A stretch of DNA of 64,000 bases, taken from positions 1,054,001 to 1,118,000 of the forward strand of contig NZ_JADBEJ010000001.1 of assembly GCF_014873915.1 (NCBI RefSeq). Direction: 5' to 3'. Position 1 is the stretch's first letter; every line of letters starts with the position of its first letter. A program made the position numbers and the translations under genes. This document shows, piece by piece, positions 1-64,000 of this stretch. The stretch comes from Amycolatopsis roodepoortensis (GTDB taxonomy: Bacteria; Actinomycetota; Actinomycetes; Mycobacteriales; Pseudonocardiaceae). Under the pieces are notes generated by a model, which saw only the letters and a program-made list of their open reading frames with translations, was not told where the DNA came from and searched no databases.

Positions 1-3000
1 GAGACCGCCGCCCGCCACCCCAACGCGGGTGCGATCGACGACGGCGAGACCACGCTGTCCTACCGCAAGCTCGTCGAGGAGATCGACGCCTACGGCCGCA
101 AGCTGACCGCCAACGGCGTCGGCGTCGGCGACCGGGTCGGCGTCCGGATCTCCTCCGGCACCGCGGAACTCTACGTCGCGATCCTCGCCATCCTGTCCGT
201 CGGCGCCGCCTATGTGCCGGTCGACGCGGACGACCCGGACGAGCGCGCCGAGCTGGTCTTCGGCGAGGCCGACGTCGCCGCGGTCGTCACCGATGGCGGC
301 GCGATCACCGTCCTCGGCTCGCCGAGCGGTGTCGAAGGCTCGCCCGCGCCGAACGACGACGCCTGGATCATCTTCACCTCCGGTTCGACCGGTAAGCCGA
401 AGGGCGTCGCGGTCTCACACGCCTCGGCCGCCGCGTTCGTCGACGCCGAAGCACAGCTGTTCCTCACCGAGGAGCCGATCGGCCCCGGGGACCGCGTGCT
501 CGCCGGGTTGTCCGTCGCGTTCGACGCGTCGTGCGAAGAGATGTGGCTCGCCTGGCGGCACGGCGCCTGCCTGGTCCCGGCGCCGCGTTCGCTCGTGCGC
601 ACCGGCGTCGACCTCGGCCCGTGGCTGGTCGCGCAGGGCATCACCGTGGTCTCGACCGTGCCGACGCTGGCCGCGCTGTGGCCCGCCGACGCGCTGGAAG
701 ACGTCCGCCTGCTGATCTTCGGCGGCGAAGCGTGCCCGCCGGAGCTGGCCGAACGCGTCGCCGTCGAAGGCCGCGAAGTCTGGAACACCTACGGCCCGAC
801 CGAGGCCACCGTCGTCGCCTGCGCCGCGCAGATGACCGGGGAAGGCCCGGTCCGCATCGGCCTGCCGCTGGTGGGCTGGCAGCTTGCCGTCGTCAACGAG
901 GCGGGTGAACCGGTCGCGATGGGGGAGACCGGCGAGCTGGTCATCGGCGGCGTCGGCCTGGCCCGCTACCTGGACCCCGAGAAGGACGCCGAGAAGTTCG
1001 CGCCGCTGCCCTCGCTGGGCTGGCGCCGCGCGTACCGCAGCGGTGACATGGTCCGCGCCGAAGCCGAGGGCCTGCTGTTCCTCGGCCGTCTCGACGAGCA
1101 GGTCAAGCTCGGCGGCCGCCGGATCGAACTCGGCGAGGTCGACGCCGCGCTCCAGGCGCTGCCCGGGGTTCAGGGCGCCGCCGCCGCGGTCCGCCGCACC
1201 AAGGCGGGAAACCAGGTGCTCGTCGGGTACGTCGTGCCCGCCGAAGGTGTCGAGTTCGACCACGACGAGGCCGCGACCCGGCTGCGCGAGCAGCTGCCGG
1301 CCGCGCTCGTCCCGTTGCTGGCGCTGATCGACGACCTGCCGACGCGCACCTCCGGCAAGGTCGACCGCAACGCGCTGCCCTGGCCGCTGTCCACTGTGGA
1401 CGCCGCGAAATCCGGCCTGTCCCCGACGGAGAGCTGGCTCGCCGAAGGCTGGGCGGAGATCCTCGGCGTCTCGGTCGACAACCCGAAGGCCGACTTCTTC
1501 ACCAACGGCGGCGGAAGCCTGACCGCCGCGCAGCTGATCGCGCGGATCCGCACCCGTCACCCGCAGGTGTCGGTGAGCGACATCTACGCCAACCCGAAGC
1601 TCGGCGCGCTCGCGTCGATGCTGGACGCGCTGAGCGGCGAGAAGACCGAACGGCGCGACATCGCGCCCACCCCGCGCAAGGCCGGGATCATCCAGTCGCT
1701 GCTGATGGTCCCGCTGATGGGCCTGGTCGGCCTGCGCTGGACGACCATCGCCGCGACGCTGTCGAACGTGCTGTCGCTGGCCGGTTTCGCCTGGGCTCCG
1801 ACGCTGCACTGGGCGTGGATCGCCGCCGCCTGGATCGTGCTGTTCAGCCCGGCGGGCCGGATCGCGATCTCCGCGACCGGTTCGCGGCTGCTGCTGCGCG
1901 GGGTCCGCCCCGGCAGTTACCCGCGTGGCGGGAGTGTCCACTTGCGACTGTGGACGGCGGAGAAGCTCGCCGAGTTCAGCGGTGCGGACAGTGTCGCGGG
2001 CGCTTCCTGGATGACGACGTACGCCAAGGCTCTCGGCGCACGGATCGCGAAGGACGTCGATCTGCATTCCCCGCCGCCGGTCACCGGCATGCTGAAGCTC
2101 GGCCGTGGTGCCGCCATCGAACCCGAGGTCGACCTGACCGGGCACTGGGTGGACGGCGATCTCGTGCACATCGGCAAGATCCGGATCGGCGCCGACGCGC
2201 GGATCGGCGCGCGCAGCACGCTGTTCCCCGGCGCCCGGATCGGCAAGGGCGCGGAGATCGCGGCCGGCTCGACCGTCCGCGGCAGTGTGCCCGCCGGACA
2301 GCGCTGGGCCGGTGCCCCCGCGGCCCGTGCCAGCAAGGACGCGCTGAAGTGGCCGTCGAGCCGCCCGCCGCGCTCGCGGTTCTGGGCTTCGGTCTACGGC
2401 GCGACCTCGGTCGCCCTCGGTCTTTTGCCCGCCGTCGCCGCCCTGCCCGCCGTCGCGGTGCTCGGCTACGCGATCGCGGGGACGGCTTCGCTAGGCGCCG
2501 CGCTCGGGCAGGCGCTGCTGTTCACGCCGCTCGCGACCGTCGCGTACTTCCTGTCCTACGCCCTGCTCGTGCTCGTCGGCGTCCGTTCGCTGAGCATCGG
2601 CATGGTCGAGGGCTACCACCCCGTGCACGGGCGGGTCGCGTGGCAGGTCTGGGCGACCGAGCGGCTGATGGGCATGGCGCGTGAGGGGCTGTTCCCTTTG
2701 TACGCCAGCCTGTTCACCCCGGTGTGGCTCCGGATGCTCGGGGCGAAGGTCGGCCGCAACGTCGAGGCGTCCACCGTCCTCGCGCTGCCGAAGATGACCC
2801 AGGTGGACAGTGGCGCGTTCCTCGCGGACGACACCATGGTCGCCACCTACGAACTCGGCCACGGCTGGCTGCACGTCGCGCCGGCGCGGATCGGCAAGCA
2901 GGCGTTCCTCGGCAACTCGGGGATGGCCGCGCCGGGACGTTCGGTGCCGAAACGCGGTCTGGTCGGCGTGCTGTCGTCGGCCCCGCTCAAGGCGAAGAAG

Positions 3001-3762
3001 GGCTCGTCGTACCTCGGGATGCCGCCGCTGCCGGTCCGCCGGTCGGTCGGCGAGGCCGACACGAGCCGCACGTACACCCCTCCGCTGCGGCTGAAGGCGG
3101 CGCGTGCGCTCGTCGAACTGTGCCGCATCGTGCCGGTGATGTGCGGTGTCGCGCTGACCGTGCTGGTGGCCGCCGGGATCTTCGCGCTGGCGTCGTCCTT
3201 CGGGTTCTTGGTCGCGGTGCTGCTCGGCGGGCCGCTGCTGCTCGCCGCCGGTGCCGTCGCCGCGCTGACCGCCACCGCGATGAAGTGGCTGCTGGTCGGC
3301 CGGTTCCGCGCGGTCGACCACCCGCTGTGGAGCTCCTTCGTCTGGCGCAACGAACTCGCCGACACCTTCGTCGAGGCGCTCGCTGTCCCGTGGCTGATCG
3401 GCTCGCTCGGCGGCACGCCGCTGCTGCCCGCGTGGCTGCGGACCATGGGCGTCGAGATCGGCCGCGGCGTGTGGCTGGAGACGTACTGGCTGCCCGAGTC
3501 GGACCTGGTGCGCCTCGGCGACGGCGCGACGATCAACCGCGGCTGTGTCGTGCAGACGCACCTGTTCCACGACCGGATCATGACGATGTCGCCGGTGACC
3601 CTGGACGAGGGAGCGACGCTCGGGCCGCACGGTATCGTGCTGCCTGGCGCGAGCATCGGCGCGCGGACGACCGTCGGACCGGGCTCCCTGGTGACCCGGG
3701 GCGACGCGGTTCCCGCCGACTCGCGCTGGCTGGGGAATCCCATCTCGGCCTGGACGAAGTAG
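1..3762 (+). CDS. Pls/PosA-family single-module peptide synthetase (5' end outside window)
   Basis: The reading frame is open at base 1, so the N-terminus is missing. In order it shows an adenylation domain with FTSGSTGKPKG (A3, near base 375), NTYGPTEA (A5), YRSGD (A7) and the catalytic lysine in TSGKVDRNALP (A10, near 1355). A carrier domain follows, with the phosphopantetheine serine in NGGGSLTA (near 1510). After that come several membrane helices alternating with left-handed beta-helix, hexapeptide-type stretches up to the end. This A-T-membrane-C architecture is that of the Pls/PosA family, which includes epsilon-poly-lysine synthase; these enzymes activate one amino acid and polymerise or transfer it at the membrane. 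There is no condensation or thioesterase domain of the usual type. Aligning the A3-A5 core with GrsA, I read a pocket code of DAESIGTVVK, close to the basic (lysine-like) signature DAExIGxVxK. The product itself is not proven. The M1 peptidase follows after 20 bp. Confidence 0.9.
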   Translation, partial: ETAARHPNAGAIDDGETTLSYRKLVEEIDAYGRKLTANGVGVGDRVGVRISSGTAELYVAILAILSVGAAYVPVDADDPDERAELVFGEADVAAVVTDGGAITVLGSPSGVEGSPAPNDDAWIIFTSGSTGKPKGVAVSHASAAAFVDAEAQLFLTEEPIGPGDRVLAGLSVAFDASCEEMWLAWRHGACLVPAPRSLVRTGVDLGPWLVAQGITVVSTVPTLAALWPADALEDVRLLIFGGEACPPELAERVAVEGREVWNTYGPTEATVVACAAQMTGEGPVRIGLPLVGWQLAVVNEAGEPVAMGETGELVIGGVGLARYLDPEKDAEKFAPLPSLGWRRAYRSGDMVRAEAEGLLFLGRLDEQVKLGGRRIELGEVDAALQALPGVQGAAAAVRRTKAGNQVLVGYVVPAEGVEFDHDEAATRLREQLPAALVPLLALIDDLPTRTSGKVDRNALPWPLSTVDAAKSGLSPTESWLAEGWAEILGVSVDNPKADFFTNGGGSLTAAQLIARIRTRHPQVSVSDIYANPKLGALASMLDALSGEKTERRDIAPTPRKAGIIQSLLMVPLMGLVGLRWTTIAATLSNVLSLAGFAWAPTLHWAWIAAAWIVLFSPAGRIAISATGSRLLLRGVRPGSYPRGGSVHLRLWTAEKLAEFSGADSVAGASWMTTYAKALGARIAKDVDLHSPPPVTGMLKLGRGAAIEPEVDLTGHWVDGDLVHIGKIRIGADARIGARSTLFPGARIGKGAEIAAGSTVRGSVPAGQRWAGAPAARASKDALKWPSSRPPRSRFWASVYGATSVALGLLPAVAALPAVAVLGYAIAGTASLGAALGQALLFTPLATVAYFLSYALLVLVGVRSLSIGMVEGYHPVHGRVAWQVWATERLMGMAREGLFPLYASLFTPVWLRMLGAKVGRNVEASTVLALPKMTQVDSGAFLADDTMVATYELGHGWLHVAPARIGKQAFLGNSGMAAPGRSVPKRGLVGVLSSAPLKAKKGSSYLGMPPLPVRRSVGEADTSRTYTPPLRLKAARALVELCRIVPVMCGVALTVLVAAGIFALASSFGFLVAVLLGGPLLLAAGAVAALTATAMKWLLVGRFRAVDHPLWSSFVWRNELADTFVEALAVPWLIGSLGGTPLLPAWLRTMGVEIGRGVWLETYWLPESDLVRLGDGATINRGCVVQTHLFHDRIMTMSPVTLDEGATLGPHGIVLPGASIGARTTVGPGSLVTRGDAVPADSRWLGNPISAWTK

Positions 3763-3782
3763 GGACTGGGGGTCTTTCGCGG

Positions 3783-5195
3783 GTGATTTCGAAGGCCTCC
3801 GCGCAGCCCTCGCCCGGCGCGGACACCTCCGGCGACTCCTATCTGCCCCGTCACGGTAACGGCGGTTACCGGGTCCGGCACTACGATCTGGAGCTGGACT
3901 ACAAGATCGGTCCCAACCGGCTGTCGGCCTCCGCGGCCATCACCGCGGAGGCGACGCAGGCGCTGTCGCGGTTCACGCTCGACTTCGGCGAGTTCCGGAT
4001 CAACCGGGTGCTGGTCAACGGGAAACCGGCCAAGTACCTGCGGCGCGCGCACAAACTGCAGGTGAAGCCGGCGAAGTCGTTGGCGCTCGGCAGCGAGTTC
4101 CTGGTGGAGGTCCACTACGTCGGCAATCCGCGGCCCCTGCCCGGGCTGTGGGGCGACATCGGCTGGGACGAACTGACCGACGGTTCGCTCGTCGCGAGCC
4201 AGCCGGTCGGGGCGCCGTCGTGGTTCCCGTGCAACGACCACCCGTCGGACAAGGCGACCTATCGGGTCGCGCTGACGACGTCGTCGCCGTATCTCGTCGC
4301 CGTCACCGGGAACCTGGTGGCGCGACACGAACGCGCAAGCACCACGAAATGGGTCTTCGAACGGCCCGAGCCGACGCCGACGTACCTGATGAGTGTCCAA
4401 ATAGGACGGTATGACGACGTCGAGCTCGTCTCCGGCCCCCAGCCCGGCTGGTTCTCGCAACCATCCGTCGAGGCGTTCCGGATCAACCTCGACGGCGGCT
4501 CCGTGGTCACCTCCGTCCCGCAACGGGCCGCCGTGCCGCCGCGCCTGCGCCGGGCGTTCGCGCGTGATTTCGGGCGGCAGGGCCGGATCATGGATTCACT
4601 GCAACGGCTGTACGGGCCGTACCCCTTCGGCGAGTACGTCGTCGTCGTCACCGACGACGACCTCGACGACCCAATCGAAGCGCAGGGCATGTCGATCTTC
4701 GGCGCCAACCACGTCGACGGGCGGCGCACCCACGAACGGCTCGTCGTGCACGAACTGGCACACCAGTGGTTCGGCAACAGCCTGACCGTCGCCGACTGGC
4801 GGCACATCTGGCTCAACGAAGGCTTCGCGACCTACGCGGAATGGCTCTGGTCCGAGGAATCCGGCGAACAGAGCGCGGACGAGTGGGCGAAGATCTGGCA
4901 CGCGCGGACGAAGGCGAAACCCGCGGACCTGCGGCTCTCCGACCCCGGCGTGGCGCGGATGTTCGACGAGCGCGTGTACAAACGCGGCGGCCTTCTGTTG
5001 CACGCCTTGCGTCGTACCGTCGGCGACGCGGTGTTCTTCCCGATGGTGAAGGCGTGGGCGGTGGAGAACCGGCACGGTCTGGTGACCACCGCGGCTTTCG
5101 TCGCGCTCGCGGAACGCTTCGCTGGTCGCTCGCTGGGGTCTTTCTTCGATGCTTGGCTGGACGCTCCGGCGCTGCCCCCTCTGCCGTCCGTCTGA
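3783..5195 (+). CDS. M1 family (aminopeptidase N-like) metallopeptidase
   Basis: A 470-residue zinc metallopeptidase, short compared with the roughly 850 residues of classical aminopeptidase N; it contains the N-terminal beta domain and the catalytic domain only. The zinc site HELAHQW is at residues 323-329, and the glutamate ligand of HExxH-x18-E is in LNEGFATY (about 346). IEAQGMSIFG stands where GAMEN normally binds the peptide N-terminus, so that motif has diverged. No signal peptide is evident, so cytoplasmic action is likely. The GTG start 20 bp after the synthetase was chosen because similarity begins there (YRVRHYDLELDY) and the frame upstream is only an overlap with the synthetase gene. 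The short gap suggests co-transcription with the synthetase; processing of a peptide made nearby is possible but unproven. Confidence 0.88.
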   Translation: MISKASAQPSPGADTSGDSYLPRHGNGGYRVRHYDLELDYKIGPNRLSASAAITAEATQALSRFTLDFGEFRINRVLVNGKPAKYLRRAHKLQVKPAKSLALGSEFLVEVHYVGNPRPLPGLWGDIGWDELTDGSLVASQPVGAPSWFPCNDHPSDKATYRVALTTSSPYLVAVTGNLVARHERASTTKWVFERPEPTPTYLMSVQIGRYDDVELVSGPQPGWFSQPSVEAFRINLDGGSVVTSVPQRAAVPPRLRRAFARDFGRQGRIMDSLQRLYGPYPFGEYVVVVTDDDLDDPIEAQGMSIFGANHVDGRRTHERLVVHELAHQWFGNSLTVADWRHIWLNEGFATYAEWLWSEESGEQSADEWAKIWHARTKAKPADLRLSDPGVARMFDERVYKRGGLLLHALRRTVGDAVFFPMVKAWAVENRHGLVTTAAFVALAERFAGRSLGSFFDAWLDAPALPPLPSV

Positions 5196-5314
5196 CTCGC
5201 GTGCCCTGGGAGCGGCAGTGGTTCTGCTCCGCGATGGCCCACCTGCCGGTAAATCGGTGGGCCGCGACCAGGACGCCTCGCTACCGTCTCCCTGTCGAAG
5301 CCTGGGGAGGGGCG

Positions 5315-6100
5315 ATGGGAAGGAAGAGTCCGCAGGAGAAGAAGCGGCTGAGCTACGCCAAGGATCGCCGCAACCGCTACGGCGAGAACGACAAGTCCTC
5401 ACGCAAGAACATCCCGCGCCACAAGCGGCGGGTGAACCGGGCGAACCGGCATCGTGAGCAGCAGGTGCTCAACGGCGCGCGGGGCCCCGCGGACATCGAG
5501 AGCTTGCTCAAGACCCGGCCGCAGCGGTGGCAGAAGTCGGCCGGGGTCACGCTCGGGGCACTCGTCCAGGGGAAGCTCGCCATGACGGACGAGCGAAGGG
5601 TCTTCGAGGCGGAAACCTTGTCGCCGTTGAGCGACGACGAACTGGGCGAGCTGCTGTCGGCGGCGGTGCACCTGCTGCCGCTCAGGTACGCGGCGATCCT
5701 GCATCTTCTGTACTACGCGGGTCTTCGAGCCACCGAGCTGTCCGCGCTGGCTCTGCGGGACGTGTCGGCCGACGCGGTGATCGTCCGTGGACCGCGGCAG
5801 CGTACGGTCCCGATTCCACCCGAGCTCCGGCCGCTGCTGGATGCCTACCTTCGGGAGCGTGTCGACGAAGGGCCGACCTTCTTCCTCAGCGACACCTGCG
5901 GTCGTCCTGTGCCGCCTGCCACCGTCAACAGCCTCGTGGTCATCTTCGGATTCCTGATCGGCCTGCCGGGGTTGTCGGCGCGAACGCTGCGCAAGACCTT
6001 TGCCGTCAACCTCCTCCGGGCCGGGGTCGATCTCGACGACGTCGCCGCGATGCTCGGGCACGCGTCGCCTGAAGCCACTCGCGCCTACCTCGCTTCCTGA
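5315..6100 (+). CDS. Tyrosine-recombinase-like protein with a basic N-terminal extension
   Basis: A 261-residue protein whose start is fixed by a GGGGAGGGG ribosome site just before the ATG. The first 55 residues are extremely basic (many K/R, e.g. RKNIPRHKRRVNRANRHR) and look like a nucleic-acid-binding tail rather than a SAM-like core-binding domain. From about residue 95 it matches the catalytic fold of tyrosine recombinases: the first catalytic arginine in YYAGLRATEL, the second box RTLRKTFAVNLLRAGVDL, LGHAS, and the terminal tyrosine in TRAYLAS. The histidine of the usual HxLRH motif is arginine here, while the arginine of HxxR, the LGH histidine and the tyrosine are kept. The arm/core-binding domain of phage integrases is absent. 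It could be an active simple recombinase or a domesticated DNA-binding derivative. No att site, tRNA or phage gene was seen beside it. Confidence 0.7.
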   Translation: MGRKSPQEKKRLSYAKDRRNRYGENDKSSRKNIPRHKRRVNRANRHREQQVLNGARGPADIESLLKTRPQRWQKSAGVTLGALVQGKLAMTDERRVFEAETLSPLSDDELGELLSAAVHLLPLRYAAILHLLYYAGLRATELSALALRDVSADAVIVRGPRQRTVPIPPELRPLLDAYLRERVDEGPTFFLSDTCGRPVPPATVNSLVVIFGFLIGLPGLSARTLRKTFAVNLLRAGVDLDDVAAMLGHASPEATRAYLAS

Positions 6101-6228
6101 CCAAAAGATCGGATGTATCTACGGCTTTCCGGGTGAGTGCCCTGGCCAAAGCTCGACTATTTCTGGAAACATGCCGGTCGCCAGAAACTTGAGCTGCGGT
6201 AAACGTAGTATGAATCTGGAGGCGACCC

Positions 6229-8508
6229 ATGGCCGAGCTGTCCAGACGATCGATGCTGAGGGTCACGGCGGGGGCGGCCGCGCTCGGTGGGCTGTGGGCT
6301 CAGGGGGTTCCGCCGGCGCTCGCCGGACAGGACGTCCACCGCCGGATCGTCGACGACGCGCGCATGGTCTGGAAGCGGATGCCGAAGAACTGGCAGGAGG
6401 GCCCGTTCCTCGCCAACGGCTTCCTCGGCGTGCAGTTCTACGCGGACGCGCGGCCGAACGTCCTCAAGGTGATGCTCGGCCATTCCCAGGTCCAGGATCA
6501 GCGAGGGCAATGGGAAGCGGCCATCGGGTACTCGCGGCTCCCGATCGGCTACCTCACCCTCACCTTCGAGGGCGCGATCACCGCGGTGGACTGGCACCTG
6601 GACCTGTACAACGCCGAAATGGGCGGCACGATCACCACCACCCGGGGTTCGGTGCGGTTCTCCGCGCTGGTCCACAACGACCAGGACCTCCTCCTCGTCT
6701 CGCTCACCGGGGAGGCGTCCGCGGAATGGGGGTTCACGCCGCTCGTATCGGCGACGACCAGGACGATCCGCAAACCGCCCGAGTACACGGCCAATCCCGA
6801 TCCGACGCTCGCCAGTGCGGGCGAGGTCCGGTACTGCGAGCAGCCGCTCCACGCGGGCGGCGGGTACACGACGGCGTGGCGTGAGCGGAGGATCGGCACG
6901 AGACGACTCCTGGTAGCGACGGTCGCGTACGCGTTCCCCGAGCCGACCCACACCGCCGAGGCGATCAGGAGGGTCCACCGGGCGTCGGCGGTGCACCCGG
7001 ACGGGCTCGTCGCCGGCCATCGGCGCTGGTGGAACGCCTTCTACCGCCGCAGCTTCGTATCCGTTCCGGACAAACGGATCCAGCGGTTCTACTGGATCCA
7101 GCTGTACAAGACCGCCTGCGCCACCCGCGCGAACGGACCGGTCGTCGCCGAATGGGGGCCGTGGTTCCCGGAGGCCGGCAACAGCTGGACGGCGGTGTGG
7201 TGGAACCTCAACGTCCAGGTCACGTACCCGATCGTCAACAGCAGCAACCATCCCGAACTCGACGCCGTCACCGCGACGTTCCGCCGCGACCACGCCAACC
7301 TCGAACTCTCGGTCCCTCCCGCTTACCGGGACGGTGACACGTACGCCCTTTCGCACCCGGGGGACTGGCGGCTGCGGCCCGGCGGCACCCGCGCGGTCGG
7401 GATCCCCGGTCCCGCCACCAAGAACGACCAGACCGGCAACCTGATCTGGGGCCTGCACAACGTCTGGCTGGCGTACCGGCACAGTATGGACGTCCGCGTC
7501 CTGCGCAACGTGCTGTATCCGACGCTCGCCAAGGCGCTCAACTACTACCGCCACTTCCTCGCCACCGGCCCGGACGGCGCCTTGCACCTGCCGATGACGA
7601 GGTCACCCGAGTACGCCGACGCGGCCGACTGCACCTACGACCTCTCGTTGATCCGCTGGGCCGCGCGCACCCTCGTCGAATCGGCGGCCAAGCTGAGGAT
7701 CGACGACCCGCGGGTACCGGCGTGGCGGGAGATCGGCGAGAAACTGGTGCCGTACCACCAGGATCCCGCGCAGGGCGTGCTGATCGGCGACGGTGTCCCG
7801 CTGGCCGACTCACACCGGCACTTCTCTCATCTGCTCTGGCTCTATCCGTTGCGGGAGAAACTCTGGGACCGTCCCGGCGACCGGGACATCATGCGCCGCA
7901 CTTTCGCGCACTGGTCCGGCGCGCAGGCCAAATGGCACGGCTACAGTTTCGCGGCGGCGTCGTCGATGAGCTCCGTGATGGACGCGCCGGAGGAAGCCCT
8001 GCGGTATCTGAAGATCTTCCTCGACGGGACCGTCGTGGCCAACACACAGCTGACGCCGAACACGATGTACCGCGAGGGCGCGAACTTCGCGATCGAAAGT
8101 CCCATCACCGCCGCTCAGTCCATAGTGGACATGCTGCTGCAGGGCGATCACGGAGTGCTCAAGGTCTTCCCGTCGGTCTCGTCGACTTGGCCGGATGCCT
8201 CCTTCGAGAGCTTGCGAGCGGAGGGCGCCTTCCTCGTGGACGCATCCCGCGCGAACGGCGCGACCGAATGGATCCGCGTCCACAGCGAGGCGGGGGAGCC
8301 GCTCACGCTGCGGCACGGGATCCCCGGTGACATCGAGGTGCGCGACGGGCGCGGACGGCGGCTTCCTTGGCGGCACGCGAGCCCCGGCACGATCTCGATC
8401 CCGCTCGGCCGCGGCGGGACGGCCGTCGTCACCCGGCGCGGCACACGTCCGGTGCTGGCGCCACGGGACGTTCCTGGGGATCGCGGAACTCCGGCATGGG
8501 GGGTCTGA
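6229..8508 (+). CDS. Tat-exported GH95-type glycoside hydrolase (alpha-L-fucosidase/galactosidase family), copy 1
   Basis: A 759-residue protein beginning with a twin-arginine signal (SRRSMLRV, then a hydrophobic stretch ending near ALAG, residue 33), so it is probably exported folded. The body matches glycoside hydrolase family 95: N-terminal beta-sandwich, an (alpha/alpha)6 barrel with WWNLNVQ (N326 and N328, the paired asparagines of this family), the acidic residue in RSPEY (E461), and AQSIVDMLL (D634), then a C-terminal beta domain. Family members remove alpha-L-fucose or alpha-L-galactose by inversion. The start has a good TCTGGAGG site. It lies 2 bp before a paralogue, so the two are translated together. 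Substrate within the family cannot be read from sequence; the nearby PL8 lyase and uronate pathway suggest plant or microbial acidic polysaccharides. Confidence 0.85.
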   Translation: MAELSRRSMLRVTAGAAALGGLWAQGVPPALAGQDVHRRIVDDARMVWKRMPKNWQEGPFLANGFLGVQFYADARPNVLKVMLGHSQVQDQRGQWEAAIGYSRLPIGYLTLTFEGAITAVDWHLDLYNAEMGGTITTTRGSVRFSALVHNDQDLLLVSLTGEASAEWGFTPLVSATTRTIRKPPEYTANPDPTLASAGEVRYCEQPLHAGGGYTTAWRERRIGTRRLLVATVAYAFPEPTHTAEAIRRVHRASAVHPDGLVAGHRRWWNAFYRRSFVSVPDKRIQRFYWIQLYKTACATRANGPVVAEWGPWFPEAGNSWTAVWWNLNVQVTYPIVNSSNHPELDAVTATFRRDHANLELSVPPAYRDGDTYALSHPGDWRLRPGGTRAVGIPGPATKNDQTGNLIWGLHNVWLAYRHSMDVRVLRNVLYPTLAKALNYYRHFLATGPDGALHLPMTRSPEYADAADCTYDLSLIRWAARTLVESAAKLRIDDPRVPAWREIGEKLVPYHQDPAQGVLIGDGVPLADSHRHFSHLLWLYPLREKLWDRPGDRDIMRRTFAHWSGAQAKWHGYSFAAASSMSSVMDAPEEALRYLKIFLDGTVVANTQLTPNTMYREGANFAIESPITAAQSIVDMLLQGDHGVLKVFPSVSSTWPDASFESLRAEGAFLVDASRANGATEWIRVHSEAGEPLTLRHGIPGDIEVRDGRGRRLPWRHASPGTISIPLGRGGTAVVTRRGTRPVLAPRDVPGDRGTPAWGV

Positions 8509-8510
8509 AG

Positions 8511-10799
8511 ATGGACATCACTCGCAGGACAGTGCTCGGCGGGGCCTTGGCGGGCGTGGCGGCGGCCGGGTTCGCGCCGCCGGCTTCGGCCGTGGAGAAT
8601 GACTTCGCGCTCGGCGGAATCGACTGGCCCGGCTTCCTCGGCGCGGCCGACCTGATCTGGCACCGCATGCCGAAGACCTGGTACGAAGGCCCCTTCCTTG
8701 GCAACGGTTTCCTCGGCTCGGGCATCTACGCCGAACCGGGCCGGAACGCCGTCCGGTTCAACGTCCAGCACAGCGAGGTGCAGGATCACCGGCCGGAGTT
8801 CGGCTCCCTGTTCGGGCTCGCGCGACTGCCGATCGGGTACTTCACCCTCGAACCTGTCGGCGCCATCACCAGGATCGACTGGCGGATGGACCTCTGGAAC
8901 GCCGAACTCAGGGGCACGATCACCACGGCCGCGGGCAGTCTCTCGCTGCGCGCGATCGTCCACACCGGACAGTCACTGCTGGCCGTCGAGATCGAGCCGT
9001 CCGAGGGGGAGCGCGGCTTCGAGTGGGTCTTCCATCCGGCCGAGGCGGTGAGCCCGAGAACCGATCCGAAGTTCGGGAAGCCGCCCGCCGGGTATGTGGC
9101 CAACCCGCCCGCGACTCTGGAAAGCAGCGGCGACGCCAGGCTTTCCGTGCAGACGTTGTTGTCCGGCGGGGAGCACGTCACGGCGTGGCGCGAGGTCGAC
9201 CGCGGATCGAAGCGGACGCTGTACACGTCGGTGGCGTGGTCGTTCCCGAAGCGGACGGCCGCGCGAGAGGCGTTGAAGACGGTCCGCCGGGCCGAGCCGT
9301 TCTCCGCGCTGACTGCCGGACATCGTCGCTGGTGGCACGACTACTATCGGCACGGTTTCCTGTCCGTTCCGGACACCCGGCTCCAGAGCTTCTACTGGAT
9401 CCAGCTGTACAAGATCGCCTCCGCCGCGCGCCGGGAAGCGCCGGTGATGGCGACCTGCGGACCGTGGCTGGAGCCGACGCCGTGGCCCGCGACCTGGTGG
9501 AACCTCAACGTCCAGCTGGAGTACTGGCTCATCCACGGGTCCAATCACCTCGAACTGGACGCGGTGAGCCACGCGCTCGGCAAGTTCCGGGCGAACCTGA
9601 CGAGCCAGGTCGCCGAGCCCTACCAGCACGATTCGGCGGGTATCCCGCGCACGACCGACATGACCCTGCTCAACGGCGCGGTCGGGACGAACGCGGGGTT
9701 CCCGGTGGGTATCCCGGGCAAGGAGACGCCGACTCCGGAGGTCGGCAATCTCACCTGGGCACTGCACAATGTCTGGCTGTCCTATCGGCACACGATGGAC
9801 CGGCGCCTCCTGCGGGACACCCTGTTCCCGTTGCTGCGCAAGGCGATCAACTTTTACCTCCACTTCCTGGCGCCTGGGCCGGACGGGAAACTGCATCTGC
9901 CGGCGACGTTCTCCCCGGAGTACGGCGTGAACGCGCCGGACTGCAACTACGACCTCGCGTTGATCCGCTGGGGTTGCAAGACCCTGCTGGAGTCGGCGGC
10001 GGAACTGCGCCTCGACGACACGCTCGCCGGGCGGTGGCGGGAGGTGCTGGCCACGCTGGTCCCGTATCCGGCCGACGCCAACGGTTACATGATCGGCGCG
10101 GGGGTGCCGTTCGCGAAATCGCACCGGCACTATTCGCATCTGCTGCAGATCTACCCGCTGTACGAGATCACCTGGGAGCGCACGGAGCATCGGCGGATCA
10201 TCGAGACCTCGCTCGACCACTGGGTGGGCTTCGAAGGCGCGTTGCAGGGCTACACGTTCACCGGCGCCGCGTCGATGTCGGCGCAGATGCTGCGCGGCGA
10301 CAAGGCGGCGTTCTACCTCGGCGAACTGCAGCGGCGCTACATCCAGCCGAACACGATGTACAAGGAATCCGGCCCGGTGATCGAGACGCCGCTCTCGGCC
10401 GCGCAGTCGCTGCACGACATGCTCGTGCAGAGCTGGGGCGGGGTGATCCGGCTGTTTCCGGCCGTGCCCGCCGCCTGGGCCGACGCCGCGTTGCGCGACT
10501 TCCGCACGGAGGGAGCGTTCCTGCTCAGCGCTTCGAGGCAGGCGGGGAAGACCCGCTGGGTCAAGGTCACCAGCGAGGCGGGGGCGCCGTGCGTGCTGCG
10601 GACGGACATGGACGGGGAGCTGACCGTCCGCGACCGGTGGGGGCGGCCGAAACGCTGGCGGCGGTCGCCGAACGGCGACGTCCACGTCGACCTGCGGCGT
10701 GGGGAGGAGGCGGTCGTGTACCGCGCGGGCGACCGGCCGGACCTCGAGATCCGGCCCGTCCCGTCGAACGGGACCAGCGCACCATGGGGGATGCCGTGA
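8511..10799 (+). CDS. Tat-exported GH95-type glycoside hydrolase, copy 2
   Basis: A 762-residue paralogue of the preceding gene, starting 2 bp after its stop. The ATG at 8511 begins MDITRRTVLGG, a twin-arginine signal with an Ala-rich core ending at ASA; an upstream in-frame ATG at 8496 would only overlap the previous gene. Family 95 signatures are conserved: WWNLNVQ (N331, N333), FSPEYG (E470), an HRHYSHL segment and AQSLHDML. The two proteins align over their full length but differ considerably, for example in the loops after the NxN motif, so this is an old duplication with likely divergence in linkage or sugar preference. Export and tandem arrangement suggest the pair work on the same heteropolysaccharide. 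Confidence 0.85.
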   Translation: MDITRRTVLGGALAGVAAAGFAPPASAVENDFALGGIDWPGFLGAADLIWHRMPKTWYEGPFLGNGFLGSGIYAEPGRNAVRFNVQHSEVQDHRPEFGSLFGLARLPIGYFTLEPVGAITRIDWRMDLWNAELRGTITTAAGSLSLRAIVHTGQSLLAVEIEPSEGERGFEWVFHPAEAVSPRTDPKFGKPPAGYVANPPATLESSGDARLSVQTLLSGGEHVTAWREVDRGSKRTLYTSVAWSFPKRTAAREALKTVRRAEPFSALTAGHRRWWHDYYRHGFLSVPDTRLQSFYWIQLYKIASAARREAPVMATCGPWLEPTPWPATWWNLNVQLEYWLIHGSNHLELDAVSHALGKFRANLTSQVAEPYQHDSAGIPRTTDMTLLNGAVGTNAGFPVGIPGKETPTPEVGNLTWALHNVWLSYRHTMDRRLLRDTLFPLLRKAINFYLHFLAPGPDGKLHLPATFSPEYGVNAPDCNYDLALIRWGCKTLLESAAELRLDDTLAGRWREVLATLVPYPADANGYMIGAGVPFAKSHRHYSHLLQIYPLYEITWERTEHRRIIETSLDHWVGFEGALQGYTFTGAASMSAQMLRGDKAAFYLGELQRRYIQPNTMYKESGPVIETPLSAAQSLHDMLVQSWGGVIRLFPAVPAAWADAALRDFRTEGAFLLSASRQAGKTRWVKVTSEAGAPCVLRTDMDGELTVRDRWGRPKRWRRSPNGDVHVDLRRGEEAVVYRAGDRPDLEIRPVPSNGTSAPWGMP

Positions 10800-10859
10800 C
10801 GGCGTGAGCGGCGATACGCGAGAGTGTTCCTGTACTTCTTCCGGACGACAGGAGCACAG

Positions 10860-11843
10860 ATGTCCCAGCCACCGCAGCCGGGCGAGCCCGAAGGCGAGGC
10901 GCCCGACCCCGGGGCTCCGCAGGGGCAGCAACCCCAGCCGCAGTACCAGCAGCCCTATCCGCAGCAGCCGTACCAGCAGCAAGGCTGGTACGGCGCGCCG
11001 CAACAGCCGCCGCCGTCGTCGAACAAGACGGTGCTCTGGGTGGGCCTGGGTGCGCTGGGACTCGTCGTGATCGTCGCCGTCGTGGCGAGCATCGGCTTCG
11101 TGGTGTCGGGGTACTTCCTGCCGGACTCGAAGGACACGAGCGCGGCCGTGTCGTCTTCGTCCTCGCCGGCTCCGACGTCCAGCTCCGAGGACACGACGAC
11201 GCAGAGCCCGGTGAACATCCCTTCGAACAGGGTTCCGATGCCGAAGCGGAGCACGCCGCTGGCGGATCCGACGGACTGCGCGTACCCGGCGGATTCCACC
11301 GGTTCGGTGCCGAAGAAGGCGAACCCGCCCGCGGCGGGCCCGACCCCGGCGTCCGGCACGTCGGAGGTCACGGTCAAGACGACCGCCGGTGACATCGGGC
11401 TGACGCTGGACCGCGGGCTCGCGCCGTGCACCGTGGCGAACTTCCTCTCGCTGGCACAGCAGGGTTACTTTGACGGAACCTCGTGTCACCGGCTCGGTAC
11501 CTCTAGCCTGCAGATGCTCCAGTGCGGCGACCCTGAAGGTTCCGGAATGGGCGGTCCGGGATACACCATTCCGGACGAGGTCTTCTCGGGGCTGAGGTAC
11601 GGGCGGGGCATTCTCGCCATGGCGAAGAGGCAGGAGCCGAACTCGGGCGGCAGCCAATTCTTCATGGTCTACGGAGAAGCCGAGCTGCCGCCGGAGTACA
11701 CCGTGTTCGGGAGCATCTCGGACGCCGGTCTTCAGACGCTGGACAAGGTCGCGCGCGGTGGCGTGGACGATTCGAAGGGGCCGGGCGACGGGACCGGACC
11801 GCCGCGGCTCCCCGTGACGTTCCAGTCGATCGCGGTGGGCTGA
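10860..11843 (+). CDS. Membrane-anchored cyclophilin-type peptidyl-prolyl isomerase
   Basis: A 327-residue protein with three parts. Residues 1-55 are a cytoplasmic Pro/Gln-rich tail (repeats of QQPYPQQPYQQ). One membrane helix follows at about 57-85 (LWVGLGALGLVVIVAVVASI), then a Ser/Thr linker. The C-terminal cyclophilin domain has TTAGDIGLTLDRGLAPCTVANFLSL, CHRLGT, GMGGPGYTIPDEV, GRGILAMAKR and NSGGSQFFMVYG. The active-site arginine of FHR is kept in CHR, and the QFFM motif is intact. It probably assists folding of exported proteins on the outer face of the membrane. The ATG at 10860 has an AGGAG site 5 bp upstream; an earlier in-frame ATG at 10824 lacks one. It follows the GH95 pair by 60 bp and could be read from the same transcript. 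Confidence 0.9.
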   Translation: MSQPPQPGEPEGEAPDPGAPQGQQPQPQYQQPYPQQPYQQQGWYGAPQQPPPSSNKTVLWVGLGALGLVVIVAVVASIGFVVSGYFLPDSKDTSAAVSSSSSPAPTSSSEDTTTQSPVNIPSNRVPMPKRSTPLADPTDCAYPADSTGSVPKKANPPAAGPTPASGTSEVTVKTTAGDIGLTLDRGLAPCTVANFLSLAQQGYFDGTSCHRLGTSSLQMLQCGDPEGSGMGGPGYTIPDEVFSGLRYGRGILAMAKRQEPNSGGSQFFMVYGEAELPPEYTVFGSISDAGLQTLDKVARGGVDDSKGPGDGTGPPRLPVTFQSIAVG

Positions 11844-11855
11844 ACACGATTTCCG

Positions 11856-12086
11856 CCTCGTGAGTGGTGAGGACGGTTCTAGCCAACGGCGGTCGCGTTT
11901 TCGGAGCTCACCTGTACTGCCGGGGGTTGCGAAAGTGGCTTTCGCAACGTCGGCCATGGCCAGGCACGGTATCGCCGTGGCGAGCATGTCGCGAAAGCCA
12001 CTTTCGTGACGTCTGATGTCCCGAAAGTGGCTTTCGCGACACCCCCGGGCCTGGAGCCAGCAGAAGCGTCCTCACCACTCACGAGG
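11856..12086. repeat. Terminator-like inverted repeat split by a 191-bp insert
   Basis: CCTCGTGAGTGGTGAGGACG at 11856-11875 is the exact reverse complement of 12067-12086. The same stem occurs as a compact hairpin at 24206-24251 and, shorter, at 32284-32322, each just after a gene. Here the two arms are pushed apart and the intervening DNA carries a different palindromic family. Confidence 0.8.
11987..12041. repeat. 55-bp palindromic element, copy A
   Basis: Two 24-nt arms (11987-12010 and 12018-12041), complementary at all but one position, flank the 7-nt loop GTCTGAT. The core is GCGAAAGCCACTTTCG. An almost identical element in the reverse orientation lies at 26761-26815. Confidence 0.85.
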
Positions 12087-12095
12087 TCCGTGCGC

Positions 12096-12638
12096 TCAGT
12101 GGGAAGGCGGGTACCGGACACCGAACCATTGCTCCGCGCCGTACTCCTCGAACCGGTCCACTTCAGTGAACCCGAGCTTCGCCGCGAGGCGCATCGAGCC
12201 TTCGTTGGCGGTCTGCGTGCAGAGCACCACCGGTTCGTCGGGAAGCGCGTCAGCGAACCAGTCGAGTGCCGCCGCGCAGGCCTCGGCGGCGTACCCGCGT
12301 CCCCATGCCCGCGGCAAAAGCAGGTACCCGAGTTCGGTCTCCCCGGCATCCGGACGGATATGCCCGGGGCGCTCCGCGTCACGCTGATCGAGCGTGATCA
12401 TGCCGATCAGCGACCCGTCGAGCTCGATGACGAACAGTCCCGGTCGCCGGCCCGGAATCGCGGGGCTCGTCCGCTCGAGCTCCTCACGCGGTCGAGCGCC
12501 GCCGATGTACGTGCCCACCTCTGGCGAGGCGAAGAGCTCGATGAACGCCGAGCGGTCACGGGCTTCGGACCCGCGGAGGACGAGCCGCTCGGTCTTGATC
12601 GGGGCGGGTGGCCAGACGACGTGACCGAGATGGGTCAT
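12096..12638 (-). CDS. GNAT family N-acetyltransferase
   Basis: A 180-residue acetyltransferase of the RimJ/RimL-like group. It begins IKTERLVLRG, the usual first strand of these enzymes. The acetyl-CoA site is ELGYLLLPRAWGRGYAAEA (motif A, Q/RxxGxG/A as RAWGRGY), and the C-terminal signature is NEGSMRLAAKLGF. These enzymes move an acetyl group from acetyl-CoA to an amine, often a protein N-terminus or an antibiotic; the substrate here is unknown. The ATG at 12638 was chosen because the homologous region begins right after it; the frame extends further upstream only through the neighbouring amidase. It sits 10 bp downstream of the amidase stop on the same strand, so the two are probably one operon. 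Confidence 0.88.
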   Translation of the reverse strand: MTHLGHVVWPPAPIKTERLVLRGSEARDRSAFIELFASPEVGTYIGGARPREELERTSPAIPGRRPGLFVIELDGSLIGMITLDQRDAERPGHIRPDAGETELGYLLLPRAWGRGYAAEACAAALDWFADALPDEPVVLCTQTANEGSMRLAAKLGFTEVDRFEEYGAEQWFGVRYPPSH

Positions 12639-12648
12639 GGCCGGCAAC

Positions 12649-14097
12649 CTATCGCACGCCGCCGCCTGGTGCTTGGAAGCCGCCGATCTCCCGTTCGAGC
12701 AGTTCGGCCAGTCGCAACGGGGTGCGGTCTTCGAATATCGGACCGATGAGCTGCACGCCGACTGGCAGGCCCTCAGGAGACCGGCCCGCCGGTATGGCGG
12801 TGGCCGGCAGGCCGGGCATGGTGGCAAGACCCGCCCAGACGAGCTGATCGAAGTACGGGTACTCGACGCCGTCGATGTCGATGTGCCGTTCCATCGGATT
12901 GGGATGGTGGTCGTGCGGGAACGCGGGAGTCGGCGTGATCGGGCACACCACGGCGTCGAACTCGGCGAACAGCCGCCGCCAGCCGTGGCGGTGGACCTCC
13001 CGGCGCTTGTCCGCCTCCATCCAGTCGCTGTGGCTGAACATCATGGCGTCCAGCCGGACGGCGTCAAGGCTCTTGTCGTCCGCGTCGGCCCGCAGCTGCT
13101 CGAGTGATTCGATGGGGAAACGCGCTACAGAGCCCGAAATCAGCAACTCCATGTAGAGCTTCGCGGCCTCGGCCAGATCGGGCAGCAGCGGACTGTGCCA
13201 CGCGACGTGGGCGCCGCCGCCGCCGAGCGCGTCGGCCACCCGGCGTACGCCCGCCCGCACGGCGGCCCCGGTCGGAATGAGCGGATGGTCGTCGACGACC
13301 AGGACCCGGAAATCGCGGAGCCGCTCGTGGCGGGCGGGCGGCATTGCCGTTTGATGCGCCACGCCGTACGTCAGCGGGTCCGGTCCGGCCATCACGTCGA
13401 GCAGGAGCGCGAGGTCGCGCGCGGTACGCGCCATCGGGCCGACGACGGCGAGGTCGGGGTCGGACGGGAAGGCGGGCTCGGACGGCGGGACCATGCCGCG
13501 GACGGCCGCCAGTCCGAGCGTCGGCTTGTGCGCGTAGACGCCGCAGAAATGCGCGGGCGTGCGCAGGGAGCCGGCGAGGTCCGAGCCGATGGACAGCGCC
13601 CCGAACCCGGACGCCAGTGCCGCCGCCGATCCACCGGAGGACCCGCCCGGCGTACGGCTGTGATCCCACGGATTGACGGTGGTGCCGTAGATCTCGTTGA
13701 AGGTCTGGATGTCCTGCAGTCCCAACGGGACATTGGTCTTGCCGAGCACCACCGCGCCCGCGGCCTTGAGCCGCGACACCTGAACCGCGTCCTCGGCGGG
13801 AAGGTGGTCGCGGTGCGGCGGCATGCCCCACGTCGTGGGCAGCCCGGCCATGTCGTACGACTCCTTGACCGTCACGGGGACGCCGAGCAGCGGCTTGTCC
13901 TCACCACGCGCGCGTGCCTGGTCGGCACGGTGCGCGGCGGCCCGCGCGCGGTCGAAGTCCGACACGCAGATCGCGTTGATCACCTTGTCGTCGCGCTCGA
14001 TCCGGGCGATCGCCTCGTCGGTCAATTCCGCCGATGTCACCGCGCCGGCGCGCAACGCGGTAATGATTTCTTCGGCCGGCTGAAAGCTCCATTCCAT
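12649..14097 (-). CDS. Amidase (amidase signature family)
   Basis: A 482-residue amidase signature enzyme. It carries the Ser-cisSer-Lys machinery: lysine in VTVKESYD, the glycine/serine-rich block GGSSGGSAAALASGFGALSIGSD, and the nucleophile region DLAGSLRTPAHFCGVYAHKPT. The family hydrolyses amide bonds of small molecules; this length and lack of GatA-specific context argue against the tRNA amidotransferase subunit. The start MEWSFQPAEEI gives the normal family length; the frame continues upstream but without similarity. There is no signal peptide, so it acts in the cytoplasm. It precedes the GNAT acetyltransferase in a two-gene unit. The physiological amide cannot be inferred. Confidence 0.9.
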   Translation of the reverse strand: MEWSFQPAEEIITALRAGAVTSAELTDEAIARIERDDKVINAICVSDFDRARAAAHRADQARARGEDKPLLGVPVTVKESYDMAGLPTTWGMPPHRDHLPAEDAVQVSRLKAAGAVVLGKTNVPLGLQDIQTFNEIYGTTVNPWDHSRTPGGSSGGSAAALASGFGALSIGSDLAGSLRTPAHFCGVYAHKPTLGLAAVRGMVPPSEPAFPSDPDLAVVGPMARTARDLALLLDVMAGPDPLTYGVAHQTAMPPARHERLRDFRVLVVDDHPLIPTGAAVRAGVRRVADALGGGGAHVAWHSPLLPDLAEAAKLYMELLISGSVARFPIESLEQLRADADDKSLDAVRLDAMMFSHSDWMEADKRREVHRHGWRRLFAEFDAVVCPITPTPAFPHDHHPNPMERHIDIDGVEYPYFDQLVWAGLATMPGLPATAIPAGRSPEGLPVGVQLIGPIFEDRTPLRLAELLEREIGGFQAPGGGVR

Positions 14098-14203
14098 GAA
14101 TTCGAAGCTATCGGGGCGCTCATGGGGGCACGAAATTCTGTGCCATGCAACAGAAAGGGTGCTTCGTGGACGTGTTCTGCGGCTGTAGCTGGATTGGCGC
14201 AGG

Positions 14204-14824
14204 TCACGGCGCCGAAAGTGGGTGACTTCGCCCGTGCGGGCCATGAAATGCCGCCTTGTGCAACGGGATGGACGTCTCAATGCGCAGTGCTTTCAGGAGT
14301 CGCGCGTATGACTCGTCTTCCCCGATGTTGGTCGTGTCGAGCCGGATCGCGTGCGGGCGCTTGGCCAGATACTCGTCGAGGTGACCGCGGATCCTGTCGA
14401 TCAGGTCGGAATCGGGATCTTCCAGCATCGCTTGGAGCCGCGCCTCGACAGCGTTGATCGGACGCTTGTCGCGCACGCGCCGTAGATGCTCGCGGTCGTC
14501 GACGAGGAGGGCCACTTCGATATAGGTGGCTCCAGCTGCGCGCGCCGCCGCCTCGAAGGCCGGATCCGGATCGCGGTCATGAACGGTCACCAGTTGCGGG
14601 AGGATCACGTCGTAACCCTGGCGCAGGTGCCGCGTGGCCAACTCCCGCCCGTGGCCACGGGCCAGCTCCAAGGCCGCGAAGAAGTTCTCCTGCCATCCGC
14701 CGATCAACCCCGCGAGTACGTCCAGATCCAGCGCGAGAGTTCCGGGGTGCTCGTTGGCGTAGCGGCGGGCGAGAGTCGACTTTCCCACGCGCGAGAGGCC
14801 GTTGAGGTGGATCAGGCGCGCCAT
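14204..14824 (-). CDS. Small P-loop NTPase/kinase-like protein (AAA_33 type)
   Basis: A 206-residue P-loop protein with a Walker A motif right at the N-terminus (NGLSRVGKSTLARRYA). The rest resembles small-molecule kinases and zeta-like proteins: DLDVLAG after the first strand, a long helix (ALELARGHGRELATRHL), LPQLVTVHD, and a RVRDKRP arginine segment that may act as a lid. It probably phosphorylates a small molecule or nucleoside, but the substrate is unknown. The lack of a paired antitoxin makes a zeta toxin unlikely. It follows a small membrane-protein gene by 9 bp on the same strand. Confidence 0.75.
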   Translation of the reverse strand: MARLIHLNGLSRVGKSTLARRYANEHPGTLALDLDVLAGLIGGWQENFFAALELARGHGRELATRHLRQGYDVILPQLVTVHDRDPDPAFEAAARAAGATYIEVALLVDDREHLRRVRDKRPINAVEARLQAMLEDPDSDLIDRIRGHLDEYLAKRPHAIRLDTTNIGEDESYARLLKALRIETSIPLHKAAFHGPHGRSHPLSAP

Positions 14825-14833
14825 GCCGCGCTC

Positions 14834-15295
14834 TCAGCTCGGCGGCTGCTGAGTCGGCGGGTTGGACTGCGGGTAGCCGGGCTGCGGCGGCTGGAACCCG
14901 GGCTGTGGCGTCATCGGGTAGTTGACCGGCCCCGGGTTGGGTGCGAAGCCGGGCTGCTGCCGAGACGGATTTCCGCTCTTGGCGACCGCGATGGCGACCA
15001 GGAGCCAGGAGAGCAGCGCGACAGCGTCGAGCGGGATGCCGACACCCATGAAGATCCACTGGATCTCGTCGACGGAAAGGCCGCCGGACGAGGCCCAGGA
15101 CGGCACGTTGACCGACACGAACCGCCAGATGATGCCCGCCGCCGTCGCGACGAGCATGAGCACGAAGGCTCCCACCATCAGGCCGGAGACTCCGCGGGAG
15201 CGGGCTTTGATCGAAAGGATCAAGCCGAGCAGGCCCACCACGAGCTGCAATACCCGCGGGATGACGTCGATGCTCGCGAACGTAAAGGTTGACAT
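14834..15295 (-). CDS. Small multi-span membrane protein with Pro/Gln-rich tail
   Basis: A 153-residue protein of unknown function. Three hydrophobic segments are visible at about 11-30, 38-58 and 80-104, followed by a cytoplasmic-type tail of PGF/PGY, Pro, Asn and Gln repeats (residues 110-153). Such tails are common in actinobacterial membrane proteins of unknown role. It is the first gene of a two-gene unit with the P-loop protein (9-bp gap) and is divergent from the HIT protein gene. Confidence 0.7.
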   Translation of the reverse strand: MSTFTFASIDVIPRVLQLVVGLLGLILSIKARSRGVSGLMVGAFVLMLVATAAGIIWRFVSVNVPSWASSGGLSVDEIQWIFMGVGIPLDAVALLSWLLVAIAVAKSGNPSRQQPGFAPNPGPVNYPMTPQPGFQPPQPGYPQSNPPTQQPPS

Positions 15296-15422
15296 GCCTG
15301 CCTTCCACAGCTCTTCCGCCGGAGGTCGTGACGTCCGGACCGCGCCGGGGTGATCCTATGCGGTGGCAATGCTCCACGTGGTGGGTTCAGGGAAGGACGA
15401 AGGTGGGGTACACCTGGGCGGC

Positions 15423-15911
15423 ATGACCGATCGTGTTCCGTGGCAGGCCGACGCCTACCTCGACCTCGCCCGCCGGGCCTGCTTCGTCTGCGAACTCCTC
15501 GCCGGCAACCCCGAATACCCTCATCACGTCGCGTACCGGGACGCCGACGCCGTCGTCTTCGCCAGCCGTTTTCCCGTCGTCTTCGGGCACTTCCTCGTGG
15601 CCCCGGTCGAGCATCGCGAGCACGTCGTCAGCGACTTCACCGTCGATGAGTACTCGGCCATCCAGCGGGTCGTGCACCGTGCGGGCAGCGCCTTGAGCGC
15701 TCTGCTCTCGATCGAACGGCTGTACGTGCTGTCGTTGGGCAGTCAACAAGCCAACAGGCACGTTCACTGGCATCTCGCACCTCTGCCGCCCGGCGTCCCC
15801 TACGACCAGCAGCAGACCGCGCTGTTCGACCCGGCGCGCGGTTACCTGGACATCCCCGAAGACGACCTGGCAGACCTCGCGCGCCGTCTCGGGGAGCTTC
15901 TGACCGGTTGA
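15423..15911 (+). CDS. HIT domain protein
   Basis: A 162-residue member of the histidine-triad superfamily. The catalytic motif HVHWHLAPL is clear near residue 119. The N-terminal part has CFVCELLAGNPEYPHHVAYRD and a GHFLVAPVEHREHV segment typical of the fold. These proteins hydrolyse or transfer nucleoside monophosphates from dinucleotides or AMP conjugates. The ATG at 15423 was preferred because family similarity begins at once (DRVPWQADAYLDLAR); an upstream ATG at 15363 adds 20 unrelated residues. It converges with the uronate dehydrogenase gene on a strong hairpin. Confidence 0.88.
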   Translation: MTDRVPWQADAYLDLARRACFVCELLAGNPEYPHHVAYRDADAVVFASRFPVVFGHFLVAPVEHREHVVSDFTVDEYSAIQRVVHRAGSALSALLSIERLYVLSLGSQQANRHVHWHLAPLPPGVPYDQQQTALFDPARGYLDIPEDDLADLARRLGELLTG

Positions 15912-15920
15912 TCGGGAGAG

Positions 15921-15967
15921 GGGTGTGTGGAAACAGGGACATTCAACGTCCCTATTTCCACACACCC
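15921..15967. terminator. Bidirectional hairpin terminator (GTGTGTGGAAA family, copy 1)
   Basis: Arms 15921-15940 and 15948-15967 are complementary at 19 of 20 positions around the loop ATTCAAC. It lies between the convergent HIT and uronate dehydrogenase genes. The one mismatch becomes a G-U pair when transcribed from the minus strand. A near-identical hairpin is at 42996-43040. Confidence 0.8.
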
Positions 15968-15990
15968 GTCACCCAACGTGAGCCGAGACC

Positions 15991-16815
15991 TCAGAGCGGG
16001 TTGTGCGCCCCCAGCGGCGCGGTGCAGAACGGCCCGCCGACGTACTCCGCCGCGATCCCGGTCGGCGCGGGCATGTCCGCCAGCTGGTCGGCGTAGGTCT
16101 CCGCGTTGTCGAGCGACTTGTAGCCCAGGGCCTCGGCTTCGGCGAGTGAGTAGACCCGTCGCGTGTTGTCCGAGACGCCCCAGACCAGCCGGTAGCCGGG
16201 GGAGGGGTAGCTCAGGCAGGCCTCGAACAGGCGCGCGCCGTCGTCGGGGGAGAGCCAGGTCGTCAGGCCGCGCGGGCCGAGGACGAGCGGGCTTTCGAAG
16301 CAGGAGCCGATCCGGATGACGATCACGTCCATGCCGAACCGCGAGTGGTACAGGCTCCCGAGTGCTTCGATGGCCGCCTTGCTGACGCCGTAGTAGGTGT
16401 CGGGCCGGGGCGTGGAGTCGGCGGGGAGGCCGTTCTCGCCCGCTTCGTCGTTGCGGCGGAAGCCGACGGAATGGTTGCTGGAAGCCAGGATCACGCGCGG
16501 CACACCGGCGGCCCGTGCGGCTTCGAGGACGGTGTGCGTGCCGTTGATGTTGACGTCGAGGGTGGCTTCCCACGAGTTCTCGCGGCTGTGCCCGCCGAGG
16601 TGGATCAGCGCGTCGACGCCGGCGCAGGCCTCCGCCATCGCCTCCGGGTCGGTCACGGAAGCGGTGATCAGCTCGACGTCCTCGCCGCCCGCGGCTTCGG
16701 GCTGCGCGGCCAGGTCGAGCAGTCGCAGCACCCGGCCGGGACGGCGCAGCCGCGGGCGCATCAGGGTGCCGACGATACCCGCCGAGCCGGTGATCAGGAC
16801 GCGCTGCTCTGCCAT
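15991..16815 (-). CDS. udh: Uronate dehydrogenase-like NAD(P)-dependent dehydrogenase
   Basis: A 274-residue short-chain (epimerase-type) dehydrogenase. The nucleotide site is VLITGSAGIVGTLM at the N-terminus; the catalytic part includes IHLGGHSREN, LASSNHSVGF and YYGVSKAAIE (Tyr-xxx-Lys). Size and the SSNHSVGF and GSCFESPL segments match uronate dehydrogenases (EC 1.1.1.203), which oxidise D-glucuronate or D-galacturonate to the aldaro-lactone. This is the entry step of the oxidative uronate pathway, whose remaining enzymes are encoded by the divergent operon starting at 17818. It lies just downstream of the iclR gene on the same strand (35 bp), so regulator and first enzyme are co-transcribed. 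A plain sugar epimerase is the main alternative, but context argues against it. Confidence 0.85.
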   Translation of the reverse strand: MAEQRVLITGSAGIVGTLMRPRLRRPGRVLRLLDLAAQPEAAGGEDVELITASVTDPEAMAEACAGVDALIHLGGHSRENSWEATLDVNINGTHTVLEAARAAGVPRVILASSNHSVGFRRNDEAGENGLPADSTPRPDTYYGVSKAAIEALGSLYHSRFGMDVIVIRIGSCFESPLVLGPRGLTTWLSPDDGARLFEACLSYPSPGYRLVWGVSDNTRRVYSLAEAEALGYKSLDNAETYADQLADMPAPTGIAAEYVGGPFCTAPLGAHNPL

Positions 16816-16850
16816 GTGAACCCCTTGTCAGTGAAGGAAGTGCGGGATGA

Positions 16851-17663
16851 TCAGCGGATGCCGGCGCGGCGCAGTTGCTGGCCGAGTTCCGCGGTGATTT
16901 CGGCGAGGAGCTCGCCGACGCGCCGGGCGTCGGCGTCGGTGACTTCGGTGACCGGCATGGAGCAGCTGATCGCGTCGGTGCCGGGGATGCGATACGGGAT
17001 CACGGCCGCGACGCAGCGCACGCCGAGGCTGCCTTCCTCGACTTCCGAGGCATAGCCGCGTTCGCGGGTCGTCGCGCATTCGGCGTGCAGCGCCTCGACG
17101 GTGGTGATGGTGTTCGGGGTGAGCGCCGACAGCTCTCCGGTCAAGAGCCCGTCGATCTCGTCGTGCGTCAGTTCGGCCAGTAACGCCTTCCCCAGCGCGG
17201 TCGCGTGGGTGGGCAGCGTGCGGCCGACGCGGGAGACGAGATGCGTCGAGTGCCGGGACTCGCGCGTCTCCAGGTAGACGACGTCGGTGCCTTCGCGGCG
17301 CGCGAAATGCGCGGTGTAGCCGGTCTTCTCCCGGATCCGCTCCAGCGCCTCGGTCGCGTACGGGACGATCGGGTCGCGGTCCAGATACGCCGTGCCGCAG
17401 ATCAGCGCGCGGACGCCGAGGCGGTAGCGGGCGGTGTTCGGGTCCACCTCCAGCCAGCCTGCTTCGAGCAGGGTGCGGAGCAGCCCGTGCAGGCTCGACC
17501 GGGGGAAACCGGTGCGCGCGTGGAGATCCGACAGGGAAAGCCACACGTCGTTCGCGGCGAAGGTCTCGATGAGGTCGATCGCCCGCCGGGCCGATTTGAC
17601 CCCGGCGGGTTCGGCGGCGGGCGCGCCGTTCGCCACGGTGACAGCGGCTTCCTGCTGTGGCAT
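16851..17663 (-). CDS. IclR family transcriptional regulator
   Basis: A 270-residue IclR-type regulator: N-terminal winged helix at about 20-85 (KSARRAIDLIETFA ... LSDLHARTGFPRSSLHGLLRTLLEAGWL) and a C-terminal effector domain with THLVSRVGRTLPTHATALGKALLAEL and the typical RGYASEVEEGSLGVRCVAAVI. It probably binds a uronate or aldarate intermediate and controls the surrounding pathway. The start MPQQEAAV has GGAGG 6 bp upstream; the frame continues 28 codons further but without similarity. It reads divergently from the transporter, with two inverted repeats in between. Confidence 0.9.
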   Translation of the reverse strand: MPQQEAAVTVANGAPAAEPAGVKSARRAIDLIETFAANDVWLSLSDLHARTGFPRSSLHGLLRTLLEAGWLEVDPNTARYRLGVRALICGTAYLDRDPIVPYATEALERIREKTGYTAHFARREGTDVVYLETRESRHSTHLVSRVGRTLPTHATALGKALLAELTHDEIDGLLTGELSALTPNTITTVEALHAECATTRERGYASEVEEGSLGVRCVAAVIPYRIPGTDAISCSMPVTEVTDADARRVGELLAEITAELGQQLRRAGIR

Positions 17664-17727
17664 CCGCGCTCCTCCATCCGGCCGTTGACTTGTGACTCCG
17701 GCCATATTAGCGTCCCGAACAGCGTTC

Positions 17728-17743
17728 TTATGGATGAACATAA
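17728..17743. promoter_or_regulatory. Candidate IclR operator 1 (TTATG-N6-CATAA)
   Basis: A 5-bp inverted repeat TTATG/CATAA spaced by 6, in the divergent promoter region of the regulator and the symporter. Its centre is exactly 33 bp (three helical turns) from the second repeat. The two share the segment ATGGATG. Confidence 0.6.
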
Positions 17744-17760
17744 TCACTATAACAGACTCC

Positions 17761-17776
17761 GTTCATGGATGTGAAC
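17761..17776. promoter_or_regulatory. Candidate IclR operator 2 (GTTCA-N6-TGAAC)
   Basis: A 5-bp inverted repeat GTTCA/TGAAC spaced by 6. It lies 41 bp before the symporter start and on the same helix face as operator 1, a layout common for IclR tetramers. Confidence 0.6.
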
Positions 17777-17817
17777 AGGTCGGGCTGGGCCTTCGTGAAC
17801 GCGGAAAGGAGTCAACG

Positions 17818-19329
17818 GTGCACGTACTCGACTGGGCGATGGTCTGCGCGTATTTCGCGTTGATGGTCGTGATCGGCTGGTGGTCGCACAAGCGGATCCA
17901 CGATGTGAAGGACTTCTTCACCGCCGGGGGGCGAATGCCCTGGTGGCTGACCGGGATCTCGCACCATATGTCCGGCTACAGCGCGGTGCTGTTCGTCGCC
18001 TACGCGGGCGTGGCCTACACGAGCGGGATCACCGTCTACTTCTGGGGCATGGCCAGTATCGGCATCGGCGTCGGTATCGGCAGCTGGCTGTTCGCCGCCC
18101 GGTGGAACAGGCTCCGGTCGAAGCTGGGGGTGGCCTCCCCGCTCGAGTACCTAGCGCGGCGGTTCAACGTCCCGACGCAGCAGGCGCTCGCGTGGAGCGG
18201 CAGCCTGCTGAAGATCTTCGACATCGCGGCGAAGTGGTTCGCGATCGCCACGATCCTCAACGTCTTCGCCGGGGTGGACTACACCTGGGGCATCATCATC
18301 ACCGGCTCGGTCACGCTGGTCTACTGCACCGTCGGCGGTCTTTGGGCCGACGCGCTCACCGACTTCGGCCAGTTCGTGATCCAGGCGATCGCGGCCATCG
18401 CCATGCTCTGGGTGGTGCTGGGCAAACTCGGCGGCGTCTCCGGTCTGTGGACGATGTGGGGCGACCTCCCGCCGAGCCACCTCAACCCGACCACGTCGAA
18501 GTTCACCACCATCGTGTTGCTCGTCTACGTGCTGGTGAAAACCCTGGAGTACAACGGCGGTATGTGGAACCTGGCGCAGCGCTACATGGCCGCGCCGGAC
18601 ACGCACGCGGCACGCCGGGGCGCGCGGCTCTCCTCGATCCTGTACCTGGTGTGGCCGCTGTTCATGATGTTCCCGATGTTCGCGGCCCCATTGCTGATCC
18701 CGAACATCGAGAACCCGGACAACGCCTACGCGATCATGACGACGACGTTCCTGCCGCCGGGCCTGATCGGGCTGGTGCTGGCGGGCATCTTCTCCCACAC
18801 GATGGCGATGGTGTCGTCCGACGCGAACGCGATCTCCGCGGTCATCACGCGTGACATGCTGCCGGTGCTGATCAAGAAGACCCGCCGGTGGACCGAGGCG
18901 CAGGGCCTGCTGGCCGCCCGCATCACGACCGCGATCTTCATCGTGCTGACCATGGCGGTCGCCACGCAGGCGCCCAAACTCGGCGGTGTGCTCGGGATCG
19001 TGGTGCTCTGGGTCGCGGCTCTGATGGGCCCGATCTCGGTACCGCTGCTGCTCGGCATGCTCCCGTGGTTCCGCCGATCCGGCTCCCGCGCGGCGCTGGT
19101 CTCGTGGGCGGGCGGTCTCATCGCCTACGCGATCGCCTACTACGGCTTCAAGGCCACCCTCGCGGTCACCGTGTCCACCCCGATCCTGGTCTCGCTGGGG
19201 CTGTTCATCGGGCTCGGCTTCCTCATGCCCGAGCGCACGGCCGCCACCGACGAGATCATCGACACGATCGACCGCGACGACGACGTCACCCCCACCAAGT
19301 CGCAGGACGGCACCACCGTGCCCGCCTGA
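17818..19329 (+). CDS. Sodium:solute symporter (SSS family), probable uronate/aldarate uptake
   Basis: A 503-residue integral membrane protein with about 13 hydrophobic helices, the size of SSS-family transporters. Typical features are WWSHKRIHDVKDFFTAGGRMPWWLTGISHHMSGYSA near the N-terminus (helix 1 and the Na+ site region), ALTDFGQFVIQAI in the middle and GIFSHTMAMVSSDANAISAVITRD later. The GTG start at 17818 has a strong AAAGGAG site; the frame runs on upstream through the operator region and is not used. As first gene of the glucarate operon it very probably imports the uronic or aldaric acid used by the following enzymes; substrate is inferred from context only. Confidence 0.88.
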   Translation: MHVLDWAMVCAYFALMVVIGWWSHKRIHDVKDFFTAGGRMPWWLTGISHHMSGYSAVLFVAYAGVAYTSGITVYFWGMASIGIGVGIGSWLFAARWNRLRSKLGVASPLEYLARRFNVPTQQALAWSGSLLKIFDIAAKWFAIATILNVFAGVDYTWGIIITGSVTLVYCTVGGLWADALTDFGQFVIQAIAAIAMLWVVLGKLGGVSGLWTMWGDLPPSHLNPTTSKFTTIVLLVYVLVKTLEYNGGMWNLAQRYMAAPDTHAARRGARLSSILYLVWPLFMMFPMFAAPLLIPNIENPDNAYAIMTTTFLPPGLIGLVLAGIFSHTMAMVSSDANAISAVITRDMLPVLIKKTRRWTEAQGLLAARITTAIFIVLTMAVATQAPKLGGVLGIVVLWVAALMGPISVPLLLGMLPWFRRSGSRAALVSWAGGLIAYAIAYYGFKATLAVTVSTPILVSLGLFIGLGFLMPERTAATDEIIDTIDRDDDVTPTKSQDGTTVPA

Positions 19330-19375
19330 CCGGGCCCGTACCCGGGACCATCCACAAAGAACGAAAGAGAAATCC

Positions 19376-20320
19376 ATGGCAGAGCGCAAGATCGAACTCG
19401 ACGGCCTACTGGCGTTCCCCCTGACCCCCTTCACCGAGGGGCTGGAACTGAACCTCGACGCGTTCGCGGAAACCGTCGAGAGCCACGTGGCCGCCGGAGC
19501 CGGCGCGCTGTTCGTCGCCTGCGGCACGGGCGAATTCAGCTCGCTGTCCCCGGACGAGCACGCAGCGATCCTGCGCAAGGCTCGTGAGGTCGTCGCCGGG
19601 CGGGTGCCCGTGTGGGTCGGCGCGGGCGGAGGAGCGGCGTCGGCCCGCGCCGGGATCGCGGCGGCGGAGGCGGGCGGCGCGGACGGCGTCCTCCTCCTGC
19701 CGCCGTACCTGGTCACCGGTCCGCCGTCCGGCCTGGTCGACCACGTGCGGTACGCCGTCGGGGACTCCTCGATCCCGGTGATCGTCTACCACCGTTCCAC
19801 CGGCGTTTTCACCCCGGACTCGGCCGTCGACCTGCTCGGCATCCCGTCGGTGGTCGGCATCAAGGACGGCTTCGGCGACGTCGAGCTCATGAGCCGGATC
19901 ATCACCACGATCCGCTCCGCCGGCACCGACCGGGCCAAGGATTTCCTGTTCTTCAACGGTCTCCCGACGGCGGAGGTCTCCGCGCGCGCCTACGCCGCGG
20001 TAGGCGTCGCGCGGTACTCCTCGGCCGTGCACTGCTTCGCTCCCGAGATCGCGGCCCGCTTCCACCGCGCGCTCGCGGAGAACGACGACGCCGTCATGGA
20101 GGCGCTGCTCGCCGGCTTCTACCTGCCGCTCGTGGCGCTGCGGGACGAAGGGAAGGGCTTCGCCGTGTCGCTGGTCAAGGCCGCCGCGCGCCTGCGGGGT
20201 GACAAGGTCGGCACGGTCCGGCCGCCGCTGGTCGAGCCCACCGCGGACCAGATCGCCCGCCTGGAGAAGATCATCGACGACGGGTTCGCCGTCCTCAAGT
20301 CCGTCGAGGCCGGTGCCTGA
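19376..20320 (+). CDS. kdgD: 5-dehydro-4-deoxyglucarate dehydratase
   Basis: A 314-residue class I aldolase-fold enzyme of the DHDPS superfamily. The Schiff-base lysine is K163 in SVVGIKDGFGDVE and the tyrosine is Y138 in IVYHRSTG; GTGEFSSLSPDEH matches 5-dehydro-4-deoxyglucarate dehydratases (EC 4.2.1.41) rather than lysine-pathway synthases. It decarboxylates and dehydrates 5-dehydro-4-deoxy-D-glucarate to 2,5-dioxopentanoate. It follows the symporter by 46 bp and its stop is 2 bp before glucarate dehydratase, so the two are translated together. Confidence 0.92.
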   Translation: MAERKIELDGLLAFPLTPFTEGLELNLDAFAETVESHVAAGAGALFVACGTGEFSSLSPDEHAAILRKAREVVAGRVPVWVGAGGGAASARAGIAAAEAGGADGVLLLPPYLVTGPPSGLVDHVRYAVGDSSIPVIVYHRSTGVFTPDSAVDLLGIPSVVGIKDGFGDVELMSRIITTIRSAGTDRAKDFLFFNGLPTAEVSARAYAAVGVARYSSAVHCFAPEIAARFHRALAENDDAVMEALLAGFYLPLVALRDEGKGFAVSLVKAAARLRGDKVGTVRPPLVEPTADQIARLEKIIDDGFAVLKSVEAGA

Positions 20321-20322
20321 AG

Positions 20323-21579
20323 ATGAAGGTTCTCGACGTCGTCCTGACCCCGGTCGCCTTCGCCGACCCTCCGCTGCTCAACGCGATGGGCGTGCACGAG
20401 CCCTTCGCGTTGCGCGGTGTCGTCCAGCTGATCTGCGAAGACGGCGTGGTGGGCCTCGGCGAGTCCTACGGTGACCTCGCGTTCCTCGAGCAGGTCAGGA
20501 AGGTGCTCCCGGAACTCAAGGGGCACGACGTGTTCGACCTGCCCGGCCTCCGCCGGAAGGTCGCCACCACCCTCGGCGAGGTCGTCTTCGCCGACGCGCA
20601 CGGCCTCACCGGCGGCTTTTCCGTCAGCAAGACCGTCGCCAGCGTGTACTCGCTGTTCGAGGTGGCCGCGCTCGACGCGCAGGGCCACTACCTCGGCAGG
20701 CCGGTGGTGGACCTGCTCGGCGGCAAGGCACGCGACAAGGTCGACTTCTCCGCCTACCTGTTCTACAAGTTCGGCGCCCACATCGGTGCCGAGGAGGACT
20801 CGTGGGGCGAGGTGACCACGCCGGAGGCGCTCGTCGGCGAGGCACGCCGCATGGTCGAGGAGTACGGCTTCGGTTCCATCAAGCTGAAGGGCGGCGCCTT
20901 CGACCCCGACCAGGAGATGGACGGGATCCGCGCGCTCGCGGACGCTTTCCCGGACCACCCGCTCCGCATCGACCCGAACGCGGCGTGGACCGTCGAGACC
21001 GGGATCCGGGTCGCCGAAGAACTCGACGGCGTCCTGGAGTACCTCGAAGACCCGACGCCGGGCATCGAGGGCATGGCGCGGGTCGCGGAGAAGGCGAACA
21101 TGCCGCTGGCCACGAACATGTGTGTCGTGCGCTTCGCGGACATCGAGCCGGCGTTCCGGCAGCGGGCGGTCGGCGTAATACTTTCGGACCATCATTACTG
21201 GGGTGGCCTGCGGGACACCCAAGCCCTCTCGACCACGGCGGAATGCTTCGACGTGGGGCTGTCCATGCATTCGAACAGTCATCTCGGGATCAGTCTGGCC
21301 GCTATGGTGCACGTGGCCGCGGCGACGCCGCACCTGACCTACGCCTGCGACACCCACTGGCCGTGGAAGACGGCCGACGTCATCGCCCCGGGTGCGCTGG
21401 AGTTCGCCGACGGTGCGGTCGCGGTGCCCGACAAGCCCGGGCTCGGGGTCGAACTCGACCCCGACGCGCTGGCGCGGGCCCATGAAGACTATGTCCGAAG
21501 TGGACAGACCAAACGGGATGACGTGACCTATATGCGGAAGTTCGTCGGAAGCTTCGAACCGAACACGGCACGGTGGTGA
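20323..21579 (+). CDS. gudD: Glucarate dehydratase (enolase superfamily)
   Basis: A 418-residue enolase-superfamily enzyme. The KxK general base is K187/K189 in SIKLKGG; metal ligands lie in RIDPNAAW, YLEDPTPG and the following TNMCVV, and the second base/dyad region reads SDHHYWGGL and SMHSNSHLGISLA, all typical of glucarate dehydratases (EC 4.2.1.40). It dehydrates D-glucarate (or related aldarates) to 5-dehydro-4-deoxyglucarate, the substrate of the gene just upstream. The gene starts 2 bp after kdgD and ends 4 bp before the uncharacterised gene. Confidence 0.92.
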   Translation: MKVLDVVLTPVAFADPPLLNAMGVHEPFALRGVVQLICEDGVVGLGESYGDLAFLEQVRKVLPELKGHDVFDLPGLRRKVATTLGEVVFADAHGLTGGFSVSKTVASVYSLFEVAALDAQGHYLGRPVVDLLGGKARDKVDFSAYLFYKFGAHIGAEEDSWGEVTTPEALVGEARRMVEEYGFGSIKLKGGAFDPDQEMDGIRALADAFPDHPLRIDPNAAWTVETGIRVAEELDGVLEYLEDPTPGIEGMARVAEKANMPLATNMCVVRFADIEPAFRQRAVGVILSDHHYWGGLRDTQALSTTAECFDVGLSMHSNSHLGISLAAMVHVAAATPHLTYACDTHWPWKTADVIAPGALEFADGAVAVPDKPGLGVELDPDALARAHEDYVRSGQTKRDDVTYMRKFVGSFEPNTARW

Positions 21580-21583
21580 CGAG

Positions 21584-22729
21584 GTGAAGGTCACCGGATA
21601 CGCCTACCCCTGGGACGTCGTCGACGATCCCGGCTTCGTCGAGCGCGTACGGGAACTCGGCGTCGACGAGGTCGCCGTCGCCGTGTCGTACCACAGCGCC
21701 CGGGCGGCGACGCCCTGGTCGCCGGAGCGCACTTCGGTCGTCGCGCGTCACGCGGCGCTGTACCGCCCGGTGTGTGAGGAGGCGTGGGGTGAGCTGAAGC
21801 CCGCCGAGCCGGACTGGGTCGAAAGCCGCGACAGCGCCGGCGACGCCGTCCGGACGCTGAACGGCGCGGGGATCCCGGCCGCGGCGTGGATTGTGCTGAC
21901 CCATAATTCGCAGCTGGGCACGGAGTTCCCGGATTTCACCGTGCGCAACTGTTTCGGCGAGCGGTATCCGTGGGCGCTGTGTCCCGGCCAGCCCGCGGTC
22001 CGGGAGTACGCGGCGAACGTGACGGCGGAGAGCCTCGCCGGGCTCGACTTCGCCACGGTCATCCTCGAGGCCTGCGGTCCGCTCGGCGCCGTGCACCAGC
22101 ACCAGCACGAGAAGACCGACGGCGTCTGGTCGCCCGCGGTGGCCCGGCTGCTCTCGATCTGCTGCTGCGACGAGTGTCTCGATGCTTGGGCCGCGGCGGG
22201 GCAGGACCCGGCGAAGGCGCTGGGCAAGCTGCGGGCCGAGGTCCGGCGGCTGATCGACAGCGGCGACCTCCGGGCGACCGAGGACAAGATCCTGCCCACC
22301 CTGCGGCAGGTCCTGCTCGACACGCGCCAGAACGCGACCGACGCTCTTCGGCGCGCGGTGCTCGAGAAGATCCCGGATGGGCCACGGATCGTGCTGCACG
22401 GCGCGATGGACCCGTGGGTCACCGGCGCGCTGCCGGGGCTGACGCCGTCGGCCCCGGACGACGTCGACGCGGTGGTGCTGCAGAACTGGGCACCCGGCCG
22501 TCCCAGCGTCGGCGCCGTCGCGGCGGCACGGGCGAAACTGCCGGAGAAGGTCGCCGTCGGTAGCTACATCACCGCGGTGGCCGCCAGCCCGGTGCCCGAC
22601 ATCGAGGCCTACACCATCGAACTCGGCAAGGCGGGCGCCGCCGAGCTGCACCTGTACCACCTCGGCCTCGCCGGCCCGGGGCGCTGGGCGGATCTCATCG
22701 CCGCCGTCAGCGCCGCGCAAGAACTCTAG
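21584..22729 (+). CDS. Uncharacterised, possibly TIM-barrel glycosidase-like protein in the glucarate operon
   Basis: A 381-residue protein I cannot place with certainty. It starts with GTG 4 bp after gudD, with a weak GACGAG site. Visible features are an opening YAYPWDVVDDPGFVERVRELG typical of a first TIM-barrel strand, SYHSARAATPW, AAWIVLTHNSQLG, a segment RNCFGERYPWALCPGQPAVREYAANV, then VILEACGPLG, a cysteine cluster CCCDEC, and VVLQNWAPG, VGSYITAV and AELHLYHLGLAG near the end. The alternation of strands and helices and ALCPGQPAVREY recall poorly known glycoside-hydrolase-like (GHL) families. There is no signal peptide. Being locked between gudD and the dehydrogenase gene (12 bp), it very likely serves uronate use, for example freeing a uronic acid from an imported oligosaccharide. 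Confidence 0.6.
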   Translation: MKVTGYAYPWDVVDDPGFVERVRELGVDEVAVAVSYHSARAATPWSPERTSVVARHAALYRPVCEEAWGELKPAEPDWVESRDSAGDAVRTLNGAGIPAAAWIVLTHNSQLGTEFPDFTVRNCFGERYPWALCPGQPAVREYAANVTAESLAGLDFATVILEACGPLGAVHQHQHEKTDGVWSPAVARLLSICCCDECLDAWAAAGQDPAKALGKLRAEVRRLIDSGDLRATEDKILPTLRQVLLDTRQNATDALRRAVLEKIPDGPRIVLHGAMDPWVTGALPGLTPSAPDDVDAVVLQNWAPGRPSVGAVAAARAKLPEKVAVGSYITAVAASPVPDIEAYTIELGKAGAAELHLYHLGLAGPGRWADLIAAVSAAQEL

Positions 22730-22741
22730 GAGACGCAAAAA

Positions 22742-24202
22742 ATGAGCCAGGCAACGGATCCCGCCACGCTCGAACAGATCCTCGCGGCCGCCGCCGATGC
22801 GGCAGGCACGACGGCGGCCGCGACCCCAGCCCAGCGCGCCGGATGGCTGAACGCGGCGGCGGACGCCCTCGACGCGGCCGCCGACGAGCTGATCGCGCTG
22901 GCAAACCGGGAGACTCATCTCCCGGCCTCCCCGCGGCTGCAGGGCGAGCTGAAGCGCACGACGTTCCAGCTGCGCCTGTTCGGCGAGGTGCTGGCCGACG
23001 GCGAGTTCCTCGGCGCCACGGTCGACCACGCGGACGCCGCGTGGCCGATGGGACCGCGGCCGGACATCCGTCGGCTGCTCACCCCGATCGGGCCGGTGCT
23101 GGTGTTCGCCGCCAGCAACTTCCCGTTCGCGTTCAGTGTCGCGGGCGGCGACACCGCGTCGGCGCTGGCCGCGGGCTGCCCGGTCGTGCTCAAAGCGCAC
23201 TCGGGGCACCCGGAGCTGTCCGCCCGCACCGGTGAGATCCTGCGTGACGCGCTGGTCAAGGCCGGTGCGCCGGAGGGGATCTTCGCGGTCGTCCACGGTC
23301 AGCAGAACGGTGTCACGGCGCTGAAGGACCCGAGGATCCAGGCGGCGTCGTTCACCGGTTCCGTGCCGGGCGGGCGCGCGCTGTTCGACATCGCGACCTC
23401 GCGGCCGTCGCCGATCCCGTTCTACGGCGAACTCGGCAGCGTCAACCCGGTCGTCGTCACGCGGGCAGCGATCGACGCGCGTGGTGAAGCGATCGCCAAG
23501 GGCTACGCGGGCTCGTTCACCCTTGGTGCCGGGCAGTTCTGCACCAAACCGGGGCTGCTGTTCCTGCCCGAGGGCCACGGCCTCGAAGACACGCTGCGCG
23601 AGGCCGTCGCGGCGGTCCCGGCGCAGCCGATGCTCAACGAGCGGATCGCGGCCGGATTCGCCGACGGGCTGGCGAAGCTGAGCGAGGTCGCCGGTGTCGA
23701 GGTGCTGTCGGAATCCGGTGGTACGGAAGGGATCTCGCACGGTGCGACCCTGCTCGCCACCACCGCCAAGGCCTTCCTGGCCGACGCCGACACCGTCCGC
23801 GAGGAATGCTTCGGCCCCGCTTCGCTCATCGTCACCTACGCCGATCAGGACGAGCTGATCAGCCTGCTCGGCGTGATGGAACCCGGGCTCACCGCGACGA
23901 TCCAGGGTGAAGAGTCCGATGTGGACTGGATCCGCCCGGTGCTCCCGTCGCTCACCCGCGTCGCCGGCCGTCTCCTGTGGAACGACTGGCCGACCGGCGT
24001 CACGGTCACCTGGGCACAGGAACACGGTGGTCCCTACCCGGCGACCACCGCGCCGACCAGTACCTCGGTCGGCACCGCCGCGATCGAGCGGTTCCTGCGA
24101 CCGATCGCCTGGCAGGGCTTCCCCGACGAGCTCCTGCCGGAACCGTTGCAGGAGAACAACCCGTGGGACCTGCCCCGCAGGACCGACGGGAAGCGCCAGT
24201 AA
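22742..24202 (+). CDS. Aldehyde dehydrogenase (NADP+), probable 2,5-dioxovalerate dehydrogenase
   Basis: A 486-residue aldehyde dehydrogenase. The catalytic cysteine is C267 in GAGQFCTKPGL and the general base is E230 in YGELGSVNP; cofactor-binding segments include ASNFPFAFSVAGGDTASALAAGCPVVLKAH and SFTGSVPGGRAL. The GQFCTKPGL/AHSGHP pattern is that of the ketoglutarate-semialdehyde group (EC 1.2.1.26). It would oxidise 2,5-dioxopentanoate to 2-oxoglutarate, completing the pathway begun by uronate dehydrogenase. The ATG has a CTAGGAG site. It is the last gene before a strong hairpin. Confidence 0.9.
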   Translation: MSQATDPATLEQILAAAADAAGTTAAATPAQRAGWLNAAADALDAAADELIALANRETHLPASPRLQGELKRTTFQLRLFGEVLADGEFLGATVDHADAAWPMGPRPDIRRLLTPIGPVLVFAASNFPFAFSVAGGDTASALAAGCPVVLKAHSGHPELSARTGEILRDALVKAGAPEGIFAVVHGQQNGVTALKDPRIQAASFTGSVPGGRALFDIATSRPSPIPFYGELGSVNPVVVTRAAIDARGEAIAKGYAGSFTLGAGQFCTKPGLLFLPEGHGLEDTLREAVAAVPAQPMLNERIAAGFADGLAKLSEVAGVEVLSESGGTEGISHGATLLATTAKAFLADADTVREECFGPASLIVTYADQDELISLLGVMEPGLTATIQGEESDVDWIRPVLPSLTRVAGRLLWNDWPTGVTVTWAQEHGGPYPATTAPTSTSVGTAAIERFLRPIAWQGFPDELLPEPLQENNPWDLPRRTDGKRQ

Positions 24203-24205
24203 CAC

Positions 24206-24251
24206 CTCGTGAGTGGTAAGGACGGTTCTAACCGTCCTTACCACTCACGAG
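24206..24251. terminator. Perfect 22-bp hairpin terminator (CGTGAGTGGT family)
   Basis: Arms 24206-24227 and 24230-24251 are perfectly complementary with only CT between them. It follows the dehydrogenase stop by 4 bp and precedes the PL8 gene, so it may separate the lyase from the catabolic operon. Confidence 0.8.
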
Positions 24252-24307
24252 CCCCAGCACCCGCCGCCGCCCTTGTTGCCGTATTTCGACCTTTGGGAGG
24301 CACTGTC

Positions 24308-26650
24308 ATGCCCGGTTTCGGATACTTCGACAGGAGAACGGCTTTGCGGGGAGGCGCGGCCGCGGCCGCTTCGGTAGCGCTCACGACCGCGCTCGCGAGC
24401 CCTTCGTCAGCGCAGCCTGCGGCCTCGGGCACGTCGTCCATCGTGTCCGGCTATCGCGAGCTGCAGACCGGGATCGACCGGCCGTCGGCCGAACGCTCCG
24501 CCGCGCTGGCGAATCTCGACCGGGTCGCGAAGGCCTACCACGACAGCATGACGGTCGACGGCGGTCCACTGTGGAAGGACCTCCCGCTCGGCCCAGGTAG
24601 CGAGTTCACGACGTCGATGTACGCCCGGCTTCGCGCGATCGCGGTCAACTGGGGCACCCCCGGTGGCGCGCTGGCGGGCGATCCCGCCGTGCTAGCCCGG
24701 ATCAAGGGCGCGCTGGAACTGCTGTACACCAGCGATCAGTACAGCGAGAAGACCGCCGAGATCGGCAACTGGTACACCTACGAGATCGGTATCCCGCTCT
24801 ACCTGCTGCACATCCTCGCGACGGTCGCCGACAAACTCGCCAAGGACGAACTCGCCAAGTACCTCAAGCCGGTGCTGAAATTCTCCGGCGATCCGAACCG
24901 TCGCACCAACAACCCCAACGTCGTCGAGACCGGTGCCAACCGCGCGGACAAGTCGATGATCTCGATCGTCTCCGGTGCGATGCTCGGCGACGCCGACCGG
25001 ATCCGTCGCGGTGTCGGCGCGTTCACCGACGTCGAAGGCGGGGGAGCGGCGAGCGTCATCGCCAAACTCCACCGCGCGGCGGGTGACGGTTTCCACACCG
25101 ATGGCTCGTTTCTGCAGCACGACTCGGTGCCGTATCCCGGGCATTACGGGATCATCCTGCTCACCGCCGTCGCGTCCGCGATCCACGTCACCCAGGGCAC
25201 GGAGTTCGCACTGCCCGCCGACGTGCGCGATGCCGCGTACGCGTTGGTCGCCGACACGTTCGCGCCGTTCGTCCACGCGGGCGCGATGATGGAGTCGGTC
25301 CGCGGCCGGTTCCTTTCGCGGCAAGGGGAATCCGCGCACGACATCGGGCATCAGCTCACCGGCGCGGTGGTTCTGCTGGCGCGGTCGGCGAGTGGCCGGC
25401 GCAAGGACGAACTGGGCGGTCTCGCCGCGAAGTGGATCACCGAAGACACGTTCGCGCCGTACCTGAAGATCCCCGATCCCGAACGGTTCGCGCCGGGGCC
25501 GGACCTCGTCGGCATCCCCGGTATCGAGTTCGCGCAGGAGTTGCTGGCGACCGGGATCCGGCCGGCGCGGACGGTCGCGACGCATCGCGTGTTCGGCCAG
25601 CAGGACCGGATGGTGCACGTGACCGAAGGCTGGTCGGCCTCGCTCGGCGTCGCCTCGACCCGGATCTCGCGGTACGAGTCGATCAACTCGATGAACCTGC
25701 ACGGCTGGTACGTCGGTGACGGGTCGCTGTATCTGTTTCTGCCCAAGGCGAAGGGACATTTCACCGACGCCTACTGGCCGACGGTCGACCCGCTCTTGCT
25801 GCCGGGCACGACCACCAAGACCGGCCCGACGCCGAAACTGGAGTCGGTCCCGCTGACGAGCAAGGATCACTGCGGTGGGGTCCGCTGGGACGCGCGGCAT
25901 GGCGCGCACGCCCTGGACTTCATTTCCCAGGACGGCACGCTGACCGCGAAGAAGTCGTGGTTCTTCACACCCTCGGGCGTGCTGTGCCTCGGTGCCGGGA
26001 TCACCGACTCCTCCGGCGAGCGCGTCCGCACCACCATCGAGAACCGTAACCTCGGCGAGAACGGCTCCGGTGTCCTGCTCGCCGACGGTCATCTCGTCGG
26101 CGGCTCGGAGTCGTTGCGGCGCAAGCGATGGCTGCACCTGGAGAAGGTCGGCGGGTACGTCCTGCTCGACAACGCCGAGGTCACCGCGCTGCGCGAGGAC
26201 CGGACGGGCACCTGGCGCGACATCGACAAAGGCGCCAACACGAAGGGTACGACCGTGCCCTACACCCGGCGTTATCAGAAGCTGGTCATCGAACACGGCG
26301 CCAATCCCTCGAACGCGAGCTACGCGTACGCCGTCCTGCCCACCGCGTCGGTGCTGGAGACGATCGCCTCGGTCTGGTCGTGGCGCGTGCGGTCCAACAC
26401 CGCGACCGTGCAGGCCGTCCGGCTGTGGGACGCGACGCTGCTGGCGAACTTCTTCGCCGCCGGCTCGGTCGACGAGGTGTCGGCATCCGGTCCGGCGTCG
26501 ATGGCGCTCGGCCGGACCCGCGACGGCTGGAAGCTGGCCGTTTCGGACCCGACGCAGCGGCAGGAAGTCCTGCGCGTGACCGTGCGGCGCAAGACCGTCG
26601 AAGTACCGGTGAAGGACACCTTCGGCGCCACACAGATCGTCCGCGTTTAG
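24308..26650 (+). CDS. Tat-exported PL8-family polysaccharide lyase
   Basis: A 780-residue exported lyase. The start MPGFGYF has GGGAGG 7 bp upstream and leads into a twin-arginine signal (FDRRTALRGG, then an Ala-rich core). Family 8 features: alpha/alpha toroid with NWYTYEIGIPLYL, ETGANRADKS (N211), DGSFLQHDSVPYPGHYG (H271, Y280), ESVRGRFLSRQ, then NSMNLHGWYVGDGSLYLF and beta-sandwich domains. Asn, His, Tyr and Arg form the family's catalytic set. PL8 includes hyaluronate, chondroitin AC and xanthan lyases, which cut uronate linkages by beta-elimination. The precise substrate is not readable. It probably supplies oligosaccharides for the uronate operon just upstream, although lyase products carry unsaturated uronates. 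Confidence 0.9.
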   Translation: MPGFGYFDRRTALRGGAAAAASVALTTALASPSSAQPAASGTSSIVSGYRELQTGIDRPSAERSAALANLDRVAKAYHDSMTVDGGPLWKDLPLGPGSEFTTSMYARLRAIAVNWGTPGGALAGDPAVLARIKGALELLYTSDQYSEKTAEIGNWYTYEIGIPLYLLHILATVADKLAKDELAKYLKPVLKFSGDPNRRTNNPNVVETGANRADKSMISIVSGAMLGDADRIRRGVGAFTDVEGGGAASVIAKLHRAAGDGFHTDGSFLQHDSVPYPGHYGIILLTAVASAIHVTQGTEFALPADVRDAAYALVADTFAPFVHAGAMMESVRGRFLSRQGESAHDIGHQLTGAVVLLARSASGRRKDELGGLAAKWITEDTFAPYLKIPDPERFAPGPDLVGIPGIEFAQELLATGIRPARTVATHRVFGQQDRMVHVTEGWSASLGVASTRISRYESINSMNLHGWYVGDGSLYLFLPKAKGHFTDAYWPTVDPLLLPGTTTKTGPTPKLESVPLTSKDHCGGVRWDARHGAHALDFISQDGTLTAKKSWFFTPSGVLCLGAGITDSSGERVRTTIENRNLGENGSGVLLADGHLVGGSESLRRKRWLHLEKVGGYVLLDNAEVTALREDRTGTWRDIDKGANTKGTTVPYTRRYQKLVIEHGANPSNASYAYAVLPTASVLETIASVWSWRVRSNTATVQAVRLWDATLLANFFAAGSVDEVSASGPASMALGRTRDGWKLAVSDPTQRQEVLRVTVRRKTVEVPVKDTFGATQIVRV

Positions 26651-26680
26651 TCGACTGACTGCGGGGCCATTCAGGTCAGG
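26642..26680. repeat. Direct repeat, copy 1 (PL8 gene end plus downstream bases)
   Basis: A stretch beginning CGCGTTTAGTCGACTGACTG that contains the PL8 stop codon is repeated at 26881-26919, 239 bp further on, with only a few changes. Confidence 0.8.
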
Positions 26681-26760
26681 ACATTGTCGTAAAGGGAACT
26701 TTCACGCATCGGATGCGGTGAAGCTCCCTTCGCCCCTCCATGCTTGCTGCCAGCGGGCCG

Positions 26761-26815
26761 TGTCGCGAAAGCCACTTTCGGGACATCAGACGTCGCGAAA
26801 GTGGCTTTCGCGACA
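26761..26815. repeat. 55-bp palindromic element, copy B
   Basis: Arms 26761-26784 and 26792-26815, one mismatch, loop ATCAGAC. It is the reverse complement of the element at 11987-12041 apart from isolated changes; the loops are exact reverse complements. Confidence 0.85.
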
Positions 26816-26880
26816 CGCTCGGCCATGAGCACGCCATGAGCGGCGGTGGCCTCACCGTGAAGGGTCACGGACGACCGCGC

Positions 26881-26919
26881 CGCGTTTAGTCGACTGACTG
26901 CCGGGCCATTCAGGCCAGA
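26881..26919. repeat. Direct repeat, copy 2 (without the coding part of PL8)
   Basis: It repeats 26642-26680 including the TTTAG stop-codon context, but the DNA before it is unrelated to the PL8 gene. Its last part forms the left arm of the palindrome 26903-26937. Confidence 0.8.
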
Positions 26920-26937
26920 ATCTGGCCTGAATGGCCC
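26903..26937. terminator. 17-bp-arm palindrome upstream of the epoxide hydrolase gene
   Basis: Arms 26903-26919 and 26921-26937 (GGGCCATTCAGGCCAGA and its complement) are perfect with a single A between. It lies 13 bp before the ATG at 26951, so it may act as a terminator for upstream reading or as a control element in the leader. Confidence 0.6.
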
Positions 26938-26950
26938 CTACGGTCGCCTC

Positions 26951-28099
26951 ATGACCGACATCGAGCAGTTCCGCATCGACATCCCGCAGTCCGATCTGGA
27001 CGACCTGAACGACCGATTGGCCCGCACCCGCTGGCCGTCGGCGCTGCCCGGTGCCGAGTGGAGCAGGGGCGTTCCCGTCGCGTACCTCAAGGAGCTGGCC
27101 GAATACTGGCGAGACGGCTACGACTGGCGCGCGTACGAGAAGCGGCTCAACGACTTTCCGCAGTTCACCACCGAGATCGACGGACAGCGGATCCACTTCC
27201 TCCACGTCCGGTCGCCGGAACCGGACGCGATCCCGCTGATCATGACGCACAGCTGGCCGAATTCGATCGCCGAGTTCCTGAACGTCCTGGGGCCGCTCAC
27301 CGATCCGCGAGCCCACGGCCTCGATCCGTCGCGCGCCTTCCATGTCGTCGCGCCGTCCTTGCCGGGTTTCGGCTTCTCGCAGTTCCCGGAGCCGGCCGAC
27401 CAGCGCCCGTGGGACATCGCGCGAGTGGCGCGGATCTGGGCGGAGCTGATGAGCCGTCTCGGCTACGAACGCTATGGCGCGCACGGAAACGACGCCGGAG
27501 CGCTGGTGACACCCTGTCTCGCGGTGCACGCGCCCGACCACGTCATCGGCTCGCACATCACGTCCGGGCTCGGCGTGCCGACCGGCGATCCCGCCGAGTT
27601 CGAGGGGCTCACCGAACGGGATCAAGCGGAGCTCGCGGGGCTGCTGGAGCGTTTCGCGGGCGGCAGCGGATACGCGCCGTACCTGACGAACCGGCCGCAG
27701 ACGCTCAGTTTCGGCTTCCTCGATTCGCCGGTCGCGCAGCTGGCGTACCTGGTCGAACGGTTCAAGGAGTTCGACGGCTGGCCCGAGGGCTCGGCGCCTG
27801 CCGAGCCGATCGACCGCGACCTCCTGCTCACCAACGCGACCTTGTACTGGCTGACCGGGACCGGTGGCACCTCGCTGTGGCCGTACTACGAGGGAGCGGC
27901 GGCGATGCCGATCGACCAGACCGCGGTGCCGACCGGCGTGTCGCACGGCGGGCCGTCCGCGCTGTGCACGATCGCCACCCGCAAGAACGACATCGTGCGC
28001 TGGGCGGATCACGAAAGCCCCAGCCATATGGTCGCGATGGCCGTCCCGGACGACGTGGTGGCCGAGCTCCGGGAATTCTTCGGAAATCTCCGGAAGTGA
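26951..28099 (+). CDS. Epoxide hydrolase (microsomal type, EHN domain)
   Basis: A 382-residue alpha/beta hydrolase with the epoxide-hydrolase N-terminal region ([19 protein letters not shown], then [23 protein letters not shown]). The oxyanion-type motif is [11 protein letters not shown] in place of HGWPGS, the nucleophile aspartate is in [10 protein letters not shown], a ring-opening tyrosine is likely in WPYYEGAAA, and the histidine is in [14 protein letters not shown]. These enzymes add water to epoxides. No signal peptide is visible. It stands alone after a palindrome and is followed by a second alpha/beta hydrolase gene 70 bp on. Confidence 0.85.
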
Positions 28100-28169
28100 T
28101 GTCGAGCGGTGGTCGTCGGCTCCGACCCAGGGACGAAGCTAAAGTGCGAAAGACCCCTTGGAGGACCTG

Positions 28170-28967
28170 ATGACCACCTCGTTCGAGACCGTCACCTCGG
28201 CCGACGGCACCTCGATCGCCTTCGATCGCACCGGGCAGGGCGCGCCGGTGATCCTGGTCGGCGGCGCGTTCAACGACCGGACGACCGTCGCCGGCCTGGC
28301 CGCGACGCTGGCCCCGCACTTCAGCGTGATCGCCTACGACCGGCGCGGACGCGGTGACAGCGGCGCGGGCGCGGTCTATTCGGTGGAGCGCGAGGTCGAG
28401 GATCTCGCCGCGCTGGTCGAGCACGTGGGTGGTTCGGCGGCGGTGTTCGGGCACTCGTCAGGCGCGGTGCTGGGCCTGGAGGCCGCCGCGAGAGGCGTCG
28501 CCATGACCAGCCTCGCCGTGTATGAGCCGCCGTATGTCGTCGACGACAGCCGTACGCGGCCCGCGGCCGACCTTTTCGACCGCGTCCGGGCGTTGATCGC
28601 CGACGGCGACCGCGACGGCGCGGCCGAACTGTTCCTGGTCGAGGGGACAGCCACCCCGGCCGAGGTCGTGAAGGGGATGCGGGACGACGCGATCTGGGCG
28701 TGGTTCACCGGCCTCGCCCACACCCTGCCGTACGACCTCGCGCTCTGCGGTCCCGGCAACGTGCTGCCCGCGGACCGGCTGGCCAAGATCGTGGTCCCCA
28801 CGCTCGTCCTCGACGGCGGGGAGAGCGACGCCTGGATGCGGGCGGGCACCCGCGCGGTCGCCGACACGGTCCCCGGCGCCCGCTACGCCACCGTCGAGGG
28901 GCAGGACCACGGCGTCCTCCGCCAGCCGGACACCTTGCGCGATCTGCTCACCGGGTTCCTCAGGTGA
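28170..28967 (+). CDS. Alpha/beta hydrolase
   Basis: A 265-residue alpha/beta hydrolase. It has VILVGGAFNDRTT, YDRRGRGDSG, the nucleophile elbow GHSSGAVLGLEAA (serine), the acid in VLDGGESDAWM and the histidine in EGQDHGVLRQP. Substrate is unknown; the closest general type is small esterases/lipases. The ATG at 28170 is preceded by GGAGG at 28160-28164; the TTG four codons upstream lies within that site and is unlikely. Its 3' end overlaps the convergent regulator gene by 8 bp. Confidence 0.85.
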   Translation: MTTSFETVTSADGTSIAFDRTGQGAPVILVGGAFNDRTTVAGLAATLAPHFSVIAYDRRGRGDSGAGAVYSVEREVEDLAALVEHVGGSAAVFGHSSGAVLGLEAAARGVAMTSLAVYEPPYVVDDSRTRPAADLFDRVRALIADGDRDGAAELFLVEGTATPAEVVKGMRDDAIWAWFTGLAHTLPYDLALCGPGNVLPADRLAKIVVPTLVLDGGESDAWMRAGTRAVADTVPGARYATVEGQDHGVLRQPDTLRDLLTGFLR

Positions 28968-31665
28968 CGACCTTCAGCGGTTCGGGGGACAGGCCCATCG
29001 CCGCGTAGTGGTCGCGTGCGGCGCGGGTCTGTCCCAGCCCGGCCAGCGCCCGGGCCTCCTGCAGCCGGTAACCGATCCGCCTCGCCGTTTCCAGCGCGAG
29101 CCGGTGCCGTCCGAGGCCCGTCGTCGTCTCGCCGAGGGCGAGACAGGCGGTGCCCAGGCTGTTCGCCGCCATGGACAGCAGCAGCGGATGGTTGAGCCGG
29201 GTGAGGATCGCGCACGCGCGCTCGGCTTGAGCGCGCGCGTCGCCCGGCCGGTGGGCGAGCAGCAGGGCTTCGGCGAGGTCGATCCGGCTCCATGCCTCGC
29301 CGAACAGGTAGCCGAGTTCGCACGAAGCGGCGATCGAACGCTCGATGGTCTCGAAGGCTTCCTCGAAGTGGCCGAGCCGGGCGAGGACGAGACCGAGCTG
29401 GGCCGAACTCAGAATCATGCCGCGGTCGTCTTCGCGCAGCGCCACCGACCGCCGGGCCGATTCGAGCGCGTCGTCGAGGTCGCCGAGGACCTCCTGCGTG
29501 TTGCTGAGGTTGGTCCACAGCGTCGCGGCGGCGTCGGTACCGCCGTCCGCGACGGCCAGGCCGTCCCGATAGAACCGGATCGCTTCGGCGTAACGGCCGA
29601 GCATGCTGTGCAGGGCGCCCGCCCGGGACAGCGCGATCGCTTCGGCCGCCCGATCGCCGGATCTCCGGACGACGTCGAGCCGCTCCATGGCGCAGTCCAT
29701 TCCCTCGGTGAGCCGCCCGTTCTCCCAGAACGCCAGGGTGAGACCCGCCAGGCTCAGCTGGATCGCGTGCGGATCCCCGATCCGGCGGGCGGCGGCGACC
29801 CCGGTCCGCGCCACGGCGAGCAACTCGTCGAGATACCCGTTCTCCCGGAGGTGTTCGGTGGTGTCCTCGGCGATCCGCCAGGCGTACTCGTCGAGGCCGG
29901 CGTCGAACGCGTGGCGCGTCACCGCGACCAGGTTCGCCCGTTCCCCGCGGTACCAGCCGGGGCCGCCGCCGTCGCGGTAGTGATCGAGCAGCCTGGTCAT
30001 CGCCGGACCCGATTCCTCGTCGCGCGCGACGCTGCGGGCGTGCTCCGCGATCAGGTCGTGGAACGCGTAGCGGCCCAGCGCGGGCTGCCTGAGCAGATGC
30101 GCGTCGAGCAGGTCCTCCAGCAGGCCTTCGGCCTCGGGTTCGCCGACACCGGCCAGCGCGGCCGCCGCGGGCACCCCGATGTCGGTGCCGGGATTCCGCC
30201 CCAGCAAACGGAACATCCGCTGCTGTGCGGAGTCGAGCTCCCGATAGGACAGTGCGAAGGCCGCGGCCACGTCGCGTCCCGCGACCTTCAGCTCGGCCAG
30301 CCTGTCGTGTTCGGAACCCAGCCGTTCGGCCAGGGTCGACACGGTCCACTGTGGACGATTCTGGAGCCGTGCCGCGGCGATCCGGATCGCCAGCGGCAGA
30401 TTCCCGCACAACGCGGCCACACCCGCATCGGGTCGTCCGGACGCGGCCGCGAACAGAGCACCCGCCTGTTCGTCGGGCAGGACCTCGAGACTGATCGACG
30501 CGGCGCCGTCCACGGCGGCGAGGCGGCGCCTGCCGGTGACCACGAGCGCGACCGTGGCGGAACCCGGCAGCAACGGCCTCAGCTGTTCGGCGCTCGCGGC
30601 GTTGTCGAGCACCACGAGCAGTGACCGCCCCGCCGTTCTGGCGCGCCAGAGCTCGGCCCGGCGGTCCACACCGCCGGGGAGCCTGCTCGCCGGAACGTCC
30701 AGCTGGCCGAGCAGCGCTTCGAGCGCGGCCTCGGGTGAAAGCGGTTCGCGGGCGGGGGAATGCCCGTGCAGATCCACGAACAGCTGCCCGTCGGGGAAGT
30801 CGGCGGCGAGCCGGTGCGCGACATGGACGGCGAGCGCGGTCTTGCCGACACCGGCCATCCCGTCGACGGCCACCGGGCGGCCGAGGCGGAGGGCGTCGAG
30901 CAGTTGGCCGATCTCGGCTTCCCTGCCGGTGAAATCCGGGACGTCGTAAGGGAGGAAGCAGCGGGTCTTGCCGTATTCCGGCTCGTCGCGGAGGATCCGC
31001 TCGTAGAGCTCGCGGAGCTTCGGCCCGGGTTCGATCCCGAGTTCCTCCACCAGCCGCGTCCGTGCCTGCCGGTAGACGTTCAGCGCGTCGGCCTGCCTGC
31101 CCTGCTGATGCAGTGCGCGCATGAGCAACCCGGCGAACGGTTCCCGGAGCGGATGTTCGGCGACCAGCGCCGTCAGCTCCGCGACGGTGTCCTCCCCGGC
31201 GGAGATCTCCTCGTCGAGGCAGCGCTCTACAATGGACAGACGGCGCTCGTCGAGCTCTTCGGCCTCGCCACGCAGCACCATACTGTCCACACCGGACAGA
31301 GCGGGGCCGCGCCAGCACGCGAGTGCTTCGCGGAACTCGCCTCGCGAGACGTGCTCCTCGAACGTGCGCAGGTCGAAGGCGCGCGGACGCAGGACGAAAC
31401 CCGGCCCCTCGGCGGTCAGGACGTCATCGGCGGCGCCCTCGGCGACGAGTGCGCGTTTCAGCGCGGTGGTGAGATTGCGGATCTGCCGGGTGGCGGTGGC
31501 GGGCGGGTCCTCGTCCCAGACGACGTCCACCAGCCGCGAGACCGAGACGACGCGATCGGCGCCGAGCAGCAGCGCGGCCAGGATCCGCTCCTGCCGTGAG
31601 CCCGCCAGCTTCAGCGCCCGCGCGCCGCTGCGGCACTGCACCGGACCCAGAATCCGAAACTCCAT
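28960..31665 (-). CDS. AfsR/SARP-family regulator (winged helix - BTAD - NB-ARC - TPR)
   Basis: A 901-residue regulator. Residues 1-95 are an OmpR-like winged helix (MEFRILGPVQ, VSVSRLVDVVWDEDPPATATRQIRNLTTALKRAL). About 100-245 is the BTAD domain (PLREPFAGLLMRALHQQGRQADALNVYRQARTRLVEELGIEPGPKLRELYERIL). From about 260 an NB-ARC ATPase follows with Walker A in VDGMAGVGKTALAVHVAHRL and the kinase-2-type LLVVLDN; the C-terminal third is TPR-like. SARPs of this form activate genes by binding heptameric direct repeats. The start has GGGAGGGGG upstream. The divergent gene at 31789 is preceded by such a repeat and is a likely target. No antibiotic cluster adjoins it. Confidence 0.9.
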   Translation of the reverse strand: MEFRILGPVQCRSGARALKLAGSRQERILAALLLGADRVVSVSRLVDVVWDEDPPATATRQIRNLTTALKRALVAEGAADDVLTAEGPGFVLRPRAFDLRTFEEHVSRGEFREALACWRGPALSGVDSMVLRGEAEELDERRLSIVERCLDEEISAGEDTVAELTALVAEHPLREPFAGLLMRALHQQGRQADALNVYRQARTRLVEELGIEPGPKLRELYERILRDEPEYGKTRCFLPYDVPDFTGREAEIGQLLDALRLGRPVAVDGMAGVGKTALAVHVAHRLAADFPDGQLFVDLHGHSPAREPLSPEAALEALLGQLDVPASRLPGGVDRRAELWRARTAGRSLLVVLDNAASAEQLRPLLPGSATVALVVTGRRRLAAVDGAASISLEVLPDEQAGALFAAASGRPDAGVAALCGNLPLAIRIAAARLQNRPQWTVSTLAERLGSEHDRLAELKVAGRDVAAAFALSYRELDSAQQRMFRLLGRNPGTDIGVPAAAALAGVGEPEAEGLLEDLLDAHLLRQPALGRYAFHDLIAEHARSVARDEESGPAMTRLLDHYRDGGGPGWYRGERANLVAVTRHAFDAGLDEYAWRIAEDTTEHLRENGYLDELLAVARTGVAAARRIGDPHAIQLSLAGLTLAFWENGRLTEGMDCAMERLDVVRRSGDRAAEAIALSRAGALHSMLGRYAEAIRFYRDGLAVADGGTDAAATLWTNLSNTQEVLGDLDDALESARRSVALREDDRGMILSSAQLGLVLARLGHFEEAFETIERSIAASCELGYLFGEAWSRIDLAEALLLAHRPGDARAQAERACAILTRLNHPLLLSMAANSLGTACLALGETTTGLGRHRLALETARRIGYRLQEARALAGLGQTRAARDHYAAMGLSPEPLKVVT

Positions 31666-31716
31666 CGCACCCCCTCCCGCGAGGTTAACCGGCGGTCCGC
31701 CCGCGCCGGTGCGGAA

Positions 31717-31734
31717 GTGATGCAGCTGTGATGC
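31717..31734 (+). promoter_or_regulatory. Candidate SARP operator: GTGATGC heptamer repeated at 11-bp period
   Basis: GTGATGC at 31717-31723 and again at 31728-31734, separated by AGCT, between the divergent SARP-type regulator and the secreted-protein gene. Two 7-bp direct repeats at 11-bp period is the known layout of SARP binding sites. A weaker third copy (CCGGTGC, 4 of 7) lies 11 bp before. Confidence 0.5.
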
Positions 31735-31788
31735 GCCGTCCGGCGAACCTGCGGGGGACGGAATACGGGACGTGATGAGGAGAATCCC

Positions 31789-32277
31789 ATGCGCAAGCGG
31801 TATTACGCGGCGTTGGCCGGGGTGGTCGTGGCGGCGGCTGGAATCGCCGTGCCCGCCGCGGCGGCGGCCAGTGACCAGCGGGCGGAGACGGAGCGGCAGG
31901 CCTGCCAGCGCGCGTTCGACCGCGCGGTCTGGGAGGACATGGACAGCTTCAACAAACGTGACGCGGCCCGCTACCGGGCGATCATCCACAAGAACATGGT
32001 GACCATCGGCCGCAAGGGCCAGACGATCATCGGCTACGACGCCAATGTCGACCCGGTGATCGACGTGCAGTTCAAGCTGCCGTACGAGTGGAGCATGCCG
32101 TGGACGGTGACGCACACCGTCGTCGAGGACTGCAAGATGGGCTTCGCGATCCTCGACGCCTACTACAAGGCTCCGTCGCAGAACATCGACCGGCACTACA
32201 CGATCAGCCTGACGCTGGTGCGTGAGCACGGCAAGTGGCAGGTCATCAAGGACACGGTGACCGACGTGCTGCCCTGA
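31789..32277 (+). CDS. Small secreted NTF2-like (SnoaL-type) protein
   Basis: A 162-residue protein with a Sec signal (MRKRYYAALAGVVVAAAGIAVPAAAAAS, cleavage near residue 28). The mature part resembles the NTF2/SnoaL fold: RAFDRAVWEDMDSFNKRDAARYRAIIHKNMVTIGRKGQTIIGYDAN at the start and a final strand pair ISLTLVREHGKWQVIKDTV. Two cysteines remain in the mature protein (one near 40, one in VEDCKM) and could form a disulfide. Function is unknown. The start has ATGAGGAG 8 bp upstream. It is divergent from the SARP regulator. Confidence 0.75.
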   Translation: MRKRYYAALAGVVVAAAGIAVPAAAAASDQRAETERQACQRAFDRAVWEDMDSFNKRDAARYRAIIHKNMVTIGRKGQTIIGYDANVDPVIDVQFKLPYEWSMPWTVTHTVVEDCKMGFAILDAYYKAPSQNIDRHYTISLTLVREHGKWQVIKDTVTDVLP

Positions 32278-32613
32278 GGGGGTCGTGAGTGGTGATGACG
32301 CCCTTCGTCATCACCACTCACGGGGGTGCGGCGGGCTGACGGTGAACGTTCGATCACCACGTGTAGAGTTCATGGTCCTTCCGAGCGTCCCGATTCCGGA
32401 GAGGGTTCTGTGAGAATGCCGCTCGATACACGGACAGTTCCACGCGACGGAAAGCACCGAGGCGCGGCTTTCCGCTTACGTTCTGTCCGGTGCCGGACAT
32501 TCGCCGGTCTTACAACGCAACGCGTATGGCCGAGGGACAAGACGGGAGTCGCAGTACCGTAGGGTGACCACCCGATTGGATGATCGGTGAACCGTGAGTA
32601 CGGTTAGAGAATC
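32278..32613. other. 336-bp gene-free interval
   Basis: Between the secreted-protein stop and the PAS-GGDEF gene. It holds a hairpin (32284-32322) near its start. The rest contains only short frames with no recognisable protein and atypical composition for this genome. The GGDEF gene's promoter must lie in the last part; I could not define it. Confidence 0.6.
32284..32322 (+). terminator. 17-bp perfect hairpin terminator (CGTGAGTGGT family)
   Basis: CGTGAGTGGTGATGACG at 32284-32300 pairs perfectly with 32306-32322 around CCCTT. It starts 7 bp after the stop codon of the secreted-protein gene. The outer stem matches the hairpins at 24206 and 11856, while the inner stem differs with compensatory changes. 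Confidence 0.8.
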
Positions 32614-34782
32614 GTGGAAGATGTTTCTCCACCACGGAATACGAAAGCGACCCCAGGACCGGCGGACGTGACTGCCCCACTTCCGGACGGCGATGAGTTC
32701 CCCGTATCGCCGGACGCCCCGAAGAGAACTTCATCCTCCGCATCCCCGAAGCGGAAGAACACCGCGCCGAGCCGCGCCACGCTGGCCCGCAAATGGGCCT
32801 ACCTGGTCACCGGTACGGCGTATCTTCCGTATACCCACGCCCAGATCGAAGAGCATTTCGCCGCTCTCCTGGACCAGGTATTCGCGGCGGTGCAAAGTGA
32901 AGACCCCGAGCCCGCGCAGGCCACCGAAGCCGGCGCGCGGCTCGTCGCGCTCAGATGCGTCGGCCCGGACAGCCTCCGCCGGACGATGGAGGTGCTCGGC
33001 AAGGGGCTCTTGCACGAGCCGGAGTTGCAGAGCGTGAAATCGCTCCCCGAACGGGTCCTCCAGGTGCTCGGCGCGCTCGCGGCGGGCTACGGCGAGGCGT
33101 TGCGCGAGAGCATCCAGACCCAGCAAGAGGATCTGAGCCGCACCATGGTCACGCTCGAACGGGAGACCCGGCGTGAGCTGGTGCTGACCCAGGCGCGCTT
33201 CGAGCAGCTCTTCACCGGTTCGGCCACCGGCGTGGCCGTCACCAGGGTCGACGGCCGCGTCCAGCGGGTGAACCCCGCGTTCGCCGAAATGGTGAACCGG
33301 CCCGTCGCCGACCTGACCGGGGTGAACCTCTACGACCTCGTGCACCCGGACGACGCCGACGGCCTGCGCGAGGGCTACCGCAAGCTGCTCGACGGCAAGA
33401 GCCAGCGGCTTGAGCTGTCGCGAAGACTCGTGGCCGAGGACGAGGAACCGACGTGGGCCGGTTTCACCGGCGCCGTCATCCGCGACCCGGCGGGCGAAGC
33501 CCAGCAGTTGATCACCCTGGTCGCCGGCGACACGGACGTCTCCCTGCTGCAGCGGCAGCTGAGCCGTCAGGCCCTGCACGACCCGCTGACCGGCCTGCCG
33601 AACCGGCAGTGCTTCGGCACCCGCCTGGAACGGGCGCTCCGGCACGCCGACCCGTCCTTCGGCGTCACGGTCTACCACCTCGACCTGGACGGTTTCTCCC
33701 TGATCGCGGGCGGGCTCGGCCAGAAACAGAGCGACGACCTGTTGAAGAACGTCGCCGCGAAACTGCGGGCCGTCGTCGGCGGCGAGGACGCGCTCGTCGC
33801 CAGGATCGGCGGCGACGAATTCGGCATCCTCATCCAGAACACCGCGGCCAGCCCGGACGTCGCCACCGTCATCGGCATGATCAACCACGAGCTCGCCGAA
33901 CCGGTCTACCTCGACAGCGGGAGCGGGGTGGCGGTTTCGGCCTGTATCGGGGTCGTGCACCGGCCACCGAGGGACATCGCGCCGAACGAGCTGCTGCGCG
34001 TCTCCGGGATGACGCTGCGCCGGGCGCAGGCCAACGGCTACCGCCAGTGGGCGCTGTCCGACTCCGTCCTCGACACCAGGGAACGGCACGAGTTCGGCCT
34101 GGCCGTCTCCATGGCGGGCGCCTGGGAGACCGGTCAGCTCGAGGTCGGCTTCCGGCCGTTGACGTGGCTGGCGGACAGCAGGCCGGCGGGGATCGAGGCG
34201 AGACTCGCGTGGAACCACCCGCGCCACGGCCGGATCGGTCACGACACCTGCGTCCGCTTCGCCGACGAGACCGGTCTCATCGTGCCGCTGGGCGAATGGC
34301 TCATCCGCACCGCCTGCGAGGAGGCGGACGACCGGCTCCCGATGGTCGTGGGACTGACCCCGCACCAGGCCGCGGACCCCGATCTCGTCGGATCGGTGCG
34401 GACCATCCTGACCACGACCGGACTCGGGCCGTCACGGCTGCGGCTGGGCTTCCCGGCCGGCGCCTTGCTCGCCGAACTCGGCGAAACGGTGGACAACCTG
34501 CATCTCCTCGCCGAGATCGGCGTGGACGCGGAACTGCAGGACTTCGGCGCGGCCGGTGACGTCGTCTGCCTCGTCGACGTGCCCGTGCGGACGGTCCGGA
34601 TCGCGCCCCGGCTGGCGGAGCGGCGGACGGAACCACTGGCGGAACGTTCGCTGCGGAACCTCATCGACACCGCGACGATGGCGGGCGCGACGGTGATCGC
34701 GGACGGGATCGACTCGACCGGTGACGCCGGATGGTGGCAGAACGCCGGTGCCCACATCGGTGCCGGAAGGTATTTCGGTTAG
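32614..34782 (+). CDS. PAS-GGDEF protein with degenerate EAL domain (c-di-GMP signalling)
   Basis: A 722-residue cytoplasmic protein. About 50-190 is an actinobacterial N-terminal region (LARKWAYLVTGTAYLPYTHAQIEEHFAALLDQVF). About 197-320 is a PAS domain (ARFEQLFTGSATGVAVTRVDGRVQRVNPAFAEM). The GGDEF domain begins DPLTGLPNRQCF and keeps GGDEF at 399-403, so cyclase activity is plausible; an RxxD inhibitory site is not evident. The C-terminal EAL domain is degenerate: EAR (528-530) replaces EAL, QDFG replaces DDFG, and the terminal ExE region reads ADGID. It probably makes c-di-GMP and uses the dead EAL part for binding or regulation. The GTG start lacks a clear ribosome site, so the N-terminus is less certain. 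Confidence 0.88.
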   Translation: MEDVSPPRNTKATPGPADVTAPLPDGDEFPVSPDAPKRTSSSASPKRKNTAPSRATLARKWAYLVTGTAYLPYTHAQIEEHFAALLDQVFAAVQSEDPEPAQATEAGARLVALRCVGPDSLRRTMEVLGKGLLHEPELQSVKSLPERVLQVLGALAAGYGEALRESIQTQQEDLSRTMVTLERETRRELVLTQARFEQLFTGSATGVAVTRVDGRVQRVNPAFAEMVNRPVADLTGVNLYDLVHPDDADGLREGYRKLLDGKSQRLELSRRLVAEDEEPTWAGFTGAVIRDPAGEAQQLITLVAGDTDVSLLQRQLSRQALHDPLTGLPNRQCFGTRLERALRHADPSFGVTVYHLDLDGFSLIAGGLGQKQSDDLLKNVAAKLRAVVGGEDALVARIGGDEFGILIQNTAASPDVATVIGMINHELAEPVYLDSGSGVAVSACIGVVHRPPRDIAPNELLRVSGMTLRRAQANGYRQWALSDSVLDTRERHEFGLAVSMAGAWETGQLEVGFRPLTWLADSRPAGIEARLAWNHPRHGRIGHDTCVRFADETGLIVPLGEWLIRTACEEADDRLPMVVGLTPHQAADPDLVGSVRTILTTTGLGPSRLRLGFPAGALLAELGETVDNLHLLAEIGVDAELQDFGAAGDVVCLVDVPVRTVRIAPRLAERRTEPLAERSLRNLIDTATMAGATVIADGIDSTGDAGWWQNAGAHIGAGRYFG

Positions 34783-34786
34783 GCAG

Positions 34787-34890
34787 AACTCGCGTGATCA
34801 GAGGCGTAACTCACGAGTTACGCCTCTGATCACGCGAGTTACGCCTCTGATCACGCGAGTTACGCCTTCAATCACGCGAGTCACGCGTTC
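34787..34890. repeat. 26-bp-arm palindrome extended by a 21-bp tandem repeat
   Basis: Arms 34787-34812 and 34815-34840 are perfectly complementary around AC, starting 4 bp after the PAS-GGDEF stop. The right arm opens a tandem array with unit GAGTTACGCCTCTGATCACG plus C (21 bp) at 34815, 34836 and 34857, the third slightly changed, and a decayed fourth at 34878. It can serve as terminator and may also bind a protein because the period equals two helical turns. Confidence 0.85.
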
Positions 34891-34999
34891 GGTTAGGCCG
34901 TTTGCCGTAGCGGAGCGCGCTAAGTTACCCGAGGGTTGACGTTCGCGGGCGGATTGGGCAACATCCCAGGTCCTCACCCCGCACCTCGGAGGCATGCAC

Positions 35000-36571
35000 A
35001 TGCAGGTAGGCCCGAGGCGTGGCGGGCGTTTCAACGCGCCCGTCGTCGTCTTGAGCCTGTTGCTGGTGATCGCACTCGGCGCCTGGTGGGGCGTGGACTA
35101 TCTGCGGGCACGGTTGGCGGGCAACGGTTGCGACGCGCTGACGCCGGTCGAGATCACCGCGGCACCCGACGTGGCACCGGTGCTCACGCGGCTCGCGAAG
35201 ACCGTGCCGCAGGAAGAATGCTTCAGCGTCAACGTGACCGCGAAGGAGTCGGCCGAGGTCGCCGATCTGCTCGGGACCACCGCCTCCGGCGGGCCCGACG
35301 TCTGGGTTCCCGAGTCGAGCACGATGTTGTCGCAGGCGAGGGACGCCGGCGCGTGGAACCTGCCGGAATCCGGTCAGTCGGTGGCGAATTCCCCGGTGGT
35401 GCTGGGACTTTCCGACGAAACGGCGCGACGGTTCGGCTGGCCGGGAAAAGCTCCCGCTTGGCAGGAGATCCTCGACGGCTCCCCGGTCGGGATCCCGGAC
35501 CCGGCGCGTGATCCGCTCGGCGTCGCCACGCTGCTCGCCCTGCGGAAGCTGACCGAGAAGGAGCCCGATCCGGCCGCGGCCTTCACCGCCGCCATGCGAA
35601 AACTGAACCCCGCGTCGGGGCAGGCCCCGGCGACCGAACAGTCGGTACTCGCACGGAATCTGGTGGCCGTGTATCCCGGTGTCCCGGTGCAGGGGTTCGA
35701 TTACCCGTATGTCGTGCTGCCCAAGGCATCCGAAGCGTCGAGGACCGCGGCGGAACGTTTTCTGCGGCTGCTGCTCGATCCGCTCGCCGGCAGCATCTTC
35801 GCCGACGAGGGATTCCGGGCGCCCAGCGGCCAGTTCGCCGTGCCGCGGGCGCAGGACAGCCGGACCGACCCGGCGCCCCAACCGCCGGGGCCGCCGCCGG
35901 TGGCGGACCTGTATGCCGCGCTCCAGGCTTGGGCGGGGACGAACCTGAGCGCCCGGGTCCAGGTGCTGCTCGACGTCTCCGGTTCGATGGCCGCCGCCGT
36001 GTCGGGGACAGGGAAGAGCCGGATGGAGCTCACGTTGCAGGCCGCGACACAGGGGCTCGGACTCTTCAAACCCTCCACCGAGCTGGGCTTGTGGCTGTTC
36101 TCGACCAAATTGGACGGTGACAAGGACCATCGGGTCCTGTTGCCGATGAAGACGATCGCCGAGCAGAAGTCGTCGGGCGGGGTCGAGCGGCTTCAGGCCG
36201 TGCGGCCGAAGGCCGGCGGCGCGACTGGGCTCTACGATTCGATCCTCGCCGCGTATCAGAACGCCAGGCAGAACTGGAAACCCGGCCGGATCAACCTGGT
36301 CGTCGTCCTCACCGACGGCCGCAACGAGGACAGCGAGACGATCGGGCTGCCGCGGCTGCTGGAGGAACTGGGTAAGCTCCAGGACCCGAGGAAACCGTTG
36401 CCCGTCATCGGGATCGGCATCGGGCCGGATATCGACGCGTCCGAACTGCGGCAGGTTTCCACCGCCACCGGCGGGGATTCGTTCACCACCCCCGATCCGA
36501 GGAAGATCTCGGACGTCTTCTACCAGGCGCTGAGCAAGATCATGTGCCAGCCGCCGACCTGCAAGAATTGA
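35000..36571 (+). CDS. Membrane-anchored solute-binding/von Willebrand factor A hybrid protein
   Basis: A 523-residue protein with one N-terminal membrane helix (about 12-32). Residues 45-275 resemble an extracellular solute-binding fold (VEITAAPDVAPVLTRLA, GPDVWVPESSTML, VVLGLSDETARRFGW, GIPDPARDPLGVATLLAL, FDYPYVVLPKAS). The C-terminal half is a vWA domain with the MIDAS triad DVSGSM (D325, S327, S329), the threonine region GGATGLYD and LTDGRNED. The pair is known in secreted or anchored substrate-binding proteins of actinobacteria. The ATG at 35000 is 7 bp from GGAGG; another ATG six bases upstream is too close. The membrane glycosyltransferase-like gene follows after 8 bp, so it may assist an envelope process. 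Confidence 0.85.
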   Translation: MQVGPRRGGRFNAPVVVLSLLLVIALGAWWGVDYLRARLAGNGCDALTPVEITAAPDVAPVLTRLAKTVPQEECFSVNVTAKESAEVADLLGTTASGGPDVWVPESSTMLSQARDAGAWNLPESGQSVANSPVVLGLSDETARRFGWPGKAPAWQEILDGSPVGIPDPARDPLGVATLLALRKLTEKEPDPAAAFTAAMRKLNPASGQAPATEQSVLARNLVAVYPGVPVQGFDYPYVVLPKASEASRTAAERFLRLLLDPLAGSIFADEGFRAPSGQFAVPRAQDSRTDPAPQPPGPPPVADLYAALQAWAGTNLSARVQVLLDVSGSMAAAVSGTGKSRMELTLQAATQGLGLFKPSTELGLWLFSTKLDGDKDHRVLLPMKTIAEQKSSGGVERLQAVRPKAGGATGLYDSILAAYQNARQNWKPGRINLVVVLTDGRNEDSETIGLPRLLEELGKLQDPRKPLPVIGIGIGPDIDASELRQVSTATGGDSFTTPDPRKISDVFYQALSKIMCQPPTCKN

Positions 36572-36579
36572 GGCGATCC

Positions 36580-38325
36580 GTGCTCCTCCGGGGGAAAAGA
36601 CCTTCGCCGGTCGTGCTCGCCGCGTCGGCCGCCGGCGTGATCCCGTTCGTCCTGCACGCGTGGGCCGCGCTGCGTGGCAGCCTCGCGCAGGACGATTTCG
36701 TCATCACCTACCACGCCGCGAAGTCGGGCCCGTTCGACTTCGGCTACTTCTTCCAGGACTACCACGGCCATCTCGCGCCGGGCGGGTTCCTGCTCGCCGA
36801 CGTGCTGACCGCGTGGGCACCGCTGAACTTCGCCGTGCTGATGGCGCCGGTCCTGCTGATGCAGGCGGCGTCCTCCGTGCTGCTGTGGGCGGTGCTGGTG
36901 CGCTGTTTCGGCCGCCGGTGGGGGATTCTCGTCCCGTTCACGATGTTCACGACGTCGACCTTGCTGCTCGTCCCGACGTTGTGGTGGGCGTACGCCATCC
37001 AGATCGCGCCGGTTCTCCTGGCCGCCACCGCCGCCCTCCACGCGCACGTGCGGTATCTCGCCGACGGCGGGCGCTGGGCGATCGCCACCGTGGCCTGGAC
37101 CGTGTTCGGGCTGGCCTTCTACGAAAAGGCCGTGTTCATCCCGGTGCTTATCGCCGGGATCACCGTGCTGCTCGGGATTTCCTTGCGCCGGCACCTCGTG
37201 CTCATGGGTGTCCTCGCCGCCGTCCTCGCGGGCTACGCCGTCGTTTTCCTGGCCTTGACCACGAGTCAGGTCGGGCAAGGCGGCGGCGCGGTCACGGTCG
37301 GCACGGTCGCGGACATGACCGCCCGGATGCTCGGTGACACCCTCATCCCCGGACTAGTGGGCGGGCCTTGGTCGGGTCCGGGCCCCGGTGCGACGTTCGC
37401 CGCTTCACCCGTGGCGGTGCGGATTCCGCTGCTGCTCCTGGCCGTCGTGGTGCTGGTCGCCGGGATCCGCGTGGGCGGGCTCCGGGCCAGGAAGGCGTGG
37501 CTGCTGCTGGGCTTGGTATTCGTGGCGGACATCGGGCTTTCGGCGGCCACCCGGCTCACCGAGGTCGGCCCGGAACTGGGCAGCGATCCCCGTTACGTCG
37601 CGGACCTGGCGCTCGTCGTCGCGCTGTGTCTCGCTTTCGCCTTTCTCGAGCCCAAACTTCTCGACCGGCCTTCGGATACCGTGCCGTCCACGGCGAAACG
37701 CCCGGTCGCCCTGGCGTTGTGCCTCGCCCTGCTCGCGAGTTCCGCCGTGGGGTTCTCCCGGCTGGCGCCCGGGCTGCGGTTCGACCACTCCCGGGAGTTC
37801 CTCGCCAACGCGCGGGCCTCGATCGAACGGGATCCCGATCTCGTGCTGTTCGACACCGCGGTGCCGAACGACGTCCTGCACGGCTGGTTCGGCGAAAACG
37901 CCCGCACGTCACGGGTGGTGGGCCTGATCCCGGGTTTCCAGTTCGACCAGCCGACGAGCCGGATGTCCCTTTTGGACGATTCGGGTACCGCACGGACGAT
38001 CACCGGGGTGGAGCCGGTTTCCCGCGGCGTGCCCGGCCCGGTGGCGGGCTGCGGGTACACCGTCGGCGAGCAACTGGTCCGCGTTCCGTTGGACACGCCC
38101 GTTCTCGGCCGCTATCTGCTGCGGATCGACTACTTCACCTCGGACGGCGGCGAAGGGTTCGTGGACCGCGACGGCGCCCGTGTGCCGGTGTGGTTCCAGC
38201 CCGGGCTGCACACGATGTACCTGCCTATCGAGGGACTTTTCGACAAGATCGGCTTCCAGTTGTCCGCCAAGGGGGCTCCGGTCTGTCTCGCGAAGGTCGA
38301 CGTCGGCAAGCCGCTCACTCAGTAA
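36580..38325 (+). CDS. Polytopic membrane protein, probable GT-C-type glycosyltransferase
   Basis: A 581-residue membrane protein with 10-12 hydrophobic helices in the first 390 residues and a soluble C-terminal domain (about 400-581). The first outer loop carries an acidic pair (SLAQDDFVITYHA), as expected for lipid-phosphosugar-dependent GT-C enzymes. Later loops contain DHSREF and a beta-rich end (VPLDTPVLGRYLLRIDYFTSDGGEGF). I do not recognise a precise family; a mannosyl- or arabinosyltransferase is likely from type and context. The GTG at 36580 lies 8 bp after the vWA gene; an earlier in-frame GTG at 36544 would overlap it. It converges with the methyltransferase gene (7-bp overlap). 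Confidence 0.75.
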   Translation: MLLRGKRPSPVVLAASAAGVIPFVLHAWAALRGSLAQDDFVITYHAAKSGPFDFGYFFQDYHGHLAPGGFLLADVLTAWAPLNFAVLMAPVLLMQAASSVLLWAVLVRCFGRRWGILVPFTMFTTSTLLLVPTLWWAYAIQIAPVLLAATAALHAHVRYLADGGRWAIATVAWTVFGLAFYEKAVFIPVLIAGITVLLGISLRRHLVLMGVLAAVLAGYAVVFLALTTSQVGQGGGAVTVGTVADMTARMLGDTLIPGLVGGPWSGPGPGATFAASPVAVRIPLLLLAVVVLVAGIRVGGLRARKAWLLLGLVFVADIGLSAATRLTEVGPELGSDPRYVADLALVVALCLAFAFLEPKLLDRPSDTVPSTAKRPVALALCLALLASSAVGFSRLAPGLRFDHSREFLANARASIERDPDLVLFDTAVPNDVLHGWFGENARTSRVVGLIPGFQFDQPTSRMSLLDDSGTARTITGVEPVSRGVPGPVAGCGYTVGEQLVRVPLDTPVLGRYLLRIDYFTSDGGEGFVDRDGARVPVWFQPGLHTMYLPIEGLFDKIGFQLSAKGAPVCLAKVDVGKPLTQ

Positions 38326-39023
38326 GGGTCGTACGGGCTGTCGTGGCCGAAGATCCTCGCGACGGGCGCCAGCCGGAGCCGCAGCAGGATCTTGATCCCG
38401 ACGTTGCGCAGGAACCACGGCATCTGGGCGAGCACGCGCAGTCTGTCCTTCAACGACGGTGGGGAGAGCCGGAACCGCGCCAGCGACGTCGCGCGGTCGA
38501 GATAGGTGTAGCGCCGTCCGAAGAGGACTTTCGCGATCGTGCCGAGGGTGACGCCGATCGACGAAAAACAGTCGTGGACCAGGATTTCCCGGCCGTCGGT
38601 CAGGTTGGAAGACCAGCGCAGGTCGTCCGTGTAGGTCCAGTAGTCGTGTTTTCCGTCGATGTAGAGCAGCTGGATCGGGCGATCCCAGCTCGGGCGGAGC
38701 TTCGTGCTGTACTCCGCCACCAGTTCCACGACGTCCTCGACGCCGGCCTTCCGCAAGTTCGTCTCGAACCGTTGGCGTGTCGGCGATCCGCCGAACAGGC
38801 GGCCGTCGACGAACGGGTCGACGGCGACCACCCGCGCGCCGACCGTGCGGGCAGCACTGGCGAGCACGATCGTCGAACGCCCCTGGTGGCTGCCGATTTC
38901 GACGATGAGGTCGCCCTTGTCCAGGCGGCACGCCGCGTTCCACAAGGACAGGCCCTGCTCCCGCGTCATCCAGCCCTTGACGGGTTCGGCGAGCGACCAC
39001 GCATCTTCGAAACCGTCTGTCAT
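38319..39023 (-). CDS. Class I SAM-dependent methyltransferase (CmcI/TylF-like)
   Basis: A 234-residue protein with IVEIGSHQGRSTIVLASAA (SAM-binding glycine loop), VVAVDPFVDG, LLYIDGKHDYWTYTDDLRWS and LVHDCFSSIGV. The pattern DGxHxYxxxxxDL...HD is that of macrocin O-methyltransferase/cephalosporin-hydroxylase-type methyltransferases, which use a metal bound by these acidic residues and act on sugars or small molecules. The ATG at 39023 was chosen; ATGs further upstream add a few residues. It is divergent from aftD, 40 bp away, and probably modifies an envelope sugar. Confidence 0.8.
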   Translation of the reverse strand: MTDGFEDAWSLAEPVKGWMTREQGLSLWNAACRLDKGDLIVEIGSHQGRSTIVLASAARTVGARVVAVDPFVDGRLFGGSPTRQRFETNLRKAGVEDVVELVAEYSTKLRPSWDRPIQLLYIDGKHDYWTYTDDLRWSSNLTDGREILVHDCFSSIGVTLGTIAKVLFGRRYTYLDRATSLARFRLSPPSLKDRLRVLAQMPWFLRNVGIKILLRLRLAPVARIFGHDSPYDPY

Positions 39024-39063
39024 AGGGCGCATAGTAGCCACGTTTCCGCCTAGTATCTACCGG

Positions 39064-42000
39064 ATGGTAACCCCCGGGGCGCTTGCGAAACGGCCGAGCA
39101 CGTGGATCGTGCTGGCGCTCACCGTGCTGTCCTTTGTGCAGCGTCCCGGCAGGACGACGTTCGACACGAAGCTCGATCTGGCCGTGGATCCGCTCGCCTT
39201 CCTCGGCCGGGCGCTGCACCTGTGGAATCCCCAGGCGACGGCGGGGGAGCTGCAGAACCAGGCGTACGGCTACCTGTTCCCGATGGGACCGTTCTTCGCG
39301 CTGTGCCAGGCGGCCGGGATCCCGGTGTGGATCGCGCAGCGGTTGTGGTGCGCGATCCTGCTCTCGGTCGCCTTCGGTGGCGCCCTCCTGGTGGCCCGCG
39401 CGCTGAAAATAGGGAACGAACGTACTCGGCTGATCGGAGCAGTCGGTTACGCCCTGGCGCCGAGGATGGTCACCGAAATCGGTTCGCTGTCCTCGGAAAT
39501 GCTGCCCGCCGTCCTGTTGCCGTGGGTGCTACTGCCGCTGATCCTCGCCGATCGCATCGGCTCGCCGCGCCGCGCCGCCGGGTTGTCCGCGCTCGCCGTG
39601 CTGTGCATGGGCGGGATCAACGGCGCGATGGTCGTGATGGCGCTGGTGCTCCCGGGATTGTGGCTGCTGACCCGGAAATGGCGGAGCACGCACGTCGCGC
39701 TGGTCATCTGGTGGTTCGTCTTCGTCGTCGGCGTGGTGCTGTGGTGGTTCCTGCCGCTGGTGCTGCTCGGCCAGTACAGCCTGCCGTTCCTCGACTACAT
39801 CGAATCCGCGACCAACACCACGGCGCCGATGTCGTTGTTCGAGGTGCTGCGCGGCACGAACCAGTGGGTCGCCTACGTCGTGCAGGGCACGCCTTGGTGG
39901 CCGTCGGGCTGGGCGCTGATCGACCATCCCGTGCTGATGGCGGCCACCGGGCTGGTGGCCGCGGTGGGGCTGCTCGGCCTCGCGCGGCGTGGCCTGCCGG
40001 AACGGCGTTTCCTGGTGCTCGGCGTCCTGACCGGGCTGACGCTGCTGACCGTCGGCTATGTCGGCACGCTCGACAGCCCGCTGGCGGAATCGGTGCGGCA
40101 TCTGCTCGACGGACCGCTCGCGCCGCTGAGGAACGTCCACAAATTCGAACCGGTGCTGCGACTGCCGTTGATGCTGGCGTTCGTGCACGGCATCACGAGC
40201 GCCGCGCCCGCGCTGCGGCGAAATCTGCGTCCCGCGCTGGGCGCCGTGCTGGTGGTGGCGATGGCCGCGCCGGTGTGGCTGCTGACGTTGCGGCCCGGAC
40301 CGGGCTGGGACGAAGTGCCGGGATATTGGTACGACGCGATGGGTCACGTCGCCAAGGTCGACGCGACGGCGCGCACGCTGTTGCTGCCGGCGACGGGGTT
40401 CGGCGAGTACGACTGGGGCCGCACGGTGGACGAACCGGCGCAGGCCATCGCGGACAGTCCGTGGGCGGTGCGCAACCAGGTCCCGTTGGGTTCGGAGGGC
40501 AACACCCGCCTGATGGACTCCATCGACGCGGCGTTGGCCGACGGCCGAGGGGATCCCGGGCTCGCGGCGCTGCTCGCGCGATCGGGTTACCGGTTCCTGG
40601 TGCTGCGCGGCGACATCGACCGCGCCAAGGTCGGCGCGCCCGATTTCACGACGCTGCGCGCCGGGCTGGCCGGGTCTCCGGGGATCGAGAAATCGGCCCA
40701 GTTCGGGCCGCTGGAGGTCTTCGAGGTGAAACGGCCGGTGCCGCTCGTCACCGCGACGTCCGCGAAGGACGTCCCGACGGTCAGCGGCGGTCCGGAGAAC
40801 CTGCTGCCGCTGATGAACTCCGGGCAGCTCGACCCCGGCACGCCGACGGTACTGACCGGGGACGGCGGTTCGCCGTCCGGGCCGAGGCTGGTCACCGACG
40901 GGCTACGCCGTGCCGAGCGCAACGTCGGCGGCGTGCGGGACAACCTGAGCCAGACGCTGACCGCCGGGGAGTCCGCGCGGCAGCAACGAGCCGCGCTTGA
41001 CGTGTTGCCGTTTCCCGGCGAGCAGCACCAGACCGTGGCCGCCTACCGGGGAATCCGTTCGGTCGACGCGTCGACGGCGGCTTCGTTCGCCGACGCGTTC
41101 GGCGGTTCGGACCCGAGCCACCAGCCGTTCGCCGCACTGGACGGCGATCCGCGCACTGCCTGGCATTCGTCGAGTTTCACCGGTCCGATCGGCGAATGGC
41201 TCGAAGTCGAACTGGATACGCCGAGGCTGGTGAACTCGGTCGATCTCGCGATGGTCGACGACATCCGGGTCGGCTGGCCGGCGACCCGGATCCGGATCAC
41301 CACGGACAACGGTTCCGTCGATCACCAGGTCGTCCGGGGCGCGGGGGCGCACACCTACCCGGCGCCCGCGGGGGTGACGCGCAAGGTGCGGATCACGTTG
41401 CTGTCGCTGGTGGTCGGCAGGCAGGACGGGAACGTCGGGATCTCGGAGCTGAAGATCCCCGATGTCGACCCGCAACGCGCGCTCGAAGTCCCCGCCGACC
41501 TCGGCCCTGGTGCGGCGCCGGGCTTCGCGTTCACGCGGGGCCCGCAACCGCGTTATGCGTGCGTGCCCGATGGAGGGCGCGTCCGCTGCGATGCCAACGT
41601 TGGCCGCGACGGCGAAGAGCCGGACGGGATCCGGAGGCTATTCTCGACGACGTCCAAGAGTGCCTACGAGTTCGGTGGCACCGTGCTGCCCGCCGGCGGC
41701 GGCCGGTTCCCGGTGACCTTGCCCGGCGTGCAGGTTTCGGCGACTTCGCAACTGGGCGGGGATCCCTCGGCGAGCGGATTCGCCGCGGTGGACGGGAATC
41801 CAGCGACCACGTGGCTGCCCGACGTCACCGATCTGCGACCGACGCTGACCCTGGACTGGGCGAAACCCCAGACGATCTCGGGGATCCGCGTCGCCGCCGA
41901 CACGGGCGCGCCCGCGCGGCTGGAACTGACCACCCCGACGTCTAGCCGCTCCGTCGAACTCGACTCCTCCGGCGCGGCGACGTTCCCGCCCTTGGAGACT

Positions 42001-42993
42001 TCACAGCTGAAGATCGCGTTCGCCGGTCTCGACGACGACCAGCGGACGCGGCATTCGCTGGGCATCGGGAGCCTGTCCCTGACCGGGGCCGAACTTCCCG
42101 CCCCGGCCGCGGAATTCACGCTGCCCTGCGGATCGGGTCCGAACGTCCGCCTGGACGGCTTCGACTACGACACTTCCGTGCGCGGCACCCTCGCCGACTT
42201 CGTCGCGCACCGGCCGCTGACGCTCTCCGCGTGCCCCGATTCGGCGGGCGGCGTCGACCTGGCGGCGGGCGGACACGAACTGCGGACCGACCGGTCCGAG
42301 TCCTTTGTGGTCCAAGACCTGTGGCTGAAACCTGTCGGGCAGGCTTCCGGGGTCGCCGGACACCGTGCCGTCACCGTGGACTCCTGGGACGCGACGTCCC
42401 GCTCGGTCACCGTGGCGGGCGGTGACGAGTCCATTCTGGCCGTTCCGGAGAACGCGAACGCGGGCTGGACCGCTTCGCTGAACGGGACTCCGCTGGTGAA
42501 GACGCGCGTCGACGGCTGGCAGCAGGCGTGGGTCCTGCCGGCCGGATCCGGCGGTGTCGTGCAGTTGGAGTTCACCCCGAACTGGAAGTACCGGTCGGGT
42601 CTGCTGATCGGAGCGGTCGCGATCCTGCTGGTGCTGATCGGCGCCCTGTGGCCGGTCCGACGGCGACGTGTTTCGGTGGAGGCGGGCTCCGGGCGGGTGG
42701 TGCCGGTGGTGCTCATCGGACTCCTGGCCGTCCTGGGCGGAATGCTGCCGATCGTGCTGCTGATCGCCGTCCTGCTGGCCCGCCAGTTCAGCGAACGCGC
42801 GCCGCGGTACCTCGCTTTCGGCGGCATGGTCGTGGGAACGCTCGTCGCGGTGGTGGGGCGGCTGCTGGGGCACGGGCAGGAATGGGCTTACGGTCCGGTG
42901 ACGCAGGCTTCGCTGCTGCTGGCGGCGGCCGCGATGGTGGCGACTTGTGTGCCTTGGTTCGCCGGTCGCGAGTCAGAGGGTGACAGAGCGTGA
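39064..42993 (+). CDS. aftD: AftD-like alpha-(1->3)-arabinofuranosyltransferase
   Basis: A 1309-residue envelope enzyme. The N-terminal half has about ten membrane helices with [32 protein letters not shown], the acidic first loop of GT-C transferases, and [20 protein letters not shown]. The large periplasmic part includes two discoidin-like (F5/8 type C) carbohydrate-binding modules ([17 protein letters not shown] near 690; [16 protein letters not shown] near 905). Two more helices close the protein. Order and length match mycobacterial AftD, which adds branching arabinose from decaprenyl-phosphoarabinose to arabinan outside the membrane. The ATG sits inside a TACC-N4-GGTA inverted repeat shared with neighbouring genes. 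DUF2613 and DUF3068 genes follow nearby, as in mycobacteria. Confidence 0.88.
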   Translation: [1309 protein letters not shown]

Positions 42994-42995
42994 GA

Positions 42996-43040
42996 GGTGT
43001 GTGGAAATAGGGACATTGAACGTCCCTATTTCCACACACC
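42996..43040. terminator. Perfect 19-bp hairpin terminator (GTGTGTGGAAA family, copy 2)
   Basis: Arms 42996-43014 and 43022-43040 are perfect around ATTGAAC, starting 2 bp after the aftD stop. It differs from the copy at 15921-15967 by few bases. Confidence 0.85.
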
Positions 43041-43109
43041 CCCGCTTCAGCGGACCGGTCACGACGTGAGCCCGCGGTTTCTGTCGGTGGCCTGGCTCAA
43101 GCTGATCAA

Positions 43110-44048
43110 GTGCGAAAAGGGGAGTGGGCAAAGCACCCACTGATGATGAGCGGCCCGGCCGTGGCCGCGGTCAAGCGGCTCGAAGCGCTCGGTGTGCCCA
43201 GGAGGACCGTCTGGCGCCGATGTGAGCCCGGTGGTGTTTGGCGGATGCTGCTGCCCGGAGTCGTGCTGCTCGGAAACGGCGAGCCGACCGACGAACAGCG
43301 GATCGAGGCAAGCCTGGTTTTCGCTCGTGAAGGCGCGGTGCTCACCGGAGTGCCCGCGCTCAGGCGCTACGGCATGCGAAGACTGCCAGACACCAAGGAG
43401 GTGCACGTGCTGGTACCCGCCGAACGAGCGATCTCGAGCACCGGGTTCGTCCATGTCGAACGGACGCGGCGCCTGCCCACGCCACTGAACAGAGCCGGTG
43501 TGCCCACCGCTCCCGTACCGCGAGCGGTGATCGACGCGGCACGCCGAACACCCGATTCGGACTCGATCGTGGCGATGATGGCCGAAGCGGTGCAAGAACG
43601 GCATTGTCTGTCGCGGGCACTCGCCGTCGAAATCGACGAGCGGTCCCGGTTCGACGGAAGACTGCTACGGGCACTGGTGCCGATCCTGGGCGGTGCGCAT
43701 TCGGTCGCCGAGGCCGACGCGTGGCATCTGTGGAGACGTTCGGGCCTGCCGGAGTTCCGATGGAATGTGAAGGTCTTCGACGCGGCGGGCCGGTTCGTCG
43801 CGAAGCCGGACGGTTGGTGCGACGAGATCGGGTTCGCCTGGGAAATCGATTCCCTTCGCTATCACGCCGACGGCGACCGCTTTCGCGCCACGCTCGCGCG
43901 AAACGCGCGTTATGCCGCTGCCGGGATCGTCGTTCTCCAAACCTTGCCGTCCCGGCTGCGTACCGAGCCGGACGCGGTCCTGGAAGAACTCAAGGCGGCG
44001 TTTGGGAGTGCGCAGCAGCGTCCGCGGCCTGACGTGCGCCTCGGATGA
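43110..44048 (+). CDS. AbiEi/DUF559-like protein of unknown role
   Basis: A protein of up to 312 residues with two parts. The first 100 residues resemble the winged-helix start of AbiEi-type antitoxin-like proteins (RRTVWRRCEPGGVWRMLLPGVVLLGNGEPTDEQRIEASLVFAREGAVLTGVPALRRYGM). The end resembles a very-short-patch/DUF559 nuclease-type fold with DEIGFAWEIDSLRYHADGDRFRATLARNARYAAAGIVVLQTLP; D and ExD could be metal ligands. Such proteins are very common in actinobacteria and rarely characterised. The start is uncertain: the GTG at 43110 and the ATGs at 43143 and 43146 all lack a good ribosome site. There is no partner toxin gene beside it. It converges with the flippase gene. Confidence 0.65.
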   Translation: MRKGEWAKHPLMMSGPAVAAVKRLEALGVPRRTVWRRCEPGGVWRMLLPGVVLLGNGEPTDEQRIEASLVFAREGAVLTGVPALRRYGMRRLPDTKEVHVLVPAERAISSTGFVHVERTRRLPTPLNRAGVPTAPVPRAVIDAARRTPDSDSIVAMMAEAVQERHCLSRALAVEIDERSRFDGRLLRALVPILGGAHSVAEADAWHLWRRSGLPEFRWNVKVFDAAGRFVAKPDGWCDEIGFAWEIDSLRYHADGDRFRATLARNARYAAAGIVVLQTLPSRLRTEPDAVLEELKAAFGSAQQRPRPDVRLG

Positions 44049-44055
44049 GTGCCGG

Positions 44056-45267
44056 TCACCCCCGCCGCGACCGCCATTCCAACACAGCACCGGACAGAGC
44101 CAAACCCCCGGCACAGCAAGCGGCGACGGTCACCACCTGAACAGCCGACGAGTGCAGCCATGCCGTCACCAACACCGTCTCCACCACCACGGTCGTCCAC
44201 ATCAGCAAGGTCACCCGCCGGTCACCGGCGGCGAGGCGCGAGAACAGCAGGATCTGCACCAGCGCGAGCATCGACCCGGCGAGGGCGAACGGCCAGACCG
44301 GCATGGTGCTGGCGGCGTAACCGGAGCCACCGATGAACGAAAGCAAGCGCGACCCGAAAACGAGGGACACGAAAAGGACGAAGGCGTCCAGTGCGGCGCA
44401 GACGGCCAAGGCGACGGGCAGGATGCGGCGCCGGTCGTCGCCGTTCGCGAAGCGGGGGAGCACCAGTACGCCGACGGCTTGGGGGAGCCAGTAGGCGATC
44501 TTCGTGACGATCGCGCCGAGCGCGTATTCGCCGGCTTCGGTCGCGGGGAGGGTGTGGCGCGCCAGCACCAGGTCCAGGTTCACCAGCAGGACCAGCGCCA
44601 GCATCGCCTGCGCCGCGTGCAGGACTTCGCCCGCGTGCCAGCCCGCCTTCCGCGGGCGCTGCCGTCCACAGAGGAGCCAGCCGCAGAAGATCACCAGGTA
44701 CGAGCCGATCGCGGTCCCGGCCAGCGCGCCGGTGGCGTCGCCACCGATCAGCAGGCCGATCAGCGAGCCACCGACCTTGCCCACGCCTTCGAGCGCCATG
44801 AGCCCGGCCAGCCGGGAGAAGCGGCCGCTGCCCTGGAGCAGGCCGTGGAAGAGGCCGAGCAGCGTCAGCGGGCCGAGCGTGACGGCGAGCAGGAGCGCGG
44901 GCACCACGGAATCCAGGTGCAGCACGAAGACCAGCACCGGCGCCAGGAGCAGCCCGATGGTCGCGACGATGGCGCTCGTGGTGAGGCCGAGCGCGAGGAG
45001 GGTCCCGCTGTCCTGCGGTTTGCGGGCCACCCGCAGCGCGACCACGGTTTGCAGGCCCATCGCGGGGACGACGCCGATCACCAGCACCGCCAGCAGCGAG
45101 CTCAGCTCACCGAACGCGCTCGGCGCGAGCAGCCGGGCGGCGACGATGCTCAGCACGTAGGCGCCGGCGTTGTTGGCCGCCAGCACGAGGGAAACGAGGA
45201 TCGCCGCGACACGCTTGTCGGTCCTGGTCGTTTCGACCTCGACGTCTACGCTCAACAGAGCTCCCAT
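44056..45267 (-). CDS. Polysaccharide flippase-like membrane protein (MOP superfamily)
   Basis: A 403-residue polytopic protein with about 12 helices. It resembles Wzx/MATE-type exporters of lipid-linked glycans: VLSIVAARLLAPSAFGELSSLLAVLVIGV at helices 1-2, LLQGSGRFSRLAGLMALEGVGKVGGSLIGLL in the middle, and LARHTLPATEAGEYALGAIVTKIAYWLPQAVGVLVLPRFA in the second half. It probably moves a lipid-linked sugar across the membrane for the neighbouring transferases. The ATG at 45267 overlaps an ATTAC-N6-GTAAT inverted repeat shared with the divergent gene. Confidence 0.82.
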   Translation of the reverse strand: MGALLSVDVEVETTRTDKRVAAILVSLVLAANNAGAYVLSIVAARLLAPSAFGELSSLLAVLVIGVVPAMGLQTVVALRVARKPQDSGTLLALGLTTSAIVATIGLLLAPVLVFVLHLDSVVPALLLAVTLGPLTLLGLFHGLLQGSGRFSRLAGLMALEGVGKVGGSLIGLLIGGDATGALAGTAIGSYLVIFCGWLLCGRQRPRKAGWHAGEVLHAAQAMLALVLLVNLDLVLARHTLPATEAGEYALGAIVTKIAYWLPQAVGVLVLPRFANGDDRRRILPVALAVCAALDAFVLFVSLVFGSRLLSFIGGSGYAASTMPVWPFALAGSMLALVQILLFSRLAAGDRRVTLLMWTTVVVETVLVTAWLHSSAVQVVTVAACCAGGLALSGAVLEWRSRRG

Positions 45268-45281
45268 TACCGGCGAGTAAT
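45266..45281. promoter_or_regulatory. Envelope-region motif (ATTAC-N6-GTAAT)
   Basis: Perfect 5-bp arms with spacer CGGCGA, between the divergent flippase and membrane-protein genes. Related sites are at 39057-39071, 46962-46977, 49407-49422 and 51268-51283. Confidence 0.55.
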
Positions 45282-45324
45282 CTCCGCGACCATAACCGTG
45301 ATCGCGGCGGAAAGGGAAGAGCAG

Positions 45325-47016
45325 TTGGACGCACGGCGTGAACGTCTCGTACTGGCCGCGGTGTCGGCCGCGCTGGCGACGCTGGTCTTCCTGCCCGTGC
45401 TCGGACGCGGCTTCGTCCTGAGTTACGACATGGTGTTCGCCCAGCGTCAGTCGCTGATCCCGGACGCGCTCGGGCTCGGTTCCGCCCTGCCGCGATCGGT
45501 ACCCGCCGACGCCGTGATCGCGCTCGCGACAGCGGTGGTTCCCGGTGACATCGTCCAGAAAATCGTCTTGCTGCTCTCGCTGTTCCTTGCGGCATACGGC
45601 GCAGGACGGCTGGTTCCGACGGAGCAACTCGGTACGCGGATCGTCGCGGCCACCGGATACGCGTGGACGGCCTATTTCGCGGAGCGGTTGTTCATCGGGC
45701 ATTGGCCGCTCCTGCTCACCTACGCCTGCCTCCCGTGGATCGTGCGCGCCGCCCTTTCCCTGCGCCGGAACGAACCGAGGGCGCTCGCGGGACTGGTGCT
45801 CGCCTGCGCCCCCGCGGTGCTCACGCCGCCCGGTGGTGCGCTGGCCGCGCTCGCCGCGATCGCGCTGGCCGGACCGCGGAAATTCGGCCACACCCTCGGT
45901 CTCGCCGTCGTGCTCAACCTGCCATGGCTCGTCCCGACGTTCCTGCACGACGGTGGCACGTTGTCCGACCCCGCCGGCGTGGCCGCCTTCAGCGCCCGCG
46001 CGGAAAGCTGGGGTCCGGCGATCCTGAGCGTGCTCGGCCTCGGCGGGATCTGGAACGGTGACGTCGTTCCCGGCAGCCGGGGCACCCCGATGGCGCCGGT
46101 GCTGATCATCGTCGCGGTCGCCGTGGCGCTGGCCGGGCTCCGCTCCCTCGCGCGAAGGTGGGGGACACCGCCGGTGAGAGCGTTGCTGCTGCTGGGAGTT
46201 CTCGGTGTCGTGCTCGCCGCGCTGGCGACACTGCCGTTCGGCGAACCCGTGCTGTCCTGGGCGATGGGGCACGTTCCCGGCGCGGGACTGCTGCGGGACG
46301 CGCAGAAATGGGTGGCCTGGTGGGCGCTTCCGGTCGCGCTCGGGTTCGCGCTGGCGGTCGAAGCCGCCGCCGCGCGCCTGCGGACCGGGGCGGCACGCAG
46401 GGCGCTCGTCGCGGCCGCCGCGCTCTTTCCCTTGCTCACCATGCCCGATCTCGCCTGGGGTGGCTGGGGAAGGCTCGAAGCCGTTCGCTACCCGGCGGAC
46501 TGGAGCGAAGTGCACCGCGTACTGGCGGAAGACGACCGGCCCGGCGACGTCGTCGCGCTGCCGCTGTCCACGTTCCGGAGTTTCGCCTGGAACGACCACC
46601 GGACACAGCTGGACCCGGCGCCGCGAGCGCTACCGGAGACCGTCCTCGCCGACGACACATTGCGCGTCGGAGGCGAGGAGATCTCCGGCGAGGATTCCAG
46701 AATGGACCGTGTCCGCGCCGCGAAGTCGCCGGAAGACCTGTCGGCGGCGGGAATCGGCTGGATCCTGGTCGAACACGGGACGCCGGGGCGGATCGACCCG
46801 CGGTTGCTGACCGGCGCGCAACCGGTGTGGTCCGGTGACTGGCTCACGCTTTACCGCACTCCCGGTGAGCCCGCGGTGACCGGGACGCGATCACCGATCC
46901 TCGTGGCGCTGGCAAACGGAGTAGCGCTGATTTCGATCGCGGTCGCCCTGTTGTGCCTCAAGTTACCGGTGCGTACATTGAGCCGACGCAGGAATTCCCT
47001 GTCTCGGAAGGAGTAG
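45325..47016 (+). CDS. Large polytopic membrane protein of the mycobacterial Rv0226c type
   Basis: A 563-residue membrane protein with about 10-12 helices followed by a soluble tail. Near the N-terminus is GRGFVLSYDMVFAQRQSLIPDALGLGSALPRSVPADAV, similar in character to the first outer loop of AftD-type enzymes; later come AERLFIGHWPLLLTYACLPW and VPGAGLLRDAQKWVAWWALPVALG, the latter like the [15 protein letters not shown] segment of AftD. This suggests a GT-C-type relative. Context and size fit mycobacterial Rv0226c. The TTG at 45325 has AAAGGGAAG before it; a GTG at 45298 is possible but leaves only 30 bp for the divergent promoter. The DUF2613 gene follows after 3 bp. Confidence 0.75.
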   Translation: MDARRERLVLAAVSAALATLVFLPVLGRGFVLSYDMVFAQRQSLIPDALGLGSALPRSVPADAVIALATAVVPGDIVQKIVLLLSLFLAAYGAGRLVPTEQLGTRIVAATGYAWTAYFAERLFIGHWPLLLTYACLPWIVRAALSLRRNEPRALAGLVLACAPAVLTPPGGALAALAAIALAGPRKFGHTLGLAVVLNLPWLVPTFLHDGGTLSDPAGVAAFSARAESWGPAILSVLGLGGIWNGDVVPGSRGTPMAPVLIIVAVAVALAGLRSLARRWGTPPVRALLLLGVLGVVLAALATLPFGEPVLSWAMGHVPGAGLLRDAQKWVAWWALPVALGFALAVEAAAARLRTGAARRALVAAAALFPLLTMPDLAWGGWGRLEAVRYPADWSEVHRVLAEDDRPGDVVALPLSTFRSFAWNDHRTQLDPAPRALPETVLADDTLRVGGEEISGEDSRMDRVRAAKSPEDLSAAGIGWILVEHGTPGRIDPRLLTGAQPVWSGDWLTLYRTPGEPAVTGTRSPILVALANGVALISIAVALLCLKLPVRTLSRRRNSLSRKE

Positions 47017-47019
47017 GTC

Positions 47020-47199
47020 TTGGGCACCCTCATCGGCGCGGCAGCCGCCGTCATCATCGGGCTCGCGACGGCCGCGGGCGGGAGCTACGCGCTGACGACC
47101 ACCGCGGATCCGGACGCCGCACCCCAGGTGCAGGCGAAGATCAAGGAGCAGTTCAACCCGAACTCGAGCCCCGAGCACGTCATTTACGGCAACCGCTGA
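47020..47199 (+). CDS. DUF2613 small membrane/secreted protein
   Basis: A 59-residue protein starting with TTG behind a strong AAGGAG site. It is one hydrophobic N-terminal segment (GTLIGAAAAVIIGLATAAGG) followed by a short hydrophilic tail ending NSSPEHVIYGNR. Length, pattern and the ending YGNR fit DUF2613, represented in M. tuberculosis by Rv0236A next to aftD. Function is unknown. It is tightly packed, 3 bp after the membrane protein and 4 bp before the condensation-like gene. Confidence 0.8.
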   Translation: MGTLIGAAAAVIIGLATAAGGSYALTTTADPDAAPQVQAKIKEQFNPNSSPEHVIYGNR

Positions 47200-47203
47200 G
47201 CCG

Positions 47204-48304
47204 GTGTCCGAGCTCGCTTCCGACCACGCCGGCCGGGTCGTCGGGCTCTACGGCGACCCCACCGTTTCCTGGAGCATCCTCCTGGAAGCGAGACTGTCTT
47301 CGTCGCTGACGCCGGAAAAGGCGCGGATGCGGCTGGCGGTCGCGGTCGAGGAACGGCCGTGGCTCGGCGCCGCTCCCGACGTCGTGGCCGTGTCCGGTAA
47401 AGAACTTCCGGCGATCCGCGACCGTTTCGCCGAGACCTCCTACGAGCGCGGCGCGCCGTTGCTCCGGGTCGCGGTCGGCGTCGACGAGCCCGTCGTGCTG
47501 ATCGCCGCGCATCATGGCGCCCTCGACGGCCTCGGCCTGCTCGCGGTCCTCGGGCTGGCCCTCGACATCCCGATCTCGTCCGCCGCCAAGGGAATCGGCG
47601 CCCGCACGACCGATCGATCGTTTCTCGTGTCCGCCTTCCAGCGCCTCGCTGAGGCGCTTTTCGCGCCTCCGGCGAGAATCACCCCGGAACGTGCCGAAAG
47701 TGGCCCAGGAGACGTGTTCAGCGCGAGGATTCTCCCTCGCTCGCGGTTCGGTTCCGCGGCCTTCGCGGCGGCGGCCGCCAACCTGACCGAGACGTGGAAC
47801 GCCCGGCACGGCGAGGAAGCCGTCAGGGTGGTCGCGGCGGTCGGTGCCTCATGGCGAAGTGGAGCCTCGCCGGAACCCTTGCACGACAGCGCGTTCTTCC
47901 GGTTGCGGCTCGGTGGGAAGCCCACCGTCGCCGAAGTGGGCGCGTTGCTGGCCGCCCAGCCGCCGGAACCCGATTTCCCCGCCCGCAGCAGCAGGATCGC
48001 CCGGCTGGGCACCCGGCTGCTGGCGAGCAGGCTCGGTTCGACCTACCTGGTTTCCAATCTCGGCGTCGTTTCGGCGGCGGACGCGGTCACCTCGATCGCG
48101 TTCTATCCCGCCGCCAGCGGCCGCTCAGGCGTGGCGTTCGGCGCGGTGACCGTCGGCGAGACGAGCACCGTCACCGTGCGCGCACGCCGCAAGGACTTCG
48201 ACGACGCCGCCACGGCCGACCTGGCCGACGGGCTCGTGGAAGCGCTGCGGCGTCAGCACCCTGGGATGGGGGATGGCCACCCCGGCCACGTCGCGCACGA
48301 GTGA
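47204..48304 (+). CDS. Condensation-domain/PapA-like acyltransferase-type protein
   Basis: A 366-residue protein of the chloramphenicol-acetyltransferase superfamily. The catalytic signature is AAHHGALDGLGLLAVLG (HHxxxDG) near residue 105. Further segments, such as SWSILLEARLSSSLTPEKARMRLAVAVEERPWLG at the start and GSTYLVSNLGVVSAADAVTSIAFYPAASGRSGVAFGAVTVGETSTVTVRAR near the end, match the two lobes of condensation or PapA-type domains. There is no carrier or adenylation domain nearby. It may acylate a sugar or lipid of the envelope. The GTG start follows DUF2613 by 4 bp without a strong ribosome site, suggesting coupling. Its last 180 bp overlap the convergent glycosyltransferase gene. Confidence 0.75.
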   Translation: MSELASDHAGRVVGLYGDPTVSWSILLEARLSSSLTPEKARMRLAVAVEERPWLGAAPDVVAVSGKELPAIRDRFAETSYERGAPLLRVAVGVDEPVVLIAAHHGALDGLGLLAVLGLALDIPISSAAKGIGARTTDRSFLVSAFQRLAEALFAPPARITPERAESGPGDVFSARILPRSRFGSAAFAAAAANLTETWNARHGEEAVRVVAAVGASWRSGASPEPLHDSAFFRLRLGGKPTVAEVGALLAAQPPEPDFPARSSRIARLGTRLLASRLGSTYLVSNLGVVSAADAVTSIAFYPAASGRSGVAFGAVTVGETSTVTVRARRKDFDDAATADLADGLVEALRRQHPGMGDGHPGHVAHE

Positions 48305-49372
48305 TTCGAAGCGGTCCACGCTGTGTTCCCAGTCGAACAGGCCCGCCCAGGTGATGCCCGCCTTGCCCATCTCGTCCCGCCGTGCGCGGTCGGCGAGCAG
48401 CCCCTCGACCTGCGCGGTGAAATCGGCGAAGTCGTCGGCCAGCAGCCCGGTCTTGCCCTCCACAATGGACTCCGCCACCCCGCCCGCCGCCCGGTAGGCC
48501 ACCGAGGGCACGCCGTGTGCGGCGGCCTCCATGATGACGATTCCCCAGCCTTCCTTGACCGACGGGCACAGGTGCAGCCAGGACCGTTCCAAGATCTCGT
48601 GCTTCTCGCGTTCGTCCACCCAGCCGTGCAGCCGAACGCGGTCTTCGACACCACGGTCGCGGGCGTGCTTGCGCAGGACCTCCTCCCACGGTCCCTGTCC
48701 CACGATCTCCAGCTTCAGCGTTGGCCAGCGCCGGCTCAGCTCCGCGACGACGTCGATGGCGTGCTCGATCCGCTTGTGCGGCACCAGCCTGCTGACCGCG
48801 ACCAGCGTCGGCTCGGTTTCGCGGACGGCCTTGCCGCGCGGGGGAGCGTCCAAGCCGTTGGGTACCACGGTGATCCGCGAGCCCTCGACGCCGAGCCCCG
48901 CCAGTTCGCCCTTGGTGATCTCGGAAACCGTGGCGTAGCGGCAGTGCCGGAACAGCCACGGCGCCAGCCTCGACTCGATCCACCAGCCGATACGGCCCAG
49001 TGTCTCACCGAGCGCGCTGATCCACTGTTCCTTGTGGACGTGGTGCACCAGCACCAGAACCGGGCAGCCCGCGACGAGCCTGGCGAAGAACGGCATCCCG
49101 TTCTGGACGTCGACGACGAGGTCGGCGTGCGCCTTCCGGATCGCCCGGAGTGCGTGGAGGTAGACGCCGAACTTGTTGCCACGGCGGCGATAACGGACGC
49201 CGTCACGCCATTCTCCCGCGTTCGCGCCCGGGTACGCCGCGCACTGGATCTCGACCCGGTATCCGGCCTTGGCGAGCCCTTCGGCCATCCGCTCGACGTA
49301 CCGCTCGGAGCCGCCGCCCTCCGGATGCCCGGTGTCGCGCCAGTTGACGAGCAGCACACGTGGCCTTTCCAT
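48125..49372 (-). CDS. GT4-type (GT-B) glycosyltransferase
   Basis: A 415-residue cytoplasmic glycosyltransferase. N-lobe: LLVNWRDTGHPEGGGSERYVERMAEGLAKAGYRVEI and LVHHVHKEQW. C-lobe: TLVAVSRLVPHKRIEHAIDVVAEL, LEIVGQGPWEEVL, CPSVKEGWGIVIMEAAAHGVPSVAYRAAGGVAESI (the GT4 EX7E region). It transfers a sugar from a nucleotide donor, probably to a polyprenyl- or lipid-linked acceptor. Type and neighbours fit mycobacterial Rv0225. The normal family end is near residue 365; the last 45 residues (from about HPRVLTPQRF) are unusual and encoded opposite the end of the condensation-like gene. Confidence 0.88.
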   Translation of the reverse strand: MERPRVLLVNWRDTGHPEGGGSERYVERMAEGLAKAGYRVEIQCAAYPGANAGEWRDGVRYRRRGNKFGVYLHALRAIRKAHADLVVDVQNGMPFFARLVAGCPVLVLVHHVHKEQWISALGETLGRIGWWIESRLAPWLFRHCRYATVSEITKGELAGLGVEGSRITVVPNGLDAPPRGKAVRETEPTLVAVSRLVPHKRIEHAIDVVAELSRRWPTLKLEIVGQGPWEEVLRKHARDRGVEDRVRLHGWVDEREKHEILERSWLHLCPSVKEGWGIVIMEAAAHGVPSVAYRAAGGVAESIVEGKTGLLADDFADFTAQVEGLLADRARRDEMGKAGITWAGLFDWEHSVDRFESLVRDVAGVAIPHPRVLTPQRFHEPVGQVGRGGVVEVLAACAHGDGARLADGHRAERHA

Positions 49373-49406
49373 CGTGGTTCTCCCAACCTGTTAGCGACAA
49401 TGCTAG

Positions 49407-49422
49407 GTTACCGGTGCGTACA
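49407..49422. promoter_or_regulatory. Envelope-region motif (GTTACCGGTGCGTACA)
   Basis: It lies in the exact middle of the 85-bp interval between the divergent GT4 and methyltransferase genes. The identical 16 bases occur at 46962-46977, shortly before the DUF2613 gene. Confidence 0.5.
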
Positions 49423-49457
49423 CGGTAGATGAATCATTCTCGGAAAGCGATGGTTCG

Positions 49458-50219
49458 ATGGTCGGTAATCGGTCGGTGACTCCAGCAACGATGCCTCATC
49501 GCGCCACTTTGCGCAGATCGGTGACGTTGTTCCGGGCTTTTCTCACCGAACAGACGGATCCGGACGGTTTCTACTCGGTGCTCGCGGACGACTCGGTCCG
49601 CCAATTGGCGCAGCACACTCCGTTGAACGGACGGACCATCGTCGACGTCGGTGGCGGTCCGGGCTATTTCTCCGACGCGTTCCGCGCCGCCGGCGCCACG
49701 TATCTGGGCATAGATCCCGACGTCGGAGAGCTGACGGCGCGCGGAGAGGCCGGGGAGAACATGGTCCGCGGGAGCGGGACGAAGCTGCCGGTGCGCACCG
49801 CGTCGGTGGACGTCTGCTATTCGTCGAACGTCCTCGAACACGTTTCCGAACCCGAGGTCATGCTGGCCGAGATGTGCCGGGTGACGAAACCCGGCGGCAC
49901 GATTTTCGCCTCGTTCACACCCTGGTATTCGCCGTGGGGCGGCCACGAGACGGCGCCGTGGCATTTCCTCGGCGGCCACTACGCCCGGCGGCGTTATCTC
50001 GAAAAGAACGGCAAGGAGCCGAAGAACAAATTCGGGGAGAGCCTTTTCGCCTTTTCGGCCGGCGCGGCCATCCGGTGGGGGAAGGCCGCGCCGTACGCCG
50101 ATCTGCAGGAGGTCTACCCGCGCTACCACCCCTCCTGGGCCCAGTGGATCGCGTATGTCCCCGGTGTCCGGGAAGTCGCGTCGTGGAACCTCGTGATGGT
50201 GTTGCGCAAGCGTCAGTGA
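49458..50219 (+). CDS. Class I SAM-dependent methyltransferase (Rv0224c-like)
   Basis: A 253-residue methyltransferase. SAM motifs: TIVDVGGGPGYFSDAFRAAGATYLGIDPD, LPVRTASVDVCYSSNVLEHVSEPEVMLAEMCRVTKPGG. It then has FTPWYSPWGGHETAPWHFLGGHYARRRY, a long insert typical of the actinobacterial group found next to aftD-region glycosyltransferases. It probably methylates a sugar or lipid head group of the envelope. It is divergent from the GT4 gene and converges with DUF3068 (7-bp overlap). Confidence 0.85.
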   Translation: MVGNRSVTPATMPHRATLRRSVTLFRAFLTEQTDPDGFYSVLADDSVRQLAQHTPLNGRTIVDVGGGPGYFSDAFRAAGATYLGIDPDVGELTARGEAGENMVRGSGTKLPVRTASVDVCYSSNVLEHVSEPEVMLAEMCRVTKPGGTIFASFTPWYSPWGGHETAPWHFLGGHYARRRYLEKNGKEPKNKFGESLFAFSAGAAIRWGKAAPYADLQEVYPRYHPSWAQWIAYVPGVREVASWNLVMVLRKRQ

Positions 50220-51247
50220 CGGGAGGGGGCGGGGCGCCGCTTCACCAGCAGGAAGACGCCGAGCGCGAGGAAGGCGACGCCGCCGACCCCGAGCACGATC
50301 GGCCCGGTGCTGCCGATGAAGTCCAGCTTGCCCTTGTTCTCGTCCACCTGCTTGACCATCGCTTCGACGGTCGCGTCGGTGAAGGCGAGCTTGCCGTCGA
50401 AGACCACCGTGGGCGTGGGATTCGCGGCCGACCGCAGTTCCTGGTGCGACTGCTGCTCCTGCTTGACCTGGATGCCCGTCACCGGCTCGATCCAGCTCGT
50501 GATGGTGCCCTGGTAGAACTGGCCTGCCTCGACGGAGTCACCGGTGGCGCCGATGAGCGAGCCCGGCACCTTCTTCGTCGAGATCTTCGTGGCGGGGATC
50601 TCCTGGACGAACTTGTAGACCTCGACGCCCTTGATCTCCTCGACACCCTTGAACCGGGCCTGGACGGCGCGGCCGGTGTTGTCGTCGTAGACCTGGTAAT
50701 CCTTCTGTTCGGTGCCGAAGGGGAACTTGAAGTTCAGGCCCGGCTGCGGCTTGTACTCCTGGACCTCCTCGGGCTTCTCGCCCTCTTTTTCGGGCTGCTC
50801 CTTGAGTTTGGTGACGAAGCTGCTGTTGGCCGAGCACTTCGCCTCCTGGTCGCCGCCCGGCGGGACGTAGCCTTCCGCGGTGCGGCGGTCGAAGCAGACC
50901 TGGCGTTTGCTCGCGCTGACCACGGTCTGGTCGCTGGTGTCGACGACTGAGACGGCCATCAGCCATACGGCGACGTCCGTGCCCTCCCGCATCTCCGGTG
51001 GCGCGAAGTTCGCCACCACGCGGGCGGTCGCCTTCAGCTTGGCGTCGTCGCGGATCTCCGTGACGGTCTTGCCGTCCACGGTCTTCACCGCGAGCACCTT
51101 GGACGCGGTGCCTTCGAGGACCGACGTCGATTCCTGGTTCAGCGGCACCTTGGCGAGTTCGGGTTTGACGTAGGTCGGCAGCAGCACCGCGCCGGCGATG
51201 GCGAACACCCCTAGTGCCAAGAAGATCAGGCTCAACGCTCGACGCAA
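50213..51247 (-). CDS. DUF3068 (PorA-family-like) membrane-anchored protein
   Basis: A 344-residue protein with one helix at each end (about 5-25 and 312-335) and a large external domain between, the layout of DUF3068 proteins (mycobacterial Rv0227c). Typical parts are LPTYVKPELAKVPLNQESTSVLEG at the N-terminus and YQGTITSWIEPVTGIQVKQEQQS before the second helix; two cysteines (CFDRRT, KCSANS) may form a disulfide. Function is unknown. The start is TTG, supported by AGGAGG 6 bp before it. A perfect ATTACC-N4-GGTAAT palindrome lies 20 bp upstream. Confidence 0.85.
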   Translation of the reverse strand: MRRALSLIFLALGVFAIAGAVLLPTYVKPELAKVPLNQESTSVLEGTASKVLAVKTVDGKTVTEIRDDAKLKATARVVANFAPPEMREGTDVAVWLMAVSVVDTSDQTVVSASKRQVCFDRRTAEGYVPPGGDQEAKCSANSSFVTKLKEQPEKEGEKPEEVQEYKPQPGLNFKFPFGTEQKDYQVYDDNTGRAVQARFKGVEEIKGVEVYKFVQEIPATKISTKKVPGSLIGATGDSVEAGQFYQGTITSWIEPVTGIQVKQEQQSHQELRSAANPTPTVVFDGKLAFTDATVEAMVKQVDENKGKLDFIGSTGPIVLGVGGVAFLALGVFLLVKRRPAPSRH

Positions 51248-51267
51248 CGGTCCTCCTGGTGAGACAC

Positions 51268-51283
51268 ATTACCCATCGGTAAT
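51268..51283. promoter_or_regulatory. Envelope-region motif, best copy (ATTACC-CATC-GGTAAT)
   Basis: A perfect 6-bp-arm inverted repeat upstream of the DUF3068 gene. It is the best-formed member of the motif set found at starts of envelope genes between 39.0 and 51.3 kb. Confidence 0.6.
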
Positions 51284-51471
51284 CAGTCGCCAGATACTGG
51301 CCCGCCCGCCGGTCAGCGTCAAAGGTGTGACCGAGGGTCACAGGCACGCCGTGCGACCGGAAGGCGGTACGTGCGCCGCCATTCGGCCCAGGCAGCCAAA
51401 CATGTTTGTTCCCGGGAACAACGTGAGCGGGACCACCATCGGACGACTTCCGGTGCGTGGAAAGGAACTCT

Positions 51472-51855
51472 GTGCCGCAGGACCCGAACGATCCCCGCGC
51501 GCTGGACATCGGCGCCTACTCGGATTCGATCACCGACGTCGAGCTCCGCGACGCCGTCGCCGACGTCGCGGCGCTGCTTTCGTTGCACGGCAACGTGATC
51601 CGTGATCTCGACGCCAGGAGATCACGGTGGCGGCCCGGGCGGCGGTCCCCGCATCCCGACATCGTCCTGTCCGCGGCAGGCCGACGTCCACAGTGGACGA
51701 GGTCGGCGAATCCCGAGGTGACCCTGCCGGTCGCCACGACCGCGCGCGGCCGCACCCTCGCGGTGCGGCTCACCGCGCGGCCCGGGCTCGGGCACACGCT
51801 GCTGGACCTCGCGAGAATCATCGACGCCGACATGGCGCCGGACAGAAGAGCCTAA
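51472..51855 (+). CDS. Hypothetical protein
   Basis: A 127-residue soluble protein I do not recognise. It starts with GTG after AAAGGAA. The first half is acidic and helical (ITDVELRDAVADVAALLSLHGNVIRDLDARR); a basic Arg/Pro stretch follows (RRSRWRPGRRSPHP), then a strand-helix end (LAVRLTARPGLGHTLLDLARIIDADM). No signal peptide or membrane segment. It overlaps the convergent PucR regulator gene by 4 bp. Confidence 0.6.
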   Translation: MPQDPNDPRALDIGAYSDSITDVELRDAVADVAALLSLHGNVIRDLDARRSRWRPGRRSPHPDIVLSAAGRRPQWTRSANPEVTLPVATTARGRTLAVRLTARPGLGHTLLDLARIIDADMAPDRRA

Positions 51856-53024
51856 GCGTCCGCCAGCCGGACCGCCTCCAGCGCGACATAGAGCTCGCCG
51901 ACGTCGACCGGGTCGGACAGGTCGCGTCTGGTCAGTTCCTGCACGCGGCGCAGCCGGTATCGGACCGTGTTCGGATGGACGATCAGCCGGTCCGCGGCCT
52001 CCTTGGCCGAGCCGTGCCCGGCGAACCACGCGACCAGCGTGTCGAGCAGGACCTGCCGCTCCGCCTTGGGCAGCACCAGAACCCCGGTGAGCACCGAGCG
52101 CAGGACGTCCCGCGACATCTCCGGCGCGCTCGCGACCAGCGTGGTGACCGGGGAGTCGCCGAAGACGGCGACACCGGCGGCGCCGGTGGTCAGCGAGCGG
52201 CGGGCGATCCGGGCCCGGTGGACCGCGTCCGGCACCTCGAGGAATCCGTTGAACGGCCTGCTCATCCCCACCGCCAGCGGCAGGGTGCCCAGTACGTCGC
52301 GCAGCCGCCGGACGTCCTCGACGCGGTCGATCACGACCAGGCCGACCTCGGCGCCGGGCCGCCAGGCCGACTTCCAGCGCCGTGCTCGCAGCAAGGCCTC
52401 GACACCGGGCCGTTCGTCCGGGTCGACGGACTCGGTCACGACGGCGACGAACGTGCCCGCCGCCGGGAGGTCGAGTTCCTTCGCGGCGTTCTCGAGATCG
52501 GTCTGGGTGGCGAAGCGGCCGTGCAGCAGGCCGTCCAGCAGGGCGAGCTTCTCCTGGGAGAGTTCGGCGGCGACCTCGCTGTACGCGGTGGTCAGCGCGT
52601 CGGAGTAGAGGTCGATGGTCTTCCACACGTTGGAGTTGATCTCCACCGTGCGGGCGGGGTTGATGAAGCCGGGGCCCGCCAGTTCCAGCAGGCGCTCGTA
52701 GACGAAGATCCCGCCGATCCGGAACGCGCGGAGCACGGACGGCAGCGGGATACCCTGCCTGGCCTGCGCCAGCCCGGTCTTGCGGGCCGCGTCGAGCGGA
52801 AGCCCGCGCCCCTCGACGAGCGCGGTCAGCGCCCGTTCGAGATTGGCCCGGCAGACCTTGCGCAGCTCGTCCGGCGCGGTGCTGTCGACCTGGTGATAGA
52901 ACTCGTCCTCGTCGCTGAGGAGCTGGGCGAGGCGGTCACTGAACTCGGGCAGCCGGGTGAGCATCGCCTGCATGAGCACACGCTGCTCCCGGGGTGCGGG
53001 AGTAGCGAGAGCTTCGGTGCCCAT
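51852..53024 (-). CDS. PucR-family (CdaR-type) transcriptional regulator
   Basis: A 390-residue regulator. The C-terminal helix-turn-helix is clear: LLDTLVAWFAGHGSAKEAADRLIVHPNTVRYRLRRVQELT. The middle carries a GGDEF-like/CdaR sensor fold, and the N-terminal 160 residues resemble the RsbRD-N-like helical region of actinobacterial PucR proteins (LPEFSDRLAQLLSDEDEFYHQ, RRQ-type turns). Such regulators commonly respond to small metabolites. No obvious target lies next to it; it starts far from the MarR gene and ends against a hypothetical gene. Confidence 0.88.
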   Translation of the reverse strand: MGTEALATPAPREQRVLMQAMLTRLPEFSDRLAQLLSDEDEFYHQVDSTAPDELRKVCRANLERALTALVEGRGLPLDAARKTGLAQARQGIPLPSVLRAFRIGGIFVYERLLELAGPGFINPARTVEINSNVWKTIDLYSDALTTAYSEVAAELSQEKLALLDGLLHGRFATQTDLENAAKELDLPAAGTFVAVVTESVDPDERPGVEALLRARRWKSAWRPGAEVGLVVIDRVEDVRRLRDVLGTLPLAVGMSRPFNGFLEVPDAVHRARIARRSLTTGAAGVAVFGDSPVTTLVASAPEMSRDVLRSVLTGVLVLPKAERQVLLDTLVAWFAGHGSAKEAADRLIVHPNTVRYRLRRVQELTRRDLSDPVDVGELYVALEAVRLADA

Positions 53025-53084
53025 TCGTCAACTCTAACCCGCATACGTGGCCGCTTTTTATCACGATGCGACGAAAGGGCGGTT

Positions 53085-53522
53085 TCACGAGCTGAGCGCG
53101 GTTGACAACCTGCGCAGGGTGTCGCGGGCTTGCCGCAGCTCAGCGGGGGTGACACCGCTGTCGGCGAGCAGGTCGCGCCGCCGGGATCCGCTCGCGTCCC
53201 ACAGCCGCTCCAGCAGCCGCGTGCCCTCCGGCGTGATGGCGTACAGGGGCGACCGGCGATGTGCCGGATTCGGTTCCGCGCGGAGCTGGCCGGCCGCGGT
53301 GAGGTCGTCAGCGACGCGTTGCACGGCTTGGCGGACCTGGCCGAGCCGTCGCGCGATGGCGGGTACGGCGAGCGGTTCTTCGGACACCGTGCTGAGCACG
53401 TGCCAGCGGGCGACCGTCGTGCCCTGTCCGGCGGCCTCCCGCTCGCTGATCCGGCGGCTCAGTCCCGCCAGTTCGTAGACGTCGGCGATCAGCAGCCGGT
53501 AGTCGCGGACGAGATCGGTCAT
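53085..53522 (-). CDS. MarR-family transcriptional regulator
   Basis: A 145-residue winged-helix regulator: LSTVSEEPLAVPAIARRLGQVRQAVQRVADDLTAAGQLRAEPNPAHRRSPLYAITPEGTRLLERL, with the wing at NPAHRRSP. The start MTDLVRDYRL gives the usual length and lies beside a perfect palindrome at 53523-53544. It is divergent from the gene at 53560 and probably represses both. Confidence 0.88.
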   Translation of the reverse strand: MTDLVRDYRLLIADVYELAGLSRRISEREAAGQGTTVARWHVLSTVSEEPLAVPAIARRLGQVRQAVQRVADDLTAAGQLRAEPNPAHRRSPLYAITPEGTRLLERLWDASGSRRRDLLADSGVTPAELRQARDTLRRLSTALSS

Positions 53523-53544
53523 ATTTGACAGCATACTGTCAAAT
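53523..53544. promoter_or_regulatory. Perfect palindrome, probable MarR operator
   Basis: ATTTGACAG (53523-53531) and CTGTCAAAT (53536-53544) flank CATA, immediately upstream of the marR start and 16 bp before the divergent gene. It contains TTGACA, a good -35 hexamer, on both strands. Confidence 0.75.
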
Positions 53545-53559
53545 AGCCATCCTGGCCCG

Positions 53560-54081
53560 ATGGACGTCATGGAACGGATCGCCGCCGTCTTCACCGCCCC
53601 GGGGCCGCGTCCCGAACTCGCCGGACGGCTGGCCGTGTTCGAGCCGCTGATCGGCAGCTGGGACCTCGTGGTGCACAACTACGCCGAGGACGGCACCGTC
53701 CGGACCGTCGACGGGGAATGGCATTTCGGCTGGGCGCTCGACGGCCGCGCGCTGGCCGACGTGTGGATCAGTCCCGCCAGGGCGAGCCGGGGTGACGGGG
53801 TGGACGGGGAGTGGGGGATGAGCCTGCGCTTTTACGACGAGAAGATCGACGCGTTCCGGTCGACCTGGCTCGGCCCCGGGAACGGCTGGGTGATCCCGTT
53901 CCTCGGCAAGCCGACGGAGGACGGCTTCGAGATCGAAGCCGACACCGACGGCGTCCGGCGCCGGTGGATCTTCTCCGAGCTGACCGCCACGAGTTTCTCC
54001 TGGCGGGCGGAGGAAACGCTGCCGGACGAGGACCCCTTCGTCCGGCAGCGTTTCGAGGCCACTCGCGCGATCAGTGGTTGA
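53560..54081 (+). CDS. DUF1579-like conserved protein
   Basis: A 173-residue soluble protein with a calycin-like beta pattern: FEPLIGSWDLVVHNYAEDGTVRTVDGEWHFGWALDGRALADVW near the N-terminus and SLRFYDEKIDAFRSTWLGPGNGWVIPFLGKP in the middle. This matches the general shape of DUF1579/nitrobindin-like proteins, which may bind small ligands. Function is unknown. Two ATGs (53560 and 53569) are possible; neither has a ribosome site. Its likely repressor is the divergent MarR protein, so a role in stress or drug response is possible. Confidence 0.7.
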   Translation: MDVMERIAAVFTAPGPRPELAGRLAVFEPLIGSWDLVVHNYAEDGTVRTVDGEWHFGWALDGRALADVWISPARASRGDGVDGEWGMSLRFYDEKIDAFRSTWLGPGNGWVIPFLGKPTEDGFEIEADTDGVRRRWIFSELTATSFSWRAEETLPDEDPFVRQRFEATRAISG

Positions 54082-54850
54082 TCTTGAACCACGGCTGCGA
54101 CCAGCCGAGATAGGTGTAGCCCCACGCGTTCTTGATCTCCGCGATCGTGGTCTCGGTGAAGCTGCCGGGGCCGTGGATGTCGTTCGACAGGAACTTGCCA
54201 CCGCCGATGGAGAACATCGCGTGCCCGGTGCCGCCGTTGCTGAAGAAGGCGAGCCCGCCCGCGGGGACCTGGGTGTCACCGGGGTGCTTGAACGAACCGG
54301 GGATCTGGGTCCAGTGGACGTAGGCCGTCTCCGAGCCGCTCGCGTTCCAGCCGTAGGCCCAGGCGTTGATCCGGTCGCACCAGCGGTAGTAGTCGGGGTC
54401 GTTGTGGGTGTGCACGTGTGCCTTCGCCCACGCGATGGCTTCGGCGCAGGTCCGCGGGTTTCCGGTGCCGGCGGTGGAACAGGAGAGGGTGCTGCCGGCG
54501 CAGTCCGGGGCGACCCGGCCGTCCGAACCGGTGTAGACGTAGGCGTCGCTGATGTAGCCGCCCTTCGACGGCACGTAGTCCCAGATGTCGGTCGTGCCGT
54601 ACTTCCCGGTCACGGTCGAGCCGTTCGTCTGGCAGTCGATCGTGACGGCGGTGCCGCTCGCGACGGTGCCGACCGAACTCGCGCTGGTGCTCGGGCTCGA
54701 CCGCACGGTCACCGCCGCCCCGGAGTCGGTGTTCACCGTGCCCGTCGCCGCGAGCGCCTCACCCGCACCGCCGAGCATGATCGCCCCGGCGAGGGCGATC
54801 GTGCCCACCGCGCCCGTCATGCCTCTGGCGATCCTCGATCGGATCTTCAT
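54071..54850 (-). CDS. Secreted SH3-CHAP/NlpC-like cell-wall hydrolase-type protein
   Basis: A 259-residue secreted protein. A Sec signal (about 1-35, TIALAGAIMLGGAGEALA) is followed by a bacterial SH3 domain (VNTDSGAAVTVRSSPSTSASSVGTVASGTAVTIDCQTNGSTV ... DIWDYVPSKGGYISDAYVYTGSDG). The C-terminal 130 residues contain CAEAIAWAKAHV, YRWCDRINAWAYG, PAGGLAFFSNGGTGHAMFSIGGGKFLSND; WCDR with GHAMF could give the Cys-His pair of a CHAP/NlpC-type peptidase, though I cannot fix the family. It probably acts on peptidoglycan. The start has GGAGG upstream. It lies 95 bp after the sigma-factor gene on the same strand. Confidence 0.8.
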   Translation of the reverse strand: MKIRSRIARGMTGAVGTIALAGAIMLGGAGEALAATGTVNTDSGAAVTVRSSPSTSASSVGTVASGTAVTIDCQTNGSTVTGKYGTTDIWDYVPSKGGYISDAYVYTGSDGRVAPDCAGSTLSCSTAGTGNPRTCAEAIAWAKAHVHTHNDPDYYRWCDRINAWAYGWNASGSETAYVHWTQIPGSFKHPGDTQVPAGGLAFFSNGGTGHAMFSIGGGKFLSNDIHGPGSFTETTIAEIKNAWGYTYLGWSQPWFKINH

Positions 54851-54945
54851 CTCTGTCCTCCAGTGGTTTCCCCGAATAGGGGGACAGGATGGTCGATCGC
54901 CGTACAAGGTACGTACAAGAAGTCGATCGTCCGAAGTGGACGGTT

Positions 54946-55635
54946 CTATACCGGGACGAGCTCCGGTTCGGGGGCTGGTCCGATGATCGGGACAGCGGTC
55001 GCGTTCCGGACGTTCCGCTCGGTGAGCAGGACACGAAGCCGCGCGAGCGCACGGAACTGGGCCGCGCGGACCGCCCCCGCGCTCGGCAGGCCGAGCCGTT
55101 CGGCGGTCTCCTCGGCCGAAAGCCCGAACACGAACCGGAGCGCGAGCACCTGCCGGTGCGGCATCGGCACTTTCGCCAGCAGGACACCGGCCTGCAGCCG
55201 GTGTTCCAGGCGTTCGATCTCGTCCGGGTCGCGGCGGGCCCAGAACGGCAGCCCGTCCCCGATCTCCGGGACGGAGGCGACCGGTTCGCGGGAGCGGCGG
55301 CGGTGCAGATCGGCCACCTTGTGCCCGGCGATCCCGAAGACGAACGCGAGGAACCGGTCCGGGCGGTACCGGTAGCGGGGCAAGGCGATCAGGACCGCCT
55401 GCAACACCTCCTGCGCGCAGTCCTGTGCGTCGCAAGCGCCCGTTCCGCCGCTTCCGAGCCTGCTCGCGCAGTAGCGGAACACGTGCGGGCAAAGGAAACG
55501 GCTCAACTCGCGGATCGCGTCCGGATCACCGGCCACGGCCGCCCGGACCACCCGGCTGTCCGGGTTGGGCAGTCGTCCCGCCGTTGCCGCGGCACGGGAA
55601 TCCGCGGGGACCGTCGATGGCGCTACCTCGTCCAC
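54946..55635 (-). CDS. Group IV (ShbA-like) RNA polymerase sigma factor
   Basis: A 229-residue sigma-70 family protein. Region 2: LCPHVFRYCASRLG, CDAQDCAQEVLQAVLIALPRY and RFLAFVFGIAGHKVADLHRRR. Region 4: MPHRQVLALRFVFGLSAEETAERLGLPSAGAVRAAQFRALARLR. The FLAFV-GIA-HKVAD segment is characteristic of ShbA, which in Streptomyces drives the principal sigma gene hrdB. Here it is far from the usual shbA neighbours, so this may be a paralogue. The start is GTG with AGGAG upstream. It precedes the secreted SH3 protein gene. Confidence 0.85.
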   Translation of the reverse strand: MDEVAPSTVPADSRAAATAGRLPNPDSRVVRAAVAGDPDAIRELSRFLCPHVFRYCASRLGSGGTGACDAQDCAQEVLQAVLIALPRYRYRPDRFLAFVFGIAGHKVADLHRRRSREPVASVPEIGDGLPFWARRDPDEIERLEHRLQAGVLLAKVPMPHRQVLALRFVFGLSAEETAERLGLPSAGAVRAAQFRALARLRVLLTERNVRNATAVPIIGPAPEPELVPV

Positions 55636-55771
55636 GTCTGCACTCCTGGTTCAGGGGAACTGCCGCCAAGGTGCGCCCGTCATCGGGGGCCGGGACTTCG
55701 TGCGCGGTTGTCCAGCTTGCCGTTCCCCGCGAGGGATGTCCACACGACGGGCCGGAAGTCATCCGAACCGC

Positions 55772-56275
55772 TCAATGTCTACTGTGGACACCGGCGGGCG
55801 CGACCTTGAAACAGGACAGCACCGGGGGATAGGCGGTGGTGTCGGTGCTGAGGAGATCCGAGGTCCAGACCAGGCAGTGCGCGAGAACCCGGATCCGCTG
55901 GTCGAGATCGGCGTTCTCGCAGGCCTCGCCGATCTGGTCGGCGCAGGTGTCCCGGTCGTCGCGGACGCTAGCGGCGATCGCGCGGACGATCGCGGCCACG
56001 CCCGGGTCGAGCCGGTCCGGCCGCACCGTCATACCCGCGTGATCGCGCAGGCGTAGGGTGAACGGTTCACCGATCCGCAGCGACCGGCGTCGGTCCTTGG
56101 CCGCCAAGGAGAACGTGTCGACCAGCCGTCCGACGACGTCGCCGAACGCCGGCGCGCGCCGGGTGGAGGAAGCGATGGAGACCAGTGCGGTGGCGAGCTG
56201 GTCGGCTTCACCCGATCTGGTGAGCGAAAGGAGATCACGGGCGACGGTGTGCGCGCGTTTGGCAGTGGGTGTCAT
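55772..56275 (-). CDS. Hypothetical protein
   Basis: A 167-residue soluble, mostly helical protein I do not recognise. Visible segments: RDLLSLTRSGEADQLATALVSIASST, DVVGRLVDTFSLAAKDRRRSLRIGEPFTLRL and a C-terminal DLDQRIRVLAHCLVWTSDLLS. No signal peptide or catalytic motif is apparent. It is upstream of the sigma-factor gene on the same strand with a 136-bp gap. Confidence 0.6.
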   Translation of the reverse strand: MTPTAKRAHTVARDLLSLTRSGEADQLATALVSIASSTRRAPAFGDVVGRLVDTFSLAAKDRRRSLRIGEPFTLRLRDHAGMTVRPDRLDPGVAAIVRAIAASVRDDRDTCADQIGEACENADLDQRIRVLAHCLVWTSDLLSTDTTAYPPVLSCFKVAPAGVHSRH

Positions 56276-56373
56276 GTCGGGCCCCTCGTTCGTCGTGCCG
56301 ACTCCCGATACCCGTCGTAACGAGCGTTAAACCCGGATTGACGCGGGCAGCGGTCCGGATTGCGCCGTTCGGC

Positions 56374-56994
56374 TCACGTCGATGGACACTTTCCGACGCG
56401 CAAGTAGCCACTCACGGCGGCGACCACCGGATCCGCGCGGGACGGCTCGAGGTTCCGCACCCATGCCCGGAGCGCGTCGATGAACCCGGCGAGGTCTTGA
56501 TCCACGCTCTGGAGGAGGCCGGGGATGTCCTGACGCCGGACCTCCAGCCGCCGTCCTTCGGGGGATCCCCAGTCCTCGTCGTCCGCGTCCGGCCAGAACC
56601 GGATGATCTCGCCGTCGAACTCGAACACCGACCCCGGCCCATGCCCGAGGTCGGGTGCCTCCCCGTCCGGCAGCCCGTACCAGTCCGGCCAGTCGGTCAG
56701 GTCGGCGCAGCAACCTGGAGTCACGGCGATGCCGTCGGCCTCGAGCTGAAGGCCGCCGGGGAGGAAGGTGCGCTCGAGCCGCACCAGCTCGTCGAACGCG
56801 GTCACGAGGTCGGGCCGGGCGAGCTCGCCGCTCGTGCTGTGCCCGAGCAGGGAGAGCACGACCGCGCCCACGTCGTCGGAGGGCACTTCGCGGTGCAGGG
56901 GGATCCACTCGCCGTCGTAGCCGCGAAACGGCCACAGGTCGAACGACGAATAGTCGTGTGGCAAGGATTCCACCACCGGAAAGAGCTTGGGCAT
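56374..56994 (-). CDS. Hypothetical protein
   Basis: A 206-residue acidic soluble protein. It is rich in Asp, Trp and Pro (for example DLTDWPDWYGLPDGEAPDLGHGPGSVFEFDG and IIRFWPDADDEDW), a pattern reminiscent of SMI1/KNR4-like or immunity-type proteins, but I cannot assign a family. No partner toxin gene is adjacent. The C-terminus carries one helical segment (SVDQDLAGFIDALRAWVRNLEPS). Confidence 0.6.
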   Translation of the reverse strand: MPKLFPVVESLPHDYSSFDLWPFRGYDGEWIPLHREVPSDDVGAVVLSLLGHSTSGELARPDLVTAFDELVRLERTFLPGGLQLEADGIAVTPGCCADLTDWPDWYGLPDGEAPDLGHGPGSVFEFDGEIIRFWPDADDEDWGSPEGRRLEVRRQDIPGLLQSVDQDLAGFIDALRAWVRNLEPSRADPVVAAVSGYLRVGKCPST

Positions 56995-57042
56995 GCGCTG
57001 ACGATAGGGGCCGTGGCCCTGTCGGAGCCACGGCCTTTCTGC

Positions 57043-57912
57043 CTAGCGCGTGAGCAGGTCCCGCAGCGCCTTCACCACCTCCGCCGGTGATTCCTCGGCC
57101 ATGAAGTGCCCCGACGTCACCGTCCGGTGGTCCAGATCCGTCGCCCACGCCTGCCAGAGCGCGACGGCGTCGTAACCCAGTGCGGCACCCCAGTCCTGCT
57201 GCAGCACGGTGAGCGGCATCGTGAGCCGGTTGCCCGCGGCGCGATCCGCCTGGTCGTGCTCGACGTCGATGCCCGCCGACGCGCGGTAGTCGGCGACGAT
57301 CGAGGGCACCGCGTTCCGTGACGCCTCCAGGTACGCGACCCGGACGTCGGCGGGGATCGCGTCGCCGCGCTGGGTCCACGCGTCGAGGAAGTGACCGAAG
57401 AACGCGTCGGGCGCGGCGCCGATCAGCTGCTCGGGCAGGCCGGGCGGCTGGGCCATCAGGTAGAGGTGGAAGCCCACCGCGGCCGAGGTGCCGTGCATGA
57501 CGTCCCACATGTCCAGCGTCGGCAGCACGTCGAGGATCGCGAGATGGCTCACCTTGTCCGGGTGGTCGAGGCCCGCCCGCAGCGCCACCAGCGCGCCCCG
57601 GTCGTGCCCGGCGAGGGCGAACCGGTCGTGACCGAAGGCCTTCGCGACGGCGACGACGTCGGCCGCCATCGAACGCTTCGAGTAGGTCTCGCCGGTGTCG
57701 GCGGGCTTGTCGCTTTCGCCGTATCCTCGCAGGTCAGGGCAGAGGACGGTGTGGTCGGCCGCGAGATCCGCCGCGACGTGCCGCCACATGAGGTGGGTCT
57801 CGGGGAAACCGTGCAGCAGCACGATCGGACTGCCGGTCCCGGCGACGGCGACGTTGACCGCCACACCGTCCGCGACGGGCACACGCTGGTAGTCGAATCC
57901 GGTGATGCGCAT
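57043..57912 (-). CDS. Alpha/beta hydrolase of the haloacetate dehalogenase/epoxide hydrolase type
   Basis: A 289-residue alpha/beta hydrolase. Motifs: LLHGFPETHLMWRH, CPDLRGYGESDKP, nucleophile aspartate in LAGHDRGALVALR, the cap segment AQPPGLPEQLIGAAPDAFF and the histidine in TSGHFMAEESPAEVV. Overall it resembles fluoroacetate dehalogenases, but the second arginine after DRG (DRGAR in that enzyme) is leucine and the tryptophan following the cap histidine is leucine (FHLYL), so halide and carboxylate binding are altered. Another substrate is likely. It is divergent from the SARP-type ATPase gene. Confidence 0.8.
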   Translation of the reverse strand: MRITGFDYQRVPVADGVAVNVAVAGTGSPIVLLHGFPETHLMWRHVAADLAADHTVLCPDLRGYGESDKPADTGETYSKRSMAADVVAVAKAFGHDRFALAGHDRGALVALRAGLDHPDKVSHLAILDVLPTLDMWDVMHGTSAAVGFHLYLMAQPPGLPEQLIGAAPDAFFGHFLDAWTQRGDAIPADVRVAYLEASRNAVPSIVADYRASAGIDVEHDQADRAAGNRLTMPLTVLQQDWGAALGYDAVALWQAWATDLDHRTVTSGHFMAEESPAEVVKALRDLLTR

Positions 57913-57960
57913 GGGTACCTTCCTGGTCGTTCAGTGACGATCGTCAGCGTCCCCGGCCCG

Positions 57961-57989
57961 GATCAGCACCCGGTCAGCGGCGACCGAGC
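57961..57989 (+). promoter_or_regulatory. Candidate SARP operator: three heptamers at 11-bp period
   Basis: GATCAGC (57961), GGTCAGC (57972) and ACCGAGC (57983), each separated by 4 bp, 42 bp before the regulator start. The spacing matches known SARP sites; it could be an autoregulatory site or control the divergent hydrolase gene. Confidence 0.5.
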
Positions 57990-58030
57990 GGCCGGGGCAC
58001 GATGATCACCGTCGAGGCGAGGAGGTGACG

Positions 58031-61000
58031 ATGCGGTTCGGGGTGCTCGGCCCCCTCGTGGCCGAGGACGACGGCGGTGAGGTCGGGCTCAAGGGGCCTC
58101 GGCACCGCGCGGTGCTGGCCAGGTTGCTGATCGCCCGCGGCCGGGTCGTGCCGGTGGAACGCCTGGTCGACGACCTCTGGGAGCGCCCGCCCGAGGGCGC
58201 GGTCGGCGCCGTGCAGACGTTCGTCGGGGCCTTGCGCCGGGCGCTGGAGCCGCATCGCGCGCCCCGTGAGCCAGCGCGGCTGCTCGTCACGGTCGCCCGC
58301 GGATATGCCTTGCGTGCCGATTCCGTCGACGCTTGGGACTTCGAGGACGCGGTCGCCGCGGCCCGTGAACTGCTCGACGCCCGGCGGCCGGACGCGGCAC
58401 TGTCGCGAGTGGACAGTGCGCTCGCGCTTTGGCGTGGTCCCGCGTACGCCGAGTTCGCCGAGGAAGGCTGGGCGGTCGGCGAACTCTCCCGGTTGACCGA
58501 ACTCCGTTCGCTGGCGGGGGAACTCCGTGCCGAGGCGCTCCTCGCGCTCGGGCGCGCCGCCGAGGCGGTCCCGGCGCTGGAACCGCTGGTCCGCGAACAT
58601 CCGTTGCGGGAGAACGGTTCCCGGCTACTGGCGCTCGCGCTGTATCGCTCCGGGAGGCAGGGTGACGCGCTGGCGGTGTTGCGCACGACGCGCGAACACC
58701 TCGCCGACGAACTCGGCATCGATCCGAGCGCGGGCCTGCGGGACCTGGAGGCCGACATCCTGGCGCAAGCGCCCCGCCTGGAGCCGTCCGCGCCCGAGAT
58801 CGCCGAGCGGCCGCTGGTCGGACGCGACGCGGAGCTCGCCGAGCTCGAAGAAGCCGTGACGCGGTCGCGGCTGGTCCTCGTCTCCGGCGACGCCGGGGTG
58901 GGGAAGACCGCGCTCGCCGAGGCGTTCTCCGCCCGTCTCGCCGCGCGGGGCTGGACCACGGCCTGGGGGAGCGATCCCGACGACGAGGGCGCGCCACCGG
59001 CCTACGCCTGGACGCGGATCCTGGCCACACTCGCCGAAGCCGGGTACGGGCCGGCGCCGACGGTGGAGCCGGGGACCGAAGACCCACTGGCCGCCCGCTG
59101 GCGGTGGCATCGCGCCGTCGCGTCTCATCTGTCCGGCGCGGCGCCGCTCCTGCTCGTCCTCGACGACCTGCACTGGGCGGGCGAAGAGACCTTGGCACTG
59201 CTGACCTCCGTGCTGGCCGAGCCGGTGTCGATCATCGCGACCTATCGCGGCATCGACCCGCCCGCCCGGCTGACGGACTTCCTTGCCAAGGCCGCCCGCC
59301 ACGAGCCGGCGCGGATCTATCTCGGCGGCCTGCCCGAGAGCGAAGTCGCCGGCCTGGTCCGCGCCACGACCGGGGAAGAGATCGCCCCGGAAACCGCCGC
59401 GGTACTCCATCGGCGCACCGGCGGAAACGCGTTCTTCGTCCGCGAACTCGCCCGCCTGCTGGCCACCGAGGGTTCGGCCGCCTTGGACGCGGTGCCGCCT
59501 GGCGTTCGTGACGTCGTCCGGCACCGGGTGGACGCACTGCCGGATGACGTCGGCGGCGTGGTCCGGCGCGCGGCGGTGATCGGGACGGACGTCGATCTGG
59601 ACGTGCTCGAAGCCCTGGTGGGGAAGACCGCGCTCGACGCCGCCGAGATCGCGGTCCGGCGCGGATTCCTGACCGAGCGGGCGCCGCGCCGGTTCCGGTT
59701 CGCGCACGCGCTCGTGCGGGACACGCTCTACCACGATCTCTCCCGTTCGCGGCGCGCCCGCGAACACGGCGAGATCGCCGAGACGCTGGAAGAGCTCCGC
59801 CCGGACGACGTCGACACCCTGGCGCACCATTTCCTCCTGTCGGAGGAGCACGACGACCGTGCCGCGCGTTACGCGCAGGCCGCCGCCGAACGCGCCGAAA
59901 GTCGTTTCGCACCAATGGAAGCGGCGCGACTGTGGGACGCCGCACTCACTGCGTACGACCGCTCCGGCGCCTCGAACACGGCGAAGCGGCTGGAGCTGAT
60001 CATGGGCAAGGCCCGCGCTTCGGCCGTCGCCGGCGGGCTCGGCCAGTCGCGGCGGCATCGGGCCGAAGCGTTGGAACTGGCGGAAAAGCTGGACGATCCC
60101 CTGCTGACCGCACGGGTGATCGGTGCCTTCGACGTCCCCGCCAGCTGGACCGAAAGCGACGACTGGGAATTGGCGTCCCGGATTGCGGAAACCGTCGAGC
60201 GCACCCTCGCCGCCTTGCCCGGCGAACGCGTGGCCGAGCGGTGCCGCCTGCTGGCCACCCTCGCTGTCGAAACGCGGAACGCGGGCGGCCAGCGGGCGCG
60301 CGAGGCGGCCCGGGAAGCCGAGACGATCGCGCGGACGCTGGAAGATCCGGCTCTGCTGGCGTTCGCGCTCAACGCCCGGTTCCTGCAGTCCTTCGACCGC
60401 GCCGGTCTCGCCCCGGAGCGGGCCGCGATCGGGGCCGAACTGGTCGACCTCGCCGCGCGGCACGGGCTCGTGACGTTCGAGGTGCTCGGGCATCTCGTGC
60501 TCCTGCAGGCGAAGAGCGCGCTCGCGGATTTCGCCGCCGCGGACCGGCATGCCGCGTCGGCGGACGAGCTCGGGGAGCGCTACGGCCTGCCGCTCGTCGG
60601 CGTGTTCACCCGGTGGTATCGCGCGATGCGGACCGCGATTACCGGCCCCGGCGGGGAAGCCGCCTATCGCGCCGCGGCGGCGGGGCTCGCGGGAACCGCC
60701 ATGTCCGGTGTGGACAACGGGATCCTCGCGCTCGCCCTGTACTGCGACCGGATCCAGCGTGGTTTGCCGCCGGAGGCACTGGAGGACGACTACGGCGCTT
60801 ACGAAAGCTGGTGCCGCCCGGTGCTCCCGATCCCGGATTCGCCACGGGACCTGCTGTTCGAGGCCCGCACCTGTCTGCACGCCGTCGTCGCGATCGAACT
60901 CGGCGACCGGGCCACGATGGAAAGCCTCTACGCCGAGCTCCTGCCCGCCGAAGGAGAGATCGCCGGTGCCGGGAGCGGGATGCTCACCCTCCGTCCGGTC

Positions 61001-61114
61001 GCGTACTACCTAGGCGAGCTGGCCACCGCCCTCGACCGGCGGGAAGCGGCCGCCGAGCACCACCGGAAGGCGCGGGCCATCGCGGTGAAGGCCGGTTCAC
61101 CGCATTGGGGTTAG
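58031..61114 (+). CDS. SARP/BTAD-type regulator with AAA-type ATPase and TPR-like tail
   Basis: A 1027-residue regulator. Residues 1-95: winged helix (MRFGVLGPLVAEDDGG, GRVVPVERLVDDLWERPPEGAVGAVQTFVGALRRAL). About 100-245: BTAD (HPLRENGSRLLALALYRSGRQGDALAVLRTTREHLADELGIDPSAGLRDLEADIL). From about 258: AAA-type ATPase with VGRDAELAELEEAV, Walker A in VSGDAGVGKTALAEAF and Walker B-like LLLVLDDLHWAG. The rest is helical repeats (for example DVDTLAHHFLLSEEHDDRAARYAQAAAERAESRF) to the end. The ATG at 58031 has GGAGG 5 bp upstream; a GTG two codons earlier overlaps that site. Such proteins activate metabolic or antibiotic genes, with the ATPase gating activity. Confidence 0.88.
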   Translation: MRFGVLGPLVAEDDGGEVGLKGPRHRAVLARLLIARGRVVPVERLVDDLWERPPEGAVGAVQTFVGALRRALEPHRAPREPARLLVTVARGYALRADSVDAWDFEDAVAAARELLDARRPDAALSRVDSALALWRGPAYAEFAEEGWAVGELSRLTELRSLAGELRAEALLALGRAAEAVPALEPLVREHPLRENGSRLLALALYRSGRQGDALAVLRTTREHLADELGIDPSAGLRDLEADILAQAPRLEPSAPEIAERPLVGRDAELAELEEAVTRSRLVLVSGDAGVGKTALAEAFSARLAARGWTTAWGSDPDDEGAPPAYAWTRILATLAEAGYGPAPTVEPGTEDPLAARWRWHRAVASHLSGAAPLLLVLDDLHWAGEETLALLTSVLAEPVSIIATYRGIDPPARLTDFLAKAARHEPARIYLGGLPESEVAGLVRATTGEEIAPETAAVLHRRTGGNAFFVRELARLLATEGSAALDAVPPGVRDVVRHRVDALPDDVGGVVRRAAVIGTDVDLDVLEALVGKTALDAAEIAVRRGFLTERAPRRFRFAHALVRDTLYHDLSRSRRAREHGEIAETLEELRPDDVDTLAHHFLLSEEHDDRAARYAQAAAERAESRFAPMEAARLWDAALTAYDRSGASNTAKRLELIMGKARASAVAGGLGQSRRHRAEALELAEKLDDPLLTARVIGAFDVPASWTESDDWELASRIAETVERTLAALPGERVAERCRLLATLAVETRNAGGQRAREAAREAETIARTLEDPALLAFALNARFLQSFDRAGLAPERAAIGAELVDLAARHGLVTFEVLGHLVLLQAKSALADFAAADRHAASADELGERYGLPLVGVFTRWYRAMRTAITGPGGEAAYRAAAAGLAGTAMSGVDNGILALALYCDRIQRGLPPEALEDDYGAYESWCRPVLPIPDSPRDLLFEARTCLHAVVAIELGDRATMESLYAELLPAEGEIAGAGSGMLTLRPVAYYLGELATALDRREAAAEHHRKARAIAVKAGSPHWG

Positions 61115-61115
61115 C

Positions 61116-61406
61116 TCACTGCTCCCGCATCGCGCGGCGGATTTCGGCCAGCTTGTCCTTGGCGGCCTTGTCCCGGTCGGCGATCTTCTTGTCCAGCGAC
61201 GCGACGTCTTCCTTGCCGCCGAGGCCGGCGAGCTCGGTCGAGCCCAGCGACGTCGTGTAGCGCTGCTCGATGCGGTCCCGCACGTGGTCGAACGAGGGCA
61301 CGCCGCCCTCGCTGTAATCCGGCTCCGGGACCTCGACGGGCGCGGTCGGGGTCTCTTCGACGATCTCGGCGTCGAGGATTTCCTTGTCCGGTTTGTTCTC
61401 GGTCAT
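61116..61406 (-). CDS. Small acidic/coiled-coil hypothetical protein coupled to the helicase gene
   Basis: A 96-residue soluble protein. The first half is acidic and disordered (ILDAEIVEETPTAPVEVPEPDYSEGGVP), then VRDRIEQRYTTSLG, and a C-terminal charged helix (DKKIADRDKAAKDKLAEIRRAMREQ) likely to form a coiled coil. Its ATG overlaps the helicase stop codon (ATGA), so it is translated from the same messenger. Function unknown; it may bind the helicase. It ends 1 bp from the converging SARP-type gene. Confidence 0.65.
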   Translation of the reverse strand: MTENKPDKEILDAEIVEETPTAPVEVPEPDYSEGGVPSFDHVRDRIEQRYTTSLGSTELAGLGGKEDVASLDKKIADRDKAAKDKLAEIRRAMREQ

Positions 61407-64000
61407 CGTCCACTCCGTCCTGCGTGCCACGGCACGGCTTCGGTCATCAACCCGAGCATGCCCGAAACCAGCCGCATCTGGTCGACCGTACGGATGTCGG
61501 CTTCGACCAGCCGCGGCGAGCAGACCACGATCGCGAGCGCCTGCGCCCGCGAGAGCGCCACGTTGAGCCGGTTGCGGGAGAGCAGGAAGTCCAGGCCACG
61601 CGGCAGATCGACCGCCGAGGACGAGGTCATCGTGGTGATCACCACCGGCGCCTCCTGCCCCTGGAACCGGTCCACGGTGCCCACCCGGACGCCGGGGTGA
61701 CCGGCCTGGTCCAGCGCGCGGGCCACGACCCTGGCCTGCAGGTTGTACGGCGCCACGACCAGGATGTCCTCGTCGCCGAGCGGCCGGGGCTCGCCGTGAT
61801 CGGTCCAGGCGCGGTCGTGGAGTTCGGCGACGAGGGCGGTGACGGCCTCGGCCTCCTCGACCGATCGTGTCGTGTTGCCGTGGTGGTCGACCTCGGCGAG
61901 GTACAGGCCCGCCTCGACGCCGTCGATCGCCCGCTCGGCGGCCGAGGGATGCGAGTGCAGGCGGCCCGCGTAGGACAGCCGCGACACGGGCTTGCAGACG
62001 GCCGGATGCATCCGGCGGGTCTCGTCGAGGAAGTACCCGAGCTCACCCGGGATGATGTCGGCCTCGCCGATCAGGTGCCCGAGCGCGGAAGCTTCGGCGC
62101 CCGCGGGATGCGTCCCCTGGACGACCTGCGGCAACTGCTGCGGATCGCCCAGCAGCAGGAGATTCTTGGCGCACATCGACACCGCGAGCGCGTCGGCGAG
62201 GGCGAACTGGCCCGCCTCGTCGATGATCAGCAGGTCGAAGGGCTCTTCCCGGATCGCGGCGTTCGCGAACGTCCAGGCCGTTCCGCCGACCAGATGGCCG
62301 GTGCCGTGCTCTTCGCGCCATTTCACCAGTGCCGGGTTGGTCTTCGGCTGCTCCCACGGCGCCGCCGGATCCGGGGTGCGCTTGGCGCGTTTGGCGCACG
62401 GCAGGTCGGGCGCGTTCTTGAGCGCGGCGGACAGCACGTTCTCCACGGCCTTGTGGCTGGTCGAGGTGACGGCGATCGTCTTGCCCGCGCGCACGAGTTT
62501 CGCGATCAGCCTGCCCGCCAGGTAGGTCTTGCCCGCGCCGGGCGGGCCCTGCACGGCGAGCGTGGAGCCGTCGAGCGCCTCGACGGCCTCGATCACCGTG
62601 CTCACCAGGTCCGAGCCGGGCTCGGGCAGGTTGCGGTCGTCGCGCAGCCGCGGCGTCGAGCGCCGGAGCAGGTCGACGCCGGGATGCGCGGGCAGCACCG
62701 GCAGCGTGTCGACGACGAGACGGGCGAGATCCGCGACCGCGTCGTCCTTCGGGGAGGGCCGGACCGGGCTCCCGGGCAGCACCGCGACCGGCCGGTCGGC
62801 GGTGGTCTCGTCGGGCGGGCAGCTCTCTTCCAGCGTCAGCTCGACGGCGGTGGCCGAGACGACCTTCGCGTCCCGCGCGGCCGCCCCGTACCGCAGGCGG
62901 ACGTCGTCGCCGGGGGCGAAGGGATGCGGCCGGTCCGGGTCGCAGCGGAGCACGAGCGAGCGCTTCGCCTTCCGGACCCGGCCCGAAGGCGGCACCCATT
63001 CCCCGGCTTCCAGCGAGATCGGGACGGTGCAGGCGTTGTCGGTCTCCAGATCGCCGAGCGGGGCGGCGAGCTGGCGGAAGTACTCCCACCACGCGGGGTT
63101 CGTCTCGCGACGGTGGTAGCCGACGGACGCGGCCAGCAGCGCGCGGGCACGATCCTCGCCGGTGAACTCTGCGGGGTCGTCGGGCACCCCGTCCAGCAGC
63201 GGGTCGACCAGCGCGGCCAGCTGTGCGGCGCGTTCGGCACGTTTCTGGGCGGCGACGTCCTCTTCGGTCTGGCGGAGCAGAGTGTCCACATCGGACTCTT
63301 CGGGCGGCTCGGCGAGCGCGATCCCTTCCTCCACACGGACTTTATGGAGGAATTCGAAAAGCCGCAGCGTGGAGACGCAGTCGTATTCGTTGTAGTCGCT
63401 GATCCCGCGCAGCACCTCGTCCGCGTGCTCGGTCTCGCCGGAGGCCGTGAGCGTCAGGTACTCCTCGTAGGCCTCGATGCTCGAAACCGCCGTCTTGACG
63501 TCGCCGTCGCGGGCTTCGGGCATGTAGAGCGGTTCGAGGTACTTGATCGAATACGACCGCTGCGAGACCCGGAGTGCCTTGCGCACCACGGAATACAGGT
63601 CCACCAGGCCGCCGCTGCGCAGCAGGTGGTCGACGGCGTCCTCGCGGGTCCCGTGCACGGCGGCGAGCCGCTTGATCGCTGTCACCTCGTACGGGGCGTA
63701 GTGGTAGACGTGCGAGCCGGGATGCTCGGCGAGCCTCGCGGTGGCGAAGTCGACGAACTCCTCGAAGGCCCGCTTCTCCTGCGACCGGTTGTGCGCCCAG
63801 AACGGCGTGAACTTCGTGCCCTCTTCGGCGGTCACCGCGCCGAAGAGGTATTCGAGCCCTTCGCCCGCCAAGGCGTACGGGTCGCCTTCCATGTCGAAGA
63901 AGACGTCGCCGGGGGCGGGCGGCGGGAGCTCGGCCAGCGCGTCCGGATCGATGACCTCGTAGGCGATCTGCCCGGTGTCGTCCTGCCGGACCTGGATCGC
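61403..64000 (-). CDS. TM0106-type RecB-like nuclease/SF1 helicase (5' end outside window)
   Basis: At least 866 residues are in the window and the frame stays open through base 64000, so the N-terminus is missing. The first part shows VFFDMEGDPYA and ISDYNEYDCVSTLRLFEFL, the RNase H-like/RecB-type nuclease signatures of TM0106-family proteins. The rest is an SF1 helicase: Walker A VQGPPGAGKTYLAGRL, VTSTSHKAVENV, LLIIDEAGQFALADAL (motif II DEAG), LLGDPQQLPQV (III), VVAPYNLQARV, VGTVDRFQGQEAPVVITTM (V) and NRLNVALSRAQ (VI). Such proteins unwind and probably trim DNA; a CRISPR/Cas4-like ancestry of the nuclease is known, but there is no CRISPR here. The coupled small gene follows in an ATGA overlap. 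Confidence 0.9.
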   Translation of the reverse strand, partial: AIQVRQDDTGQIAYEVIDPDALAELPPPAPGDVFFDMEGDPYALAGEGLEYLFGAVTAEEGTKFTPFWAHNRSQEKRAFEEFVDFATARLAEHPGSHVYHYAPYEVTAIKRLAAVHGTREDAVDHLLRSGGLVDLYSVVRKALRVSQRSYSIKYLEPLYMPEARDGDVKTAVSSIEAYEEYLTLTASGETEHADEVLRGISDYNEYDCVSTLRLFEFLHKVRVEEGIALAEPPEESDVDTLLRQTEEDVAAQKRAERAAQLAALVDPLLDGVPDDPAEFTGEDRARALLAASVGYHRRETNPAWWEYFRQLAAPLGDLETDNACTVPISLEAGEWVPPSGRVRKAKRSLVLRCDPDRPHPFAPGDDVRLRYGAAARDAKVVSATAVELTLEESCPPDETTADRPVAVLPGSPVRPSPKDDAVADLARLVVDTLPVLPAHPGVDLLRRSTPRLRDDRNLPEPGSDLVSTVIEAVEALDGSTLAVQGPPGAGKTYLAGRLIAKLVRAGKTIAVTSTSHKAVENVLSAALKNAPDLPCAKRAKRTPDPAAPWEQPKTNPALVKWREEHGTGHLVGGTAWTFANAAIREEPFDLLIIDEAGQFALADALAVSMCAKNLLLLGDPQQLPQVVQGTHPAGAEASALGHLIGEADIIPGELGYFLDETRRMHPAVCKPVSRLSYAGRLHSHPSAAERAIDGVEAGLYLAEVDHHGNTTRSVEEAEAVTALVAELHDRAWTDHGEPRPLGDEDILVVAPYNLQARVVARALDQAGHPGVRVGTVDRFQGQEAPVVITTMTSSSAVDLPRGLDFLLSRNRLNVALSRAQALAIVVCSPRLVEADIRTVDQMRLVSGMLGLMTEAVPWHAGRSGR

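Follow-up and report, generated by a model that had tools for sequence, protein, structure and literature searches.

A glycoside-hydrolase-type barrel protein of no named family that is tied to sugar-acid breakdown

Within the window, i.e. the whole stretch of 64,000 nucleotides of Amycolatopsis roodepoortensis DNA that was analysed, one gene (X in the following) encodes a protein of known fold that represents a new branch, as yet without a name, among the glycoside-hydrolase-type barrels and is tied to the breakdown of sugar acids. The linkage of X to uronate breakdown is firm, and X probably performs an unrecognised step of sugar-acid breakdown. Regarding its reaction, we tentatively favour, at a probability of about 0.4, a cytoplasmic glycosidase-fold enzyme that would hydrolyse uronic-acid glycosides and supply free uronate; this reading is slightly preferred over that of an aldarolactonase.

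Results

Gene X and its surroundings

Gene X is embedded in a group of uronate genes (Table 1). The gudD-like gene ends 4 nt before X (at 21579) and the aldehyde dehydrogenase gene starts 12 nt behind it (at 22742), in agreement with the spacing of 4 and 12 bp from two pathway enzymes that an earlier interpretation of the letters alone (the sequence-only reading) had given. From its context the aldehyde dehydrogenase is presumed to act on alpha-ketoglutarate semialdehyde. The symporter has its best PDB match in 5nv9, presumably the sialic-acid carrier SiaT. The product of the PL8 gene is hyaluronate-lyase-like in NCBIfam, below the cut-off, with an N-terminus that is Tat-like by eye, and X itself has no signal peptide as judged by eye. 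Elsewhere in the window (6229-8508 and 8496-10799, + strand) two genes lie in tandem whose products contain GH95 catalytic domains according to Pfam (E 3.8e-20 and 1.3e-25). Both N-termini are Tat-like, such that the two proteins possibly form an exported alpha-fucosidase pair.

Table 1. Coordinates of the genes around X and of selected codons of X within the window
Feature	Position	Strand	Remarks
Uronate dehydrogenase (udh)	15991..16815	-	Best PDB match 3rft 'Uronate dehydrogenase', E 5.5e-47
IclR-type regulator	16851..17663	-	Pfam IclR_C; start from gene caller
Sodium:solute symporter	17818..19329	+	Pfam SSF; best PDB match 5nv9 'Putative sodium:solute symporter', E 1.1e-20
kdgD, 5-dehydro-4-deoxyglucarate dehydratase	19376..20320	+	NCBIfam NF002958, above cut-off
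gudD-like glucarate dehydratase	20323..21579	+	PDB 3vdg 'Probable glucarate dehydratase', E 1.1e-158
X (gene in question)	21584..22729	+	ORF, GTG start, 381 aa
Tyr36-His37 codons	21689..21694	+	End of strand 2; invariant 23/23
His107 codon	21902..21904	+	After strand 3; invariant 23/23
Cys133 codon	21980..21982	+	Invariant; aligns with GH42 Cys; candidate structural-zinc ligand
Glu162 codon	22067..22069	+	End of strand 4 (158-162); invariant 23/23; main catalytic candidate
His171 to His175	22094..22108	+	Loop after strand 4; H175 23/23, H171 22/23
Cys193-x-Cys195-x-x-Cys198 ('CCCDEC', residues 193-198)	22160..22177	+	Zinc-site-like CxCxxC; invariant
Aldehyde dehydrogenase	22742..24202	+	Pfam Aldedh
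PL8 polysaccharide lyase	24308..26650	+	Pfam Lyase_8 domains; start from gene caller

X is a single-copy gene in its own genome, where the sole other match has an E-value of 0.475. Comparison with ten Amycolatopsis orthologues provided a dN/dS of 0.106-0.182, such that X is a protein under purifying selection, and the frame is open in 44 of 45 related loci. The exception is found in Amycolatopsis jejuensis (L039, 8001-9094), where a stop follows after 89 codons and the X match continues in another frame past it, due to either a draft error or a broken copy. The X of Nonomuraea gerenzanensis (L069, about 10650-10960, + strand) contains a long Thr/Ser/Pro/Ala/Gln-rich repeat insertion in the middle of the protein.

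The sequence-only reading recognised no family for X. Likewise, Pfam and NCBIfam returned zero families for X at E<=1, and a Pfam scan of 21 aligned members returned eight families, each from one member only, with a best E-value of 0.015. Sequence searches of the PDB with X provided nothing significant and only weak matches to Cwp19 (E 0.055), 2wsk (E 0.13 and 1.3) and the Cas2 protein 5h1o (E 0.74). A search of the open-access literature, with most subscription journals outside its reach, yielded nothing on X.

Predicted fold

Two AlphaFold models were obtained, one for the X of the window from an alignment of 21 members and one for the Nocardioides albus member, which is 45% identical to X. 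The window model (mean pLDDT 84.8, pTM 0.87) is a (beta/alpha)8 barrel whose main strands span residues 2-7, 29-37, 99-104, 158-162, 268-273, 296-299, 324-330 and 354-358, as anticipated from the barrel-like alternation of strands and helices. The order of the main elements is the same in the Nocardioides albus model (pLDDT 84.3). Beside the putative active site the confidence is low, with a pLDDT <50 at residues 168-176 of the window model and at 170-181 of the other.

In the Foldseek search with the window model GH151, PgaB, Cwp19 and GH156 lead, with the GH151 entry 6tvk at the top (E 4.3e-9). With the Nocardioides albus model Cwp19 and PgaB lead, and the GH156 entry 6s00 is found at 1.8e-8. 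For VIA-align, where rows within 1 Z were taken as tied, the best chains for both models are Cwp19 and PgaB (Z 23.7-24.2, rmsd 3.1-3.4 A, 287-306 residues). The Z values for the window and the Nocardioides albus model are 23.6 and 22.6 for GH151 6tvk, and 22.0 and 23.2 for GH42 1kwg. GH156 6s00 has a Z of 20.1 with the window model and is absent among the 50 matches listed for the Nocardioides albus model. According to their titles, the 50 VIA-align matches listed per model are all glycoside hydrolases or close kin of that fold, the kin including some transferases, one beta-amylase-containing complex and one noncatalytic beta-amylase-like protein; this agrees with the glycoside-hydrolase resemblance proposed before. 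For the predicted structures, these matches establish the fold of X, not its function.

Conserved residues and candidate active site

A wider alignment comprised 23 members, including rhizobial and haloarchaeal proteins, with 22-71% identity to X. Invariant throughout are Y36, H37, P73, W102, H107, C133, E162, H175, L189, C193, C195, C198, G281 and Y358, and the near-invariant positions include D11 (21/23), H171 (22/23), R248 and D295. The active site is likely formed by Glu162, which ends strand 4, together with the invariant Tyr, His and Trp residues. A second conserved carboxylate was found neither on strand 6 nor on strand 7 of the 23-member alignment: at position 328 on strand 7 the members have Tyr, Asn, Gly, Val, Leu or Ala, with no conserved acid anywhere on the strand, and the columns following strand 6 contain no conserved acid. 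A textbook two-carboxylate mechanism is thus unsupported. The uronate clade retains His272, Glu354 (once Gln) and His359, which few or none of ten distant members share; these residues may set the substrate choice.

The segment ALCPGQPAVREY, which had been highlighted as reminiscent of glycoside-hydrolase-like families, is present at residues 131-142 of X. The CCCDEC cluster highlighted alongside it is present as well. However, Nonomuraea, five clade-2 members and ten aligned distant relatives have Phe at residue 194. Due to this replacement outside the core clade, the motif is CxCxxC rather than CCCDEC. A profile comparison of the 23-member alignment with GH42 proteins taken from the taxonomic family to which the window belongs gave a score of 42 and a probability of 57%, while control comparisons with KdgD, GudD, Udh, aldehyde dehydrogenase and IclR gave scores of 15-25. 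Taken alone, this alignment of profiles would be a weak indication. It pairs C133, C193, C195 and C198 with GH42 cysteines that we take to be the GH42 zinc site, a site for which the open-access literature search provided no source. C133 and CxCxxC probably constitute a zinc site of structural nature rather than the active site, and CCCDEC was rejected as a catalytic feature because the motif aligns with the GH42 cysteines.

Linkage to uronate breakdown

Among 84,980 species genomes we found 45 X-related loci from Amycolatopsis (32), Streptomyces, Saccharopolyspora and Nocardioides, and udh is present in all 45. Adding the Nonomuraea locus, five clade-2 loci (32-37% identity to X; genus g8, taken as Streptomyces) and 30 loci from a class sample, and excluding the window, gave 81 loci, which are mutually related such that the counts are not independent. 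The class-sample search matched 55 genomes, only part of which are among the 81 loci. This count excludes the hits L181 and L182 of G589, whose scores are borderline, as well as the distant relatives and the genomes G128, G182 and G193, where X, KdgD and Udh are also side by side according to their coordinates.

Near X, udh, gudD or kdgD is found in 79 of the 81 loci (udh 74, kdgD 63, gudD 53). Only L160 and L178 are devoid of all three, and L178 begins at a contig edge. Within 150 bp of X there is gudD in 51 loci, kdgD without gudD in 17 and the symporter in seven. The tight uronate/aldarate linkage claimed by the sequence-only reading is thus observed, and the orthologues lie mostly inside uronate loci rather than outside. 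In a sample of 396 genomes, X was detected at E<=1e-50 in nine, all of which belong to the 18 genomes with a Udh match at 1e-40 (hypergeometric probability of the overlap 8e-14, uncorrected for kinship); the other nine of the 18 have no uronate-clade X. Ten stretches around Udh matches that were not taken for X (L095-L104) contain no kdgD or gudD at 1e-4, one of them having aldehyde dehydrogenase and IclR genes, such that these stretches are unusable as a control for the pathway without X.

Transporter homologues in the 81 loci are of the symporter (34), the ABC permease or binding protein (22, where some of the homologues belong to an adjacent cluster) and the TRAP type (2). X directly follows the symporter in seven Saccharopolyspora loci, a TRAP transporter gene lies about 0.6 kb from X in L045 and L153, and L177 contains an SDR dehydrogenase, GudD and X consecutively.

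The sequence-only reading had further stated that no aldarolactonase is otherwise encoded here. At 1e-8, homologues of the lactonase queries (two SMP-30-type, a fuconolactonase-like amidohydrolase and a creatininase) were found in none of the 81 loci. As a positive control, the SMP-30 queries L105 and L106 find each other and L107, yet only at E 1e-9 to 1e-11, such that remoter SMP-30 members could be missed. Three SMP-30 family genes lie elsewhere in the window's genome. Overall, the earlier account stands for the missing family, the barrel, the uronate link and the gap in the pathway, and falls for the cysteine cluster as a catalytic element.

Beside a clade-2 X locus (L074, 115-6550) we noted by eye an IlvD/EDD-like dehydratase, a DapA-like gene, a GntR-like regulator and sugar permeases, a set that resembles an oxidative pentose or aldonate pathway. 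An IlvD homologue recurs in L160, L162, L164, L168, L171, L173, L174 and L175.

Lyases near X and genomes without GudD

Homologues of four lyase families (PL8, PL6/chondroitinase B, PL14 and pectic acid lyase) occur within about 7.5 kb of X. They are found in 35 of the 81 loci, 29 of which represent a single Amycolatopsis PL8 lineage. PL8 is present in 29 of the 32 Amycolatopsis loci (29/45 overall); from the remaining three, L007 and L026 end at contig edges and L031 has none within 8 kb. The other homologues are PL6/chondroitinase B (L022, L151), PL14 (three Saccharopolyspora loci) and pectic acid lyase (L045), and no fetched clade-2 locus contains a homologue of the lyase queries. A GH29-like fucosidase gene accompanies the chondroitinase-B-like PL6 gene downstream of X in L022 (13758-17115, Streptomyces spiroverticillatus) and L151 (15454-17320, genus g8). 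A GH88/GH105 match is absent in 12 of 23 X genomes, among them the four of L016, L022, L035 and L045, where a lyase lies near X, and is found elsewhere in the window's genome. KduI (PF04962) was tried as a test of the unsaturated route and discarded as uninformative, with a match in 19 of 20 genomes; presumably this model also covers IolB. On a barrel-fold unsaturated glucuronyl hydrolase no source was found in the open-access literature search.

GudD was matched at 1e-20 in 15 of 18 X genomes and not in G334, G400 and G401, the last of which also has no KdgD match at 1e-30. G334, which consists of 2 contigs, possesses X, KdgD and Udh, and three enolase-superfamily places in it were not matched by the GudD search. 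Adjoining its X locus there is, by eye, an IlvD/EDD-like dehydratase that could supply another route. In some genomes, GudD may not be needed for X to act. In the clade-2 genomes G023, G128, G193 and G369 GudD (53-55% identical) is encoded elsewhere.

Distant relatives

Relatives of X span actinobacteria, rhizobia and haloarchaea and are mostly located in sugar-acid or amino-sugar loci. An X match occurs in 150 plasmid records, 112 of them from Rhizobium. Three haloarchaeal operons start with an ABC ATPase, a creatininase, a sugar-binding protein, two permeases, the X relative and an MR/MLE enzyme, and end with an SDR and RidA (Haloarcula, Haloferax mediterranei) or with a KdgD-like DapA protein and an SDR (Halomicrobium). 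On the haloarchaeal plasmids L120, L121, L122, L123 and L126 an operon of CUT1-type ABC, creatininase, X relative, MR/MLE and SDR genes with a RidA or DapA-like gene recurs. In total nine distant loci (L068, L071, L078, L079, L120-L123, L126) have a creatininase-family gene near the X relative, with three more cases in L181, L183 and L185; the Haloarcula creatininase matches IolN below the cut-off. Other haloarchaea combine the X relative with the peptidoglycan-type genes AnmK, NagZ and DUF1343, with heparinase II/III and GH20, or with GH2, GH38 and a sialidase-like gene.

In Rhizobiales the X relative is found with sugar ABC genes, a fuconolactonase-like amidohydrolase and a BhcC-like PLP enzyme; in Aureimonas such an amidohydrolase (E 2.7e-29, below cut-off) is in a row with it. 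L188 (G523, same class; 6455-12539, - strand) contains in a row a BhcC-like PLP enzyme, Eda, KdgK, RidA, the X relative and a D-aminoacylase-like amidohydrolase. This six-gene run has no dehydrogenase, a 2-hydroxyacid-dehydrogenase-like gene (by eye) lying beyond it on the other strand, and L184 has no dehydrogenase beside X either. The contexts of X are not all oxidative, since the distant locus L075 holds NagA-, SIS- and ROK-like genes by eye. Out of six distant relatives scanned, two match GHL10 or DUF4015 ('glycosyl hydrolase') at E 0.0023-0.0024, below the cut-off, two have matches at E 0.2-0.3 and two have none.

Comparison with known systems

The GH42 beta-galactosidases (1kwg) share with X the barrel fold and the four aligned cysteines. 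They differ by their Pfam family Glyco_hydro_42 (PF02449), a match to which is absent in X and 21 members, and by their length (644 aa for 1kwg compared to 381 aa for X). GH42 belongs to clan GH-A, in which the nucleophile is a Glu on strand 7, and this residue has no conserved counterpart in X. The C-terminal domain of PgaB, which we take to be GH153, and Cwp19 are the best VIA-align matches of both models, yet with 9-15% identity; PgaB and Cwp19 are cell-surface glycan enzymes, whereas X appears by eye to have no signal peptide. In fucosidases of the GH151/GH29 type a catalytic carboxylate ends strand 4; in GH151 it is the nucleophile D154, and E235 at the end of strand 6 is the acid/base (PMC10154630). 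The GH151 alpha-L-fucosidase (6tvk) is thus like X in having a carboxylate that ends strand 4, Asp in GH151 and Glu162 in X, and unlike X in its acid/base, for which X has no conserved counterpart. The GH156 exosialidase has Cwp19 as its closest DALI neighbour and Asp14 as its base (PMC6811678). Its structure (6s00) shares the fold of X, and the enzyme acts on an acidic sugar. The GH156 base lies early in the chain, on strand 1, and is combined with an acid His, for which X has Asp11 (21/23) and His107 (23/23) as conceivable counterparts; the Arg/Arg/Asn carboxylate triad of GH156 was not located in X.

The proteobacterial enzymes UxuL/UxuF, Gli and Gci take the pathway slot after Udh that X would take as a lactonase (PMC6353982). 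X matches none of their Pfam/NCBIfam families, with neither an SGL (PF08450) match nor an amidohydrolase match of the Gli or fuconolactonase type. SMP-30/UxuL-type lactonases are beta-propellers, and the X model is a barrel. The GH88/GH105 unsaturated uronyl hydrolases have an (alpha/alpha)6 fold; X has no match to PF07470, and both models are (beta/alpha)8. The ong pathway of Pseudoalteromonas is an N-acetylglucosaminate route with the GH20 glycosidase OngA (PMC9537276), and counterparts of its OngB, OngC, OngD and KdgK are found in the L188 run. Compared to the cluster as described there, L188 has in addition the X relative and Eda, while GH20 OngA, transporters and regulator were not seen in it. 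By this analogy L188 resembles the ong cluster with X at the place where OngA is missing.

Discussion

In the mechanism that we infer for X, including hydrolysis, substrate, zinc and catalytic roles, the protein would be cytoplasmic and stand where the oxidative uronate pathway begins. Imported aldobiouronic acids or other uronosides would be hydrolysed by X, and free hexuronate would pass to Udh. Lactone, glucarate, 5-dehydro-4-deoxyglucarate, alpha-ketoglutarate semialdehyde and alpha-ketoglutarate would then follow (GudD, KdgD, aldehyde dehydrogenase). Catalysis would rest mainly on the carboxylate of Glu162, with assistance from Tyr36, His37, His107, His171, His175 and Tyr358, and a structural zinc like that of GH42 would be bound by Cys133, 193, 195 and 198. 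Several observations favour a hydrolase acting on sugar-acid glycosides, namely the fold and the cysteine motif, the position of X behind two permeases or behind the symporter, and the comparison with ong, and the lyase homologues of four families near X count for it as well. Points against it are the missing second conserved carboxylate and the location beside gudD in 51/81 loci. In addition, the TRAP genes (L045, L153) and the 5nv9-like symporter suggest an import of free acids, which needs no glycosidase. The exported PL8 could not be served by X directly, due to the apparent absence of a signal peptide.

The TRAP and 5nv9-like carriers would suit an X that is an aldarolactonase, or another lactone-processing enzyme, with a new fold, which opens the glucaro- or galactaro-1,5-lactone made by Udh such that the aldarate passes to GudD; we consider this somewhat unlikely. 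It agrees with the restriction of X to Udh genomes in the 396-genome sample, with a tie to Udh, GudD and KdgD that holds whatever the transporter, with the adjacency to gudD or to kdgD alone, with the SDR-GudD-X run of L177 and with the lack of queried lactonase homologues at the loci. Moreover, Udh yields a 1,5-lactone, for which proteobacteria use the enzymes named above (PMC6353982). No lactonase is named among the listed fold-search matches, although absence there excludes nothing, and the window's genome has its SMP-30 family genes elsewhere. Aldarolactones also open spontaneously. As a family-wide role lactone opening is weakened, because relatives adjoin a fuconolactonase-like amidohydrolase, as in the Aureimonas row, or sit in dehydrogenase-free runs (L184, L188); the uronate clade could differ. 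Less likely still is another chemistry of this fold, such as that of an isomerase, an epimerase or a metal-dependent lyase, in which a metal would be bound by His37, His107, Glu162 and His175. The His-rich invariant set with its single invariant carboxylate would fit, as would the zinc enzyme UlaE at rank 50 of one Foldseek list; however, UlaE stands behind 49 rows there and is absent among the matches listed in the other three fold searches. For an isomerase, which the sequence-only reading had also considered, we obtained no positive support.

Genomes having X and no GudD would be explained by a route that bypasses GudD, and not by simple lactone opening. Here, X would free 4,5-unsaturated uronate from lyase products and Udh would oxidise the 4-deoxy-5-keto-uronate at C1 to 5-dehydro-4-deoxyglucarate, the substrate of KdgD, a chemistry that we infer. 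It would account for the lyase homologues, for lyase-bearing X genomes devoid of GH88/GH105 matches, for G334 and for the 17 loci with kdgD but not gudD beside X. We nevertheless regard this route as improbable: the fetched clade-2 loci have no lyase-query homologues, four genomes with the clade-2 locus encode GudD elsewhere, the window's genome has GH88/105 matches, no document that we found shows Udh oxidising the 5-keto sugar, and lyases in a uronate locus would go with the pathway rather than with X as such. Its broadest form, that X founds a new barrel family for cytoplasmic removal of 4,5-unsaturated uronate which makes glucarate dehydratase unneeded, with sister clades acting in parallel on N-acetylglucosaminate or other sugar acids in bacteria and archaea, seems marginally less probable still.

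Once the reaction of X is named, be it the favoured uronoside hydrolysis or another chemistry of the barrel, the actinobacterial uronate route would be complete around Udh, and many hypothetical proteins in actinobacteria, on rhizobial plasmids and in haloarchaea would be annotated. It would also become possible to test whether a single barrel scaffold is used in several oxidative sugar pathways that run in parallel.
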